From Porphyra umbilicalis (Eukaryota; Rhodophyta; Bangiophyceae; Bangiales; Bangiaceae), in the NCBI GenBank assembly GCA_002049455.2, contig KV919037.1, positions 1-64,000 on the forward strand: DNA of 64,000 bases, read 5' to 3'. The position numbers and the translations under genes were made by a program. Below are positions 1 through 64,000 of this stretch, piece by piece (positions within the stretch are counted from its first letter, which is position 1; each line of letters begins with the position of its first letter). The notes below the pieces were generated by a model. The model ran no database searches and was not told the origin of the DNA. It saw nothing but the letters and a program-made list of their open reading frames with translations.

Positions 1-2
1 TT

Positions 3-2620
3 CAGCAGCCGCAGCTGCATCACCATCTACCCGAGTCGCAAGTTGTCGACCATATCGGCTCCGCCCTTCCGCCGCCCTTTCCGCCGTCGACGGAGCCGGT
101 CCAAGCTCCCGGAGCCGCGGCCGCCGCCGCGGGAGTGCCAGACGCCGACTGCGTTGACAGTCGCTTGCACCCGTCGACTCGCGGTCCCCCTGCTCCGCTG
201 GCAGCAGGGGAGGTGCACGAAGGGTCGCAGACGGTCTGGAACCTGGTTTCAAGGCTGCGCCAACCCGGCGACGGCGGGGTCACCCACGTGCGGCGGCGTG
301 CTGCCTTCGGACCCAGCCAGTTGGCGCCGTTTGACAACTCCCCGTTCAAGATCCCGACCGTGCCGTCGACGTCCCCGCCCCGCCCCAAGGCAATGACGCC
401 CCCGTCTCCTCCGTCTCTGCGGGACCTGCAGCCGGAATGGGCGGCGGCCGCGTCGGCTGATGCTTTCGTGCCGCCGTCCGCGCCGACTGGGGCGGCCGAG
501 TCCCTCACTGAACCACCCGCGCAGCGGGCTCCGTGGAGTGCCACGCAGGCTGCGTCTGCTTACCGCATGCCCTCGCTGGCTCCGGCTGGCGTCTCTGTAT
601 CACCGTCGGAGCCGTCGGCGTCTGATTTGCAGGCGGAGGCGGAGGCGGCGGCTGCGGCGGCGGCGGTGGTGGCGGCTGCTCGTACACCGCCGCCGACATC
701 CCTGGCTGCACCATTCCCTTCGCCCCCAACCGCTCGTCGTCGAGTATCTGGTGGCAGCGCCAGCGGTGGCAAGAAGCGTACCCCGGCCAAGGCTCTGTCG
801 GCGAAGACCAGTGCGCCACCGCGGAAGAAGACCAAGAAGGCGGCCCAGGAGGCCAACGGCGATTGTGACAACGTTGTGTCGCACGGGGCCAGCAACGCGG
901 CGGCCACGACGCCCGAGGCCGTCGCCGCGTGGACTCTTGTCCGCGGCGAGGTGGCCAAGGCGGTTCGGGAGGGCAACAAGGCCTTGTGGTCGGCCTTGAA
1001 GCAGTCGACCGCGCAGATTGAGCACCTGCGCGCCGACACCAACCGCCTCGAGGCGCGTGTCGACGCGCAGGGCCAGTGTAACGAGCGCACGGCCTTGGCA
1101 GTGGCGTCTTTGCGCCTGGAAGTGAAGGGCGGGTCTGGCACGGACGTCGCTGGCAAGGAGGTGAGTCGCAGCACGGGCAGTCGTGGTACGGGCAGCACCA
1201 AGGGCGACGGTGCCAAGGACGTCAAGGCCGTTGTCAAGGTGGAGGACGCCAAGGCCACGGCCATGGCGCTGGCGCCCGACAACGAAGCGCAGGCCGCTAC
1301 GCTATGGCGCCCCCTGCGTGCAGTGGTCAAGAAGCGAGTCGCTATGACCACCGATTCCCGTGAGGTTCTCATGGACCCGGACACTGCAGTGGACGTGATT
1401 CAAGACGTCGTCGTCCAGGCGTTTGCGGTGTCGGCCGTAGCGGCCCACAACTACATGATGAACGGCGTGTACTTCCCTTCCTCCGTGCGGAGCGGCATGC
1501 CGACCAAGAAACGGCCGGTGGCGGTCATCATGTCAACCATCCCGCACACGGTGGCGCAGCTGAGGGAGTTCGTCCTGAAGCCATTTTTCAAAGTGCTCGG
1601 GTTCGAGTACAACCCCATGCCCATTTCCAAGGCCAAGAAGTGGTCCAAAAAGGACTATTTCCTCACCTCGTACAAGGGCGAGAAGGCGGTCGTGGCGGCG
1701 GCGAAGAACCTTTTCACCAAGATTGGCGGCGGCAGCCGCATCGTCAAGGACAAGAGCGTGGGCAGCCGCTATCACGTCGACATGGTGGTCGGTCACCACG
1801 CGCTCATCGCGAGCTTCGTCCGCAACGAGTTCGAGATTGCACTCGGCCGCCGTACTCGTCGCCGCGGCGGCAATGGTAACGGCTCCTACATGCACTGGGT
1901 CGACGAGTTTGACTCGTCAATCAAGCATTTGTCCAAGAACCACAAGGACAAGAAAGTGCACGCCGGCTACCGGATTACGGACGCTATCGACCCGGATATG
2001 GTGGTGCGCACGAGCACGGGCGGGTGGATGTTCACTGAGCTTGGCGACGCATCGTTGGCGAAAAACGCGCCGGGCTCATCCGCGCCAACGACATCGGCCC
2101 GCCCCCCCACCTCCATCAATCGCACTGTCGCCGCGTCGCCAGGTGACGTGGTTGGGGCGCGCGTGCCATCTGCGGAGATGGCTGGTGGGGGTGCGCCGAG
2201 CGGTGGCGCCGACGAGACTCGTCGCCCGGGACTCGACGACGTCCCGGACGCACCAATGCGTAACTGCGCCGAGGACTACCGCGTCGGACCAGATCAAGAC
2301 GACAACGTCCACGACAGCAACTCCCACGCGCCGCGCACCGGTGTCGTACTTGTGGTCGACGCGGACACCGACCACGGCAGCGGGGCGGCGATGATTGGCC
2401 TGCACGAGGAAGGTGCGAGGCGTGAAGGAGCGGGTGATGACGGGGGGGGGGCAACGATGGGGAGAGTGACGGCGGGGAGAGCGAGGATGTGGGAGCGCGC
2501 ACGTCCTCGAGTGACGACGATGACTCCGATTCTGGCCCCGATAGCTCTGACGAGGGCGGCGAGAGTGCAGGTGTGCCTGGGGACGACGAGGATGAGGAGG
2601 AGGATGACGGTGTGTTCTGA
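3..2620 (+). CDS. unrecognised coiled-coil/basic protein, 5'-truncated by window edge, one frame break
   Basis: The frame is open from the first bases of the window, so the true start lies to the left. The product begins Pro/Ala/His-rich, has a poly-Ala stretch and a Lys/Arg-rich segment (around 770-850) that looks like a nuclear localisation signal, then a heptad-like coiled coil (around 950-1130) and a well-mixed globular region (around 1290-2040) with many Lys, Tyr, Phe and Trp. I do not recognise a domain. After a run of ten G (2442-2451) the original frame becomes an implausible Arg/Thr-rich tail ending near 2744. The +1 frame instead gives a strongly acidic Asp/Glu/Ser tail ending at TGA 2618-2620, which I take as the real C-terminus. 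It may be a transposon-borne gene, but nothing proves this. Coding status is likely; function is unknown. Confidence 0.6.
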
Positions 2621-3722
2621 TGGCGCTGTGTGGCGCACACACCTTGTGAGGTCAGCCACATGGGCTGCTTCTGTTGTATGGGTTTTGTTTTGTTTCGCCA
2701 TCTCTGACGCTCTGGTCGTGCAGCTCGTTGTCACAGTTCCTTAGGTGCGCTCGAGAGAGAAAAAATCGAGGATGGCAATCAATGCGGTGCGATAGAAAAC
2801 CTATCATCTGGAGTGGAGTAACAGCCGGCCGAAGATGCACCGACGCGGCGTTCTGTATTCTTTTTGCACGCTGTCAGCCAATTTACTTCTCTCGCTCAGG
2901 CACCGCATTGGATGACGTCTCACCCTGTCATGTCCAATGGGAGCCGACTTCTTCAAGAGATGATGCGCTGTGCTTTTGAAACGGCCGAGCCTGCCGAGGA
3001 TCACACGCTGTCTCTCCGGCGGGCCATCTCGACTCGAGGCACTCACGGGCGGAAATTGGGACTACGCCATCAGCAGAAAACGCCCATCCAAAGCCCAGCG
3101 GTATCCCGTCCAAAAACCGTTTGGATGAGCTGTGGGGGCCCATCCATCCCAATCCAAAGCCCCATCCAAGGCCCATCCAAATCGCGTTTGGATGGGCAGT
3201 CGGGGAGCCTAGACGATGACGAGGCGAGGATGCGCCAGCGCGCCGCCTCGCCGCCGCCCGTGTTGCCCCAACCGTGGTCCCGTCCTTCCGACCCCACCCC
3301 CCCCCTGACATAGGCAGCACAAGGGGCGCACGAAAAAACTGCGGGATCAGAATGGTCGTGGACAAGCAGAGGCCGCAGCGACGGTCACGCCCGTTTCTTT
3401 CTCGCCGTGAGGCCCAGTTGAATGAGGAAGCACCGCAGCAAGGGGTCCCAGTCGACCGCTACCGGTTTGCTGCGCGCTGCTTCACCCTTCACCCCCCGCG
3501 CTCACTGTCCAAATCTCATTGACGTCCCGCCATGGTCCGGATCAGGTACGGGTGCTGCCGCCTCTTCACGAGCCGCCGAGCCGCCCCCGTCGCCGCCGCG
3601 CTGGCTGCGCCGACGCGTGGGTCCTGTCGACGCCCACCACCCGACGCGCCGCCGCCTCGTCCGTCGCCACCCCCTTCACGGCCACCATTGGCACGACGTA
3701 AGGCGCTCTGCCAACTGCGGGC
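2621..3722. other. intergenic; no supported gene
   Basis: Short open frames here lack convincing composition. The only structure I see is the CATCCAAA repeat cluster listed separately. Confidence 0.5.
3085..3196. repeat. cluster of CATCCAAA / TTTGGATG motifs
   Basis: Within about 110 bp the octamer CATCCAAA or close variants (ATCCAAAG, ATCCAAGG) occur repeatedly, with inverted TTTGGATG copies at about 3119 and 3187. The arrangement is partly palindromic, as in subterminal regions of small DNA transposons, but I could not find terminal inverted repeats. Confidence 0.5.
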
Positions 3723-4028
3723 ATGCCCGCCGACCTGCAAGGGACCACCCGCACGATCAGGATCGCGAGAGTTTTCGTCTTGCGCATGGGCATCGTCATT
3801 GGCTTGTTGGTCCTCGTCCCCCTGTGCGCGTGCGCCGATTGCCTCACGGCCAAGGTTGCCGGCGACGCGGCGTCCCCGGCGGGGCGCCCCACGGGCAACG
3901 GGGCGGAAGCCGCGCAGGCCACTGCGCAGCTCGAAGAGGGCGCGAGCGCCTTGAGCGACGGCGCGCAAGCGACGGCGCAGGGCGCCGTGAAGGGGGGCGC
4001 GGACGGGTGCTATGGGTGTTTCGGGTGA
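3723..4028 (+). CDS. possible small secreted or membrane protein
   Basis: This is a 101-residue frame. A hydrophobic segment starting at an internal Met (about residue 22; MGIVIGLLVLVPLCACA) could be a signal peptide or single membrane span. It is followed by an Ala/Gly/Glu-rich region and a Cys-containing end (CYGCFG). GC-rich DNA gives many chance frames of this size, and no family is recognised. It could also be one exon of a larger gene. Confidence 0.28.
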   Translation: MPADLQGTTRTIRIARVFVLRMGIVIGLLVLVPLCACADCLTAKVAGDAASPAGRPTGNGAEAAQATAQLEEGASALSDGAQATAQGAVKGGADGCYGCFG

Positions 4029-4765
4029 TGCCAGGGCCGCTCGTGGCGTGTGGTGGGGGAGTGGAGGCACAGACAACGCGGGGTGGGGGTGGCTCGAGAG
4101 GGGGCTGGCAGCGGTTGGAAGGGGCGACGGCCATGTGCGTGTGGTGACGCAGCGGGTGCGGTGCGGGGGGCAGCAACGACGTTTTCCACTGTTTCTTTGA
4201 CCACAGGCACCCGACCCCCCAGACAACACGCTCGGCCACGCCATCCCACTTGACGGTGACGCTGATCAAGGCCACGCGCAGCCATCTTGCGGCAGCCCGC
4301 AGGACGCCCACGGCGGCAGACTGCCTCGCCCGAGCCATCCCGAGCCCGCCGAGTCGGGGGTTCTTTCGCAGAGACGGAAGGCGGACAACTGTAAGCCATC
4401 GTCTGCCGTCATCCCTCTTGTGCAGGCCGTGACGGGGCACTTGCGGGCGCGCCCGCACGACGCCGAGTGCTCGGCGAGCACGCTGCCGTTAAGCTGCCCA
4501 GTGTTCGACTGCCAGAGAGAAGGCACCTGAGAGCAAAAGACCATTCAAAACACAAGAATGGAAGGGACCCTCGCAGACTCGGAACAGGAAACAACACCCA
4601 GCAAAGAGCAACCCTACGCAAACGCAAACACACAGCCAGAATGAAAGGAAGAAGAAAAAAAAAGTCGCGCAAGCCGACCACGCCACGACCAGAAGGGGGA
4701 CAACTGACGCCCCCCTGCCCCCCCCCCGCAACCGCCAACCACTCCAAACGCGACGGACCGCCCAC
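4029..4765. other. intergenic; no supported gene
   Basis: An A-rich stretch near 4640-4670 separates the weak plus-strand frame from the minus-strand gene ending at 4766. Nothing recognisable is seen. Confidence 0.5.
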
Positions 4766-5593
4766 TTACATCACCCAGGAATCATCCTCCTCCCCATCAT
4801 CCTCGTCAAAGCTCTCATCGTCCATCTCGTCCTCCCCCACTGGCACGTGTTCGTAGACGGTCGCCCCCGACCGGGGGTCCAGCACCCGCCACACTTCCCG
4901 AGACAGCACCAGCGGCTCCTCCTCCCCGCTATCGTAGCGCATTAGGAAGGTGCCCGGCTCGGACCGCCGGCTCACGTGCCGCACGCCGCCGACGCTTCCA
5001 AGGGGGCGGACAAAAGCCGCCGCCGCGGCGACCACCCGGCTGGCAGGCGCGACGACCACGTTCGCGTCCCCTAATCCGTCAGACGCGGACGAGCCGCCCG
5101 AGCCGTCCGACAGACCCTCCTCCTCGTCCTCCTCCCTCGCAGCGGCGGCGGCCGCCTCGGGCTCGCCGACGGCCACGTCGCCACCGCCGCCGAGCGCGCC
5201 GACGCCAAAGAGCATGCCCCGCTCGTACACCCGCTTGTGCCGCCGGTACACGGCCATCGGCTGGCCCGCCAGGGAGGCGTACCGCAAGTCCCGATGGGTG
5301 GCCGACGACGTCACCCGCCGCCGCACGCGGATGGTGCCGTGTGCCCGAAGCTGCGCCTGCTGCCGCACAAGGTCCCCAGCAATGGGCGGGGCAAAGGGGT
5401 ACGCCGCATCATCGCCGCGCGCTGCGTCGGCGCGGGCTGGGGCGAGCGCCGGCGCGGGGGGGGTGGCCGCCGTCCCGCGGGGGGTAGTGGAGCCTTGCCG
5501 CTCGTGGCTGCCCGTGGGGTTGTAGGAGGAACCCGCGGGTAGCATGTGTGCAAAAGGGGGGTGGGGGTGGGGGAGGATCATCGGGACACCCAT
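4766..5593 (-). CDS. hypothetical protein with acidic C-terminus
   Basis: From the ATG at 5591-5593 the frame gives 275 residues. The N-terminal third is Pro/His/Ala-rich. The middle is basic and globular-looking (RVRRRVTSSATHRDLRYASL). It is followed by an Ala/Glu/Ser linker and a conserved-looking stretch with Gly-Thr-Phe-Leu-Met-Arg-Tyr and Val-Trp-Arg-Val-Leu, and it ends in a run of Asp/Glu finishing Ser-Trp-Val-Met. The aromatic pattern is vaguely Tudor/chromo-barrel-like, but I do not claim a family. The frame stays open further upstream, and an AG acceptor-like site just before the ATG leaves an upstream exon possible. Confidence 0.48.
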   Translation of the reverse strand: MGVPMILPHPHPPFAHMLPAGSSYNPTGSHERQGSTTPRGTAATPPAPALAPARADAARGDDAAYPFAPPIAGDLVRQQAQLRAHGTIRVRRRVTSSATHRDLRYASLAGQPMAVYRRHKRVYERGMLFGVGALGGGGDVAVGEPEAAAAAAREEDEEEGLSDGSGGSSASDGLGDANVVVAPASRVVAAAAAFVRPLGSVGGVRHVSRRSEPGTFLMRYDSGEEEPLVLSREVWRVLDPRSGATVYEHVPVGEDEMDDESFDEDDGEEDDSWVM

Positions 5594-7064
5594 GGTGTGT
5601 GGGGGGAAGTGGGGGTGAACGTGGCGCCAACTGTGGGCGGCGAAAGAGGCGATGCACGTCAAGTTGGGTCGGCAGTAGGAGCACCCACGGGAATGATGAT
5701 CTCAGCCAAGTCGCAGCGGGGAGGGAGGCGCTAAAGAGAAGCTCGTCCAGCCGTCGGACCAAGACGCCACACGGCCGCCGTGTGAGTCAGGATCGGGCAG
5801 GCGGTGACCACGGCTGCTGTGCTGGCGGCGGCGCGCGTGGCGAGTGTGACGGCGGGCGCCCAACGGCAGCGGCGGCCGGTGGGGGGCGTCGCGAAAATCG
5901 CGCGCGCGCGCTGTCGCCGTGCGCGTCGACCGTCGGCGGCGCTGACCGGCCGCGGCCGACACTCTGGCGGGCCGCCGCGGGCTGCCAGTCGCTCCCGCCG
6001 CGACTTGGACTTCCGGACGGGTGTCAGGTGCACGGTCACGTCGTCCACGTTGGCCTCGTGGGCCTGTGCGCCGCCGCCGATACCGCCCAATAAAAAGGTA
6101 GCCCACGTGGTGTCACCGCCGTCGCCTACTGAATATGGGGTGCAAAATGGTGCCGGCCTGCGGTGTTGGCATTTTGTGCGGCTGACGGCGATCGCGGCAG
6201 GGTTCCTGGCACGACGAGCGACAGGCCCCCAATATTCCATAATGGGGTACTACCTAACTCACTTTGTTGAGCGCAGTTGGACACCATCAATCATCCTGGG
6301 GGTCCCCATTTGGCAGTTTGGCGAAGTATTTCGGTGACTTCGCTCACAACCATTGGTGGAAGGCCAAGTAGCCTGCCTTTCGAACACAGCGATACCCGCT
6401 TCCGCCACCGTTTGCTCCCACTGTCACCACACGATCGGCACCACCGAGAAGTTGACCAATCAACGACAGCTGCTCTTGGCGGCATCAGCAGCTTGGGGTG
6501 GAAATGCTCCCGCTCCGGGGCTGTCCCCAAGCGAATGGTTGCCGTTGCCGCCGGCGCGACCGCCGCGCTGGCTTGCACGGCTGCACAGAGCCGCGGAGCC
6601 CTGTCGCGGGCCGTGACTGGCGTGGCTGACTCTGGCCAAGGGAGGGGGGCTTGGCATAAGGGGGCCCAGACGGTCCCAGACGGCCACACCCTTTTTTCCG
6701 TGTTCGCTTTTCCATTTCGCGGCCGTCGCGGAGCGTGCGCGTTGTGCGTGCGTGTCCCGCGTGCACCAACCGGCCGGCCAGTGCACGTGCGCGTGGACCG
6801 TCGCCTCCGCCGGCGCCGCTGGCAAGAGTGCGCGTCGTCTTTTGGGGCCGCCGCCGGTTAAGGGAGGGGCGGTGGTGGGTGGTGTCGCAGCCGCACAGCT
6901 AAGCTTCGTGCCGTCGCTGACGTCGGCTCCTTTGCCGACGACGACTGTGGGTGTCGCCGCGTGTGCGTGAGGAGGGAGGCCGACTCGTTCCCGCACGGCC
7001 GCCGCCACCTGTGCGCGTCGCACGCGGACGCGCCGCACCCTGCGGGGCTTGTCCACTCGTCACC
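5594..7064. other. intergenic region 5' of the ABCF2 gene
   Basis: Several overlapping basic Arg/Ala-rich frames on both strands (around 5700-6240 and 6450-7000) are typical of GC-rich noncoding DNA. A minus-strand frame around 5731-6240 could hold an upstream exon of the gene ending at 4766, but I cannot support splice sites. The last few hundred bases presumably contain the ABCF2 promoter; no clear TATA box is seen. Confidence 0.4.
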
Positions 7065-8963
7065 ATGGCACCTGCCAACAAGTCGAAGAAGTTCCTGGAG
7101 AAGCAGAAGAAGGCCGAGGCGGCCAAGGCTGCCAAGGCTGCCAAGGCGGCAGCTGCCAACGGTGGGGCAGCCAATGGCAGTGGTTTGCCGCCGCTGGGCA
7201 AAGGGGGCAAGCCGGGGGACCTGCTCGAGACAGCGTCAATGGTCACGAGTAGCTCTGCCGGCAAGTCGGCGAGGAAGGGCTCCTCCGCGTCACTCAAGTC
7301 ACTGGAGCACAATGAGCAGGCCGACATGACGCGGTCGGCGACTGGTGTGCTGCACTCCCTGCCGACGGCGCGTGACATTAAGATTGGGTCCTTCTCGCTC
7401 AACTACCACGGCAAGCTGCTGGTCGAGGACACCATGATTGAGCTCTCAGTCGGCCGCCGTTACGGGTTGATTGGCCGCAACGGCTGCGGCAAGTCGACCT
7501 TTTTGCAGACGCTTGCCGCGCGGGAGGTGCCCATCCCCGACCACATTGACATCTACCTGTTGTCGGAGGAGGCGCAGCCCAGCCAGGAGACGGCGCTGGA
7601 GTATGTGATCAATTCGGCCAAGGCGGAAGTGCAGAGACTAGAAGACAAGTCGGAGGAGCTGCTGATGGAGTATGGGCCCGACTGCGAGCAGCTGCAGGAC
7701 ATCTACGAGCGGATGGACGAGATGGACCCGTCTACGTTTGAGTCCCGCGCGTCCACCATCCTTTGCGGCCTGGGCTTCACGTCCAAGACCATCTCCAAGA
7801 AGACGTGCGACATGAGCGGCGGCTGGCGGATGCGCGTAGCGCTCTCCCGTGCGCTCTTTGTGCAACCGACGATGCTCTTGCTAGACGAGCCGACCAACCA
7901 TCTCGACCTCAACGCGTGCGTGTGGCTTGAGGAGTACCTCAGCCGCTACAACAAGATCCTGGTGGTGGTGTCTCACTCGCAGGACTTCCTGGACGGCGTC
8001 TGCACGGACACAATGGTGATGCAAGAGCGGCAGCTGAAGTACTGGGGTGGCAACTACTCGACGTACGTGCGCACCCGCAAGGAGCAAGACGTCAACCAGC
8101 TCAAGCTGTACAAGAAGCAACAGGAAGAGATCAAGCACACCAAGGACTTTATCTCGTCGTGCGGTACCTACTCCAACCTGGTGCGCCAGGCCAAGTCGCG
8201 GCAAAAGCAGCTGGACAAGATGGTCGAGGCGGGACTGCTCAAGCCGCCCTTCCAAGACACGCAGTTCAAGTTTCGCTTCCCCGAAACGAGCGCTATGGCG
8301 CCACCGTGCATTAGTTTCACGGACGTCGCCTTCTCCTACTCGGGCAAGAAGGCAGACTACCTTTACAAGGACCAGAGCTTTGGGATTGACTGCGACTCTC
8401 GGGTGTGCATTGTCGGACCGAACGGTGCGGGCAAGACGACCCTGATCAACTTGATGCTGCACAAGCTAACCCCCGTGGAGGGCTCCGTGTCGCACCGGAG
8501 TGGCCTCAAGGTGGCTCAGTTCCATCAGCACTCGGCAGACCAGCTTGACCTGGAGGTGTCTCCTGTGGAGTACTTGCGGAGCCGCTTCCCTGGTCGCCAC
8601 AAGGACATCCAGAGCTGGCGTGGGGAGGTTGGCCAGTTTGGTGTCACGGGCGACCAGCAGCTGGCGCCGATTGGGCATCTGAGCGACGGCCTCAAGTCGC
8701 GGCTGGCATTTGCGGAGATCAGCATGCAGAACCCGCACATCCTCCTGCTCGACGAGCCGACCAACGCCTTTGATATGGAGGGCATTGACGCGCTCGCTGA
8801 GGCCATCAATGCCTTTACGGGTGGCGTGGTGTTGGTGTCCCACGACTTCCGGCTTCTGTCGCAGGTGGCGCGGGAGATTTGGGTGGTGGACGGTGGCGTG
8901 AAGGTCTGGAAGGGCGACATCAAGTCGTACAAGGAGAGCCTGAAGAAGGGCATGAAGTGGTAG
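7065..8963 (+). CDS. ABCF2: ABC-F ATPase, ABCF2/ARB1 type
   Basis: The single exon encodes 632 residues from an ATG in good context (CACCATGGC at 7065). ABC-F proteins are soluble twin-ATPase proteins; ARB1/ABCF2 acts in ribosome biogenesis. The N-terminus is Lys/Ala-rich, as in ARB1. NBD1 has Walker A GRNGCGKS (137-144), signature MSGGWRMR (about 250-257), Walker B and D-loop LLLDEPTNHLD (271-281) and an H-loop SHSQDF. The linker contains the family-typical FKFRFPE (401-407). NBD2 has Walker A GPNGAGKT (451-458), signature LSDGLKSR (539-546) and LLLDEPTNAFD (560-570). In NBD2 the Gln after the signature Gly is Leu, and the usual NHLD is NAFD, so the second site may be partly degenerate. The frame is intact, unlike several neighbours. 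Assignment to ABCF2 rather than ABCF1/3 rests on the NBD2 and linker wording. Confidence 0.95.
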   Translation: MAPANKSKKFLEKQKKAEAAKAAKAAKAAAANGGAANGSGLPPLGKGGKPGDLLETASMVTSSSAGKSARKGSSASLKSLEHNEQADMTRSATGVLHSLPTARDIKIGSFSLNYHGKLLVEDTMIELSVGRRYGLIGRNGCGKSTFLQTLAAREVPIPDHIDIYLLSEEAQPSQETALEYVINSAKAEVQRLEDKSEELLMEYGPDCEQLQDIYERMDEMDPSTFESRASTILCGLGFTSKTISKKTCDMSGGWRMRVALSRALFVQPTMLLLDEPTNHLDLNACVWLEEYLSRYNKILVVVSHSQDFLDGVCTDTMVMQERQLKYWGGNYSTYVRTRKEQDVNQLKLYKKQQEEIKHTKDFISSCGTYSNLVRQAKSRQKQLDKMVEAGLLKPPFQDTQFKFRFPETSAMAPPCISFTDVAFSYSGKKADYLYKDQSFGIDCDSRVCIVGPNGAGKTTLINLMLHKLTPVEGSVSHRSGLKVAQFHQHSADQLDLEVSPVEYLRSRFPGRHKDIQSWRGEVGQFGVTGDQQLAPIGHLSDGLKSRLAFAEISMQNPHILLLDEPTNAFDMEGIDALAEAINAFTGGVVLVSHDFRLLSQVAREIWVVDGGVKVWKGDIKSYKESLKKGMKW

Positions 8964-9681
8964 ACGACCCGGACAGCGGCTGCGGTGCATCCATGGCAGC
9001 TGCGGGCTGCAGCGTGTGTTCCCGTGGCCGTCACGGGGATGACAAGGGCGTCGCAGGTTGGGCCCGTTGCGCGACACGTCGCTGCGGTGCTATCTTGGTG
9101 CGGCGTCCTTGAGTGGCCCCGGTCGAGCGCACACGTGCTTTCGCGGCCTTGTCGTTGGCCTCGTGTGACTTGTGGACACCCGCAGTACCGATGCGGGTGG
9201 GTGCCGTCTACAATGCGCTGTCTGCTCGCTTACGTTGGTGTCATGGGCGGTTGAGATGCTTGGGGCCCGCGGCGCGTTGCTTGCTCGCCACATTGGCGAG
9301 TGGCTCGTATCGGACGCTCGCAGCACGCGGTGCTGTGGCGGCAGCTGCGCCCCACTGGCGATGTGTTCGCAGCTCCACGGCGGGTCCCCACTGTCTGCGG
9401 CTGCATCGGGCGGTTTGCGTGCGTTTTGACGGTGGCCGCGCGGTGACGGTCATCTTGTGTTTCCGGGACCGGCGTAGCAGCCGGGGCGACTGGGAGTATC
9501 AGCCGCGTTGGATGGGCTTGCTCGCCGTGGCTACGAATTGGCTGCTGCTATTAGGACGGGCCGCATTGCCGCCTCTGTGCCGGCACCGCGAGGCATAATG
9601 TGGTTGTTTTGTCTCTGGTGTTGCTTGTTCTTTTTCTTTCCTCTCTTGTCAACCTGTTGTAAAATCATTGTGTTTGTTTTT
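8964..9681. other. ABCF2 3' flank, no supported gene
   Basis: The region contains the 3' untranslated region of ABCF2 and a T-rich stretch around 9600-9690. Open frames here are Arg/Cys-rich and unlike proteins. Confidence 0.5.
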
Positions 9682-10857
9682 TCACGCGTGCCGTTGAGTT
9701 TGTTTGGCGGCGACCAGTCTCGGGGACGTGTGACGGTACTGTACCTCGCAAAGACCGCGCCCGCGACATGTGTGACTAATCCGACAGCGAGACCGCCTCA
9801 ACGCCACGCCCAGGCTCTCGCCCGCTGCGGCTACCGAGGTCTGCGGCGGCCGCTTGCACCCCGTCCACAGCCCCCCCCCCCCCCCTCGTGGCCATGGCAC
9901 TGCCGCCAGCACCGCCCCGAGCGCCGCGTACGGCGCCAGCCGGTCCGCGTCGGTGAGCGCGGCACGCCCCGAGGAGCTCGCCAGCACCCACACGCGCGCG
10001 TGCGTGTACGGCCACCCCGCCGGCAGCACCGTCTGCGGCCCAAACGGCACCGCCTTGACGCGCTGGGCGGGGTCAAAGAGGGCCACAAACTGCGACTTGC
10101 CGGTAAAGGCGACAAAGGCGGGCTCCCCAGCCGCCGCTGCCGCCGCCGCCGCCGCCGCACCGCCGCCCGCCGCTGCCGCCGCGCCGCCCGCCGCCGCCAC
10201 GGCCGCCGCCTCGCCGCTCGCCGACACCGCCCCGCCGCCCGCCGACGCCGCCCCGCCGCCCGCCGCCGCCGCCACCCCCACACCGTCGGCGAGCACGGGC
10301 GGGGCGGCCGGGTCGGCGGCGGCGGCGGCGGCTGCCACCGCCGCCGCCCGCCCCGCATGCGCGGCGAGGCGCCCAAAAAACGCGGCCCGAAACCCCCCCC
10401 CCGCCCCCCGCCGCACCGCCGCCGCGTCGCTGCCCGGCACCAACCACACGTCCGTAAAGCCGACGCCCACCGCCGCGGGCAGCGCCCCGTCGAGCGCGGC
10501 CGCCGCCAGGGACGGCGGCACAATGCCCCCCGCCGCGAGCAGCCGCCACAGGCGGTTGCCGGCATGCGCGTAGCCGTGGCCGGCCGCCCACGACGCGGCC
10601 GACGGGTTGTGGCCGACGAGGAGGAGGCGGAGGGGCGCTTCGGGGTGGCCGGGCGTGGCGTACTTTTCACGCCACCCGCCGCCGCCGCCGGGGGGGGGGG
10701 GGCGGAGGGAGGGGGGGGGGAAGCACCCCCGTCGACGCCGCCGGCCGCCCGCGGGGCCGGTGGCATGCCGCCGGGGGGGGGGGGCGCGGCCGCTTGCGCG
10801 GCCGCGGACGCTGCGCCGCCGGTCCGCCCGCCGTGCCCGACGGCAACGGCGGCGGCG

Positions 10858-10889
<32 letters not shown>

Positions 10890-10972
10890 ACGGCAGCCGC
10901 GCTCGTGGCGCCGGGGCGGGCACCCCGCCGCGGGCGCGCGGACCGCGCGCACGCAAAGTGGGAGAGGTCCAT
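9682..10972 (-). CDS. mismatch-specific uracil/thymine DNA glycosylase, MUG/TDG family
   Basis: This family removes uracil or thymine from G:U and G:T mispairs in base excision repair. The conserved core reads LLLVGHNPSAASWAAGHGYA, then GNRLWRLL, then GFTDVWLVPGSDA, then AFVAFTGK, and near the end WVLASSSGRAAL. These match the GxNPG catalytic/uracil loop, the aromatic GNxFW segment and the NPSG insertion loop of MUG/TDG, with GHNPS in place of GINPG. A long Ala/Gly/Ser insertion (around 10130-10330) splits the core. The core frame reaches stop 9682, but a C run at about 9874-9887 may shift the true end. The N-terminus probably lies in another frame, beginning MDLSHFACAR at 10972 or MLGWAAG at 11035, joined across the G run near 10690. 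Family call is firm; ends and frame continuity are not. Confidence 0.72.
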
Positions 10973-11813
10973 GGCCGCCGCCGCCGCCGATGCCGGGCGG
11001 CGCCAGGCGCACGGACCGGCCGCCCAGCCGAGCATGCGGGCCGCCCGTCGTTGGGGGTTGGTGGCGGGGGGGGGGGGAGGATCCACGCCACCGCCGACGC
11101 CCACCACGCTCAGCAACGAGTTGGCGGAGGCGGCCGGCCGTGCAGGGCGGCCGCGGACCGGGGGGGTGTCGTCGCAGTCGCGACGCGGATGGGGAGACGG
11201 AGCAGGGGGACCCCGGTTGCCGAGAAGGCGCCGCCAATGGTGACGTGGCGGCGGTGGCACGGCTTGGAAGCACGTGGCGAAATTCAAACCTAAAAGGCCA
11301 AAAGGAGGACGACTGCCACAACCGCAGGGGCGCACCGCTTGAAAATGGCGGACACCTCCCCATGCCTTGGGGTCGCTACATATTGTGCTTCTCAGCCATA
11401 CATTCAGCTGGACAAAGTCGTTCGACTAATGGGCAGTTGACCGAGACCCTGTCTTGACTTCGACCGCATCTGCCGAAATCGGGAAGACAGCAATACTCAA
11501 AAGCACGTCTCTGCACCAAATCGATCGCACACCACGGCACGGCCAGCTATCCCCCCCCCATTAAAGAAGTCGCGAAACGCAACGAACAGCCTCGGAGCCT
11601 ACAACCCCATAACGCACCAGAGCCGGCAACCAAATTATCTCGCCATCGCGGCACCTTTCAGGATGAGAGCTCCGCGTCAGCAACCGCCGACGCGCCGCCG
11701 CAACAGAAGCCGGCGCGCAGGCACGACCACCCGCGGGTCATCGTGGGCGCTTCGAACCCCGAAAGTCGCTGCGCGCGGTCGCCGCGCGCAACTCGGGGCG
11801 GTGGGGGAGGGCA
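10973..11813. other. 5' flank of the glycosylase gene, no other supported gene
   Basis: Low-complexity G/C-rich sequence up to about 11250 gives antisense Arg-rich frames. From 11270 the base composition becomes more balanced and no gene is recognisable. Confidence 0.45.
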
Positions 11814-12488
11814 GCGCAGTGGTGACTAACCGGGGGTGGGACACAAACGACTTTTTACCATGTGGAAAGGTCAGACCGACGTGTGGGGCTTCCGCAGGTC
11901 GCCAAAACCCACACACATTGACATGGTTTTGTGGTGGCTCTTGTGGGTTACAGTTCGTGGGTCGACCCACGGCATATCAGTTCATGGAATCTCCCCATGA
12001 ACAGAGAGCCGGACAGTGCAAAACAGCCAATCAACGCTTTGTCTCCAAGCTGATGATGGCCAATGACAGCTCGAAACTTTCTTCTGACGTCACGCCATGA
12101 TCTCCACTGGGCCAACATGGTGGGAGAGCACCCTCGTCTTGACGCCTTACTGTTGGGAGATATCCACACACGCAACAGGCCGCCCACAAAGCAGCGGTCG
12201 CCTCCACATGCCTTTGTGGACGGACGCTACGGCTGTTCCACATGGCTTTGTGGAGCACACTTCCTGTCCACTTGGGCGGCCAGACTCGGCGCAATGCTCT
12301 TCCTCTCGTCGAGACGCTTCTGGAGGTGTAAAGGCATCCAACCTCAGAAGAGAGGAAATATCATCCACAAAGGTTTGTGGAAAAAATCTGCGTGTGTGAC
12401 CCCGCACATGTCGATTCCATGACCGAATGTGGGTACACATGGCCCAAAATGGCATTTGTGTCCCACCCCCGGTTAGTCACCACTGCGC
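11814..12488. mobile_element. non-autonomous TIR element (MITE-like), 675 bp, 34-bp perfect TIRs
   Basis: The 34 bases at 11814-11847 (starting GCGCAGTGGTGACTAACC) are the exact reverse complement of 12455-12488. The interior holds multiple CCACAAAG/CTTTGTGG motifs in both orientations (near 12186, 12222, 12252, 12364, 12375), typical of subterminal transposase-binding sites. No coding capacity is seen. I cannot identify a clean target-site duplication, so the superfamily is open. Confidence 0.85.
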
Positions 12489-12639
12489 AGGGGGGCAGGG
12501 GCCCTGTGACCTCTGCGACAGGACAGTCCTTCTCAGCCACGTAACTCCATTCGCATTTAGCGTCATCGCAACCCTGACACGCCTTCAGATCACTAAGTAC
12601 ACGAATGCAGAGGGGAAATAGTTTGATCTTTTTTCCTTA

Positions 12640-12771
12640 CAGCCGTTCTCTCGCAAAATCCGCACTCCACCTGTTGCAAAACTGGTCCAAATTGGCCGCT
12701 GCCGGGGCATGGAGGCCGATTTTGAACAGTTGTGGGACAGTTGGAGTGCCAGACTCTTGAGAGAACGGCTG
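12640..12771. mobile_element. 132-bp MITE with TA target duplication, mariner/pogo-like
   Basis: CAGCCGTTCTCTC (12640-12652) is inverted exactly at 12759-12771 and is flanked on both sides by TA (12638-12639, 12772-12773), the Tc1/mariner/pogo target. Inverted similarity continues imperfectly inwards for about 50 bp. The internal sequence is noncoding. An intact pogo-type transposase is encoded at 40.3-41.9 kb; whether it recognises these ends is unknown. Confidence 0.8.
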
Positions 12772-12933
12772 TATTTCGTGGCGCTTGCCTTGCCCAACTT
12801 CGGGGAATAGCACGATATGAGGCTGTATCGATGCGCTTCGTGCCTTCTTTGCATCATTTGTTGCATGTACCGGGCATGTATGTGTGTGCACGTGGTGGTG
12901 AGATGACAAATTGGCCGGGGTGTAGCATGATAA

Positions 12934-13546
12934 GAGCACGTCTATCGGTGCGCCATCCCGCCATCGCCAAAAAGCCATCTGTTTGGCATTTTGGGGATGG
13001 CGCGGAAGAGGCATCTCTATCGGCGGCTCGACGAACTCCCCCGAATATCAGGCATAAGTGTTCCGCTGCGAGATAAAGTACCAAGACCTTCGTCGCTGTC
13101 TCTTAGAAGAGTGTGGAAGCCTCGCGTTTCGAGGTGAAGGTTTAAATTCGGTTGGGGGAGAAACCACGTGCCTGGTGGTGACGGCGACAGACCCAGAGAG
13201 CATGACCACGAAAGAAAGGACTGGTGCAACTGTGGACGACGTTGGCTGGTGGAAGGCGCGACACGACTGACTCCATGCTATCTCGTTTCCAAACCGACTG
13301 CAATGACAAGAGGCTGGAAGATGCAACTCCATCGCGAGAGAATTCCACCGAATCTTCGATGTGTTGGCAGTGTTTGATTGGCTCTCCTTGTTTGGCGCAT
13401 CGCCATCGCCATCCCCAAAAGTCATTTTTTTGGGGATGGGGATGGCGATATGGGGATGGCGGATGGCATTTTGAGGATCCGGTAGAGATGCCTCATCGCC
13501 AAAATGCCATCTGAGATGGCTTTTTGGCGCACCGATAGACGTGCTC
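12934..13546. mobile_element. 613-bp MITE with TAA target duplication, PIF/Harbinger-like
   Basis: The 22 bases GAGCACGTCTATCGGTGCGC plus CA (12934-12955) are repeated exactly in inverse at 13525-13546. TAA precedes (12931-12933) and follows (13547-13549) the element, matching the 3-bp TWA duplication of PIF/Harbinger elements. Further inwards, imperfect inverted similarity rich in GCCATC/GATGGC extends about 90 bp. There is no credible protein. A decayed Harbinger transposase is present at 35.3 kb. Confidence 0.85.
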
Positions 13547-13817
13547 TAAAGAATCACGAGAACTGACGAGGAGGCCACGAGTTTTGTGCTGTGAGTACGA
13601 CCTGGAAAAGTTGTGACACTATCTTTTGCCGTTCGAGCCGATCGGATAAGGTCCGTCGAATCAGCCCATCTGTCTCCCTTGCTGGGCACCCTTTGTGGCG
13701 ATCATATTCCGCTTACATGGCATCCGATTTGCGTACGTGGCCGACGATCGCAGACCGGAATCGGCCTTGACCAAACTGTAGAGGCTTGTCGATCTATTGC
13801 CGTTGCTAGGCACCAGT

Positions 13818-14100
13818 GCCCAAGAAAGGATGTCACTGGAATGGAGAAAGACTGCACAGTCTGCCCAAGAAAGGACGTCACAGGAATGGAGAAAGACCGC
13901 ACAGTCTGCCCAAGAAAGGACGTCACAGGAATGGAGAAAGACCGCACAGTCTGCCCAAGAAAGGACGTCACAGGAATGGAAAAAGACTGCGCAGACTGCC
14001 CGAGAAAGGACGTCACAGAAATGGAGAAAGACTGTAGAGTCTTTACAGTCTTTCTCTATTGTCATTCCCGTGACATCTTTTGTTGGGCAGACTGCACTGT
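13818..14100. repeat. five 45-bp tandem repeats followed by one inverted copy
   Basis: Units start at 13818, 13863, 13908, 13953 and 13998, each exactly 45 bp and nearly identical (GCCCAAGAAAGGACGTCAC...). From about 14044 to 14100 an imperfect inverted copy follows (ACAGTCTTTCTC... GTGACATCTTTTGTTGGGC), so the last direct unit and the inverted copy can form a long hairpin. The 45-bp period keeps frame, which explains open frames across it, but the reading looks incidental. Confidence 0.92.
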
Positions 14101-14389
14101 AAATCTATCGACGACCTTTTTGATGAGCCTCATCCAAATTCGGCCATTGAGGGGTGTCCAGTTTAACGTGACGACCCCCCCTGATGCACACCTCACCCCC
14201 TTCATTCTCCCCTCCACCCCCATCCACGACACCGCCGACATACCGCTGAGAAGGGTGCGTCAACACCCCCCACGGGGCGACCGTCCAAGTCATCACACCC
14301 GACCGAGTCCGAGTGTCGGCCCCTGTTAGCATGCCGCCCGTCCCATGGAAGAGGCTGCCTTATCTTCTGGAGCGCCGGCACCGGTCAGC

Positions 14390-15767
14390 ATCGTCTGTCC
14401 CTGGCCGTTTTGTATCGAACCCCCATTCTCGACGCCTATCGAAAGGCGTCGATGACCGTATCGAAACCGGTCTTCCTCATACATTGATTGATACGAGACC
14501 GGGCTATCGAGCCGTCGATGAGGCGTCGTATGTCGATGGCTGCTTACAAACATGCCTGAACCGGGCGTGGGATAAAGCAGAGAGACACGCATAAATATCT
14601 GGTCGAGAACGAAGGATTTTTGGCCTGCTACGACCGCTACGACTGCGGCCATAGAAAGACCAAAGCTTCTCTCTGGCACACGCCAACACACTAAAGCAGA
14701 CCTTAACACTCGACGGGGTGCTGCCATAAGCCAGATGCACAGGCCTGCACCACCCGATTCACACGCCACCCTCCCTAGTTCCACCCCACGTCTCCGAGTG
14801 GCCGCAACGGCGCCAAAGCTCCGTCCACTCCCCCGAAACCCTCCACTCGCGCGCATACAGATGGCAGACTTCCCTTCGCAACACACCCGCCCACTCGGCT
14901 GGCTGCCACCACGCGGTCATTGGTGAAACCCAAACCGCGCTTGCCGAGCATCGACCCTGCGAAGGACCCTACCAAGAAGAGAAAGAAAGGCATCCAAGTA
15001 CATACAGTCGAAAGAGCGAAAAGCAGTACGCATTGAGAGGAGTAGTACACAAGTGAACGGGGATGAGTGGAAGAGGGAGGGGGGGTGGGGAGTGCAAGAA
15101 AAGCAACGACCACCGCAACAAAAGCACGTACACTGCACCGTACGAGTGGGCGAAAAGAACTCCAAATGCACAGCGAGAAAGACAGCAAACAAACAGCACC
15201 TGCACAACCGCACGACCGCACGACCAGCCCAAAGCAGCTGTGGACGCCTGGACCAAAGACGAAGGAGGTGCAGACAACAAGGAAAAACGGCAGCGCAACT
15301 CACCTTCAAGAGCGAACAGAAGTAGGGCCTGTATATATGATGCATGGCGCAGGTGCTGTGAGGGGGGAGGGAGTCGCCAAGTACCACACGTACGGTGAAC
15401 ACAGCGACGCCAGTCTGCCGGGAAGAGGCGTCGGGCCGAAGACGGCTCGGTGCGGTGCGCAGGCCAAGTGCCAGAGCCGCACCGAGCAGCCGAGCAGGAG
15501 GTGGGCTACTATTTCAAAAGGTAGCGACTGACAAGCATCCATGGATCTAACCAATCAGAATGCTATTTGCTGCCTTCTTGGAACAGCTGAAGACGATCGG
15601 ACGTCGAGAGCAGTGTGCGCTAGGGTATCGAGGATTCATGGAACCTGGGATTTCGATAGCGACTTCGATGCTAATCGACGGACGGTATCGAAGCCATGTT
15701 TCGACGCTCGATGGCCGTCGACGGGGTTCGATAGGGGCTCGACGCAATTCGGCCGGGGACAGACGAT
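14390..15767. mobile_element. candidate 1.38-kb non-autonomous TIR element with TATCGA subterminal motifs
   Basis: ATCGTCTGTCCCTGGCCG (14390-14407) matches the reverse complement of 15750-15767 with one mismatch. Just inside both ends lie many TATCGA/TCGATA motifs (14411-14515 and 15626-15742), absent from the centre. The interior is A/C-rich and noncoding. No clear target duplication is visible, so the exact ends are provisional. Confidence 0.6.
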
Positions 15768-18690
15768 TGGCCAGCTCGGACTCTTTACGGTCACCCCGGC
15801 AACTCCACACGTGCCGTGGCGAAAGAGCGTACGAGGTCCCCTCGTTGCAGTGGAGACCGTGCGGCAGTGTGCACGACCGCCTTCCGTCCGCCGACCAACG
15901 GGAACCCGCAGTCCGGAAGCGTCACAGTCAGCACCACAAAAGCAAAGCCAGGAAAGAAGAAAAGCACAAGGGCCGACGGGTACGCTGCAACGCAACAAAA
16001 GAGAACAGGGCTGCACAACGTTGTGCAGCAGTCGAACACCTCAGCGGGAGCCCAAGCGGAGGTCGGCAGTGCCGAGCAACCCCACCACCAAGCCTGCAAC
16101 GCCAAGAGGCGGCAGCGCCAGTCACCCACCTGGTGGACCAACGTCGGTACCGGGCAGAGCCACGACAGCAACTTGGACGGGTGAGGCTTCGTCGACGCGC
16201 CCACCGGGCCGGCGACCACTCGACCAGTACAACAACGCGTGGGCGACAGCGACCGAGGGGGGGAGGAGGTGGCGACAAGCGCAGTGGCGGCCGACGATGA
16301 CACCGACGTCTCACGTGGGCTCTCGCGCGCGCACAGCGCCGCAGCGGGTGGCAGTCGCCTGAAGTCCGCAGCGGACCTATGGCGCCCCGGCCGGGGGCAC
16401 AAGACGTCGCGTGGGGCCGTGTCACGTCTAGCGGGGGGGCCCACGCCGGATATTCCCCGCTCAGATGGTACGGTGACGTGTGCGAAGCTGCCGGGGTGTG
16501 CGTCACAGGCCAGCCGGCGGTGTAAAAGAAACCGTAGTGGCGGCAGTGGTCGGACACCCGCTGCGGTGCACCGCCGCCGCCTCCACCCGAGCCGTTGCTG
16601 CTGCTGCTACACGACGGCTGTCGGTGTCACTCCACCACTGACAGGATGTTGAAGCGATGGCAAAAACGACGGCCAGCCCGCTGAAGCGTCACCACTGTCC
16701 TGGTCACCACCGAAGCGGCGGCCGTGTCATGCCTGTCGCGCACGGACGGGGACAGCGGGGACGCACTCGGCAGAATACGGCGCCAACCGTATGCCAGGTC
16801 AGCGTCGTTGCCGCCGCAAGGCGCGCTGCCTGGGCACCACCCCGACCGCGGAGGCGCATAAGAAGAGCCATACCGGCGCCTTTGGGGGAGCGCCAAAGAC
16901 GACCACGACCACTTTGCCGCCCACGACCACGCCGCCGTCGTCCACCGCTGTGACGACCACCACCGCTACATCCCTGGCCCGCAAGCAGCCTCGCCCGCGT
17001 TGTCTGCCACCCCCAAGACCCTCATCGCACACCCGCCGCCGACGTCGTAGACAACACCCCGCCGACGCCGAGGAAGCCGACGCCAACGACATGGCGAATG
17101 TACCGCCGCCCCCCCCCCGCCCCCCCCCCCGCCCCCCCCCGCGGCGGGGAACCCCCCGCCCAAGGTTGCTCCGAAGACTTCTGACGCCGCTCCGGCGGCT
17201 TAGTAGAAGTAAATCGATAGATCTCGGTTTCAGAAACCGGGATTTCAGCCGAGTCATCGTCTGAATTGGTCACAATTCATCCGGGTCATCGGCTGTACTG
17301 GTCACAATGGCAAAAATCGCCTGTGCGTCCCCTCACCTGTATGTCGACTTTCAAATACTGAGCTCATCTTTGGGAAAATATGACGAGTGCCGCGTATGTG
17401 TGCTCAAGAACTTGTACTTTATGAGCATAGAGCAATACATTACATTCCAGGGGCGCTAAAGCATTGAAAGATTGCCCTGCTTTCCGGTGTTCCTTTCTCT
17501 TGCCCGACCTTTGTCTCATGAAAAGAGCTTTTCTTTGTTTGAAACAGTCAGCTTCCAATCGGCACATCGGACGAGAGCCCACTCAGAGGGCACTGTGACA
17601 CCTAGAAAGCCTCATTTTTGTGTGGAAGTTGAAGCATCGCACGGTATGGTCTACAACTAGTTGGCCTTTTCAAAGCTGTTCGCACACTTTGGTGGGTCAT
17701 GCAACGACACCAGGTCAACTGACGCACGAGATCCCAGCTGTTTCTCCAGGTTGATAAACGGAACTCGCCTGTAAAGGAAACCCAGATGATAGCGCTGTCA
17801 CGGAGTAGGTCGATGCGAGGAGCCAGGACTGCTGTTCCGTTTTCCTGCTCGATCTGCACTCTTGCACATACGGGCAACAACGTTCCTGTCCTACCCTCCC
17901 TCCCTCTTGGATGACCCGCCGCCTCGGAATGATTTTGAGGCCACTCCCCTCATCATACCGCATACATCTGTGTAGCGGTTCTAGGCACCACCACGTTGGT
18001 TCGTCGTCTTTCCGAAGTGACCTCTTGATCAGCTCGGTCCGTCGAAGGAACTGCCCCGGAAATCGATCCACAGCCCAGCCTTCCCCCAACGGGAGGAGAG
18101 GATCACGGCAAAGCCCAGGGGGGAATCGTAGTCCAAAGCACAGTTGGATTTATCAAACGGCGACGGGGACGGCATCCCCGCTGTCAATAAACCCCTCCCC
18201 AACCCGAACGCCGGTGGCCAAAGTAGCCACTCCGAATGCGCCAAACAGATGAATCCCTCCAAAGCGAAAAGTTCAAACAAGTAGTAGGGGGGTTGGGAAA
18301 ACCACTGGGGAAAAACCTCGCCCCCGACCGAATCCGATCTCCCCGAGATCTGGACAGATCATTCCCTTGCTGGCCCGGATCGGGATATTTTGGGACGGCC
18401 CCCGGGCGTGTGCTGTCCACAGCTGAGGGGCCACGCCCCTCCAACTGTAAGACCTCCGACCGCCACAGACATACTTCACCGACGACGGCGTCCACCGCCG
18501 CCGGCTGCTCCCACCGCCAGCCACCACCACCAGCCGCCCCACCCACACCAGACGGCCGCCAACCGTCCACCACAGCACCCGCCACCCGCGACCCGCTACC
18601 GACGGCCCGCCCTCCTGCCGGCCGCACACGCGCAGGGGTCGTCGCCGCCACCAACCGACGGCGGGGGCGGCGCCAGTGGCAGGGGGGGAA
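15768..18690. other. long gene-poor interval
   Basis: Both strands carry only low-confidence frames. One on the plus strand (about 16791-17264) is Thr/Pro/Arg-rich and ends in AT-richer DNA; I do not call it. Around 17200-17310 there are short repeats of GGTCACAATTCATCC-like sequence. Nothing else is recognisable. Confidence 0.4.
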
Positions 18691-19350
18691 GGTAAGCGGC
18701 GGGGGAGGCCGCCAAGGGCGGGAGCGGCGGCCGGTAGCGGGAAAAGAGGCCGGCACCGGCGGCAGCAGGCGGCAGCGGGGGCGGCGGCCAGCGGCGGGGG
18801 CGGCGGCCAGCGGCTGGGGCAGCGGCAAGCGACAGGGGCGGCGGCAGGCGAAAGGGGCGGCGGCGGTGGCGGGGGCGCCGGCCCGCGGCGGGGGTGGCGG
18901 CCACCGGCGGGAACGGCGGTGGGGGCGCCGGCGGCGGCGGGGGTGGCGGCGGCGTCGGCGGCAGCGGCGGGGGCGGCGGCGCCAGCAGGGGGGGCGGCGG
19001 CAGGTGGCAGGGCCGGCGGCTGCACCAGCAGGGGGGGCGGCGGCAGGCGGCGGCAGCGGCGGCGGCGGCGACGCCAGTAGAGGGGGCGGCGGCGGGGGCG
19101 GCAGCCGGCGGCGGGGGCGGCGGCCAGCGGCGGGGGCGGTGGCCAGCGTCGGGGACGGCGGCCAGCGGCGGGGGCGGCGGCGGGGGCGGCGGGGGCGGCG
19201 GGGGCGGCTGCGTGGGCGGCGGCGGCGCAAGCAGGGGTGGCGGCGCGATCAGGGGGGACCGGCGCCAGCAGGGGGGGCGGTGGCAGGCGGCGGGGGTGGC
19301 GCCCGTAGGGAGGGGAAGCGGCCAGCGGCGAAGGCTGGCGGGGGCGCTGG
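18690..19350. repeat. G-rich low-complexity tract
   Basis: About 650 bp of degenerate GGCGGCGGGGGC / GGCGGCCAGCGGC units, purine-rich on the plus strand. It is compatible with G-quadruplex formation on the plus strand. Apparent Ala/Pro/Arg-rich frames on the minus strand follow from composition. Confidence 0.8.
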
Positions 19351-19405
19351 TGCTGGGCAGCTGGACTGGGGGATGGGCACTCCCAACGCGAGGGGTAGGA
19401 CTGAA

Positions 19406-20717
19406 AACGCGTTCGCGAAAATACCCTGGACTTGTTTATAACGTGCGAAGCAGCCGCAGACGACCAGCCCACGGGAACAACCCCCCTCGTGCCGCCGCGC
19501 ATCCTCGGCAAACAAGCCACCTCCAACAAGCACCGCCGCCGCCGCCGCTCACGCCGCCGACATCACCGCCGCGCCTCCCTCCCCCAGAGACAAGCAGACG
19601 AAAGACCCCGCACCTCCAGATGTTCACACCGCCGCTGACCTGCCGTCACATCTGTCCCGGTTGCCACGGCCGGGGCAGTTGGGCGCCGCCGCCGCTGCCG
19701 CAGGCAGGCCACCGTCGAACTCCGCGCCGCCGCCCCCCGCCGGCGCGTCTGCGGCGGTGCGCACGCCCGCTAGCGTCGGCAGCAGCGACGGTGGGGCCAT
19801 GGACCACAGCCCGCCGCCACCGCCGCCACTGTCGCAGCCACCATCCGACGCACTCGTGGCGATGGCGGGCGCGACAGCGGCGGCAGCCGCGGCAGGGGAG
19901 GCGGCGGTGGCGCTGCCGGCGCGCTTTCCGGCTCCTAACGGCAGCGGAGCTCGTCCACCGTCAGAGAGTGGCGGGGGCGAGGAGTGGGGGGGCACCGCAA
20001 CGGGTGGGGCCGCCGTCAACGCTGCCGCCGCGTCGGCGCGGGGGCGGCGGCGCCTCACACCATGCCATATGGCGCGCGACGGGTGGTGCGGCCGCCGGCG
20101 GGGACACGCACACGCACGCGCGCGCGGGGGGGTGGGTGGGGCTGGTCGCCTGGTCGGCGCGGCGGCCGACCGCGCGCCGGCTGTGTTGGTCGCGGGCGGT
20201 CGCGCACCGACGCGCGAGCGGGGGGTGTGTCGGGCGTGTACGGCCGCCGCGGTGGTGACCCCGACGACATCGGTGGTGCGGCCGTCGGCAGCTCCCGCCG
20301 GCCGTCCGGGAGCCCTCTCCTCCAGGACGATGGGTCGCAAGCGTCTTCTTGAAATTTCGAACAGAATGTGCCTTAGTTGTCCCGTGGAGCGCCATTGCCG
20401 GACTTCACCACAAAATACAGTCCACGCGTCTGACCAGATCGACGTTTCCGGGGGTCTGAACGCGCCACCCTCATTCTGAGGCAACTGACGCGGTCATCCT
20501 ATAAAAAGTGACGTACGGCGCCCGTATGACCGCGGCTGACATGCTACAAACAAGAAAAGCTACAGAAGGTACTGGACGTATGTTGTGCACCGAACCAAGC
20601 CCAAAAGACCCGCAGCAGTGATCGATACACTGCGTACCGCTGGAAAAGGTGTGCACACGGGGCCAACCGCAAGTACTCCCGCGCGTGCACTGGAGAAAAA
20701 AAAAGTTATGTGTCTGA
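19406..20717 (-). repeat. 1.3-kb dispersed repeat, copy A (inverse of 57713-59083)
   Basis: Read on the minus strand, this segment matches 57713-59083 along its full length at roughly 85-90 percent by eye, from the TCAGACACATAAC end to the AACGCGTTTTC end. It contains an A run (20695-20704) near one end. Encoded frames are Ala/Arg/Pro-rich without known domains, so it is probably a transposable-element family of unknown class rather than a gene. Confidence 0.75.
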
Positions 20718-20962
20718 CCCCATGCGCATGTTGATAAGTACCCTAGACTAAATTCCAGGAAAATAGGGCCGCTGGCGATAAGGACACTGGCCAGACCCGA
20801 CCAGCAAGGAAATGGAGTGGTGACAATTTCACAGCCAGAGAGGCTCTTGGGAGTGGGGATCTTGTCTGGGCCGAAGGTCCCGTTAGAAGGTTAGAGTGGG
20901 TGAGAGAAAAAGGAGAAAAACGTCAATTTGAGCCAGCTGAGGTGCTCTCACCTCCCCCGCCT

Positions 20963-21427
20963 TCACACTGTCGAAGCGTGGTTCGAGAAATCGAGTGTCA
21001 TTGTACCCTCACCACCTGCCCGTCGCCGACCCCTCGCGTGCCCGCCGCCAGTCCGCGGCCGTTTGCGCGCCGCCAATCCGCCGCCTTGCCACCGCCAGAC
21101 CGTCCCCGCTCGCACGCCGCGGACTGTGAGAGTACGGCGAGAATCGAGAAAATCGCAGTTTAAGCACAGTGCGCCTAGCACCGGCTCGACGGCAGGCGTC
21201 AAGACGGCAGTCGGCGGCGCCACCACGGCGGGCGCGTCGCCGGCGGGGAGGCGCTCCACGGCGAGGCGCGGGGGGAGGAGCGACGGCACGGCCGCTGAAG
21301 CGGTGCTGGTGGTGAGTTCTGCGGCGGCAATGGCGGCAACGAGGTCGGCCATCTCGGATTCCAGGCCGGTGGGGGGGGGCGCCCCGTCGGCGTTCCCCGC
21401 CGCCGCCGCTGCTGCGGCCGACTTCAT
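20963..21427 (-). CDS. weak hypothetical Ala-rich protein
   Basis: From ATG 21425-21427 the frame gives 154 residues. A helical Ala/Leu/Glu segment (ESEMADLVAAIAAAELTTST) lies in the first half, followed by a Gly/Arg-rich tail. The composition of the first half is plausible for a protein; the second is not. No family is recognised. Confidence 0.25.
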   Translation of the reverse strand: MKSAAAAAAAGNADGAPPPTGLESEMADLVAAIAAAELTTSTASAAVPSLLPPRLAVERLPAGDAPAVVAPPTAVLTPAVEPVLGALCLNCDFLDSRRTLTVRGVRAGTVWRWQGGGLAARKRPRTGGGHARGRRRAGGEGTMTLDFSNHASTV

Positions 21428-21899
21428 GCGGAACGGCCCTCTTGTGCTCTCGCACACGGCGTGTGCGCAGCACCAACGCACCCCACCCTACGCATCAACG
21501 TGCGTGGCACACACCCGCACACAGCAATGCGCGCAGACAAATCGACCCGAAAAAATCCGCCCGCGGGCGGACGCACAGGCGTCAAAACGACACACTGCGG
21601 GTATCAGCCTCGCCGTGTGGGCAATCAAAACAACGCAAACGGTCACACGACGGTCACCAGTCGTGCCGCATGTCCAATCAAGATGCTGCAACCAGCCACG
21701 GCTCCAGCGCCTGGACAGCCAATCGGGGAGCGATCGTACAGCTCCAGGATGTAAGCATGATGCAAGGCTGTCGTAGTCCGACTGGTTTAAGCACGGCTCG
21801 ACGAGCCCGCCTCCCGCGCCCATTAGGCGGGACGCGAGGATGTCATCCACCGTAAAGTCGTCGGACTATTCACACGGACTCCCCACCTTGTCGCCGCCA

Positions 21900-22260
21900 G
21901 CCTGGCGCCACATGCACACCGCCGATCCACCGCCTTGCCGCCGCCAGCCCGTTTCTGTCTGCCCGCCGCGAACGCCCCGCCTTGCCGCCGGCAGCCTGGC
22001 ACCACTTGCACACCGCCGATCCGCTGCCTTGCCGCCGCCAGCCCGTTCCCTCTTGCCTGCCGCGGACGCCCCGCATTGCCGCCGTTAGCCCGGCGCCAAG
22101 CAATCGCCTGCCCGCCACCAGGCCACCGCCTTGCCGCCGCCTGGACACCTCCTGCGCGCCGTCAGCCCGCTGCAACCAGCCCACCTCCTGCCAACCACCC
22201 GCCCACCATTACGTTGCCCGCCGCCCACCAACAGCCAGCCCGTCGCCATGCCACCCAACA
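21900..22260. repeat. degenerate direct repeats, period near 97 bp
   Basis: The phrase GCACACCGCCGATCC followed by CTTGCCGCCGCCAGCCCG recurs at about 21913 and 22009, with a more degenerate third stretch to about 22150. The region is pyrimidine-rich and noncoding. Confidence 0.6.
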
Positions 22261-22280
22261 CCAGCAGAGAAAGTGATGTA

Positions 22281-22448
22281 TGACCCCCAGAGCTTTTGCG
22301 TCTACGGGCGGAACGCTGATGGCTTCTAGCAGTGCAGGGACGCCCGACACAGATTGATGTGTGACCCCCAGAGCTTTTGCATCTACGTGCTGAACGCTGG
22401 TGGCTTTTGCCAGTGCAGGGACGCCCGACACAGGTTGATATGTGACAA
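22281..22448. repeat. two 81-bp tandem repeats plus partial third
   Basis: TGACCCCCAGAGCTTTTGC begins copies at 22281 and 22362, and a third start (TGAC) at 22443 keeps the same 81-bp spacing. The copies differ at several positions. No gene overlaps. Confidence 0.88.
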
Positions 22449-23275
22449 ACCGTCCCGACTGGCCCTGGCACGCTGCCAAACGACGAAGACACACCCGATT
22501 TCCTTGTGTGCGCGTCACTTGTAGCCTGCTTCAGCAGGGGCTACAAGCCCACGAATCCGGCCCGATTTACCTGGTACACCGCACGGGGCGAGCACGTAGA
22601 ACTTGTAGCTCACGTTCTGATCCCCCCCACCCCCCAGATGACGTGCGTTCGGCCCCTCTCCCACGGCCGCCGCTCCGAATTGATGCCAGTAAGGCAATCC
22701 GGCCTGTAGTACATGAAATTTATATAGTCTATGGTGCGTGTCCCAAAAATGAGACATGCGCGTTTTGTGAAGAACTGACACATCACTGCACAGCGGCAGG
22801 CGGCGTGGGGTACGAAAAACTTCTCGACTGGCCTCCATGGAAAGAGCCTCTCCCGACGCGTGCGTGGCTGAAAACTCCTTAATACCCGCCTGTGGGCCAT
22901 GTTCTGTGGACATCTCAGATAGCCCCGATCTTGGAGCCAGTCTTTTTCGGGTTCTTGGGGTTAAAGGTTTGCAACGCCAAAGCTCATGTGCTAACTGGAG
23001 CTTCGATGAGAGGTGTCCCAAATCTTGTTTTCCTCACAAGGGGCTACATGGCGGTCTTTTTCACGTTGTTATTGGTAAGGTGGTGCCCTTTTCTTGGTGC
23101 ACAAATTGTCAGCACATGCCTGCTCTAGTATATGTGCATTTGATTGGGCCGCGTGATCGTCACCTGTCGAAGTTGCAATGAATGAAACTTTCCCCCATGA
23201 CACGTCAGGATGTGCCGCCTCTGCGAACACTGCCAGGGGCTGTTCTGGAAGCATAGTGGGACCGAGTGGGTCACA

Positions 23276-23642
23276 TGTGGCAACAAAGAAGGCGCGAACA
23301 AATACCCTAGAACCACACTGACAGTACAAAAGAGAAGGACCTAAAGGGTCAACCTACCGAGAGGACCTAGACGGCGCAAAGGCGCTCAAAGGCTAGGACT
23401 CGAGAGGGACGCCAAGATTTAGATGGCGAGCAAGACGGGGCGGCGCGGGGCAAGGCCGGCGCCATAATAACAAGACGAAAACAGACGAAAAGGAGAGACG
23501 AAAGAGTAACCCCTGGCCCGAATAGGGAGCTCTACTTAGGGAGGGACAGCCGTCCCACAGGCCGCAATCCGAAGTACGGAGAGACGGGCGCAAGTCCCGG
23601 CAGGGGCATAAGTACTGGACTTAGCCCCTGCTGAATGCAACA
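23276..23642 (-). repeat. LTR, left (3' LTR in sense of gag-pol)
   Basis: 367 bp, starting TGTGG and ending CAACA (TG...CA termini). It is identical to the right LTR except for about four substitutions (two near 23393-23396, one near 23464, one near 23632). Confidence 0.97.
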
Positions 23643-23650
23643 CCCCCCTC
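23643..23650 (-). other. polypurine tract-like sequence
   Basis: On the minus strand GAGGGGGG abuts the left LTR directly, the position expected for the plus-strand primer. It is short. Confidence 0.5.
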
Positions 23651-24000
23651 GGGCCAAGACCTGGCAGTCACCCGCCAGCAAGGACGGATGCGGGGCCGCT
23701 CGGGCCGAGCAGCCGCGCGGGGGTCGCCAGCGCGAGGGCGCAGGGAGGGGCCTCCAGGCGACGCTGACCGCGTGGGGGCGCGCGCGCGGGCAGCATGCGG
23801 CGGCGAGCGGCGCCGAGGCGGACATACCGCCGTGCGGGGACCGGCGGGGGCAGTGTTGAAGAACGCGGGGCGCCGGCGGCGGGGGTCAACGACGGGGACG
23901 ACGATGCGGTCGGCGGCGGCGGAGGCGGCACGCGCGGACGCCATCGGCGTGGGCGTGCTGCCGACTTGGGCGGATGGTGGCGACCGGGGAAGCGGCGGCG

Positions 24001-26397
24001 ATGGCCTACATCGCGCCTCCCTTGCGGGACGCGTTGAGGGCGGGGCTGCGGCGGTACGCCGAGTGCGTATTGGCGGACCACGACGAGGTGCCGGAGCGGG
24101 AGCGGGTGCCGGGGCCAGACCCGCGGAACCAGCCGGCGGTCGAGCGCATGCAGGCCGGCGTACGCATGGCATACTGGCACGGCGGCATCCACGAGGTGCA
24201 CTCGCAGCGGTGCGATGGCGAGTTGGCCGTCCGCTTCAGCCGCGAGGTGGCGCGCTTCGGGACGGCGTTGCCGTCGTGGTTCGTCCGGACGGCGTACGCC
24301 TTCGTGAGGGTGAACGAGAACGAGGCGGTCCTCCGCGAGTGGGTGCCGTGGGTGGCGCACTGCTGGGGCCGCCTTATGAGCCTCATGCCGGACGCCGTGA
24401 CCCCACCGGCGGAGTACCTGACGGAGTTGTCGCTTTCGTATCTACGGACGTCGGCGGACCTCGACTACGTGCAGGCCGCCGAGGCGCAGCACCGGGAGGC
24501 GATGGACGCGGCGGCGTACTACTACGAAGAGGCGGCGGACAAAAACGCCCGTCGTGTGGACGCGGGGGCGGCGCCACGGGCGGTCCTGCCGTACGAGTGC
24601 CCGGACATCAGCTCCTGGCCGAAACCCGAGCGGGTTGGGCGGGATCTGACGCTCCTTTTGGCGGAGGGCGACCGTGTGGCGGTAAACCAAGCGCGGAAGG
24701 AGGTGGACGTTCGGGCGCGCAAGGGCGACGACGTCCCGTACCTGATGACGGCCGGCCACCATGCTAGGGGCTTGAACCGAGCCGGCTGGCGGCGCGTGCC
24801 GGAGGCGCTGGGCGAGTTGGAGCTGCCGCGGGGGCTGCACGTGGCGTACCCCACCGTGCTGTCGTACTATTACGACCGCATGATGGGGGACGACCGCAGC
24901 TGCCTGTGGGACATGTACGTGGTGGAGCGCGTGCAGCTCACCGCCATCGCGCTGCTGGCGGACCTCGCCGGCGGGCGGGTCCACCGCATCTCCCCAGCCC
25001 TTCTCCACCGGCTGGAGCGTCTCCGGCTGGACGACATGGCGGAGGGGAGTGCGGACGAGCACGCCCGGCTGCAGCGGCTGCTCCAAGGCATGGCGGTGCT
25101 GCTCCCCAAATGGGGAGACGTGGTGTCGGCTGCGGGTTTGCCGCTCGGGCAGACGTTGTTGCCGACGGAGGCGGACGACGCGGCGAACCCATACGGGTTT
25201 CGACTAGCGTTGGACGCTAGGGGCGTCGACTTCCCAAGTCGGGCCGAGCGCGCGACGTCGCGGAGCTCCACGGCGCGGGGGCCGCCGGGGGCGTCCGGGA
25301 ATGTGGGGGCGGGGCCCAGCCGGGGCGGGGGCAGCGACGCGGCCCGGGAGGACGCGGCGGCGGCAGGCTCGGGATCGCCGTCATGGCGGGCCGTGTCGCC
25401 GTCGCGGTCGTCGCCGCGGGGGCGTGCCCGGGACGACGCCCAGTGGGTGCCGTCGCGGTCCCCGTCGGCGTCGGCGTCGACAACGCGGACACGATCGCCC
25501 GTTCGGGGGTCGTCACGTCGGGCAACGGGGTCGCGCCGGGCACCGTCGCCTCAACGGCCGCGAGCGGGGCCGCGCCGGTCGCGGTCACCTACGCCCCCGC
25601 CGCGACGCACGCGGACACCGCCGCCGGGACGCGGGACGCCTCGCCCTCGGCGCGGGCCGACGCCGGGACGGGCAACGCCGCCGCCGGCGCCGTCGCAACG
25701 GAGTGGCGCGGCGGCGATGGGGGAATCCGCGGGTGGTAGCCAGCGGTCGTGGTCACCGCCAACGGCGTCGACGCGCCGGCGGAAGCCGCCGGCGTCCGCT
25801 GGAGCGTCAGGGCGGGCGGACGGCGGCGCGGCGGCGCCCCGACCGGGCGACGCGCGGCGCGGCCGGTCGCCGGTCGGTGCCGATGGGGCGGCCCGGTCGA
25901 CGGCGGGGGCAACCGGGTCGCGGCGGAGCGGGGGGACCACGCGGGGGAAACGCCCGAGGTCGTCCGAGGGGCAGGAGGTGGAGCCCCCCTACGCGGCGCA
26001 CCACAAGTGGAACCGCGTGGGGTCCATTGCGCCTGAAGGCGACGCGCTCCGGGCGCACCTTTCGGCGGCGGCCGTGAAGCGCTTGGCCTCGGCGGGCGGC
26101 GCGCCGGCTGGCGCCGTGGGGCTGGCGATCAGCCGGGTGCTGCGTAGTGGCGTGGACCGGCTGCACGCGTCCCTGCGGACGTCTAGCGACCGCACGATGG
26201 GGGAGGCGATGGACGGCGTCGTCAAGGTCGTCAAAGAACTCCGCCGCGCGACGCACCTGGAGGACGACATTGGTCGTATCCTGGACGAAGTGCGGGCGGC
26301 GGACCGCGTGGCCTCCGCCGACGAGCCGTTCGTCTATGACGACAGCAACGAGTCGGGGGGCGAGCGGCCCACGGGTCCTCGGCAGCGGCACCGCTAA
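24001..26397 (+). CDS. intact antisense gene inside the retrotransposon, unknown function
   Basis: The frame encodes 798 residues from ATG 24001 (context GCGGCGATGGCC); an in-frame ATG at 23974 would add nine. Residues 1-415 are globular, rich in Trp, Tyr, His and Met, and clearly protein-like (for example FVRTAYAFVRVNENEAVLRE and YPTVLSYYYDRMM). Residues 416-655 are Arg/Ser/Pro-rich with many RSPS/SPSR dipeptides. Residues 656-798 are globular and helical, ending acidic. Third codon positions are strongly G/C. I recognise no domain. It lies antisense to the element's genes about 330 bp inside the left LTR. Its TAA (26395-26397) interlocks with the pol TAG on the other strand (26394-26396). 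It is unbroken although pol and gag are broken. It could be a captured host gene, an accessory protein or a regulator; a structural role is possible. Confidence 0.82.
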   Translation: MAYIAPPLRDALRAGLRRYAECVLADHDEVPERERVPGPDPRNQPAVERMQAGVRMAYWHGGIHEVHSQRCDGELAVRFSREVARFGTALPSWFVRTAYAFVRVNENEAVLREWVPWVAHCWGRLMSLMPDAVTPPAEYLTELSLSYLRTSADLDYVQAAEAQHREAMDAAAYYYEEAADKNARRVDAGAAPRAVLPYECPDISSWPKPERVGRDLTLLLAEGDRVAVNQARKEVDVRARKGDDVPYLMTAGHHARGLNRAGWRRVPEALGELELPRGLHVAYPTVLSYYYDRMMGDDRSCLWDMYVVERVQLTAIALLADLAGGRVHRISPALLHRLERLRLDDMAEGSADEHARLQRLLQGMAVLLPKWGDVVSAAGLPLGQTLLPTEADDAANPYGFRLALDARGVDFPSRAERATSRSSTARGPPGASGNVGAGPSRGGGSDAAREDAAAAGSGSPSWRAVSPSRSSPRGRARDDAQWVPSRSPSASASTTRTRSPVRGSSRRATGSRRAPSPQRPRAGPRRSRSPTPPPRRTRTPPPGRGTPRPRRGPTPGRATPPPAPSQRSGAAAMGESAGGSQRSWSPPTASTRRRKPPASAGASGRADGGAAAPRPGDARRGRSPVGADGAARSTAGATGSRRSGGTTRGKRPRSSEGQEVEPPYAAHHKWNRVGSIAPEGDALRAHLSAAAVKRLASAGGAPAGAVGLAISRVLRSGVDRLHASLRTSSDRTMGEAMDGVVKVVKELRRATHLEDDIGRILDEVRAADRVASADEPFVYDDSNESGGERPTGPRQRHR

Positions 26398-29300
26398 GCG
26401 GTGGCGCAGGCGTTGACCCGTGTGGTGTGGGCCTTCTCAAAGCGGAAGATCACGACGCGCCACACGGGCGTCGAGGAGGAGGCGGTGCGGCCTGCCACCG
26501 TGAACGTAGGATAGGGTGGGTTGAGTTGCACCCGAGCGGCGCAGTAGCGCGTCGCGAGCGTCCACCAGGACTGGTGTTGCCAGCGCGGGGCGACGAGGGT
26601 GATGTCACATGGATAGGTGGTGATGCGGGCGAGGACCTGCGGTAGGAAAGAAAAGGGGGGGTTGGCCTACCCGTTCTCTACCGCCCAGTCGACCGAGAAC
26701 GCCGCGGCGCAGCCGCGCGCGGCGTCCGCGGGGGACAGCGGCAGGAACCGGGGTAGGTGGGTGGCCGCGGCGGTGGTAAACAGGTCGACCGTATGGGGGC
26801 CGCAGACCGCGTCGAGTTTCTCGAAGGCGGGGCGGCCCAATGCCCAGTGGGCAGCCGGCGGGTCGTCGGGGAACTCCGCGAGGAGGGAGGATGCCGAAAG
26901 GGCAGGGACGGTCTCCTCGTGGCTTACCGCTGGGGACGCCCAGCGCACATCGACGAGCATGGCACCCGTCTCGTCGGTGTGCTGCTGGAACGCGACGCAG
27001 ACCCAATTGGGTTGCCGCGGGGGCGGGGCGAGGACGACCGGCGTCGTCGGGAAGGCGTCGTCGGGGAGCGTAAACTTCTTCTGCTTCGCTAAGCGGATGA
27101 CGAGATGTTTCGGTAAACCCGAAATGGGTTCCCACGAATCATCGCCCCGGCCATAAGTGGCCCACCGAACTTTCGCCACGATGCCGCTATCGGTGTCGTG
27201 GCGAATAGCCAACAGCCGGTCGATTTCCCAGGTCGGATCCTCATCGGAGGAATTCAAGTCGGGGAGCGGGGCCTGTGTAAGCCGATGCGGCTGGGCATCC
27301 GGTCCCGGCACCGGGCGCGGTGCCGGTGTGACGTCGTTACTGTTGACCCGTCCTTCGCCATCGATTACGAAGTAGGTGCCGTCCGTATCGAGAATCTCGA
27401 ACGGGCCAAGGGTCTTGGGCAGCAGCTTGTGCCCCCCGCGGTGGGAGCGGAGGTAGACGAAGTCACCGACCACCAGGTCCTTGTTCTTCGGCCGTACCCG
27501 GCTGTCCCAGTCTCGCTTATAGCGAGCCTGGTACTTGTCGATGGGAAGCGCGCACCGTCGGGATGAGCTTTTTCAAGCCTTGGATGATGGCGCGCTTCAC
27601 CATGAGCGGGGAGCCATCGGCGGATGCCAGCGGGGACGAGCCAGCGAGGCCCTCAACCGTGAGGTTGGGCATACGGCGGGGGATCAGGAGGTCGAACGGC
27701 GCCATACCGGTGGCCCTATGCGGGCAGGTGTTGTACGCCAGGCTCAGGGCGGGGAGGAGGCGATCCCACTGTCGCGGGTGCTCCTCACAGAAGGCCCGTA
27801 TCTGGTTCAGCAGCGTACGGTTATACCGTTCCACCTGACCGTTAGTCTGCGGATGGTACGGCGTCGTGTACTTGCACCTCGTGCCCAACATCTTCATGAC
27901 GGCGCGGAAGAACGCGTTGTCCATCTGTCGACCCTGGTCCGATAGGACGCAGTCGGGGGGCCCGTAGGCCGCGACCCATACGGTCAGGAACGCCGACGCG
28001 ACCGTGACGGCGGTGATACGTCGGAGCGCAACCGTACGGGTTAGCTTCGAGAAGCGGTCGGACAAGACGAACACATACCGGTTGCCGTCAACCGTGTTGA
28101 GCAGCGGTCCGAGGATGTCAATGCCAACCTCGGTCAACGGTTCCTTTGACGGGAACAGGTCATGGGGGACGTATGCCGTCGCTCCTGCAGCCGGTTCTTC
28201 GCGCACGGCGGGCACTGCCGGACGAAGTCGTACAGGTCGACGATCATCGACTCCCAATAGAAGCAACGCTTCATGGTGGCGTACATCAGCTGTACCCCAG
28301 GGTGACCTTTGGTCGTCGGGTAGTGCTCGAGGCCCATCACGCGGGAGCGTAGGGCCTCGGGGATGTATACTTGCATAACGTCCGTCGTTGGCTGACGGCG
28401 CACGAGGCGGCCTTCCTCATCGAGGACGAACCGCGTCGGCTTTCCCGAGTCGATCACGGCGCGTAGCTGCTGGCATCGGCCATCCGCGCCTTGTGCGCGA
28501 AGGAGCTCCTCCGCTGTGATAGGGGGAGGCGGTGCCGGCGCCGAGAAGTTGTTGGTGTCCGTGCCCCTTGCGGCCTGAGCCAGCAGGAAGCATGGGATGT
28601 CGTCGTCCAGCTCCTTCTTGTCCAGACCCGTCGTGGGTACGCGGGACAGGGCATCGGGGACGTGGTGGTTCGCTCCCTTCTTGTACTTCACTTCGAAGTC
28701 GAACTCCGCTAGGCGGAGGCGCCAACGGAGCAGACGACCGGTGGCAGTCGTCAGCCGGTAGATCCAACTGAGGCATTCGTGGTCGGTACGCACCGTGAAC
28801 CGCGAGCCCTCCACATAGTGTCGGAGGTGGAGCACGGCTCAGACGAGGCCCAGGCACTCCTTCTCGGTGGCCGAATAGTTGCGTTGCTCGGGCTGCAGGG
28901 CCGGCTGTGAACCCCAGGGTTTCAGCTGGCCGTCCTGCTGCTCTTGGAGCAGAGCGCAGCCCAACTGGGTGTCGCACGCATCGACGTCGATGGTGAAGGG
29001 CGCTCCGCGGCGGGGGAGCGCCAGGACCGGCGGATGAAGCAGCGCGTCGCGTAGGCGCGTGAACGCTGCGGCCTGCGTCTCGGTGAACGTCGGGAGCGTG
29101 TCGCCGTACGCCTTGGTTGTCAGCTGGTTTAGGGGCGCTGCGATCCGTGCGTAGTTCGCGACGAAGCGGCGGTACACGTTCACATGCCGAGGAAGCTACG
29201 CAATTGCGTCTTGTTCGCGGGTGACCTACCTTCGCGAGCGCCTCCAGGTTCTTGTTGTGCACCCGCATCTCCCCAGGGGATATGTGTGCCCGAGGTACTC

Positions 29301-30872
29301 GACGGACGTCTGGAAGAACTGGCACTTCTTGGCCTTCAACGTGACGCCGGCCCGACCCAAGCGGGTCAGGGCTTCGTCGAGCGCTTTCACGTGGTTCTCC
29401 GGGGTGTCGGAGAAGACGATGACATCGTCGAGGTAGACAAGGCACGTTTGCCAGGTCATCCCGGACAGGATGATGTCAGGGCACGTTGGAAGGTCGCGGG
29501 AGCGTTGGTGAGGCCGAAGGCCATCTTCAGGTACTCGTACGTGCCCATGTGGCAGGTGAAAGCGGTCTTGTCGATGTCGTCCAGGGCCATGGGTATCTGC
29601 CAATACCCGGCATTGCAGTCGAGCGTTGAGAAGACGCGGGCGTCTCCCAGCGAGTCGATGCAATCCTCCATCCGCGGGATGGGATAGGAGTCCTTCTTGG
29701 TCACCGCATTGAGACGACGGTAGTCGACGCAAAAGCGTGGCGACCCGTCTTTCTTGGGGACGACAACGACAGGGCTTGCCCATTCACTGGTACTTGGTCG
29801 GACGACCTTGGCTTCCAGCATCCGATTGACCTCGTCACGGATCATGTCACGGGCATGGTGACCCGCGCGGTACGGTTGCTGCCGTATCGGCTTCGTCCCG
29901 GGTTGGACCTCCACGCGGTGGACGGTGGCGTCGATGGAGCCGAGCGTCCCGTCAGCATATACGCATGGCGGCGGATGAGTGCCTGGACATCCGGGAGTAG
30001 CCGGTCGGGTACGCCAGAGAGATCGACTTGGTCTAGCACCGCTTTGCGGCCGCGGTGGGCGATGCCGCGTCGTCAGTGACGAGCAGGCAGTCGACATCGT
30101 CGACCGGGCTAACGGTAGCGAGGATAGTTCCCTTGCGGAGGCAGACCGGTTTGTCGCTGAGGTTAGCGACTTCAACGCTGAAGCGTTGCCCCGGGACAAC
30201 GACGGCCAGGCCACGCGCCGTTTGACAGCGGTGATGCTGTGAAGGCGGTTGTACGGCGCGACTAGGACCTGACCAGCGAGGTCGGCGGTGACCAGCAGGG
30301 CCGTACGGGTTTGCGGGGGCAGCACCCGCCGCTGCGCGAGGCGCACCGTCGCATCCCTCGGGGATCGGCGGCGTTCTTTCTTGCCGCGTGCCGTGCACGA
30401 TAAGATGGGCACCGAAGCATCGGTGGACCATCTGACGCGTTGACGGCGCGGGTAGAGCGCCTCGACATGGCGGTTGATGAAACTGGTGCCGAGCAGCACG
30501 GGACGGCGAGGCGCTGGACGACGACAAAGTCGACGTCCGTGGCGAAGCCACCGGAGCGCAGGCGCAGGGTGATCATGCCTCGGGCGGAGATAGGGTTTTT
30601 ATTTGCGTCCACAATGTGGGGCAAATGAGGGCGTCGATGCAACCGCCGCTCCCAACCTTGGGCAGGGCGTCCACCCGAATGATCGAGGGCCCGGCGCCTG
30701 TATCCAGGGTCGGTGTCATCAGCCGCATCCGCGCCTCGTCAAAGCCGAGGGCCGCGGGGATGGTATACTGCCGGTATACCGGAGCCAAGACACGGTGTAC
30801 CCGTATCTTCGGACCCTGCGGGCTGGGGGCGGCACGGGGCGGCCGAGCCGCTAGCGGCACGCCCCGTGTTAG
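26394..30872 (-). pseudogene. pol: retrotransposon pol (PR-RT-RH-INT-chromodomain-NPPF domain), frame-broken
   Basis: Pol joins gag through the -1 signal at 30872-30878. In order: aspartic protease motif DTGA (30693-30704); RT with FCVDYRRLN (near 29730) and catalytic YLDD (29424-29435); RNase H with TDHECL (near 28780); integrase zinc region (CPPC near 28205) and D,D,E core (GIDILGP near 28119, SDQGRQMDN, GQVERYNR); chromodomain WEIDRLLAI...DDSWEP (27075-27230); and a final domain (26394-26828) with VDLFTTAAATHLPRF, NPPF and LVAPRWQHQSWW. The reading frame changes at least six times upstream of integrase, mostly by single-base differences. There is a TGA within RNase H (about 28836-28838) and a TAG just before NPPF (26667-26669). 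It ends at TAG 26394-26396. The final domain resembles the phage-Dam-like domain known from DIRS elements. Confidence 0.92.
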
Positions 30873-30878
30873 TTTCCC
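30833..30878 (-). promoter_or_regulatory. -1 ribosomal frameshift signal at the gag/pol junction
   Basis: On the minus strand the heptamer G GGA AAC (30878-30872) is in the gag frame and is followed at once by the gag stop TAA (30871-30869). A -1 slip enters exactly the frame that continues into protease. The nine bases CACGGGGCG (30868-30860) pair perfectly with CGCCCCGTG (30841-30833), and GCCG/CGGC pair again inside with loop CTAG, giving a strong stem at short spacing. This is the classical slippery-site plus hairpin arrangement of retroviral and retrotransposon gag-pol. Confidence 0.8.
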
Positions 30879-32749
30879 GGCCCGGCAGGGGCAGGCGGGT
30901 CCACCGTTGGACTCGGATCCGGTTGCGGATCCCCGGGCGCGGCGCCGACCGTCTCGTCTCCGCTGAGGGAGCCGGTGTCGTCCGGCACCAGCGGATCACC
31001 CCAGGGGTCCCCGGCGATGGCGGCCATCGCGTATTGCATACGACTTGGGCGTAAGGCAGGACGGGCCGCGCCAGGGGGTCCCGGGGCGACCGCAGGCGGC
31101 GCACCTGTCCCCATCGCCCGGTCGGGCGAAGGACATGCGCGGGCGTAGTGACCGAAACCGCGGCAGCGGTGGCACTGCACCTGGCTCAGGTGGACCAGAG
31201 CCGGCCGTCCCACCGGACCGCCCGGTCGGGGAGGCCATGGGGTTGCCGTTCTGGCCGACGGCGTCCGGGCCGCCGGCGGCGTAGGGTTGAATGCCTGGAA
31301 CGGCTGCTGCGGTAGAGGCCGACCCATGGGGTTCCGGCTCTGTGGCGGCGTGGCCTCCGACATCGTCGCTGGTGGCGCCGCCCAGAGGACCGGTTCGGCT
31401 TTCGCTCCGCTCCCGGAGCCCAGCTGCAGGACGCTCTTGGCCTTGGCGTACCGGTCGGCTTTGCCGGTGGTGACCTTGACCGAGCGGAGCCCATCGCCGA
31501 TCTTCTGCGAAAGCGCCACGAGTTCGTCGAAGGTGGCGCATGTGCGGTCGGCCAGCTCGGCTTGGGCACGTACCGAGGGGTGGAGCCCCTTCAGGAACAG
31601 GTACCGTAGCTGCCCCGGGTCGTACATACCCATGAGCTGTCGGCCGAGCCGCATCAACCGCTGATAGAAAGCGCGCTCGCCTTCGTCTTGGCGCTGCTCC
31701 GCGGTACGGAGGGCCATTTCGGCGGTGTGCAGGGCGTCCTCGGGTGCATAGCGAGTCAACAGATAGTTGATCGTGTGCGGGAAACTGGTACCGACGGCGC
31801 TGCCGTGTGGGCCATTTGTTTCCTGGACGAAGTCGTCCTTGGCCTCACCGCCAATGCGGTAGGCGAGGAGGTACGGGGCCTCGCCCAGAGTGACATCCAT
31901 TTCGTCCGCGGCTGTGCGGAAGCGAGTGAGGAGCGCCAGGACGGCCAAGGATCCGAGCCATCGAAGAGCGCGACGCCGTGGAACGGACCGTCCAGCAGGC
32001 GATGGCGCCTGCGGAGTTGGCTTGCTTTCGACCGGCCATACGTCGGATCCGCATTGCGGACGAGGTAGCGGCGAAAGTCGAGCAGCGACGAGAACGGGCC
32101 ATGCTTGGACGTCAAGGGGAGCGGCCAGGGGATGACCGCCATTGGCGTCGAAGCTGTCCGACCGGTGACCCGCGTGCGGGTGCGGCGCCGCGAGCGAACG
32201 CGGTGGCGCGAGGGGCCGGTGCTGTCACTGCTGCTGCTGCTGCTGGGGTCTCGGGCGGCTCGTCGTCATTGGCAGACCGCGAAGAGCGGGCGTCGGGATC
32301 CGATCGCACCCCCGCGCTCCGCGAGGCCAACGGCGACGTTGAGGCAGCGGACCTGCGCGACCGGGGCCGGTCGCGCGGGGCCGGGGTGTTTGCCGGTGTT
32401 GGGTCAGTGGGCCGGGGTCCACTGGCGGTCGACATCGGCAACGTCCCAGTTGGGTCGCGCAACGTTGTCACGTCGGCGCGTAGCTCTCGGACGGACGCGG
32501 CCAACGTACGCACGAGCGTCGTTAACTCGGCGACCGCCGATTGCTCCGCGCGACGACTAGTATGCCGAGGGAAGCGCCCGAGCCGCCCGAAGCGGGAGCC
32601 GCTGCGGTTGGATCGGGGAGACCAGAGGCATCGTGGGGAAGAGGGGGAGTCGTAGTCGCAGGGGCTGACCCGTCGGCCGTACGCCGAGCGTCAGCGCCCG
32701 TATCATGAGGGGGGGCAAAGCGCGGGGGATCGGCACCCCCGCTCGCCAT
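30869..32749 (-). pseudogene. gag: retrotransposon gag with CCHC knuckle, frame-broken
   Basis: The likely start is ATG 32747-32749 (MASGGADPPRF), 241 bases after the 5' LTR. Its 5' portion is Pro/Ala/Ser-rich, then a leucine-heptad segment (LTTLVRTLAASVRELRADV), then the capsid-like region. The last 360 codons are uninterrupted and include the gag-type segment LLTRYAPEDALHTAEMALRT through YLFLKGLHPSVRAQAEL, and the zinc knuckle CHRCRGFGHYARAC (C-X2-C-X4-H-X4-C, about 31133-31174). Frame changes occur near 32540, 32130 and 31950, so the gene as assembled is broken. It ends at TAA 30869-30871 within the frameshift site. Confidence 0.9.
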
Positions 32750-32969
32750 CGGAGATAGGTTGGCTTCTTGTCTCGAGATAGCACAAACCCGGACACGACG
32801 GCACCACGGCCCGTCGGGCACCGTCGAGCGACTCCCCCGGCCTGCAACAACAGCCGCCGGGTGACCGGGACCACAAAGTGGTCACGTCACGTGAACCGTC
32901 AGGGGCGTCCGCACCGTTGTCGCCGGGGCTCGCGAGAGGAGAGGCGTCCCTCGAAAGGGACGACGCCCT

Positions 32970-32989
32970 CTCCCCTGCTGCTCCACCAA
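32970..32989 (-). other. primer-binding-site-like sequence
   Basis: Just inside the 5' LTR the minus strand reads CT TGGTGGAGCAGCAGG. A TGG start two or three bases after the LTR is the usual layout for a tRNA primer site, but I cannot name the tRNA. Confidence 0.45.
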
Positions 32990-32990
32990 G

Positions 32991-33357
32991 TGTGGCAACA
33001 AAGAAGGCGCGAACAAATACCCTAGAACCACACTGACAGTACAAAAGAGAAGGACCTAAAGGGTCAACCTACCGAGAGGACCTAGACGGCGCAAAGGCGC
33101 TCAAAGGCTAGGACTCGAGAGGGACGCCAAGATTTAGAAGCCGAGCAAGACGGGGCGGCGCGGGGCAAGGCCGGCGCCGTAATAACAAGACGAAAACAGA
33201 CGAAAAGGAGAGACGAAAGAGTAACCCCTGGCCCGAATAGGGAGCTCTACTTAGGGAGGGACAGCCGTCCCACAGGCCGCAATCCGAAGTACGGAGAGAC
33301 GGGCGCAAGTCCCGGCAGGGGCATAAGTACTGGACTTAGCCCCTGCCGAATGCAACA
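32991..33357 (-). repeat. LTR, right (5' LTR in sense of gag-pol)
   Basis: 367 bp, about 98.9 percent identical to 23276-23642, with the same TGTGG and CAACA termini. It is followed by the TCACA target duplication at 33358-33362. Confidence 0.97.
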
Positions 33358-33362
33358 TCACA

Positions 33363-35314
33363 TTACATCGTCGGACCCTTGCAGAAGGCCAGTGGGCCGA
33401 GAAAAAAAGAAAAAACCGCCATGTCTTATTTTTGGGACACGCACCATAGTGCGCTTCTTATCAAAGTACACGTCTAAAGTATGTGCCCCACTTTCCCGAC
33501 GATCACAGCACAACTACAGGTTATTGTGCCCCGGGAAAGGTCGGGCCCGTTAGATAAGAGGTGCCCCAACGACCTCACTCGCGCAGGTCTCAGATTTCTG
33601 GCCCGACCCCGACCTTTCCCCGGCCCGAACTGCGGATCAAGTTACGGAAGCCTCTTTGGCCAATCACATGCCCGTGTCCAACATTAGCTAGCGATCGAGC
33701 GCAAGCGCGCTCTAAGGCTGTGTCTTGATGGCGCGTGCACGTGCACGTGATTGGGTCCGAATATGGATATAAGTCCGTCGAGAACGCGTGGTTCGACAAC
33801 CGCTGTCTTGACGGGCCACCACAACTGTCGTGATTAGATTGTTTGAAACGCAGCAACTGGAGTCGGCAGATCGCATCTCCCTTCTATCGCAAGGAAACTT
33901 TCGGACACAGCACGCCTGCTACGTTGCTGCAACCACACACGCAGTGTAGTACCACAATCTAGGGGGTTACATCAGACGGAGGGAAGTAACGGCCGTCTTA
34001 GCCGCTCGCGCGACACCCGCTATGGGACTCGAGGTCCGGGAAGTCGGGCCGATCGAAACGCCAAGACATCGAGACACGGTTTACTTGCCGGCGACGACGG
34101 TGCCTCCCACCGTCGTCGCCCTTCGTCCTAAAAAGGGTGGAACCCGTCGCCCGGGTCCAATTTCCCCGATTGGGAATTGACCCGGGCCGTCATCAACCAA
34201 TGCAGATAATTCCCTCCATGCATGTCAAGTCCCGCGAAGCGATCATTACAGACGAGGGGGAGTAACAATCCCACGCGCAACGCGCTGCACCCGCCGCGTG
34301 GCGCCCGGTCAGCCGTCGCTTGGCGCGCCCTCTCGGGCGCGCCAACCCGGCCCCCCGTGGGGCCTGCGAGTCGCGGTGCGGCGGGTCGGGTACGCTCCCC
34401 CGGTGGCTGGGGCCGAGCAGCGGGGCGGGCCCGTCGTCCCCGCTCCCGCGTCGCCGTCCCGCTGACAACCACCGCCGCCGGTGTCGTCGCCCCCCGCCGG
34501 TCGCCTCGTCCCCCGGCGCCTCCGGCGCACCCGCGGTGGTCCTCGTCCGCACGGGGCCCCGTAGTACTACACGCAGGAGCGGGCCCCACCGGACACGATC
34601 CGCCACATTGCTGTCATGTGGCCACTAGAGGTGCGTAGCACCAGGTAGGACGGACCGCCCCAGCACTGCCCTGAAAGGAGTGATGGGCCTCACCCGACAC
34701 GATCCGTCAGGGTGCTGTCAGCAGCCCACCGTGGCAAACCCAGCCCCGACGTGATGCAATATGTCACAATCCCATTGGGTCTTACAGATTGAACCTGCAG
34801 GCGCACGGACTGCCATGCGGACGCCGCGGCAGGCGGCGCCTGCTGGCATCCAGGCCGGAGGGGTGGGCTGTGGCAGCCACCCCCCCCCCGTAGCATTCCA
34901 TCAGGCTGTGTGGGTATAGTACTGGCGACAACCGCGAGGGTAGGGTAGGAAGCGCGTTTTACTCGGACAGTGTGGGCCTGACGGCTCAACACAAGCGCCG
35001 TACCTCTTTTGATGGGCCACTCTCCTCCGCCCCGCCGCTCATACGACTCGCCGCCAGGTGTCCCTCGACTGCAACAGCTGCCGCATCCTAGCGGGTGCGT
35101 CGACGAGTGGCGTCGGCCTGAGTTGTTTCGATCCACCCGCCCTCCGAGGTGAGTCGTCTTGGTCCGCCTCATGACCTCTGCTTCGCAGTGGTGCTTACTA
35201 TCTACCAACCTCGTCGCTGTACTTTCCCTCTCTCTCCAGTCGGTGTGTCTGGGCCCCGCCACTCTACCTGGTACCACCTGCCCGCCGCTCTTGCCTTCAC
35301 CAACACCGCCCACC
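33363..35314. other. intergenic between retrotransposon and Harbinger gene
   Basis: No supported gene. Two related segments (about 34580-34622 and 34686-34728) share GACACGATCCG and GCTGTCA and could be part of a transposon end. The rest is unremarkable. Confidence 0.4.
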
Positions 35315-36846
35315 ATGGCTCCGCGTGGTTCGGCCCTGGACGAGAGTCGCGGTCGCGCCGTTGGCCGCGGAAGCCGGCGGTCAAGAATGATGAGCCGACG
35401 TGGGCACGCTGTTGCCACGCGGCGTTGGGCCTTCTTCGCGGCCGCCTTCGTCGCCGCCATTTTGCCGCAAGTTTCGACAGCGGCTTGTGCGACGCCACCC
35501 CGCGTGCACACTGTTGGTGCCCGTGCGCGATTGTGCATAAACTCTGGTCTCAACCATGTGTTGGAGGATGACTTTCGATTGCTTTTTCGTATGGCGGCGG
35601 AGGACTTTTGGGCTTTTCATGCGGCGGTGGAGCACCGCGTGGCGATGGACGAGGGAATGGCGACGCTCTCGAGCGGGTGGCCCATCCCTTCAGAATGACG
35701 ACTTGCCCTCGGGTTGCGTATGCTAGCGGGGGCGTCGTACCTGGAATGCATGCTTGCATTTGGGGTTAGTCGTTCCATGGTGTATGCTATTTTTCATCAG
35801 GTATGTGCGCCACTTGTCTTCGTTTTGAGCTGCCTTACTGCGTGCGGGCCCGGTCCCTTGCGTCCGGCTTGTATCCTCTTAAGCATTCTGCGACTTTGTG
35901 GCTCAAGTTCGGCTGTGGGCAACTAGCTAACACCGTAACGATATCGCCACTTGTTGCTTGCTCTCGAACTCTCGGTGCGGACATTTTTCGTTGCTCGCCT
36001 TCTTGCTTGTGGGTGTGCTCGTGGTTGTCATCTTTTTGGTTGCAGGTTGTAAATGCGCTCGACAACGATCCCTTTTTGGACAACATCCACTTCCCGTCCA
36101 CCTCCGAACAGTTTGCTTCACAAAGCGAGTTGTTTTCGCGTGGCGGGCACAATCCGCTGCGCGGGTGCGTCTCTGCCGTTGGTGGTATCGCCCTACGCAT
36201 CCGCCGGCCTCGTGTCGCGGAGGTGCCCAACCCGTCGTCCTACTGGACGCGCAAGGGCTTCTTCGCTATCATTGTGCAGGCTGCTGTTGGTGGGGACTAC
36301 AAGGTCCAGTTTCTGTCGACGGTGACGGCGGGGTCGTGCCACGACAGCAAGGCCTTCTCGGCCTGCGGGCTAGCCGAGCTGCTGAAAGGGGGGGACGGCC
36401 TACCTCAGGGGTACTGGGTGGCAGGGGATGATGCCTACGTCGCCAGCTTGCGTCTGCTAACGCCCTGGACGGGTAACAACCTCCCTTGGGAGAAGGACTC
36501 CTTCAACTATTACCACAGCTCCTCTCGCACCTTCGTTGAGCAAGTTTTTGGTCAGATTGTTGGTCGGTGGGGTATCTTGTGGAGGTCGATTCGCTTCTCT
36601 GTGTATCGTGCTTCTGTAATCATGCGTGTATGCGTGCGTCTGCACAACTTTTTGTGTGAGAGGAACCTCCCGCCACCCGCCTTGCTCCCGGAAGACGGAT
36701 CTGGAGGGACCGGGGAGGTGATTATGCAAGACCAGTGCGACCTGGATGACCGCCTCCGTGTGCGTCGGCGTGACAGGGAGCCTTGTCCTTTGCGAGTGGC
36801 GCTGACTCGCCGACTGGAGCGGTTGCAGTACCGCCGACCCGCCTGA
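35315..36846 (+). pseudogene. PIF/Harbinger-type DDE transposase, inactivated
   Basis: ATG at 35315 in good context (CACCATGGC). Exon 1 runs to 35800 (…HQ) and is joined in frame to exon 2 at 36046 across a GT-AG intron (35801-36045, donor GTATGT, acceptor TTGCAG). Exon 1 contains FRMAAEDFWAF and the helix-turn-helix RMLAGASYLECMLAFGVSRS typical of Harbinger nucleases. Exon 2 has SCHDSKAF (second catalytic Asp), AGDDAYVASLRLLTPW, and FVEQVFGQIVGRWGIL (catalytic Glu). Two lesions are visible: TGA at about 35696-35698 after SE, in frame with what follows, and GGT at 36181-36183 where the family has the first catalytic Asp (AVxGIA). Either would abolish transposition. Terminal inverted repeats were not found. 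Confidence 0.85.
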
Positions 36847-37570
36847 CTGGCGCTTTCATGTAGTATATCATTGGCTTTTGTAAAAACCTGCCTCATCGGC
36901 CACTTAAGTGTCACCACACCCGGCCATCAACTAGGGTAGCAACGCCCACTCCGCTCAGCACCCACCGTGCGCACCGCCCGACCGCCGCCAATGGCAACAG
37001 CAACACCCCCCCCGACGGCACACCCAAAAAGAGCGCCCGTCGCGTGCCGGCACCGACCACATGCCTGCTTGTCATGGGCGGGGCGGCCGCCGTGCCACAA
37101 ATTTGCAGCGAGTCGGGACCCCAGACGAGTTTTATGGATCAGTCCAGGGGGGGGACACCCCGAAAGCTACCGCTCGCCCGCGCCGACCACGTATTCAGTG
37201 TTGAGCGGCGTCGGGGCAGCCGTGCGGAAAATTTGCAGAGCATGCGAGATCCCCACGGGGTTTATCGACGTCGGTGGAGGGGACGGGCACGACGATGTCT
37301 TGGCAACCCAGGATGCCACGGTAGTGCCACGCAATACCCACTGCACGCCCCGCCCGGCCACCGCTAGCGGCAATCTAAGCACCGCTCCCACCTACGCCAC
37401 AGCCAGTACCAGCCCGCCACCCTCGTCATCGCCTACCAGGCACCACGCTTTCAGCGGAAACAACTCAAGGTGCTGGAAAAAAGAATGCGTTGTTTTACAT
37501 CTATATGAGAGAGACAATCGCCTGTCCACATACTTCTATCTCCTCCAACAGACACATCAGCGAGGGACGG
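36847..37570. other. intergenic between convergent transposon-type genes
   Basis: No supported gene. The sequence changes from GC-rich near 37000-37400 to more balanced near 37500. Confidence 0.45.
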
Positions 37571-38920
37571 CTACACCGTCTTCAGCAGGTTCTCAAGCTG
37601 CTGCTCAATGTGGGCGCGCATAGAAATTGCTAACGCGACAGTGGAGTCCTCTGCGACAGCGGTGCGAGCGGCCTTGAGCTGCGTCCAAACGGCGCCCATC
37701 GCTTCGGCGTCGTCAAACGCATCTGCTGAGCGGCGCCCAGCAGCGTCGCGGCCATTGGACCCATCGGAGTTTCCCAGGGACACCAGCGCCGCCGTCAAGT
37801 TCTCCATCCCTCCGATGGTTACCTCGGCCTGACGGACTCGCTTGCGGGAGGAGGGCGGAGCAGAGCCAGGGTGCCCCGGTCCACGACCTACGGCGCCACT
37901 GCCGGGCAGACCCACTTCCGCCTGCGCGGCTTGCGGCAACGACCGGAGCACAAAGTCAACCGCCGGATTGTCATGAAGTAGGGAGTGCAGGTACAAGAGT
38001 TGGTGGTCCCCGTTGACGTAGTCCTCAAAAATGCCCCCCTCCAGCTGGCCGCTGCGCGTGTAGTTGGAGTACGCCTTAGTGTAGTTAGAGCGTAACGCTC
38101 GGTATATTGTCTCGAGTTTGGATGCGTCGCGGCTTCAGGTGGTGCTCGATGGATCCATTCCACGTCAATCCGACATCAGCACACCGTCAACAGGCGTCGC
38201 GCGGGCCGGCTTGTAATTGGGGTTGTTAAATGCGGGGGCGAGGACGGTTTCCCATAGGCTTCCCCGAGGCTTGTCAAGCTCCGTGCGCGCCAGGGGCTGG
38301 TTGTCCGCTTGTACCGCTTCAAAATGGCGGGGGTCGGTCGCAACGTGTGATAGGCGGGCCATTTCGTTGGCGCTAAAGGCTGGGCCGCGGACAACAGGCC
38401 CAGGCGCTGCCGGTGACGACAGGGCAGCCCGCGCGGTCGAGCCACCCGACGGCGACAGTGCCGGGGCCCTGGCACCCGTGTGAGCCCGAGAGGCCATCGC
38501 GGACGTGGACAGGGACGCCAGATCCGCGGCGTCCATCATGGAATCGAGCTCCTCATCGCCGACCCGCTGGTCCTCCATGGACGACAGCGCGACGGCGCGC
38601 TTGTCCGCCATGTTAGCTTGCATGCGGCCCTTGATGTGCAGCACGCGGAGGACGGTGCGCAGCTCTGCTGCTGACAGCGTCTGGAGGAAGTTAGACGCCT
38701 TTTCGAGATCAAAAGCAGGAAGGGCCGTAGCCGAGCCGGCTCCGTCAGCCACGACAGACACCGACGGAGCCGCCGCGGGCGTGGTGGGCGTGGTAGCGGG
38801 GGTGAACTCCCGCTGAGGCGCCAGGCTAACGCGAAACACGTCGTCATCGTTGCCCGTCAGGTCGGTGGCCGGGCTCGGCGCAGAGAACCGGGTAGTGGGA
38901 GGAGGGGTTTGGATGGCCAT
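37571..38920 (-). pseudogene. probable transposon accessory gene, frame-broken
   Basis: The start is ATG 38918-38920. The first 251 codons are Thr/Pro/Ala-rich with a helical stretch (FLQTLSAAELRTVLRVLHIK), ending ...PNYKPARATPVDGVLMSD then TGA. A second TGA lies about 30 bases on. Afterwards the same frame continues with a conserved-looking segment, ETIYRALRSNYTKAYSNYTR then VNGDHQLLYLHSLLHDNPAV, and ends at 37571. The intervening stretch reads sensibly in another frame, so two compensating indels are likely. Its tail-to-tail position next to the Harbinger transposase suggests a two-gene element (Harbingers carry a second DNA-binding protein), but I see no clear Myb/SANT domain. Confidence 0.5.
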
Positions 38921-40282
38921 GGTGCATAGGCTCGCTGGCTGTCAAAATCTTGGAAGCGAACAGGGCACAGTGCTGCACGTAAAGATGGGAGGGGTCGGTC
39001 GGGAGGCAGGCAGATGTGGTACCGCTGTACGGTGGGAACGTCGCATCTGTGATGAGCGGAGTGTTGATGTACCCACGCAAGTGTACCTGGCATCTGCAGT
39101 GGTTTGCCTGCCAGGACCCACGCCGCCCGCACCCCCAACCAACTGCGCCGTAAACCGCGTGTGCGGTGCATACAGTGGCGCGTTGTCTTCCCATACGTGG
39201 CGGCCAGTGGCGGAGGTCGCGTGTGCGCACGCGGTGACTCCAACGGCGCGCCTCCGCCTCTCACTGTGACAAGTGTCAGCGGCCCTGATTGCGGGCAGGC
39301 ACCTGCAGCAGCGGTACGCCCCCACCTCACACTGTGCCAGCGATCGGCCATGTTTGAGGACACGCGGTGGCTCGAGCGACGTGTGCCACCTCACGCTCTC
39401 ACGGAGCCCCCTCTAGCGCACGCGCTTCGCTCTTGGCCGAGCCTGCGTGACGTGGACACAGCGGCGGCCGTCACCAGGTCATGACGTAGCCAGCGTGCGT
39501 CCAGTGGGAATTCGCCAGCCTTGGAGTGCAGCCAGTGTCCTTGCATTCGTTGATCCGCGCGTCACGATCCGGATAGTGCTCTCGTCCAATCATGCGCGCC
39601 GGATCAAGGGCCTCTCAAAAGGCTATTTCCTTTCCGAGCACGTTCACGTGTGCGAGATTTTTGAAAAATCTCGCACACGTGAACGTGCTCGGCCCGGATC
39701 GGCCCGAATCGGTCCGTTTCGGCCCGTTTCGGACGGTAAGTCCGTTCGTGCGCGGGTCACCCGATCACTCCAATAATGTCCAAACTGGTCGACGTGGTTG
39801 GGGCGTGATTGGAACGGCACGTTCCCGTTGGCTAGAACGCACTTGCGCACGCCGTGGGCGCGCCGTCAAGACAGAGCCTACTGTCCCTGACGCAATTCTG
39901 GATCAATATTATTGCTATCAAGGTCAGCGTCGTCAGATGTCTTCAAAAGACAGACCTGAAGACAGATCTGAGCAGCTGGTGAGGAGAGCTTTCTTTCGGC
40001 TACGACACTTGGTGCACTCTGCTCTGTTATTCTTGTCCTTTCTGTAGCTCGAAGTTGCCTCCCATTGAATACGCTTTGTTACAGGAGCGACGCAAATGTG
40101 GATCAAGCAAATTGGGTTGATTACACAGGCTACTCTGAGAATGTCGACGATCATATTTTGATGCATGCCGATCGATCCATGAAATAGAACTCCACGGCTG
40201 ATACAATACAACTCCACGGCGGAAACGATAATTGCATGTAATGACCTCATATGATTGGCCCACAAGTACTGTAAGCGCGCGC
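38921..40282. other. intergenic; contains a perfect palindrome
   Basis: Apart from the 59-nt palindrome at 39634-39692 and the short one overlapping the pogo stop, I see no gene. Confidence 0.45.
39634..39692. repeat. 59-nt perfect palindrome
   Basis: Arms of 29 bases (39634-39662 and 39664-39692) are exact reverse complements around a single G. Each arm contains CACGTG. The structure could extrude as a cruciform or be the fused ends of a transposon. Confidence 0.97.
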
Positions 40283-40288
40283 TTACAG
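40269..40288. repeat. 20-bp palindrome over the pogo stop codon
   Basis: CTGTAAGCGCGCGCTTACAG is self-complementary and includes the minus-strand TAA at 40283-40285. It may act in 3' end formation or mark a transposon end. Confidence 0.8.
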
Positions 40289-41887
40289 ATTCCTCTCTTC
40301 CGCCACCTCACCTGCAGCGACACGCACGGCCGTGCGCGCGGCCGCAGCGCCGGCACGCTCCGCCCGCGCCGACGCCCGAACCTCCTTGTTTGCGTCGCGG
40401 TCCTTGGCTGCCTGGGACTTGCGCTCTTCTACCGCCCTCTTGGCAGCCGCGCGCTCCTCCAGTAACGCAATGACCGCCTCAGTGGTAACGTGGCACCCGG
40501 CGCCCGTGTCGAGCGTGCCGTTCTTCAAAACTCTGGCGCTTGACGCCAGCGACCGCCCATCCTTAAAGAACCGAGCCGCCACGTCCGCCCAAGCCTCGTC
40601 AGGGGAGTTGTCCGTCGCGTAAGTGCGGCTCAGCTCAAACCTGGAATCTGCAAATATGGCAGGATCGACCGGGTGGATGCCCGTCCGCCCGAACCCCGCC
40701 TTTATATTGGCAGGCGTCATAGACAGGTGATAGGCTTGTGTTATCATCTCACATGCCCCGTACACGTTCAGGTTGGAGCGGGAGTTGTCGGGGCTGTTGG
40801 CGAAGACACTCAGCCGCTGCCGCGCAAACGCCTTCATCGGGCCAAAGACGGCGACGTCGAGGGGCTGCGTCGCGTGCGAGGTGTGAGCCGGCAAGGCGTA
40901 CGCAATCACATTGTTGTCCCGGAACTTGCGGAGCACCGGGATGGACAGGTGGCTCGCGTACCTGTCAAATGTCACCATGGTCTTTCCAGTGGCGCGTAAC
41001 TCCGTCGTCTGCCGTAGGTAGCTGTCCACCCACACGCCCATGATGTCGCTGTTGACCCCCGCTGGGGTCTTGTAACAAACGATTGCTCCCGGGGGCAGGA
41101 AGTCCGCCGGCGTCTGCGTCTCCCCATCCACCAGCGTCCGGTACTTGGCCTCCACCCCAGGTAGCACCACCAGGGGTGTGAGCGGCCGGCCATCGGCCGT
41201 GATGGAGGCGGCCAGCGTGATGTGGTCAGCGTCGCCGCCCACCGTGACGCCATGCGTCACGGACTGCCCCACCTCAGAAGACGACAGAACCTTCTCAGCA
41301 GAGGTCGTCAGCTTCCCAAACGAGAATCCCATCTCATCCCAATTGCTCATGCGCTCGGGAGTAATCTTGTTCTCGTCAATAAGGTGGGCCAGCATCGAAA
41401 AGTGCGACGCAAAGTTGTCCTTTGTCATCGCCTTGGCTCGCACCGTCTCCAACACATTCTCCCGCCGGAGCCGCATGCTGTTCCGCAGGCAGAAGAGGCG
41501 CACCCAGTGCTTTGACGGGCGCCCGTCCGTCCAATTGGCCTGCTGCTCGTCACGTAGGTCCTTAATAATGTCGGCGACGGCCTCCACCAGGTGCCGCTTC
41601 GAGATGTTAAACCCGTTCTTCTGGAAGTTGCCGATGGCTTCGGCTAGCTGCACCTCTTGAGCACGAGTGAGCTTGGTGCGACGACCAGGCCGATGGAGGC
41701 CGGGGATGGGGGTCTGGAGCGCCCTCGCCAGGGTGCCGTAGGACAGACGATGGTGGGCTGGCCGGCCAGCATTGACGACTGCCAAAGCCGCCCGACGCGT
41801 GTGCGTTGACGAAGACGCGAGGCGCACCGCCTGCTGCAAAGCGGCGTTGCGAATGACCTTGGTGTTAGCCCGTGTTCTTGGCGACAT
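40283..41887 (-). CDS. pogo-like (Tc1/mariner superfamily) transposase, intact
   Basis: The frame gives 534 residues from ATG 41885-41887 (MSPRTRANTK). Pogo-type transposases are nuclear enzymes with a psq/CENP-B-like DNA-binding N-terminus and a DDE_1 catalytic core. Here the N-terminal 140 residues are basic and helical (LTRAQEVQLAEAIGNFQKNG, then GRPSKHWVRLF as in CENP-B HTH). The catalytic core shows NWDEMGFSFG (Asp 184), VTFDRYASH (Asp 308) and TSHATQPLDVAVF (Asp 344), consistent with a complete DDD triad. The C-terminus is a charged Ala/Arg/Glu helix. No frame break is present, so the protein may be functional. GGGGCGTG repeats lie upstream (41984-42075) and a palindrome spans the stop; element ends were not identified. 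Confidence 0.9.
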   Translation of the reverse strand: MSPRTRANTKVIRNAALQQAVRLASSSTHTRRAALAVVNAGRPAHHRLSYGTLARALQTPIPGLHRPGRRTKLTRAQEVQLAEAIGNFQKNGFNISKRHLVEAVADIIKDLRDEQQANWTDGRPSKHWVRLFCLRNSMRLRRENVLETVRAKAMTKDNFASHFSMLAHLIDENKITPERMSNWDEMGFSFGKLTTSAEKVLSSSEVGQSVTHGVTVGGDADHITLAASITADGRPLTPLVVLPGVEAKYRTLVDGETQTPADFLPPGAIVCYKTPAGVNSDIMGVWVDSYLRQTTELRATGKTMVTFDRYASHLSIPVLRKFRDNNVIAYALPAHTSHATQPLDVAVFGPMKAFARQRLSVFANSPDNSRSNLNVYGACEMITQAYHLSMTPANIKAGFGRTGIHPVDPAIFADSRFELSRTYATDNSPDEAWADVAARFFKDGRSLASSARVLKNGTLDTGAGCHVTTEAVIALLEERAAAKRAVEERKSQAAKDRDANKEVRASARAERAGAAAARTAVRVAAGEVAEERNL

Positions 41888-41983
41888 GTCCCTGGCCACG
41901 TGCAGCACCGCGATCAAATTGCAAGAATATTGGGTACTTTAAATCGCCTATCAAGTAAGTGCCAAAACATGGGGGCTACATCA

Positions 41984-42075
41984 GGGGCGTGACGAGGGGC
42001 GTGCCAATGTTGGGGGCGTGCAGAAGGGCGTGATTAGGCGTGCATCGCCCACCCCGCCACCCAAAAAGGGGCGTG
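41984..42075. repeat. six (G)GGGCGTG motifs upstream of the pogo gene
   Basis: Copies at 41984, 41996, 42013, 42025, 42036 (shorter, AGGCGTG) and 42068, all in one orientation, 100-190 bp before the transposase start. This may be a transposase-binding subterminal array or a promoter element. Confidence 0.7.
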
Positions 42076-42709
42076 ATGCACAACCCTAGTCGCCGATGTC
42101 GGGATGGCATGAGTATATAGAAAGACACTCTGTCGACCGTGGCCGCTCTACCCCTCTCCACGGGTTGGAATCGCGCCGGGAGGTCCATTCTTGGCGCGCC
42201 AGCGCCAGCGCCCAAAATGGACCAGAGGCACTTGGAGTGGGTTCGGAGGGTTAGGACTAACTAGGGGGCCTAATCGGAACTAGGGGGGGACCTTTCCCGA
42301 GAGGAAGAACTCCAGGCCAGGGCGATTCCGCGTACTTGCTTTCAGTCCAGCCCAAGCTGACGAACGGGGCCCCGCCGCGCCGCGCGCCCCCCCACGGCGA
42401 CGTCGACGTCCCGGGTTCGAGCGCACCGACTCCGCCGCCGGCCGCGCCGCGGGCCCGCGCCGCCGACGCGCGCCGCCGCCGCCGCCGTCCCCGCCCGCGG
42501 TGGGCGCTGCCGCGCGGCGCCCAGCGGTCGCGCTTGATCTCTTCTTTTTCTGTCGACGTCCCTGCTCTTTTTTTTCTTTTTTCTCCCTCTGGCCGTGGTG
42601 GCGCTCCTTTTTTTTTTCTCCTTTTTTTTTTTTTGTTGCGCCGCCGCCGCGTGCCGCCCGCCGCCGACCCTCGACGGGCGGCGGCGCCCCGCCGCCGCCG
42701 CCGACCCCC

Positions 42710-43622
42710 ATGGACGACCTCTTTGCCGCCGCCGCCGACGCGGTGGCGCTCGCCGGCGCCGCCGGCCTGTCGGTCGGCGACGCGGCGCGCGCCGGCGCCG
42801 CCGCCCTCGCCGACGCGCACGCGGCGTCGGGCGGGGGCGCCGCCGCCGCCGCGGCCGCCGCCGCGTCGGCCGCCGCGGCGGCGGCGCCCACCCTCGACGC
42901 GGCCGTGTGCGCGTGGTTGGGCGCCGCCTTTGCGCGTCGCGCGGGGGAGTTTACCGTCTACGCGCCGGGGCCCGACGCGGGGGGCGTCGTCGGCACCGTC
43001 ACTGAAGTGACCGACGACGCCGCGGCGGCGGCGGCGGCAGCCGCGTCGGCGGCGGGGGCGGGGGCGGGGGCGGGGGCGGGGGCGGGTGCCCCCCCCCCCC
43101 CCCCCCCACGCCGCCGACGCGGCGCGCCTCCTCGTCGTTGCCACCGACGCGGTGCAGCTGCGGTGCCTCGGCTGGCACGAGGCGGAGCACTACCCCCTCA
43201 CCGCCAATGGGCGGCGGGCGCTCGCCGCCGTCGGCGCCGCGCGCGGCGGCGGCGCCCTCCAATCCGACTTGGCGCCGCGCCTCGGCTGCTCCCCGGCGGT
43301 GTTGCACCACCACGTGATGGGGCTCGTCGCGGGGGACCTCGTGCAGCGCGTGCGGGTGCGGTATCGGCTGGCGGGGGGGGGGGGGCGGGGGGGGGGGGGG
43401 GGGGGGGGGCTCCCGTACACCTCCCGCGTCACCCTGCCCCGGTGGTCGGCGCGGCCGGCCGACGCGGTCGACGAGGATGAGGACGATGCGGAGGACGCGG
43501 TGGAGGTGGACGGGGGGGACGTCGGCGCCGCCGCCGTTGCCTCTGCCGCCGCCGCCGCCGCCGCCGCGTCCGCCGCCGCTGCCACTCCTGGCGGTGGGGA
43601 CGGCGGCGGCGGCGGCGCCCTT

Positions 43623-43672
<50 letters not shown>

Positions 43673-44114
43673 TGCCGGCAAGCCGTCACCCGCCGCCTGG
43701 ACGGCCGCCGCGGACCGCGTGCGCAACGCGGCGACGCTGCAGGCGCGCGTTGCGGCGGTCCTCGGCGCGCTCGCGCGGTCCCCCCTCCCCGGGCGGCTCC
43801 CGCAGCGGGACCTCAAGGTCGCCCTCCTCCCCGACGGCGCGCGGGAGGTTGGCCTCCCCCTCAAACCGTTTGAGACGCTCCGCCACCGCGTCTGGCGGGG
43901 CGTGCGCAACGCGCTCCTCCGGGGGGGGCTCGTCACCGAAGCCGTTGCGCGGGCGGTGACGCCCCACGGGCGCGTCGCGCCGACGCTGTGTGTTGTGCTG
44001 ACGCCGCCGACGGCGGCGGCGTTGGCGGGCGTGCCCCTCGCGGGGCCGCACCCGCTGCTCGTCGCCGCGGGGGGGGGGGGGGGGGGGGAGGGGGGGGCGG
44101 GGGGGGGGGGACCC

Positions 44115-44150
<36 letters not shown>

Positions 44151-45991
44151 ACGAGGGCGGCGGCGACGGCGGCGGTGGCGGCGGCGGTGACGGCGACGGC
44201 GACGATGGCACCCTGCGCGTCGGCGCGTACCTCGTGGAAGTCGCGCCGTCGGTGCAGGTGCGGGCGGTGTTGGGGGCGGCCGGCTCCCGCGGCGCCTCCG
44301 TGCCCGACGTGCGGGGGGTGCTCGGGTCGGTCCTCGGGCGCAAGCTCCTGACGCGCCTCGTGGCGGCCGTGGCGGCGGCCGCCGACGCGGCGGCGGTGCG
44401 GGAGCACCAGGGCAAGGCCCTCCACAAGCGCTACGTGCTCCCGGGGGGGGGGGGGGGGGGGGGGTGGACGCGGCCGACGCGGCGTGGCTCGCGCCGCTCT
44501 TTGGGGGGGGGGGGGGGGGGCCGCCGCTGCCGGGGGAGGCAGAGGTGCTGGCGGCGGCGGGGGGGGGAGGGGAGACCCCGACGGTGATTGCGGCGGCGGC
44601 GGCGGCGGCGGCGGCGGCCACCCCCTCCGTGGCCGACGCTGCGCCGCCGCCGGTGGTCGCGTCGGCGGCCGCCGCGTCGACGGCGGCGGCCAAGGCGGCG
44701 GCCGCCGCCGCCGCCGCCGCCGACGGGCCCATCCCCACCCCCCCCCCCCCCCCCCCCCCCCCCCACGGCGGCGGGCCCCCCCCCGTCGTTGCCGCGCGCC
44801 TCGCCGCCGCGTCGGCGGCGGCCAAGGCGGCGGCCGCGGCGGCGCCGCGCACGCCCGGCGCCCCCCCCCCTCCCTCACCGCCCTCACGCGGCAGGCGCTG
44901 CTGCGGGCGCTCCTCGCCGAGCAGCGGGCGCTCGGTCGGGAGGCGCTCGGGCGGCTCATGGCGGCGGCGGAGCGCGCCCCGTTTGCGCGCATGGACCGCA
45001 AAGTGATTACGCGCGTCGTCGACGCGCTCGTCGCCGCGGGCGACGCCGTCGAGGTCGTCCTCCCGCGCGTGCGGTGCCCCTTGTACCAGCCGCCGTCGGG
45101 GGGGGGGGGGGGGGACCCCCGCCCTCCCCCGCCGCGGCCGCCACCCCCACCCCCACCCCCGCCCCCGCCGCCGCCGCCGCCGCCGCCGCCGCCTCCGCCA
45201 CACCCGCCGCCACGCCGCCGCCGCTGCCGGCGGTGGCGCGCGTCGCCGGCATGGTGCGCCTGCTGCTGCTGCCGGGCGTGCCGACCGACGCGCCCGAGGT
45301 GGTGGCCCTCCTCGCCGTGCCGCCGCCGGGCGCGTCGGTGACGCCGATGCAGGTCGGCCTCGCCGACCGCCGCCGCCGGTTTGGGTCGGGCGGGGGGGGG
45401 AGGGCGCCTCCGACCCGCCGTCAGGGGGTCGACGGCCCGCCGCCGCGGCGGCGGGGGCGGCGGCGGCCGTGCCGTCCCCGCCGCGGGCGCCCGTGACGCC
45501 GACGCAAGCCGTCGCCGCCGCGCTCGCCGCGTCGACGGCCGCCGCGTCGGCGGCGCGCGGCTTCCCCGGGTGCCCCCTCCCCGACGGTGACGTGGACGCG
45601 GTGCCCCTCCCCGACCGCCCCGGCGTGCGCGGGCGGCGGTCGCTCGCGCGGCTCCTCCCCGCCCGCCGGCGGGTGAGCGCCTCGGCGGCGGCGGCGGTCG
45701 GCTTTGCGCCGCTCCTCGCCGCCGTGCACCCGACGCGGTCGGCGGCGCTCGCGCACCAGTCGATGCTGCTGCTGTTGTACGCGCGGCATTACGGGCTCGT
45801 GGCGGCAACGATGGTGCGCGCGCGGGAGTTCCACTTGGCCCTCCTCCGCCTGTACGTGTGGGGGGGGGGGGACAGGGGGGGGCGGGGGGGGGCGACCACC
45901 GACCGCCGGCGCGCCCGACGGCGCGCCCGCCGTCGACGCGGCGGCGGCGGCGGCAGCGGCGGGGGCGGGGGCGGCGGCGGACGTCGGGGCG

Positions 45992-46022
<31 letters not shown>

Positions 46023-49000
46023 AGAATTCCTCATCACCGCTGCCCTCGAGGCCATGTCCCTCCACACGGTCGCCACGACGCTCGGCCTCTTTGTCGACTT
46101 GGGGTCGATCCCCCCCCCCCTGCGGAGCACCCCCGTCGGCGCCCTCCCCCCCCCCGCCCGCGACGCCATCCTCTGCTCCCGCGCCTTTGTCGCCCAAACG
46201 CGGCGGCTGATGGGCACGCTGCGGCGGCTTGGCGTCGTTGCCCTCACCCCGTCGGCGGGGTGGCGGCTGGCCGCCGACGGGGTGGCCGACCACGCAACGT
46301 TTAGCGGCGGCACGTGCGTGCCGCCGGGCACGCCCCCGCCGCCGCCGCCCGTCGCCTTTACGACCGAAGCGGCGGCGGTGGGGTGGTGGGCCGACTTGGC
46401 CGCCGTCGCGTGCCGCTTTTGGCGCGACGGCGGCCGCGCGGCGGGGGTGGGGGGGGGGGGGGGCGCCCAGTCGCCGGGGGGGATGGTGGCGGCGGCGGCA
46501 GCAGCGGCGTGGCGGGTGTGGCGGCCGGTGGCTCGGCGGGTGCGGCGGCGGGTGCGGCGGGTGCGGCGACGGCGGCGGCGGCGGCGGCGGCGGCGGCGAC
46601 GGCGGCGGCGCGCGCCGGCCGCGACACCGTCACGGAAATGTACTGCTCGCGCAACTGGAACGAGGACGTGACGGATCGGGTGTTTGCGGCCGCGACGGCG
46701 ATTGGGTTGGAGAAGGAGTTTGGGCGGCTGGGGGCGGCGGCGGCGCCGCCGGCGCACGGGCAGGGGGGGGGGTGGGGGGGGGGGGCTGCGCCGCGGGGGT
46801 TGTCAGACACTGCCGACGGCGCTGCCGCGGGTGGCGGCGCGGCCAATGGGGCGGCGGCGGGGGGGGCGGGCGCCGGTGCCGCCGCTGCGAGTGGCGCGCC
46901 TGCGAGTGGTGGCGCTGCGGTCGGCGCCGACGCCGACGGCGGTGCCGCTGGGGACGCCGCTGCCACTGGGGACGCTCCTGCCACTGCGGACGCTGCTGCG
47001 ACTGGGGACGCGGCCGGCGACGGCAACGTTGCTGCCGACGCTGCTGCGTCGGGCGGCGCTGCCGTCAATGGCGCTGCCACTGGCGACGCCGCCGCCAATG
47101 GTGCTGCCACCGGCGACGCCGCCGTCACTGGTGTTGCCACTGCCGACGCCGCCGCCCATGGCGCTGCCACCGGCGGCGCCCCCGCCAAGGGCGCTGCCAC
47201 CGGCGACGGTGCCGCCAATGGGGGTGCGACCGACCCCCCCCCCCCCCCCCCCCCTCCGACCCCCCCCTCCCCCTCCTCTCCCCCAACCCGCCCCGCCCCG
47301 CCATGGCCGGCGAGGGCGTCACGGCAAGGGCGGCGGCGGCGGCGGCCCCCCCCCCCATCCCCGGCTCGGCGCCCGGCTGGGGCCGCGACCTCAGCCTCGT
47401 CGACGTGCACGACGCGGCGGTGCGCGTCGGCGTCCCGCCGCTCACCGCCTGGTGCTACTATGTGTATCGGCAGGGCCACGGCATGCCGCTGCGCGTGCGC
47501 AAGTACCTCCACGCGCCCCTGCCGCTGGCCAAGATGCGGCGGCGGCGGCGGCGGCGCGCCGGCACCCCGCCTGAGGAGGAGGAGGAGGCAGGGGGGGGGG
47601 GGGCGCCCCCGACGACGCGACGGGCAGCGACGGCGGCGGCTCGTCTGACGGGGAGGAGGGGGACGCGACGTACACGTCGGGCGCTTCGGGGGGGGGGGGG
47701 GGGGGAGCGGCACCGCTGCGAGTGGGGACACGTCGGGCGGCGTCGTTTGCCGCCGACCGCGGCAGCGGCGGCGACTGATGCGCGACGACGGTAGCGGCGG
47801 CGCCGGCGGCGACGGCGCCATGGACCGAGACGCGGGGGCGACCAGCGGCGCCGGCGCCGCCGACGCCGACCATCGCACGGGCGCGTCGGGCAGTGGCGGC
47901 GGCAGCGCCGGCGGCAGCGGCAGCGGCAGCGGCAGCGGCAGCGGTACCCCGTCGGGTGGCGACGGGGCGGCTACCCCGACGACCTTGGCGGAGCTCCTCG
48001 ACCCGTTTGGCGCTGCTCGCGGCGCGGCGGCGGCGGGCGGCGGCGGCGGCGGCCGCCGCCGCGCAGCGGCGGCGGGCCGCCACGCCGCCCGCCGCCGCGC
48101 CGCCGCTGCCGCCGCCGTCGCCACCACCGCCGCCTTGTCGGGGGAGCGCGGCGACGGGGACCGCCGGCGGCCGCCGCCGTCGCCCCCCCCCCCCCCGCCG
48201 CCACCCGCCGACGGCCGCGGCGGGGCTGCCACCGGCGCCGACGCCGCGGCGGCGGCGGCGGCGGGGGCGCCCCCCCCCCCCCCCGCCCCCGCAAGCGCCC
48301 CCCCCCCCCAGTGACGCCGACGGCGTTGCGGCACGCCGCCGCACGCGGCGGCGGCGCTCCCTCGCGGCGGCCGCCGGGTGTTCGTCCCCCCCCCCCCCCC
48401 CCCCAGCCGCCCCCCTTTCCCGCCTCTGCCCCCCCGGCGGGTGCGCCCCCCCCCCGCGCCGCCCCGTCGACGGGCCGCCGCTCCGCCGCCGCCGCGGGCA
48501 GTCGTGGCCGCCCGCCCGCGAGATGCGGCTGCTGGCGGTTGTGGCGCTCGCGCGCGCCCTCGAGCGCATTGCGCTCGCGCGCGTCGGCCGGCGGCCGGCG
48601 GGGGGGGTGGCCACGCCCCGGGGGGGGGGGGGGGGGGGGGGGAGGGGGGGGGTGGGGGGGGGGGGTGGGGAGGGGCCGGCGCCGCCGAAGCGGCGGCCGT
48701 GGCCGTGCCCCCTGTGACGCGTGACGCGCCGGGGTGGGGGGGGGGGGGGCGCGTCGGGCGCACCGGCCGAGGCGGCGGCGGCGGCGGGCGCGGCGGCTGC
48801 CGCTGTGCCCGACGCGGCGGCCGTGGCCGTGCCCCCTGTGGCGTGGCACGCACCGCGCTTGGGGGGGGGGGGGGTACTCCCGGTGGCGCCCGCGGCGCAC
48901 GCGCCCGCCGAGGCGGCGGCGGCGGCCGCGGCGGCTGCCGCTGTGCCCGACGCTGGGGCCACCGCCGCGGCACCGCCGGCCGGCGTGCCGCCTCTGCCGC

Positions 49001-49593
49001 TGCCGCCGCCAGGCGTGCCGGCGGCGGCGGGCACGCCGGCCACTGCGGCGGGCGGCGGGGCCACCTCGGCGGCGGCGCCGTCTGACGTGCGGGCGGGGCT
49101 GCCCGAGGCGCCACGCGCCGTGGCCGACGCGCCGCCGACGGCGGCAGCCCCCCCCCCGCCACGGCAGCGTCGGCAGGCGCGGCGCCCGCCGTGCCGCCGC
49201 CCGCGTCTCCCGCACCGGCGGCGGGCGGCGATCCTGGCGCCGTGTCGTTTGGCGCCGCCCCGCCGCCGCCGCCGTCGGCGGGGCATCCCCCTCCCCCCGT
49301 CGCCGACGAGACGCTCTCGGCGGCGCAGGCGGCGGCGCAGGCGGCGTTGGCGGCGGCCATGGCGGAAGTGGACGACGCGGATGCAGAGGCGGCGGCGGCG
49401 GCGCCGACACCCGCGCCGGTGCTGCCGGGCGGGGGGGGGGGGGGGGGGGGGGGGGCGCCGCTTGGGATGGGGTGGGGGGGGAGCGCGCGCCGAGCGGCTG
49501 CCGAGCAGCTCGAGCGGGGAGGAGGGGGACGAGGAGGAGGAGGCGGGGGGCGCCACCCCCACGCAGAGTGTGCCGCCACCCGCCATGACGCCA

Positions 49594-49665
<72 letters not shown>

Positions 49666-52359
49666 GGCGGCGGCAACGGCGGTGGCACCGTCGACGGCAC
49701 GGGCGGCGCCCCCCCCAGCGACGCTGACAGCGTCGGCGAGGAGCGCATGCTGTGGGACGCGTCTGGCGCGTACGGCCCCGGCTCGACGGGCGGCCGCGCG
49801 GCCGGCTGCCACCGGTACCTCATCTCGTGGGAGGACATTGCGCGGAGCATTGGCGTGCCGATGCGGATGACGCGGAACCGGGCGGCACTCCTCATGCGCA
49901 AGCCCGACGTGCGGAGCGTCTTTGCGCGCATGGTCGCCCTTATCGTCGACTACTACACGTCGGGCGCGGCGCCGCTGGTGCCGCTGACCACCAGCGGCTT
50001 GCCGGCGCTCTACCGCATGCCCCTCACCATCCGCACGCGCGTGCGGCCGGGGGAGGAGGTGTCCCTCGTGGACCGGTTTTGGGCCAAGCTCCGGTCGGCG
50101 CCCGCCGCTGCCGGCGGCGGGGCGACAGAGTGGCGGACGCCGTCGACCGCGTCGACGCGGGCGGCCGGCGCGTCGTCGGCCGCGTCGCGCAACCCGTCGA
50201 GCCGCGGGCGGGGGTGGGGGACGGGCCACCGACCGGGGTGGGCGCCGACCGCCCGCCGCCTGTCGGCGGCGGCGGCAGACGGCCTGCGGCCCGCCGCGCT
50301 CGACTTTTCCGACGGCGCCCCGCCTCGCGCGTCGGTCGCCGCCGCCGCCGCCGCCGCCGACGGCGGCAGTGCCGGGGGCGGCGACGCGGCGGGTGGGGGC
50401 GACACCCCCCGCCCCCCCTCCCTCGTCTCGTGCCTCGTGCAGGAGGGCGTCAAGCTCGTCGTGCGCTCCCCCGCGGGCGCCTACGAGTCGGCCGCCGGCC
50501 GCGGCTTACTGTTTGCGCTCGACGATGCGGCGATCGCCGACGGCAACGGCGACGGCGGCGGCGGCAGCGACGGCGGCGGTGGCGGCGGACGCGGCAGCGG
50601 CAGCGGCGGCAGGCGTGGCGGCGAGTCGGCCCTCAAAGCCGCCTTTGTCGCCCTCCGCGCGCGCAACGTCATTGTGCGGGGCACCAAGGACGGGAGTGGG
50701 CGGGATTGGGCGATTGGGCGGGCGGTCGTCAATGCACTCGCGGACCGGACAATGCCGGCGCCGTTTTTTGCGGCGGCGGGGGGGCGCGGGCGGCGGCCGC
50801 GGCGGCGGCCGCGGCGGCGACCGTGGCGGCCGCTGCAGCGACCGCGGACGGGGGTGGAGCCGACGGCGACGGCGGCGGCGGCGGCGACGGCGGCGGCGGC
50901 GGCGGCGACGGTGGCGCCCGCCCGCCTGTGGAGCTCGGCGCGACCTTTTGGGCGGCGCCGGGCGACGGGGCGGCCAAGCTGGCGGTCGCCCTCGAGTGGG
51001 CGTGCGTGGCGGGGCGGGCGGTGCTCGCGCCGCCGGGGGGGGACGACCCGCCCGTGGTGGGGGCGGGGGGGAGCCGCCGGGCACGCCTGGGGGGGGGGGG
51101 TGGGGGGCACCGGCCGTGGCAGAGACGCTGGCGGGCGGGGGAGCACGCCGGCGGGCGGGGGGGGGCCCCGCCCGCGGCGGCGGCTATGCACGTGGAGCCG
51201 CCGCCGCCGACCGACGGCGGCGGTGCGGACGGGGTGGCGGCGGCGGCGGCGGCGGGGGGCACGCCAGCAGTCGGGGTGGCGACGCACGCCGCGGGGGCGG
51301 CCATGGACGTGGAGCTGCCGCCGACCGACGGCGGCGGTGGGGGTGGAGCAGCGGCGTTGCCGCCCCGCGGCGGCACGCCCAGCGCGTCGCCGGCAGGGGC
51401 CATGCAAGTCGACGGCGCCGTCGCGGCCGGCGGCGGCGGCGCGTCTGCCGACGCGGCCGACGGCGGCGGCGGCGGCGGAGCGCCCGCGGGCGCAACGGCT
51501 GCGGTGCCGCCGCCGGTGGGTGGGTCGGCGCCGTCTTCCACCCCGGTGGGGGCTGCCCCCCCCCCCCGGGCGCCCCCCACACCCCCGTGTGGCGCCCCGT
51601 CTACCCCCGCCCCGCCGCCGTCACGGCGCGCCTGCGCGACGCGGACCGCACCGCGTGGGCGGCGCTGCTCGCGGCGTCCGCCACCGACGCGCGGGGGCGG
51701 TTGGCGCTGATCGCGGTGCGGTCGGCGGTGGCCGCCGCCGGCGCCGCGGGCGTGCGCGGCCACGCGCTCCTCGCCGCCTGCCGCGTCGCGGCGCTGCCGG
51801 CGGCAGCGGCAGCCGCCGCCGCCGCCGCGGGGCTCTCGGCCGCCGACGTGTCGGCCGACGAGGTGGTCGGGGCGGTGCGCCGCCTCCGCGCCGCCGCCAT
51901 TGTACACCGTTACGAGGTGGATGACGATACGGGCGGGGCGCTCACGACCGGCGGCGGCGCGCTGTTTGTCCTCCGCTGGCGCACCGCCCCGTTTTGGGTG
52001 TACCCGTACCGGGTGGTCGGGCGGCCGGCGGCGGCGCCTCTGGCGGCGCCGCCGGCGTCGGCCCCGTCGGCCACGCCCCGGCCGGCGGTGCGCGTCGGCC
52101 GGCCGCCGCGCGTTGTGGAGTTTGACCACGCGGGCGGGCGGCCGCTCGGGCCGCTCGTCGCCCTCGACGCGGGCCCCGACCGGCCCCTCATGGCCGCCCT
52201 CCGCGCGCGCCTCGTCGCCACCCTCATGCGCCTGCCGGGCCCGTCGCAGGCGCTTGTGCTCGCCGCCCTCCGCCGCACCGACGTGCCGGGGCGGGCGGTG
52301 TTGGGCGAGTTGGCCGCCCTGGAGCGCGCGGGCGTCGTGCGCCGCACCTGTGTGGCGGT

Positions 52360-52394
<35 letters not shown>

Positions 52395-52614
52395 GGGGCG
52401 GGGAGGGGGGGCGGGCGCTGCCCGCGCGGCGGCGCGGCGGGCGCTCGTGGCGCGCCTATCGTCGCCCGCGACGGGGGTGGTGACGCTGCCGCCCGAGCCG
52501 CTGGACGACCTCGACGATGATGTGCCCGAGCTGACGGGCCGCGGGCGGGGGGTGGAAACGCACTACTGGGTGTCGCTGGCGTGTGTCGACGCGCTGCCCG
52601 AGGCGGCGCGGTGA
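42710..52614 (+). CDS. TFIIIC largest subunit (B-block-binding, GTF3C1/tau138 type), frame-broken at homopolymers
   Basis: TFIIIC binds the internal B-box of tRNA genes to recruit RNA polymerase III. From ATG 42710 (MDDLFAAAADAVAL) the reading can be followed to TGA 52614 only by changing frame at G/C runs (near 43090, 44080, 44450, 44740, 45110, 46470, 47235, 47590 and others). Recognisable parts: a winged helix (LAPRLGCSPAVLHHHVMGLV, near 43280); further winged helices (DVRGVLGSVLGRKLLTRLVA near 44320, MDRKVITRVVDALVAAGD near 45010); the signature YGLVAATMVRAREFHLAL (near 45790); FLITAALEAMSLH followed by RRLMGTLRRLGVVAL (46026-46250); a Myb-like RRRRGQSWPP (48490); and ALKAAFVALRARNVIV (50640). 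This order matches plant/animal GTF3C1. Poly-Ala, Gly and Pro inserts inflate it to about 3,300 codons. Frame breaks may be assembly indels; a pseudogene is less likely given the conserved segments. Confidence 0.75.
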
Positions 52615-53056
52615 CTGGGCGGCGGGCGCGGGGGGTGACCGCAAGCCACTGGGTGGGGGGGGAGGGGGACGGCCGTGGCACTGCGTGTCGCGCAACGTGC
52701 GGCGCCCTATTTGTTGCCTGCGGGCGGGCGGCGTTGGTGTGCGGTCTGTCACCAGCGTACGAGTACGGTCGTGCGCCGGGTGTCGTGCGCCGTCCTGCTC
52801 TCTTGTTTTTTTGGCCGCCGCATGGATGAGGGTCGATGGTGGTGGGGGGGTATGGTTGGTTCTGTGCCACTATGGGCGGGGGGCCCGTGACGTTGACACC
52901 GAACGTGAACCACTTTCTGCTGTGTCGGGGTTAGCGGGACGGGAGGCGTCTGGTGCGTGTGGTGTGGCGCGCTCCCTACCTCATGGAGGACCGATTCTGG
53001 TCTTGTTATCAACCTATAAATTGATCAAGAGAATCGCGTTGAGCGCAACGGAGCTT
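52615..53056. other. spacer between TFIIIC gene and tRNA
   Basis: No gene is supported; it presumably holds the TFIIIC 3' untranslated region. Confidence 0.5.
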
Positions 53057-53212
53057 CCCTTCGTGGCCTAGTGGATAAATGGCGCGAGACGCCAGTCTTC
53101 GGCGATGCACTTCTAGACCTTCATTTGGTTGGGGCGAGCATCTGGGGCTACACTCGCTAGCCCCAGGCCGGAAACAATGCATAGATCGTGGGTTCGAGTC
53201 CCACCGGAGATG
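53057..53212 (+). tRNA. trnR(ucu): tRNA-Arg (anticodon UCU) with two introns
   Basis: A-box TGGCCTAGTGG (53064-53074) and B-box GGTTCGAGTCC (53191-53201) are ideal. T-arm GTGGG-TTCGAGT-CCCAC (53188-53204), anticodon stem ATGCA/TGCAT (53105-53109, 53178-53182) with loop CT-TCT-AA, and D-arm GCCT-AGTGGATA-AGGC all form if two insertions are removed: 53079-53100 (22 nt, in the D-arm, itself containing a TGGCG/CGCCA hairpin) and 53116-53176 (61 nt, at the canonical position after base 37). The mature RNA is then exactly 73 nt with discriminator G. The acceptor stem pairs at five of seven positions; positions 1 and 2 (CC) do not pair with 71-72 (AT), which is the main doubt. A T5 terminator follows. 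D-arm introns are known from red algal tRNAs (Cyanidioschyzon). A tRNA pseudogene or tRNA-derived SINE head is the alternative. Confidence 0.62.
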
Positions 53213-53234
53213 CGAAGAAGTCACGACTCTGTTC

Positions 53235-53239
53235 TTTTT
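53235..53239 (+). terminator. RNA polymerase III T5 terminator
   Basis: TTTTT lies 23 bases downstream of the tRNA discriminator, the usual Pol III stop. Confidence 0.65.
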
Positions 53240-54210
53240 GCCGCGCTGACATCGGCGCTGTCTCGTTGGACCAGCGTTCAACCGGATGAAACTCCATGGA
53301 AAATCTACTCTGGGCAGTGTGGGAGGTCCCTATGAAAGACCGTGCAAAGAGCTCGTGCTGCACTGCTGTAGACCTGCTGCGCCACTGCATGCGAGCTGCT
53401 TGCATCTCCATGAGAGCCGATGAACGCAATACGGCTAGTACTTTCTGTCTTTGTCCTCTTGAAGACCACAACACCTCCTGCAGAAAAGCCAGCGGTCGTC
53501 AGTCTACAGATGAAGGTGATGCGAGGCAAATACCGAGATGTCCTGTCCAGGAGGAAGCAGAAGCGCTTTTCACACTTGGATTACTGGGCGAGACAACAGC
53601 ATACTGCAAGTACGGCATACGCTCCTGCTGAAATTTTCCCTTCACTGTGCGGGACAAGCTTGTAGGAGACGTCTTTTGTGGGCTGCATGCCTGTTCCTGG
53701 CTCGGAGATTCACGACAGCACCGTGCGCGGTGAAAGTTAAAAACGAAAACTACATTAACCGGATTAAGGTATTGCTGATCCCCCAATTTTGTCCTCATCG
53801 AACGGGAACGGGACTGCTTGTGTTTCGCACCTAATAGATCTTATGTGAAACATTCTTGAATAGTTAGCGACTTCGCTGCAGGACTGACAATCGTTTCTAT
53901 CCTAAATGCGACACGCGTCCTCATCCGGACATTACAATTGCAGCCATTGTACCCCCTGGCGGTCCCGCTGGCGTGCCACCTGCCTCCAAACAGGAAAAAT
54001 GCCAGACAACCGACGAGCGTGCCGCCTGACAGCCACCCAGGCCACAAAAGGGGGTACTGCCGTTTTCATGGGGGTGTCGCCGTCGTCGACACCACCGTCG
54101 TCCCCACCAGCACCGTCGCCGTCCCGCACACTGTCGCTGTCGACCCACTACCAGTGTCATTCCGGTCGCCTCGTCCCGCGTGACAGAAGCAGCGCGCCTC
54201 ACCCGGCACC
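53240..54210. other. intergenic; no supported gene
   Basis: Base composition is near balanced and open frames are short and unconvincing. The region leads into the 5' end of the zinc-knuckle gene. Confidence 0.5.
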
Positions 54211-55587
54211 ATGGATCCGGATGCCCCCGCTCCCGCGGCGTCTTCCGAGGCGTCTTCAACATCTGGTGATGCTACCCCGAACGCTGCCAGCCCCGCAGGT
54301 GAGTTTTCTTGATCATTCTTCCATCTTACGACGTGCGTCGTCCCAGCACTGTGTATGGTACATCCTGGACATCGGTTTCTTCTCCTATATCTTTTTGGCT
54401 GAAGCGATCGTATCTGACCTGAATCATGGGCGCGTTTCTGTGATTTCGTACATGCATGGGACTCTCGACTATGATTTCGTGCATTTCCAGGCGTGTCGGA
54501 CTCTGCAGGTCAATCATCCCAGGGCAAGCGGAAGTGCCGAGTGTGCCGGATGCAAGGGCACACCATCACCACGTGCCCGCTCCACATGAACGCCACCTAC
54601 TTCTGTGGCTGCGGCCGGCCAACATGCACTGTGTGCCCGGTCGCATGCAAGACGTGCAACGTGCCCGGCCACAGCGAGGACACGCAAGTCGCCAAGATTC
54701 CGAAAGGATCACGCCAGCGAACCGCATTTGTTTGCGGTAAGCACAGCATGAATGACATGCACGCACGCTTGACGGAGATTATGCGCAAGCGACCCCTGAC
54801 GGGGCGTCAACAGAAAGAGAAGCGCAAGAACGGCAAGGCGGCCCTAGCCGCGGCATCTAGCGACAATGGTGGCAGCCTATTGGCAGCTCACGTCACGCAG
54901 GCTACTATTGTCGACGAGTGGGGCCTCGGAGGCGCGGCAGCTGGGCCGCGGGCGCGACGTGCGGACGCGGTAGTGGCGGCCACGAAGGACGCTGGAGCAA
55001 CAGCTGGAGGCGCCCGCCTGGCCGGCGCTATGGCGGCGGACCAGAGCATGCACGGCGACCGGGCAGTGACGGCGCCACCGGTGGCCCTCTCTCGCCCGTC
55101 GAGCGCTGGGTCGACGGTGGAGGAGGAGCGCTCGGCCGCGCTGGCGACTTTTGATGGGGCCTTTCGGGCGCTGCAGCAGCCCAAGTACACTCCCACCGAG
55201 CGCAAGTCTATGAAGGACGTCCTGGGCGAGGTCAAGATCAACGCGGCGCGTATGGGCTCCAACGCGGAGATTTACGGCTCCAGCAACCCCTTTTCGGTAC
55301 GTACGAGCGCTCAGTTGCGAACCGCGAGTATGAGGTTTGTGAACATATCTGATGTGGAGCTGTCATCTCAGGTGAGACAAACGATGAACGCCTTTTTTGA
55401 CGACCCCCACTATTTTAGCGGGTGCTCACTGACGGCCGAGACGGTGACGACGGATGCTGTAATGGAGATCCTGTCCGAGTGCGCCGTCAAGGCGGGCCTT
55501 TCCAACGTTGCTGCTCTCTCGTCCGTGAAGCAGTTCATCCTGGAACTGCGCCGCGCCAACGACAACCTTAGCGCCTACTTCTCTAAG
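54211..55587 (+). CDS. CCHC zinc-knuckle protein, at least two exons, 3' end unresolved
   Basis: Exon 1 (54211-54298) starts ATG in good context (CACCATGGA). A GT-AG intron (donor GTGAGT 54299, acceptor TTCCAG 54490) joins in phase to exon 2 at 54491. Exon 2 opens with a retroviral-type knuckle CRVCRMQGHTITTC (C-X2-C-X4-H-X4-C), then a second Cys-rich region (CGCGRPTCTVCPVACKTC, then GHSED), a Lys/Arg-rich segment, an Ala-rich linker and a globular region (KYTPTERKSMKDVLGEVKIN, ..., VSSVKQ-like helices) ending FSK at a GTACGT donor (55588). Later exons are uncertain; candidates near 55833 and 56320 are duplicates of one another. Knuckle proteins of this kind occur in transposons and in RNA-binding host proteins; I cannot decide which this is. 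Confidence 0.62.
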
Positions 55588-55810
55588 GTACGTGTCGCTC
55601 CTGTACCGGCAAGCCACCAAAGGCGTTAGAACAATGAGGAGCATTGTGACAGCCTCACCCTCCCCCACACACGAGCACGACTCCACTGGTGTCCAGCCGG
55701 CCCCGCCGGACGCGATGCGCGCTCAATCTTTAACGACGTTCCGACCGTGCATTTGGAGCTATCCATTTATCCCTGTCCTCTCTGTCCTTTTCTGCCCATT
55801 CTCATGGCCT

Positions 55811-56428
55811 GTGACATTTTCTGACCCCTCCAGTGAACTCCCTCGGCCCGAAAAGGTCGGGGTTTGGGGAGGCGGCGGCGCCGTCGGATTCCGTGCAACA
55901 CGAGAGCACAGGTGCACGCTGTTCGGCGGCGCCCGCCGCGCCCCTGATTCTGGGGCTGACTGTGTGGAGGAGATTGTGGGGGCCGGTGTGGCCGGGTTGT
56001 TGGAGTCGGTGGGTCGACCAGGTATGTAGACAGCGCGGGGTGCTGGCTGTTGCGATCGTCTTGCCTTGCGTACGTCCTGTTTTAGTGTGCGCCACTGTGT
56101 GCGGACCGGGCAGGTCTAGGGAGGGCCTTGATAGCCGTAGTCCGCACGGTGGGACGGTTCGGTTGCACGAGCGCCAATGCCGCTGTACACTTCATGCAAT
56201 ATGGACATGTACTGACTCGCTGCGTTTTGCTGTGCCAATGGCCGTTTATTCGCTGCTTCCCGTGTTCTGCGTTTTTTTCGGTGCGTGCCCGTGGTATGTG
56301 ACTTTTTCTGACCCCACCAGTGAACGCCCCTTGCCGGATAAGGTCGGGGTTTGGGGCGGCGGCGGCGCCGTCGGATTCCGTGCAACACGAGAGCACAGGT
56401 GCACGCTGTCCGGCGGTGTGCGCGGCGC
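55811..56428. repeat. two tandem copies of a ~130-bp exon-like segment, 487 bp apart
   Basis: 55811-55940 and 56298-56428 share a splice-acceptor-like TTTTCTGACCCC-CCAG and a long nearly identical stretch (GGTCGGGGTTTGGGG ... CACGAGAGCACAGGTGCACGCTGT). The acceptor and downstream frame are both conserved, as expected from exon duplication, but the connection to the upstream gene is unproven. Confidence 0.8.
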
Positions 56429-57422
56429 GCCGCTTTGGGGGTTGTGTTTCGCTCGTGGCGAAGCCGGTTCTTCCTCGCACGGTTTCGGTGCCTGTCTTGT
56501 TTTGTCTTTGTCTCTCTGTTTTCTTTCCTTCTGCGTTTGCCTGCGGGCTTGGGATGCTGTTGTTTCAGTTGTTTGGCAACCTTTAGTTTGATGCCGCTCA
56601 CGTGTGGGTCTTTCTTTTTTTTGCCTTGAGCGTTGTTTCTCGGGGAGTCACCATGTTCCTTTTCTTTTCTCTTGTTTGTTTTCTTTCTTTTTCTGTGTTG
56701 TTGCCGCTGTGCGGCGGTTGTGGCTGAGCAAACCGTGGCATATGTTTTGGTTTCTTTTGCACGACAGCAACAGGACGCTTCCTTGCGGGCTTGTTGCGGG
56801 GCACCTCGACGGGGGGGGCAACAGATACGATGGTGCAACTCGCACCTGCACTGCAGGGGGCGCACATCGGCACGTTGGGTATTTTGAGCGGGGATGGATG
56901 GGGGCGTTGGAAGCGCAAGAAACTCTGGTGCGGGAGGCCTTAAGGACGGCGAAGCGGCGGTGGCACCAGGCGAGAAGAGCTCCGAGGAGTCTGCACGCCG
57001 GGGGGGGCAGGCAGCTGGGGTACGCGGGCAGCAGCGTGAGGAACGAGAGTGCAGGACAGAAAAGGACGGGGACGGTGGGGGGGGAGCTACTCGGAGAAGA
57101 CGGCTGCTGGGAGGAATGCTTTGTGATGGAGAAGGGGCATGGCAGTCAGGTCCGGCCAAGTCGGCGGATAGAAATGGAGCAACCCCAGATGGGAGGGGGG
57201 CCGTCGGAACTGGAGGGGAGGAAGGTGGCATTTAAACAGCTGATGCCGGCGAGGAGGCTGGCAGGTACTCTGTGCGGTCAGCAAGACGTCCGCCCGCGGG
57301 CTACGGGCTCCCAAGAAAGGCTCACGTGCCCAAGTCCAGAGGGTGCGTACACTCGGGGTGCAAGCACTGCACGAGGGCCAATCAGAAAATCAAACGAAGG
57401 AACTTGGAAAGGCTCGAAAGAA
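56429..57422. other. gene-poor interval
   Basis: T-rich from 56460 to 56780, then purine-rich to 57260 (plus strand). No supported gene. Confidence 0.45.
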
Positions 57423-57710
57423 CCCCCCTCCACGCTGTCAGGTTTGGGTGTGGGGACGGCACACGGCCACACCGCCCACTGGCCCGGCGGCTCGAGGTGA
57501 AGCGCCAGTTCATTCTTCGGAATGGCGCCTTTCAAGAACCCCTCTCCGCGCCGTCTGGCTTGGGGGTGGGACGGCACACGGCCACGACACCCACCAGCAC
57601 TGCGGCTCGAGATGAAGCGTCAGGTCAGATTCTGGAATAGCGGATTTGAAGATCTCCTCTCCGCAATGTCTTGTTCGGGGGTGGGGACGGCACACGGCCA
57701 CAACACCTAC
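57423..57710. repeat. three diverged ~116-bp tandem repeats
   Basis: GACGGCACACGGCCAC recurs near 57460, 57574 and 57687, each preceded by CCTC(T)CC and a GGGGTGGG-like block. The array abuts copy B of the 1.3-kb repeat. Confidence 0.8.
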
Positions 57711-57712
57711 CG

Positions 57713-59083
57713 TCAGACACATAACTTTTCCTTTTTTCTAGTGCACGCGCGGGAGTACTTGCGGTTTGCCCCGTGTGCACACCTTTTCGGGCGGTACGCA
57801 GTGTATCGATCACTGCATCGGGTCGTTTGGGTATGGTTCGGTGCGCAACATGCGTCCAACAGTTTGTGTAGTTTTTCTCGTCTGTAGCATGTCAGACGCG
57901 GTCAGACGGAAGCCGTACGTCGCGTTTCGTAGGACGTCCGGGTCAGCTGCCTCAGAATGAGGGTGATGCGTTCAGACCCCAGGAAACGTCGATCTGGTCA
58001 GATGCGTGGACTGTATTTTGTGGTCAAGTCCGGCGATGGCGCTTCACGGGACAACCAAGGCACATTCTGTTCGAATTTTCAAGCAGACGCTCGCGACCCA
58101 TCGTCCTGGAGAAGAGGGCTCCCGGTCGGCCGGCAGCCGCACCACCGCTGTCGTCGGGGTCATCACCGCGGCGGCCGCACACGCCCGACACACCCCCCGC
58201 GCGCGCGTCGGTGCGCGACCGCCCGCGACCAACACAGCCGGCGCACGGTCGGCCGCCGCGCCGATGAGGCGACCAGCCCCACCCACCCACCCGCGCGCGC
58301 GTGCGGGTGTCCCCGCCGTGGCCACCGTGGCGCCCGTCCGCCTCCACGTCACCTGCACGGACCGCGGCGCCTGACGCCCCGCCCCGCCGGCGGCCGCACC
58401 GCCCGTCGCGCGCGATATGGCATGGTCCCAGGCGCCGCCGCCCCCGCGCTGACGCGGCGGCAGCGTTGACGGCGGCCCCGCCCGCTGCGGTGCCCCCCTA
58501 CTCCTCGCCCCCACCACTGTCTGACGGGGGACGAGCTCCGCCGCCGTTGGGAGCGGGGAAGGGCGCCGGCAGCGCCACCTCCGCCACCCCTGCCGCGGCT
58601 GCCGCCGCAGTCGCGCCCACCATCGCCGTGACTGCGACGGGTGGTGGCTGCGACGGCGGCGGCGGCGGCGGCGGGCTGTGGTCCATGGCCCCACCGTCGC
58701 CGCTGCCGCCGCTAGCGGACGTGCGCACCGCCGCCGACGCGCCGGCGGGGGACGGCGGCGCGGAGTTCGACGGCGGGCTGCTTGCGGCGGCGGCGCCGCC
58801 GCCCAACTGCCGCGGTCGTGGCGACCGGGACGGGTGCGATGGCCGGCCGGCGGCGGTGTGCACGTCTAGAGGTGCGAGGGTATTCGTCTGCTTGTGGCTG
58901 GGGGGGGGAGGCGCGGCTATGACGGCGGCGGCGCGGGCGGCGGCGGCGGCTGTGCTTGTTGGCGGTGGCTTGTTTGCCGAGGACGCGCGGCCGCGCGAGG
59001 GGGGTGGGTCGCGTGGGCTGGTCGTCGGTGGCTGCTTCGCATGTTGTAAACAAGTTCAGGGTATTTCCGCGAACGCGTTTTCG
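57713..59083 (+). repeat. 1.3-kb dispersed repeat, copy B (inverse of 19406-20717)
   Basis: Starts TCAGACACATAAC and ends near CGAACGCGTTTTC, matching copy A on the opposite strand throughout. The encoded frames are Ala/Pro/Gly-rich without known domains. The two copies form a pair of inverted repeats about 37 kb apart. Confidence 0.75.
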
Positions 59084-59470
59084 GTTTACTTTGAGCTTGT
59101 CAAATAGCTAAGCCAGATCGCGTCAGGATATTTGCGCGAACGTGCGTTCAGAAAACGGCAATAGATACCTCCTCAGCTCTGAACGGGCACCTGGGGCTCA
59201 CTATTGGGGGCACCTTCCACCGTTCTGATTGGGTTGACTCATGCGCCATGATGGCCGCCGCGGCTGGCGTGGAGCTGGCTGCCTCGCTCGAAGTGGGCTT
59301 CATTGCGCGGTCGACCACGTCGCTCCCGCGCTTGCTATCGCTCGTCCACGACCCCGTTGGCTCTCTCGACCCTTGCCCCTGTCCTTCCCCCAGGCGCCCA
59401 GAGACGGTCAAGGCGGTTGCTTCCCCTCCCCAGGTGGCTACGCGTCGGTGACGGCGGTCTGCTCGGTGCC

Positions 59471-60541
59471 ATGGCGACGGCATTTGCCCCACCGACGGCC
59501 CTCCCCCTTCACCCCCACTGGTCACGGCCGGTCGGGCGGCCGCCGACGACGCTGCGCGTCGGGCGCCTCCCCGCCCGCCGTGTGGCGCCCATCTGCCCAC
59601 AACCCTCCGGCTTGCTGCACCTTTTCCTCGGCCCCGACGCCCCCCCGCCCCCCGCCGCATCCTTGGCGTCTCCGTCACCCGCCCGCCGCCGCCGCGGCCG
59701 AGCCGCACCAGACGCGGTGCCGCTCGCGCCGGCACCTGGTGCTCGTGCCGCCTCGCCGCCGCCGCCCGCGCGGCGGCGGCGGCGGCGGACGCATCCCCCC
59801 GCGGCCATCCGGCCGAGCTCCCCCGCGCTCCTCCGTGGGGGCGGGCGCCCCCCCCCCCCGTCGTGCCGACGCCCGCAGCGGGCGCCGCCGCCTTTACCAA
59901 CGACCCCCCCCCCGACGCGGCGCCGACCCTCCCCTGCGGCGCGATGCTGTCGGCCCCCCCCTGCGCCACGGGCCCGTGCCCCTACCTCCGCTACCGGTGC
60001 CCCCGGGGCCACATCATCACGGCGGCGCGGGCGTCGCCCGCCGCCGTGGTGTGCCCCGCGTGCACCTTTGAGGGCACCTGCGGCGCGCCGCACCGCCCAA
60101 AGCACAGCATTGCGTCCCTCAAGGCGCTCGCGGCGAGCCGCGGCGGGTTTCTCCTCTCCTCGGCGTACGTGAATGCGCGTACGCCGGTCGTGTGGGCGTG
60201 CGGCGCGGGCCACGCGTGGCCGGCGACCGCCGACAATGTACGGCGGGGCTCGTGGTGCCCGACGTGCGCGCGTGCCGCGTCGCGAGAGGCAGGGCTGGCG
60301 GGCGCCCGCGCAGCGGCGGCCGCGCGGGGGGGGCGTGCCTCTCCACCGCCTACGTCAACAACAAGGCGCCGCTCAAGTGGCGCTGCGCGGTGGGCCATGA
60401 GTGGTCGGCGCCGGCCAACAATGTGTGCCGAGGGGAGGGGGGGGGGCGCCCCCCCAGCTGGTGCCCAACGTGCGCGCGGGGGGGGGGAGGGGGGTGCCGT
60501 CGGCGCTCAACCGGCGGGGGCGGTTGGCCGAGGTGGCCTAG
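59471..60541 (+). CDS. zinc-ribbon repeat protein, frame-broken at homopolymers
   Basis: The likely start is ATG 59471 (context GTGCCATGGCG). The Pro/Ala/Arg-rich first part leads, after a frame change in C runs near 59850, into a Cys-rich region. This has CPRGH...VVCPAC (about 59998-60063) and then a ~50-residue unit ending WACGAGHAWPATADNVRRGS-WCPTCA (about 60100-60275). After another frame change at the G run near 60330 a second unit follows: CLSTAYVNNKAPLKWRCAVG then HEWSAPANNV...WCPTCA. The C-x-x-GH-x-W...WCPxC pattern is that of small treble-clef/zinc-ribbon repeats found in bacterial, phage, giant-virus and algal proteins, often beside nuclease domains. No nuclease is seen here. It probably ends at TAG 60539-60541. 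Confidence 0.6.
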
Positions 60542-60982
60542 GCGCGGCGGCCGTGGTGGGACGGGCGTCGTGCGACGGAACGCGCGGCGTGTGGTCTCGT
60601 CGACGGGTGGGGCGGTGGCGGTGCCTCGACGCACGTTTTGCTGTTTTGTTCTGGGTAGCTTTTGGGGGCGGGAGGGGGGCGGGAGGGACTGGCGGAGGAG
60701 ACAGCAGGCGCGAGGTTACTGTCCGCTTGGCATGTGGCAGTTCGATATCGTTTTTGTTTTTTTGTCATCGCAGGTGAGTAGTCGCCTCGTCTGCTGCGCG
60801 ACCGAAAGGTGCGCGGGAGCTGGAGGAGATCCCCGGTGGAGAGCCATCCACAGCGGAGATCCTGGTACGAACAGACAACGTGACGAGATGCTCTGCGGAC
60901 CGCGCGTTGTGTGGAAAGTTCCCTGCTCGCATTTTGCAACGACAAAAACTGTGCACGCTACTCCCGTAACCCAACCTCTTCT

Positions 60983-62379
60983 CTATACCATGCGCTTGTT
61001 CATCGGCTTGTTGAACAGGCGCTTGATGAAGGCGACCTGCATGCCCGACACGGCCAGCACGGCCAGGCACTCAATCAGGGACCACCACTTGACGCGCCGG
61101 TTGGTACTTGTGACGGCTGCCGCAGGCAAAGGAGCGCAGGTGACCAACAGGTGAGCAAACATGCAAACATATCACCAGCACGCGGCACACGAGAACGAAG
61201 AGAAGTTAGTTGTCATCCTACAGACGGACCACCCCCAGCGCGGGAACAACGCAGTCAAACAATGGCGGTGCTGCGGCACCAGGCCCCGCCCCCATGGTCG
61301 CATGGCCCAGAGGACAAAGCCAACCCCACCAACAAGACTGCTCTCTCCGAGCACAATGACCAATTTCTCCATCGCACCCAAGGCAGCCCACCTCCGCTCC
61401 AAACGTACTCACCAAGTGGCGGTCATGCAACTGCCGGTACTCCTCCTGGTGGAACGCAATCATCCGCGCTGAGTGCGCAATGGTGATGAGCGTCTGCTCC
61501 ACGCTGTCCATGTGCTCCTTCTTGGCCAGCCCCGTCAGGTCAGGCGCCTCCCCATTGTCGACAACCAGCTTGACGGTCTTGTGGGAAACCATGGACATTT
61601 TGTTGGAGAAGCACAGCTTGTAGCTGCCGTCCTCGTTCGTGGGGATGGTGAACTTGCCCTCCCCTTCGCGAAGCGCCTCATAGACCATGACCGACTTGGG
61701 GTTGTACACCCGCACGTCAATATCCATGTGGGAACCCTGCGTCACTGCGTAGGCTCCGCTGATGGTGTGGCCTGTCATCGGGACAGCGCGGGCAAGCGGG
61801 CAGAAAAAGAAGGGAACGGAGAGCGTCGTAGGTAGGTAACACACGTAACCCACGCACGTGCCCCGAGAAAAGGACATGAAGTCAGCAAGTCAGAAGAAGG
61901 TCATCGCAAGCTGCAGCAGCAGCGCCGTCTATCCGCTCGCCAGACGAGAAGTGCAGACGTACGAGACATCGGGTCGACGAGGACACCAGCCCAGACAACC
62001 CGCACATGGCCCGCGTCGTGGGAGACATGCTCGCACCCCACCGGAAAGCATGGGTCAAACGGCGTCACCACCCCATGAAGAGCACACTGAGTTCGCCCAG
62101 CGTCAAGCGCTCTGCTTCTTGCAAAGACGCCGCCACCACCCCCGTGCGTGCTCTCCCCCCGTCGCCCACAGACCAAACCCCTCCCCCCGCCCCCCTACCA
62201 AGCATACCCGCGTGCACCTCCTCATAAAAGCATTCCTCTTGCCCCGGCGGCAGGTCAAAGTTTAGCGCCGCCCCGACACCCAGCAGGGACGCGAGCGTGA
62301 GCGCGGCGGCGGCGACCGCCGCCATCCGCCCCGGCCGCCGCGGCTGCAGGCGGGACCCGGAAGGGGTGACCCCAAACAT
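60983..62379 (-). CDS. p24/TMED family cargo receptor, beta (TMED2) type, three exons
   Basis: p24 proteins are type I membrane proteins cycling between ER and Golgi in COPII/COPI vesicles. Exon 1 (62208-62379, donor G|GTATGC), exon 2 (61409-61771, acceptor GACAG) and exon 3 (60983-61116, acceptor GGCAG) splice in phase to 222 residues. A signal peptide (MAAVAAAALTLASLLGVGA) precedes the GOLD domain, whose paired cysteines are in EECFYEEV and YKLCFSN. Typical blocks are HMDIDVRVYNP, then FSNKMS, and NRRVKWWSLIECLAVLAV as the membrane segment start. The cytosolic tail is KRLFNKPMNKRMV; ending in a hydrophobic pair fits the beta class better than a dilysine tail. The exon 2 donor is uncertain: A|GTACGT at 61408 keeps frame, while the stronger G|GTGAGT at 61412 does not. 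The start could be MFGV (62379) or the later MAAV. Confidence 0.92.
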
Positions 62380-63280
62380 GGTGCGCCGATGGTGGACTTC
62401 AGGAAGGGACGAAGGAAAGGGGACCTTGCGGACGAGGTCTTGGGGGGTGACGCGTAGGAACGGGGTGTGGGCGACAGGGACGCTGGGGTCGGCAGCGGAT
62501 GCTGGCGGTCGACAGGATGCTCGACCGAAGTGCGTTTGACCATATCTACAATCATGCTGACAGCATCTCAGTTTTCGGAGAGCTTCGCCGAGACTTGCTC
62601 CAAAGGCTTGATTTTCTGGGTATACAGAAACTCGGCACAGATCAACAAAGAGTCTTGTCAATGGTTCGTGCCCACCGTGGCGAAAAAGAAAAAAAAAGAC
62701 CAGTCTGTGGGTTGGGCAGCGCCATTTCTACTTGCCAATCGATGGCTGCGGGGTGCCCCGCCTCGGGCACTGCCGTCCGCCGCACTCGCGGCCAGTGGAC
62801 ACTTCTGCACCGGTGCGCGCTCGACTGCTGGGGTGACATTGGGCCGCGCTAGCCCACTTGAGGGCGTACTAGCGCCTCCCACTACCGCCGGCGCACCGCC
62901 TGTTCAGAGAGAAAAGTTGGACCTGTGTCATGTTGAATAGTACACGGTACTGTATGGAGGACGGTGGGAAACCCTCGGCCGCCCATATCACCTGACTTAC
63001 CTCCGCTGCAGCCCGTCGCTACAAACTAACGCAAGGCACGTGTACAGACGTCTCTGTGCACATACTGATACAGATCCGCGTGAATACCGAGCGCATTTTC
63101 TTGCCTGCGCTGCAGTTGTGTGGTCACAGCCCCACAGCGAACAGAACAGCAACGTGGGGTTTTAATGTGCTCCTCGATGCGGCATCCCACCCATGCTGGG
63201 GAAAGGCACGCGTGGGCACCCGCAGTCATCCTCACCCGATGTCCCTCCGGGGAATGGTTCCAGGCCCATCGCCATCCAAG
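62380..63280. other. 5' flank of the p24 gene; no supported gene
   Basis: The p24 promoter should lie here; no core element is obvious. Open frames are short. Confidence 0.45.
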
Positions 63281-63347
63281 ATTGGCGGAGTCGGAAAAGC
63301 GCGGGTCTCTCATCATAAGAGACCCGCGCTTTTCCGACTCCGCCAAT
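63281..63347. repeat. perfect 30-bp hairpin
   Basis: 63281-63310 and 63318-63347 are exact inverted repeats separated by CATCATA. Confidence 0.97.
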
Positions 63348-63349
63348 CT

Positions 63350-63388
63350 CATGCAACCTGCAACCCATGATGGGTTGCAGGTTGCATG
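63350..63388. repeat. perfect 18-bp hairpin
   Basis: CATGCAACCTGCAACCCA (63350-63367) is inverted exactly at 63371-63388 around TGA. It lies two bases from the preceding hairpin. Confidence 0.97.
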
Positions 63389-63952
63389 CGTGGACCTCGT
63401 ACGGAACGATCTCGAAATATGACGTCCCAACGGAAGCGCACACGAGGCCATGACTACTTTTTGGGTCCACTTGGGTGCCTGCGTGTACTGTGTTCGCATG
63501 CACTGCAGGAGGGGTATGTCATGGGTTGGATTGGCTGGCTCCACTACTCGAGGCACTACTCCTGACTGTAGCGCTTCCAGAATCATTATTTCAGTCTGCC
63601 CGGTTTTCGGTGATCCAGAGAGAAGCACAGGAAATAGTACGAGGGGGACGAGAGCACTCAAGAGCTTCTTGTCTTTTGCAAGAAACCAATGTTTGATTGG
63701 CTGGGATGGCAGATCATACAATACAGCAAACTGTTGATCTTTGGGCTGTACAGCATCGTTCGATACCTCCCCGGTCCGACACCAATTGACGCCAGTCCGC
63801 CGCAACGCTGTCCACTCCTCACCACCCGTGCTTGTACACGCCTACTCGAACGTCACTGTCTCTGCCGTCCTACGCCAACGTTACCGCCGTCCTTCTCCAA
63901 CGTCACTGCCGTCCCGCCCGCCTCCGGTTTCCCGTCTCCCCACAGGTGCACC

Positions 63953-64000
63953 ATGGCGGCTCACGCTCCCTCCCCCCATTCTTACCCGTCTGCCCCCTAC
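63953..64000 (+). CDS. possible start of a gene cut by the window edge
   Basis: ATG at 63953 has an excellent context (GCACCATGGCG) and opens 16 codons (MAAHAPSPHSYPSAPY) to the edge. It follows a pyrimidine-rich CAG acceptor-like site and three AACGT(C/T)AC(T/C)GCCGTCC-like repeats. Nothing more can be said. Confidence 0.3.
   Translation, partial: MAAHAPSPHSYPSAPY

Follow-up and report, generated by a model that had tools for sequence, protein, structure and literature searches.

Evidence for an antisense protein-coding gene in a probable chromovirus-type LTR retrotransposon of the red alga Porphyra umbilicalis

An LTR retrotransposon in the window analysed here, which is the first 64,000 nucleotides of contig KV919037.1 of Porphyra umbilicalis, carries a long open reading frame on the strand opposite to its gag-pol genes. 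This raises the question of whether that frame is a gene and, if it is, what its product might do for the element.

Layout of the element

The element occupies positions 23276-33357 (10.1 kb) and is of the Ty3, probably chromovirus, type. Its sense strand is the minus strand, with the 5' LTR at 32991-33357 and the 3' LTR at 23276-23642; the two are 367 bp each, have TG..CA ends and differ by 4 mismatches. A TCACA target-site duplication lies on both outer flanks, at 23271-23275 and 33358-33362, and the LTRs and duplication proposed in a sequence-only reading of this DNA were confirmed. A candidate primer-binding-site region is located just inside the 5' LTR (32951-32990, minus strand), where a TGG starts at the third base. 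At the other end, the leader between the 3' LTR and the antisense frame (23643-24000, plus strand) has as its minus-strand end a G-run that would suit a polypurine tract, and this leader possibly holds an antisense promoter or a further upstream part of the antisense gene.

Along the minus strand, a gag ORF that encodes a zinc knuckle is followed by RVT_1, RT_RNaseH, Integrase_H2C2, rve and a chromodomain. The zinc knuckle of the gag ORF (30869-31948, 359 aa) scores 17.5 bits, under the Pfam cut-off of 20.8, and the chromodomain (PF00385, residues 82-123 of the last pol ORF) gives an E value of 3.5e-4 and 20.9 bits against a Pfam cut-off of 25.1. The LTR pair with its target-site duplication and the domain order RT-RH-INT place the element in Ty3/Metaviridae, and it appears to be of chromovirus type, with a chromodomain below the cut-off. 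Pol, with reverse transcriptase, RNase H, integrase and chromodomain, spans 26394-30551 on the minus strand, its upper limit being that of a listed ORF and its start putative. A pol end at 26667 was ruled out, as the frame in sister copies continues to a stop that interlocks with that of the antisense gene: the letters CTAA at 26394-26397 contain both the pol stop (26396-26394, minus strand) and the antisense stop (26395-26397, plus strand), and this interlock is present in 28 of 30 copies of the family. Compared with its sisters, the pol of the window copy carries nine deletions of one or two bases and one stop inside a 2.5-kb stretch, and the antisense ORF is intact although pol is broken. 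The earlier claim of a complete minus-strand gag-pol order holds, but the pol frame of this copy is not intact.

Selection on the antisense frame

The antisense frame (aORF), at 24001-26397 on the plus strand, is flanked by pol on one side and by the leader and 3' LTR on the other; it has 798 codons, or 807 when counted from an in-frame ATG at 23974. A contig that encodes phycobilisome proteins agrees with a red-algal host, and a GC content of 67% suggests Bangiales. Since the length of an ORF proves nothing in a GC-rich genome, selection was tested across copies. The search for other full-length copies that the sequence-only reading had proposed found 30 near-full copies of this family (family 1) in the host genome, 8 of which keep the whole frame, while it is broken or incomplete in the other 22. 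Among shared variants of the aORF, 135 are synonymous where 83.5 are expected (omega ~0.46, binomial p 9e-11); the synonymous lean of private variants is much weaker (omega ~0.84, p 0.005). All three shared indels are multiples of three, as are 7 of the 24 private ones, one of these 7 being a contig end. When the same 11 copies are compared, dS is 0.0459 for the aORF and 0.0458 for pol, with omega at 0.42 and 0.28 respectively. An antisense gene is in reach of the integrase in 33 of 36 family-1 hits, and every integrase/aORF pair among the matches listed is antisense (33/33 in family 1, 46/46 in the second family described below). Promoter conservation was not seen in the 8 copies with an intact ORF, where the leader overall is no better conserved than its neighbours (divergence 0.042, against 0.024 for the LTR).

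Taken on these sequence comparisons, the aORF is well supported as a protein-coding gene under purifying selection that is inherited together with pol, and a readable frame kept by selection suggests that the protein is useful to the element. The 798-codon gene claimed at this place was found intact, and the dN/dS check suggested for it came out in its favour, both in the shared variants and in a second family, where a gene that is probably related sits at the equivalent position. Copies without an intact ORF, which the sequence-only reading had named as evidence against a gene, do exist, in the numbers given above for family 1 and as up to 56 of 113 listed integrase matches in the second family, and are outweighed by the selection statistics.

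The second family and the antisense protein

In the second family, which is more abundant and has an integrase ~56% identical to that of family 1, the corresponding position holds a divergent antisense gene. Across three subfamilies of this family an antisense frame of 578-653 codons is open at dS of up to 1.4. YN00 gives an omega of 0.20-0.23 for the copy C204 against four others, 0.13 at a dS of 1.43 for C204 against C496 and C215, and 0.46-0.69 in the six comparisons among those first four copies without C204. An antisense match is in reach of 57 of the 113 family-2 integrases listed (one of them via or beside a same-strand neighbour), and up to 56 of those listed lack one. One deleted form is common to 5 of 6 gene-less copies sampled; the pol ends of such derivatives are 94.6-96.7% identical to C204, they occur alongside gene-bearing relatives, and pol-open gene-less sister copies are found in the same genome. 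Given that a derivative without the gene still multiplied, the gene is not needed in cis.

The protein comprises an N-terminal region (residues ~1-415), a basic low-complexity linker (~415-670) and a C-terminal region (~679-772). The N-terminal domains of the two families match with an hhalign E of 6.7e-4, a score reached by none of 200 column shuffles, at an HHalign probability of only 27-37%; the C-terminal domains show no match beyond chance, their score being attained in 135 of 200 shuffles. A common origin of the two antisense genes is therefore backed for the N-terminal domains only, and this domain probably arose before the two chromovirus families diverged. The sequence-only reading had left it open whether the gene was acquired or retained: with an N-terminal domain that apparently existed before the families diverged, retention fits better than recent acquisition.

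Per 120 aa, the linker of the window protein has a net charge of +26, against +13 in C204 and +6 in P0012; the family-2 linker is less basic, with fewer NLS-like clusters, than that of family 1. A likeness to SR proteins was rejected, RS/SR dipeptides being no commoner than composition predicts. Two AlphaFold models, poor at a mean pLDDT of 31.7 each, only suggest helices in the N- and C-terminal domains. Searches of Pfam, NCBIfam, PDB sequences and, for the window protein, PHROGs gave no useful match; the sole PDB match is weak (E 0.23, profile positions 483-550) and probably falls in the low-complexity linker. Scans of viral and prokaryote contigs yielded no confirmed relative. With ~8000 candidates scored each time, the protein database yielded 11 relatives of the family-1 protein and 34 of the family-2 protein, and a family-2 profile found 131; no Pfam domain was seen among those listed, which for the profile are the best 120 of 131. 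The N-terminal domain is not a second copy of Gag, as its hhalign score against the element's own gag was attained by 36 of 60 shuffles in family 1 and 21 of 60 in family 2. Homology to TRP28 was also rejected: one stretch in family 2 seemed on inspection to hint at known TRP28 features, but PF04195 matched none of 35 proteins (11 of family 1, 24 of family 2) at E up to 10 and no site in the host genome, in a search whose control genomes gave no plant positive control. The one observation that would point to an origin independent of the plant elements is this absent TRP28 match.

Possible roles and comparison with known systems

The gene is well supported by sequence, and what its protein does can be proposed with less confidence. 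The reading preferred, and judged somewhat probable, is that of an ambisense element whose antisense product works in trans as an accessory protein that is nuclear and binds nucleic acid, much as gene23 of maize Grande. Gag-pol would be expressed on one strand from a promoter in the 5' LTR. The second gene, which converges on it tail to tail, would be transcribed on the other strand from a promoter within the 3' LTR or directly internal to it. The two terminal domains of the protein would be helical, and the linker that joins them disordered and strongly basic, with clusters resembling an NLS; the protein would enter the nucleus, bind RNA or DNA of the element and aid its expression, RNA handling or integration. 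Acting in trans, it would allow derivatives without the gene to multiply beside intact relatives.

A rival reading is that high GC content alone produced the frame and that it represents no gene. Long ORFs are indeed frequent on both strands of the window, which also contains ORFs of 1073 and 1067 aa without a Pfam match; third-position GC in the aORF is 0.87, and omega is also lowered in the minus frame that shares its wobble position (0.56). Furthermore, the selection control is not fully clean, as in the leader, where only ~46 codons are open, shared variants read in the frame of the gene also favour synonymous changes (omega 0.39, p 0.002), a lean absent from the LTR control. However, this explanation is extremely improbable and the sequence evidence speaks strongly against it: over the whole ORF the omega of shared variants is lowest in the plus frame, the mirror frame has 6-9 stops in each of the 8 intact copies, the shared indels preserve the frame, and the frame stays open across the family-2 subfamilies. 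The same in-frame indels and one-frame synonymous bias would be left unexplained by a pure RNA role. A mixed role, in which convergent transcription yields dsRNA that targets gag-pol and controls copy number while the protein is made in addition, is rather unlikely; it draws on the tail-to-tail layout, by which a gag-pol RNA reaching the 3' LTR would be complementary to the antisense mRNA, and a role of this kind has been suggested for plant elements (PMC7264820).

Another proposal is that the protein counters host silencing of the family in trans, from which gene-less relatives would profit too. The coexistence of such derivatives with gene-bearing relatives and a basic linker that may bind nucleic acid are consistent with it, and plant transposable elements encode anti-silencing proteins such as VANC of VANDAL elements. 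Nevertheless, the protein matches no described family in the libraries searched and a role in transcription or RNA export fits the same evidence equally; anti-silencing is an unlikely role, if less so than the dsRNA one. Beyond the accessory protein preferred here, a wider reading, plausible yet falling short of even likelihood, is that the ambisense genome arose separately within red-algal chromoviruses. Its accessory protein would be unrelated to TRP28, old enough to occur in families with a 44% difference between their integrases, and a trans-acting common good exploited by gene-less derivatives. A conserved case alongside pol-open gene-less sisters offers a natural comparison for the role of such a gene, in cis or in trans. 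For annotators of GC-rich algal elements, a long antisense frame may represent a true gene and is best checked by a selection test.

Grande belongs to the Tat lineage, which is another lineage than that of the red-algal element, and nuclear entry of the red-algal protein is seen only as NLS-like clusters. By description, gene23 is likewise antisense in the 3' internal region, with a nuclear product and a promoter upstream of the gene (PMC7264820). Retand elements, also Tat, have an antisense ORF in the same interval, from pol to the 3' LTR; TRP28, a proposed DNA-binding regulator, is reported there in 97% of recently active clusters (PMC11963269). They are, however, non-chromoviruses of flowering plants, and the red-algal proteins lack a PF04195 match. 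The function of the plant antisense genes is stated as unknown in the available text of both accounts (PMC7264820, PMC11963269). The titles and abstract openings listed, all outside subscription papers, mentioned no antisense gene for an LTR element of red algae. Plants, retroviruses and a fungal element already provide described cases of antisense genes in LTR retrotransposons: fungal Boty is named as an example outside plants, its antisense ORF likewise preceding the 3' LTR (PMC7264820), and HBZ of HTLV-1, a retrovirus of people and in this unlike the red-algal element, shares by description the 3'-end antisense layout, with expression driven by an antisense promoter that the 3' LTR contains (PMC10186651). 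The red-algal gene would resemble gene23 or HBZ in mode of working, with no relatedness implied, and if the wider reading is true, antisense genes before the 3' LTR are a solution that retroelements have evolved repeatedly and not an oddity of plants.

The ambisense element and its surroundings

The LTR element spans 10,082 bp (23276-33357) and is bounded by 367-bp LTRs with 4 mismatches between the pair and TCACA at both outer flanks. The minus strand is its sense strand and carries, in order, a gag ORF, reverse transcriptase, RNase H, integrase and a chromodomain, the zinc-knuckle match in gag and the chromodomain match after the integrase both being weak. The interval that separates pol from the 3' LTR holds a plus-strand ORF of 798 codons (24001-26397). 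All of these features, the LTRs with their target duplication, the gag-pol order and the antisense ORF, had been claimed by the sequence-only reading and were borne out. The letters CTAA at 26394-26397 contain the overlapping stops of pol and the antisense gene. Of 30 copies, 28 have these letters (27 picked up by motif scan, and L011 by its letters); in 25 of the 27 picked up by the scan, at least 56 codons of open pol frame precede them, and in sister copies pol continues as far as the stop that overlaps the antisense stop. Pol and the antisense gene are packed tail to tail.

Relative to sister copies, the pol of the window copy (27600-30500) lacks 1-2 bases at nine places within 2.5 kb, mostly outside base runs, and the antisense ORF, unlike this pol, is free of frameshifts; pol alone may have decayed, or the assembly may be at fault. 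The entire LTR element is bracketed by an inverted repeat of 38 nt (89%; 22729-22766 and 33412-33449), as though a DNA transposon with terminal inverted repeats had been the target of its insertion. Elsewhere in the window are an uninterrupted 347-aa frame with DDE_Tnp_4 (35803-36846), a 544-aa minus-strand ORF with DDE_1 (40283-41917) and a 670-aa ORF with two ABC_tran stretches and ABC_tran_Xtn (6951-8963), presumably an ABC-F-like protein, named by reading only. At 43190-52870 long ORFs of up to 1073 aa overlap on both strands, the two longest without Pfam matches; this is probably an effect of GC content. The genome searched was an 83.8-Mb assembly of 665 contigs that includes the window. 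In it, 10 of 11 phycobilisome-family matches fall on one contig, C665, beside ORFs which are taken, by reading only, to be atpB, atpE and apc genes, which makes the host a red alga. The window has a GC content of 67.2%, to be compared with published values of 64-68% in Bangiales genomes and 37-57% in the remaining red algae (PMC7423979); Bangiales is on this ground the probable order.

Selection on the antisense gene

Given that the window also holds ORFs of more than 1000 codons without any Pfam match, the length of the ORF is no argument, and copies were therefore compared. The search of the host genome for further copies that the sequence-only reading had proposed, made with the first 400 residues of the antisense protein, gave 52 matches, of which the best 30 were excised (L009-L038) and read; the frame is kept to its natural stop in 8 of the 30. 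Three indels, of 63, 75 and 6 bases, each recur in more than one copy and preserve the frame, as do 7 of 24 private indels, one of the seven being a contig end. The low dN/dS (omega) for which a check had also been proposed was found: variants found in two or more copies comprise 135 synonymous changes versus 83.5 expected and 149 nonsynonymous versus 200.6 (omega about 0.46, p = 9e-11), and private variants give about 0.84 (p = 0.005). Shared variants in the remaining frames give 1.1-1.8, save in the minus frame sharing the wobble position (0.56), which is interrupted by 6-9 stops in every one of the 8 intact copies. As judged from the aligned copies, this pattern is that of a gene selected during multiplication of the element and mostly released once inserted, and it is very nearly certain that the antisense gene is real.

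As controls, the LTR shows no significant synonymous excess in its three plus frames (lowest p 0.14, shared variants) and downstream of the ORF (26398-26650) p is at least 0.08 in three plus frames, again for shared variants. The leader (23643-23973) has no synonymous excess in two frames; in the frame that continues the antisense gene there are 23 synonymous shared variants versus 12.9 expected (omega 0.39, p = 0.002). Only about 46 codons of this frame are open ahead of 24001 (845 codons from stop to stop). Either coding starts upstream of the ATG used, and the gene may begin in the leader (23643-24000), or the control is unclean; this single value does not overturn the far stronger signal within the ORF. 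In the 11 copies in which both were read, dS is 0.0459 for the antisense gene and 0.0458 for a 2.5-kb pol stretch, and omega is 0.42 and 0.28 respectively, which indicates that the two travelled together, with somewhat weaker constraint on the antisense gene.

A second family and copies without the gene

In the integrase survey of the host genome, in which the best 150 of 1453 candidates were scored, 36 matches belong to the element's own family (family 1, 87-100% identity), one is intermediate (C460, 77%) and 113 form family 2 (54-58%). The C460 antisense ORF aligns to residues 305-779 of the window protein (34% identity, E = 2e-35), with no match ahead of residue 305; directly upstream of this truncated ORF lies a 605-nt inverted repeat (95%; L039:3110-4565) with 246 nt between its arms. 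In the family-2 copy on C204 a direct repeat of 392 bp would suit as the LTR, and the antisense ORF has 728 codons. Sequence immediately outside the left LTR-like repeat of this copy (L059:3134-3320) resembles that outside the right one (L042:4628-4809; 84%), as if the element sat in a repeated host stretch, and an adjoining 401-aa ORF (L042:4565-5770) resembles by eye the DDE_Tnp_4 ORF of the window.

With a 448-residue C204 query the best 94 of 440 candidates were scored, of which 67 are stop-free over the matched stretch (counted by eye). YN00 gives omega of 0.20-0.23 for C204 versus four copies, 0.46-0.69 among those four, 0.13 (at dS 1.43) for C204 versus C496 and C215, and 0.21 between the latter two; NG86 gives 0.18-0.22 in four further family-2 pairs. 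Further antisense subfamilies, including those at C24:299206, C188:99275, C215:26475 and C496:23021 of the host genome, are 61-71% identical over the 145 residues searched, and one further subfamily has a 774-codon open frame. Among the matches listed, integrase and antisense gene lying within 6.5 kb are on opposite strands in 33/33 pairs of family 1 and 46/46 of family 2. A second, shorter family-2 query (best 150 of 360 candidates scored) pairs at least 57 of the 113 integrase matches with an antisense gene; one same-strand match appears, and on a reading of the coordinates its distance assigns it to a neighbouring copy.

BLASTP between the antisense proteins of the two families found nothing significant (E 0.25). 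In profile comparison the N-terminal domains align collinearly over 275 columns (E = 3.5e-4, probability 37%), and the N-terminal parts alone score 35.0, a value that none of 200 column shuffles attained (highest 26.2; reversed profile 13.7). The C-terminal parts gave no signal, their score being attained by 135 of 200 shuffles. Common descent is thus likely for the N-terminal domains, on these profiles, and unproven for the C-terminal parts; the antisense gene quite probably predates the split of the families.

Copies lacking the ORF had been named as what would speak against the sequence-only reading, and such copies exist: the frame is broken or incomplete in 22 of the 30 family-1 copies read, and up to 56 of the 113 family-2 integrase matches, an upper bound among those listed, have no antisense match in reach. 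The selection statistics outweigh them. Six of the 56 were read. Five (L060-L062, L064 and L065) keep the same remnant of about residues 47-93, one of them also residues 1-42; the remnant is 49-62% identical versus 94.6-96.7% for the pol ends relative to C204, a gap suggestive of recombination between subfamilies. Many internal repeats occur in L060 and L061. The sixth has no remnant, and its C204 match ends inside the pol end. Since such copies exist, two of the five with open pol frames (C24, 1580 codons; C64, 1505 codons), the antisense gene is dispensable in cis. The product may come from relatives, or the element may manage without it; supply by relatives is favoured because selection acts on the gene-bearing lineages.

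Candidate function and plant counterparts

Searches of family libraries and PDB sequences with the antisense proteins gave no lead, and AlphaFold models of the window and C204 proteins were too poor for use. At most they suggest helices in residues 6-377 and 679-772 of the window protein and none between, and a roughly similar layout, with a few short strands, for the C204 protein. The linker charge per 120 residues is +26 in the window protein (strongly basic), +13 in C204 and +6 in P0012, another family-2 protein, and family 1 has clear NLS-like clusters, family 2 sparse ones. For plants, some antisense-ORF products are reported as located in the nucleus or as predicted DNA-binding proteins, and they are proposed to have a regulatory function (PMC7264820, PMC11963269). 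A putative nuclear, trans-acting accessory role is slightly favoured for the red-algal product. No report of an antisense gene of this kind in red algae was found in the literature searched. A search for TRP28 (PF04195), the domain of plant Retand antisense ORFs, gave no match in 11 family-1 and 24 family-2 antisense proteins; in its position and in its basic, possibly nuclear, predicted protein the red-algal gene is like the plant antisense ORFs.
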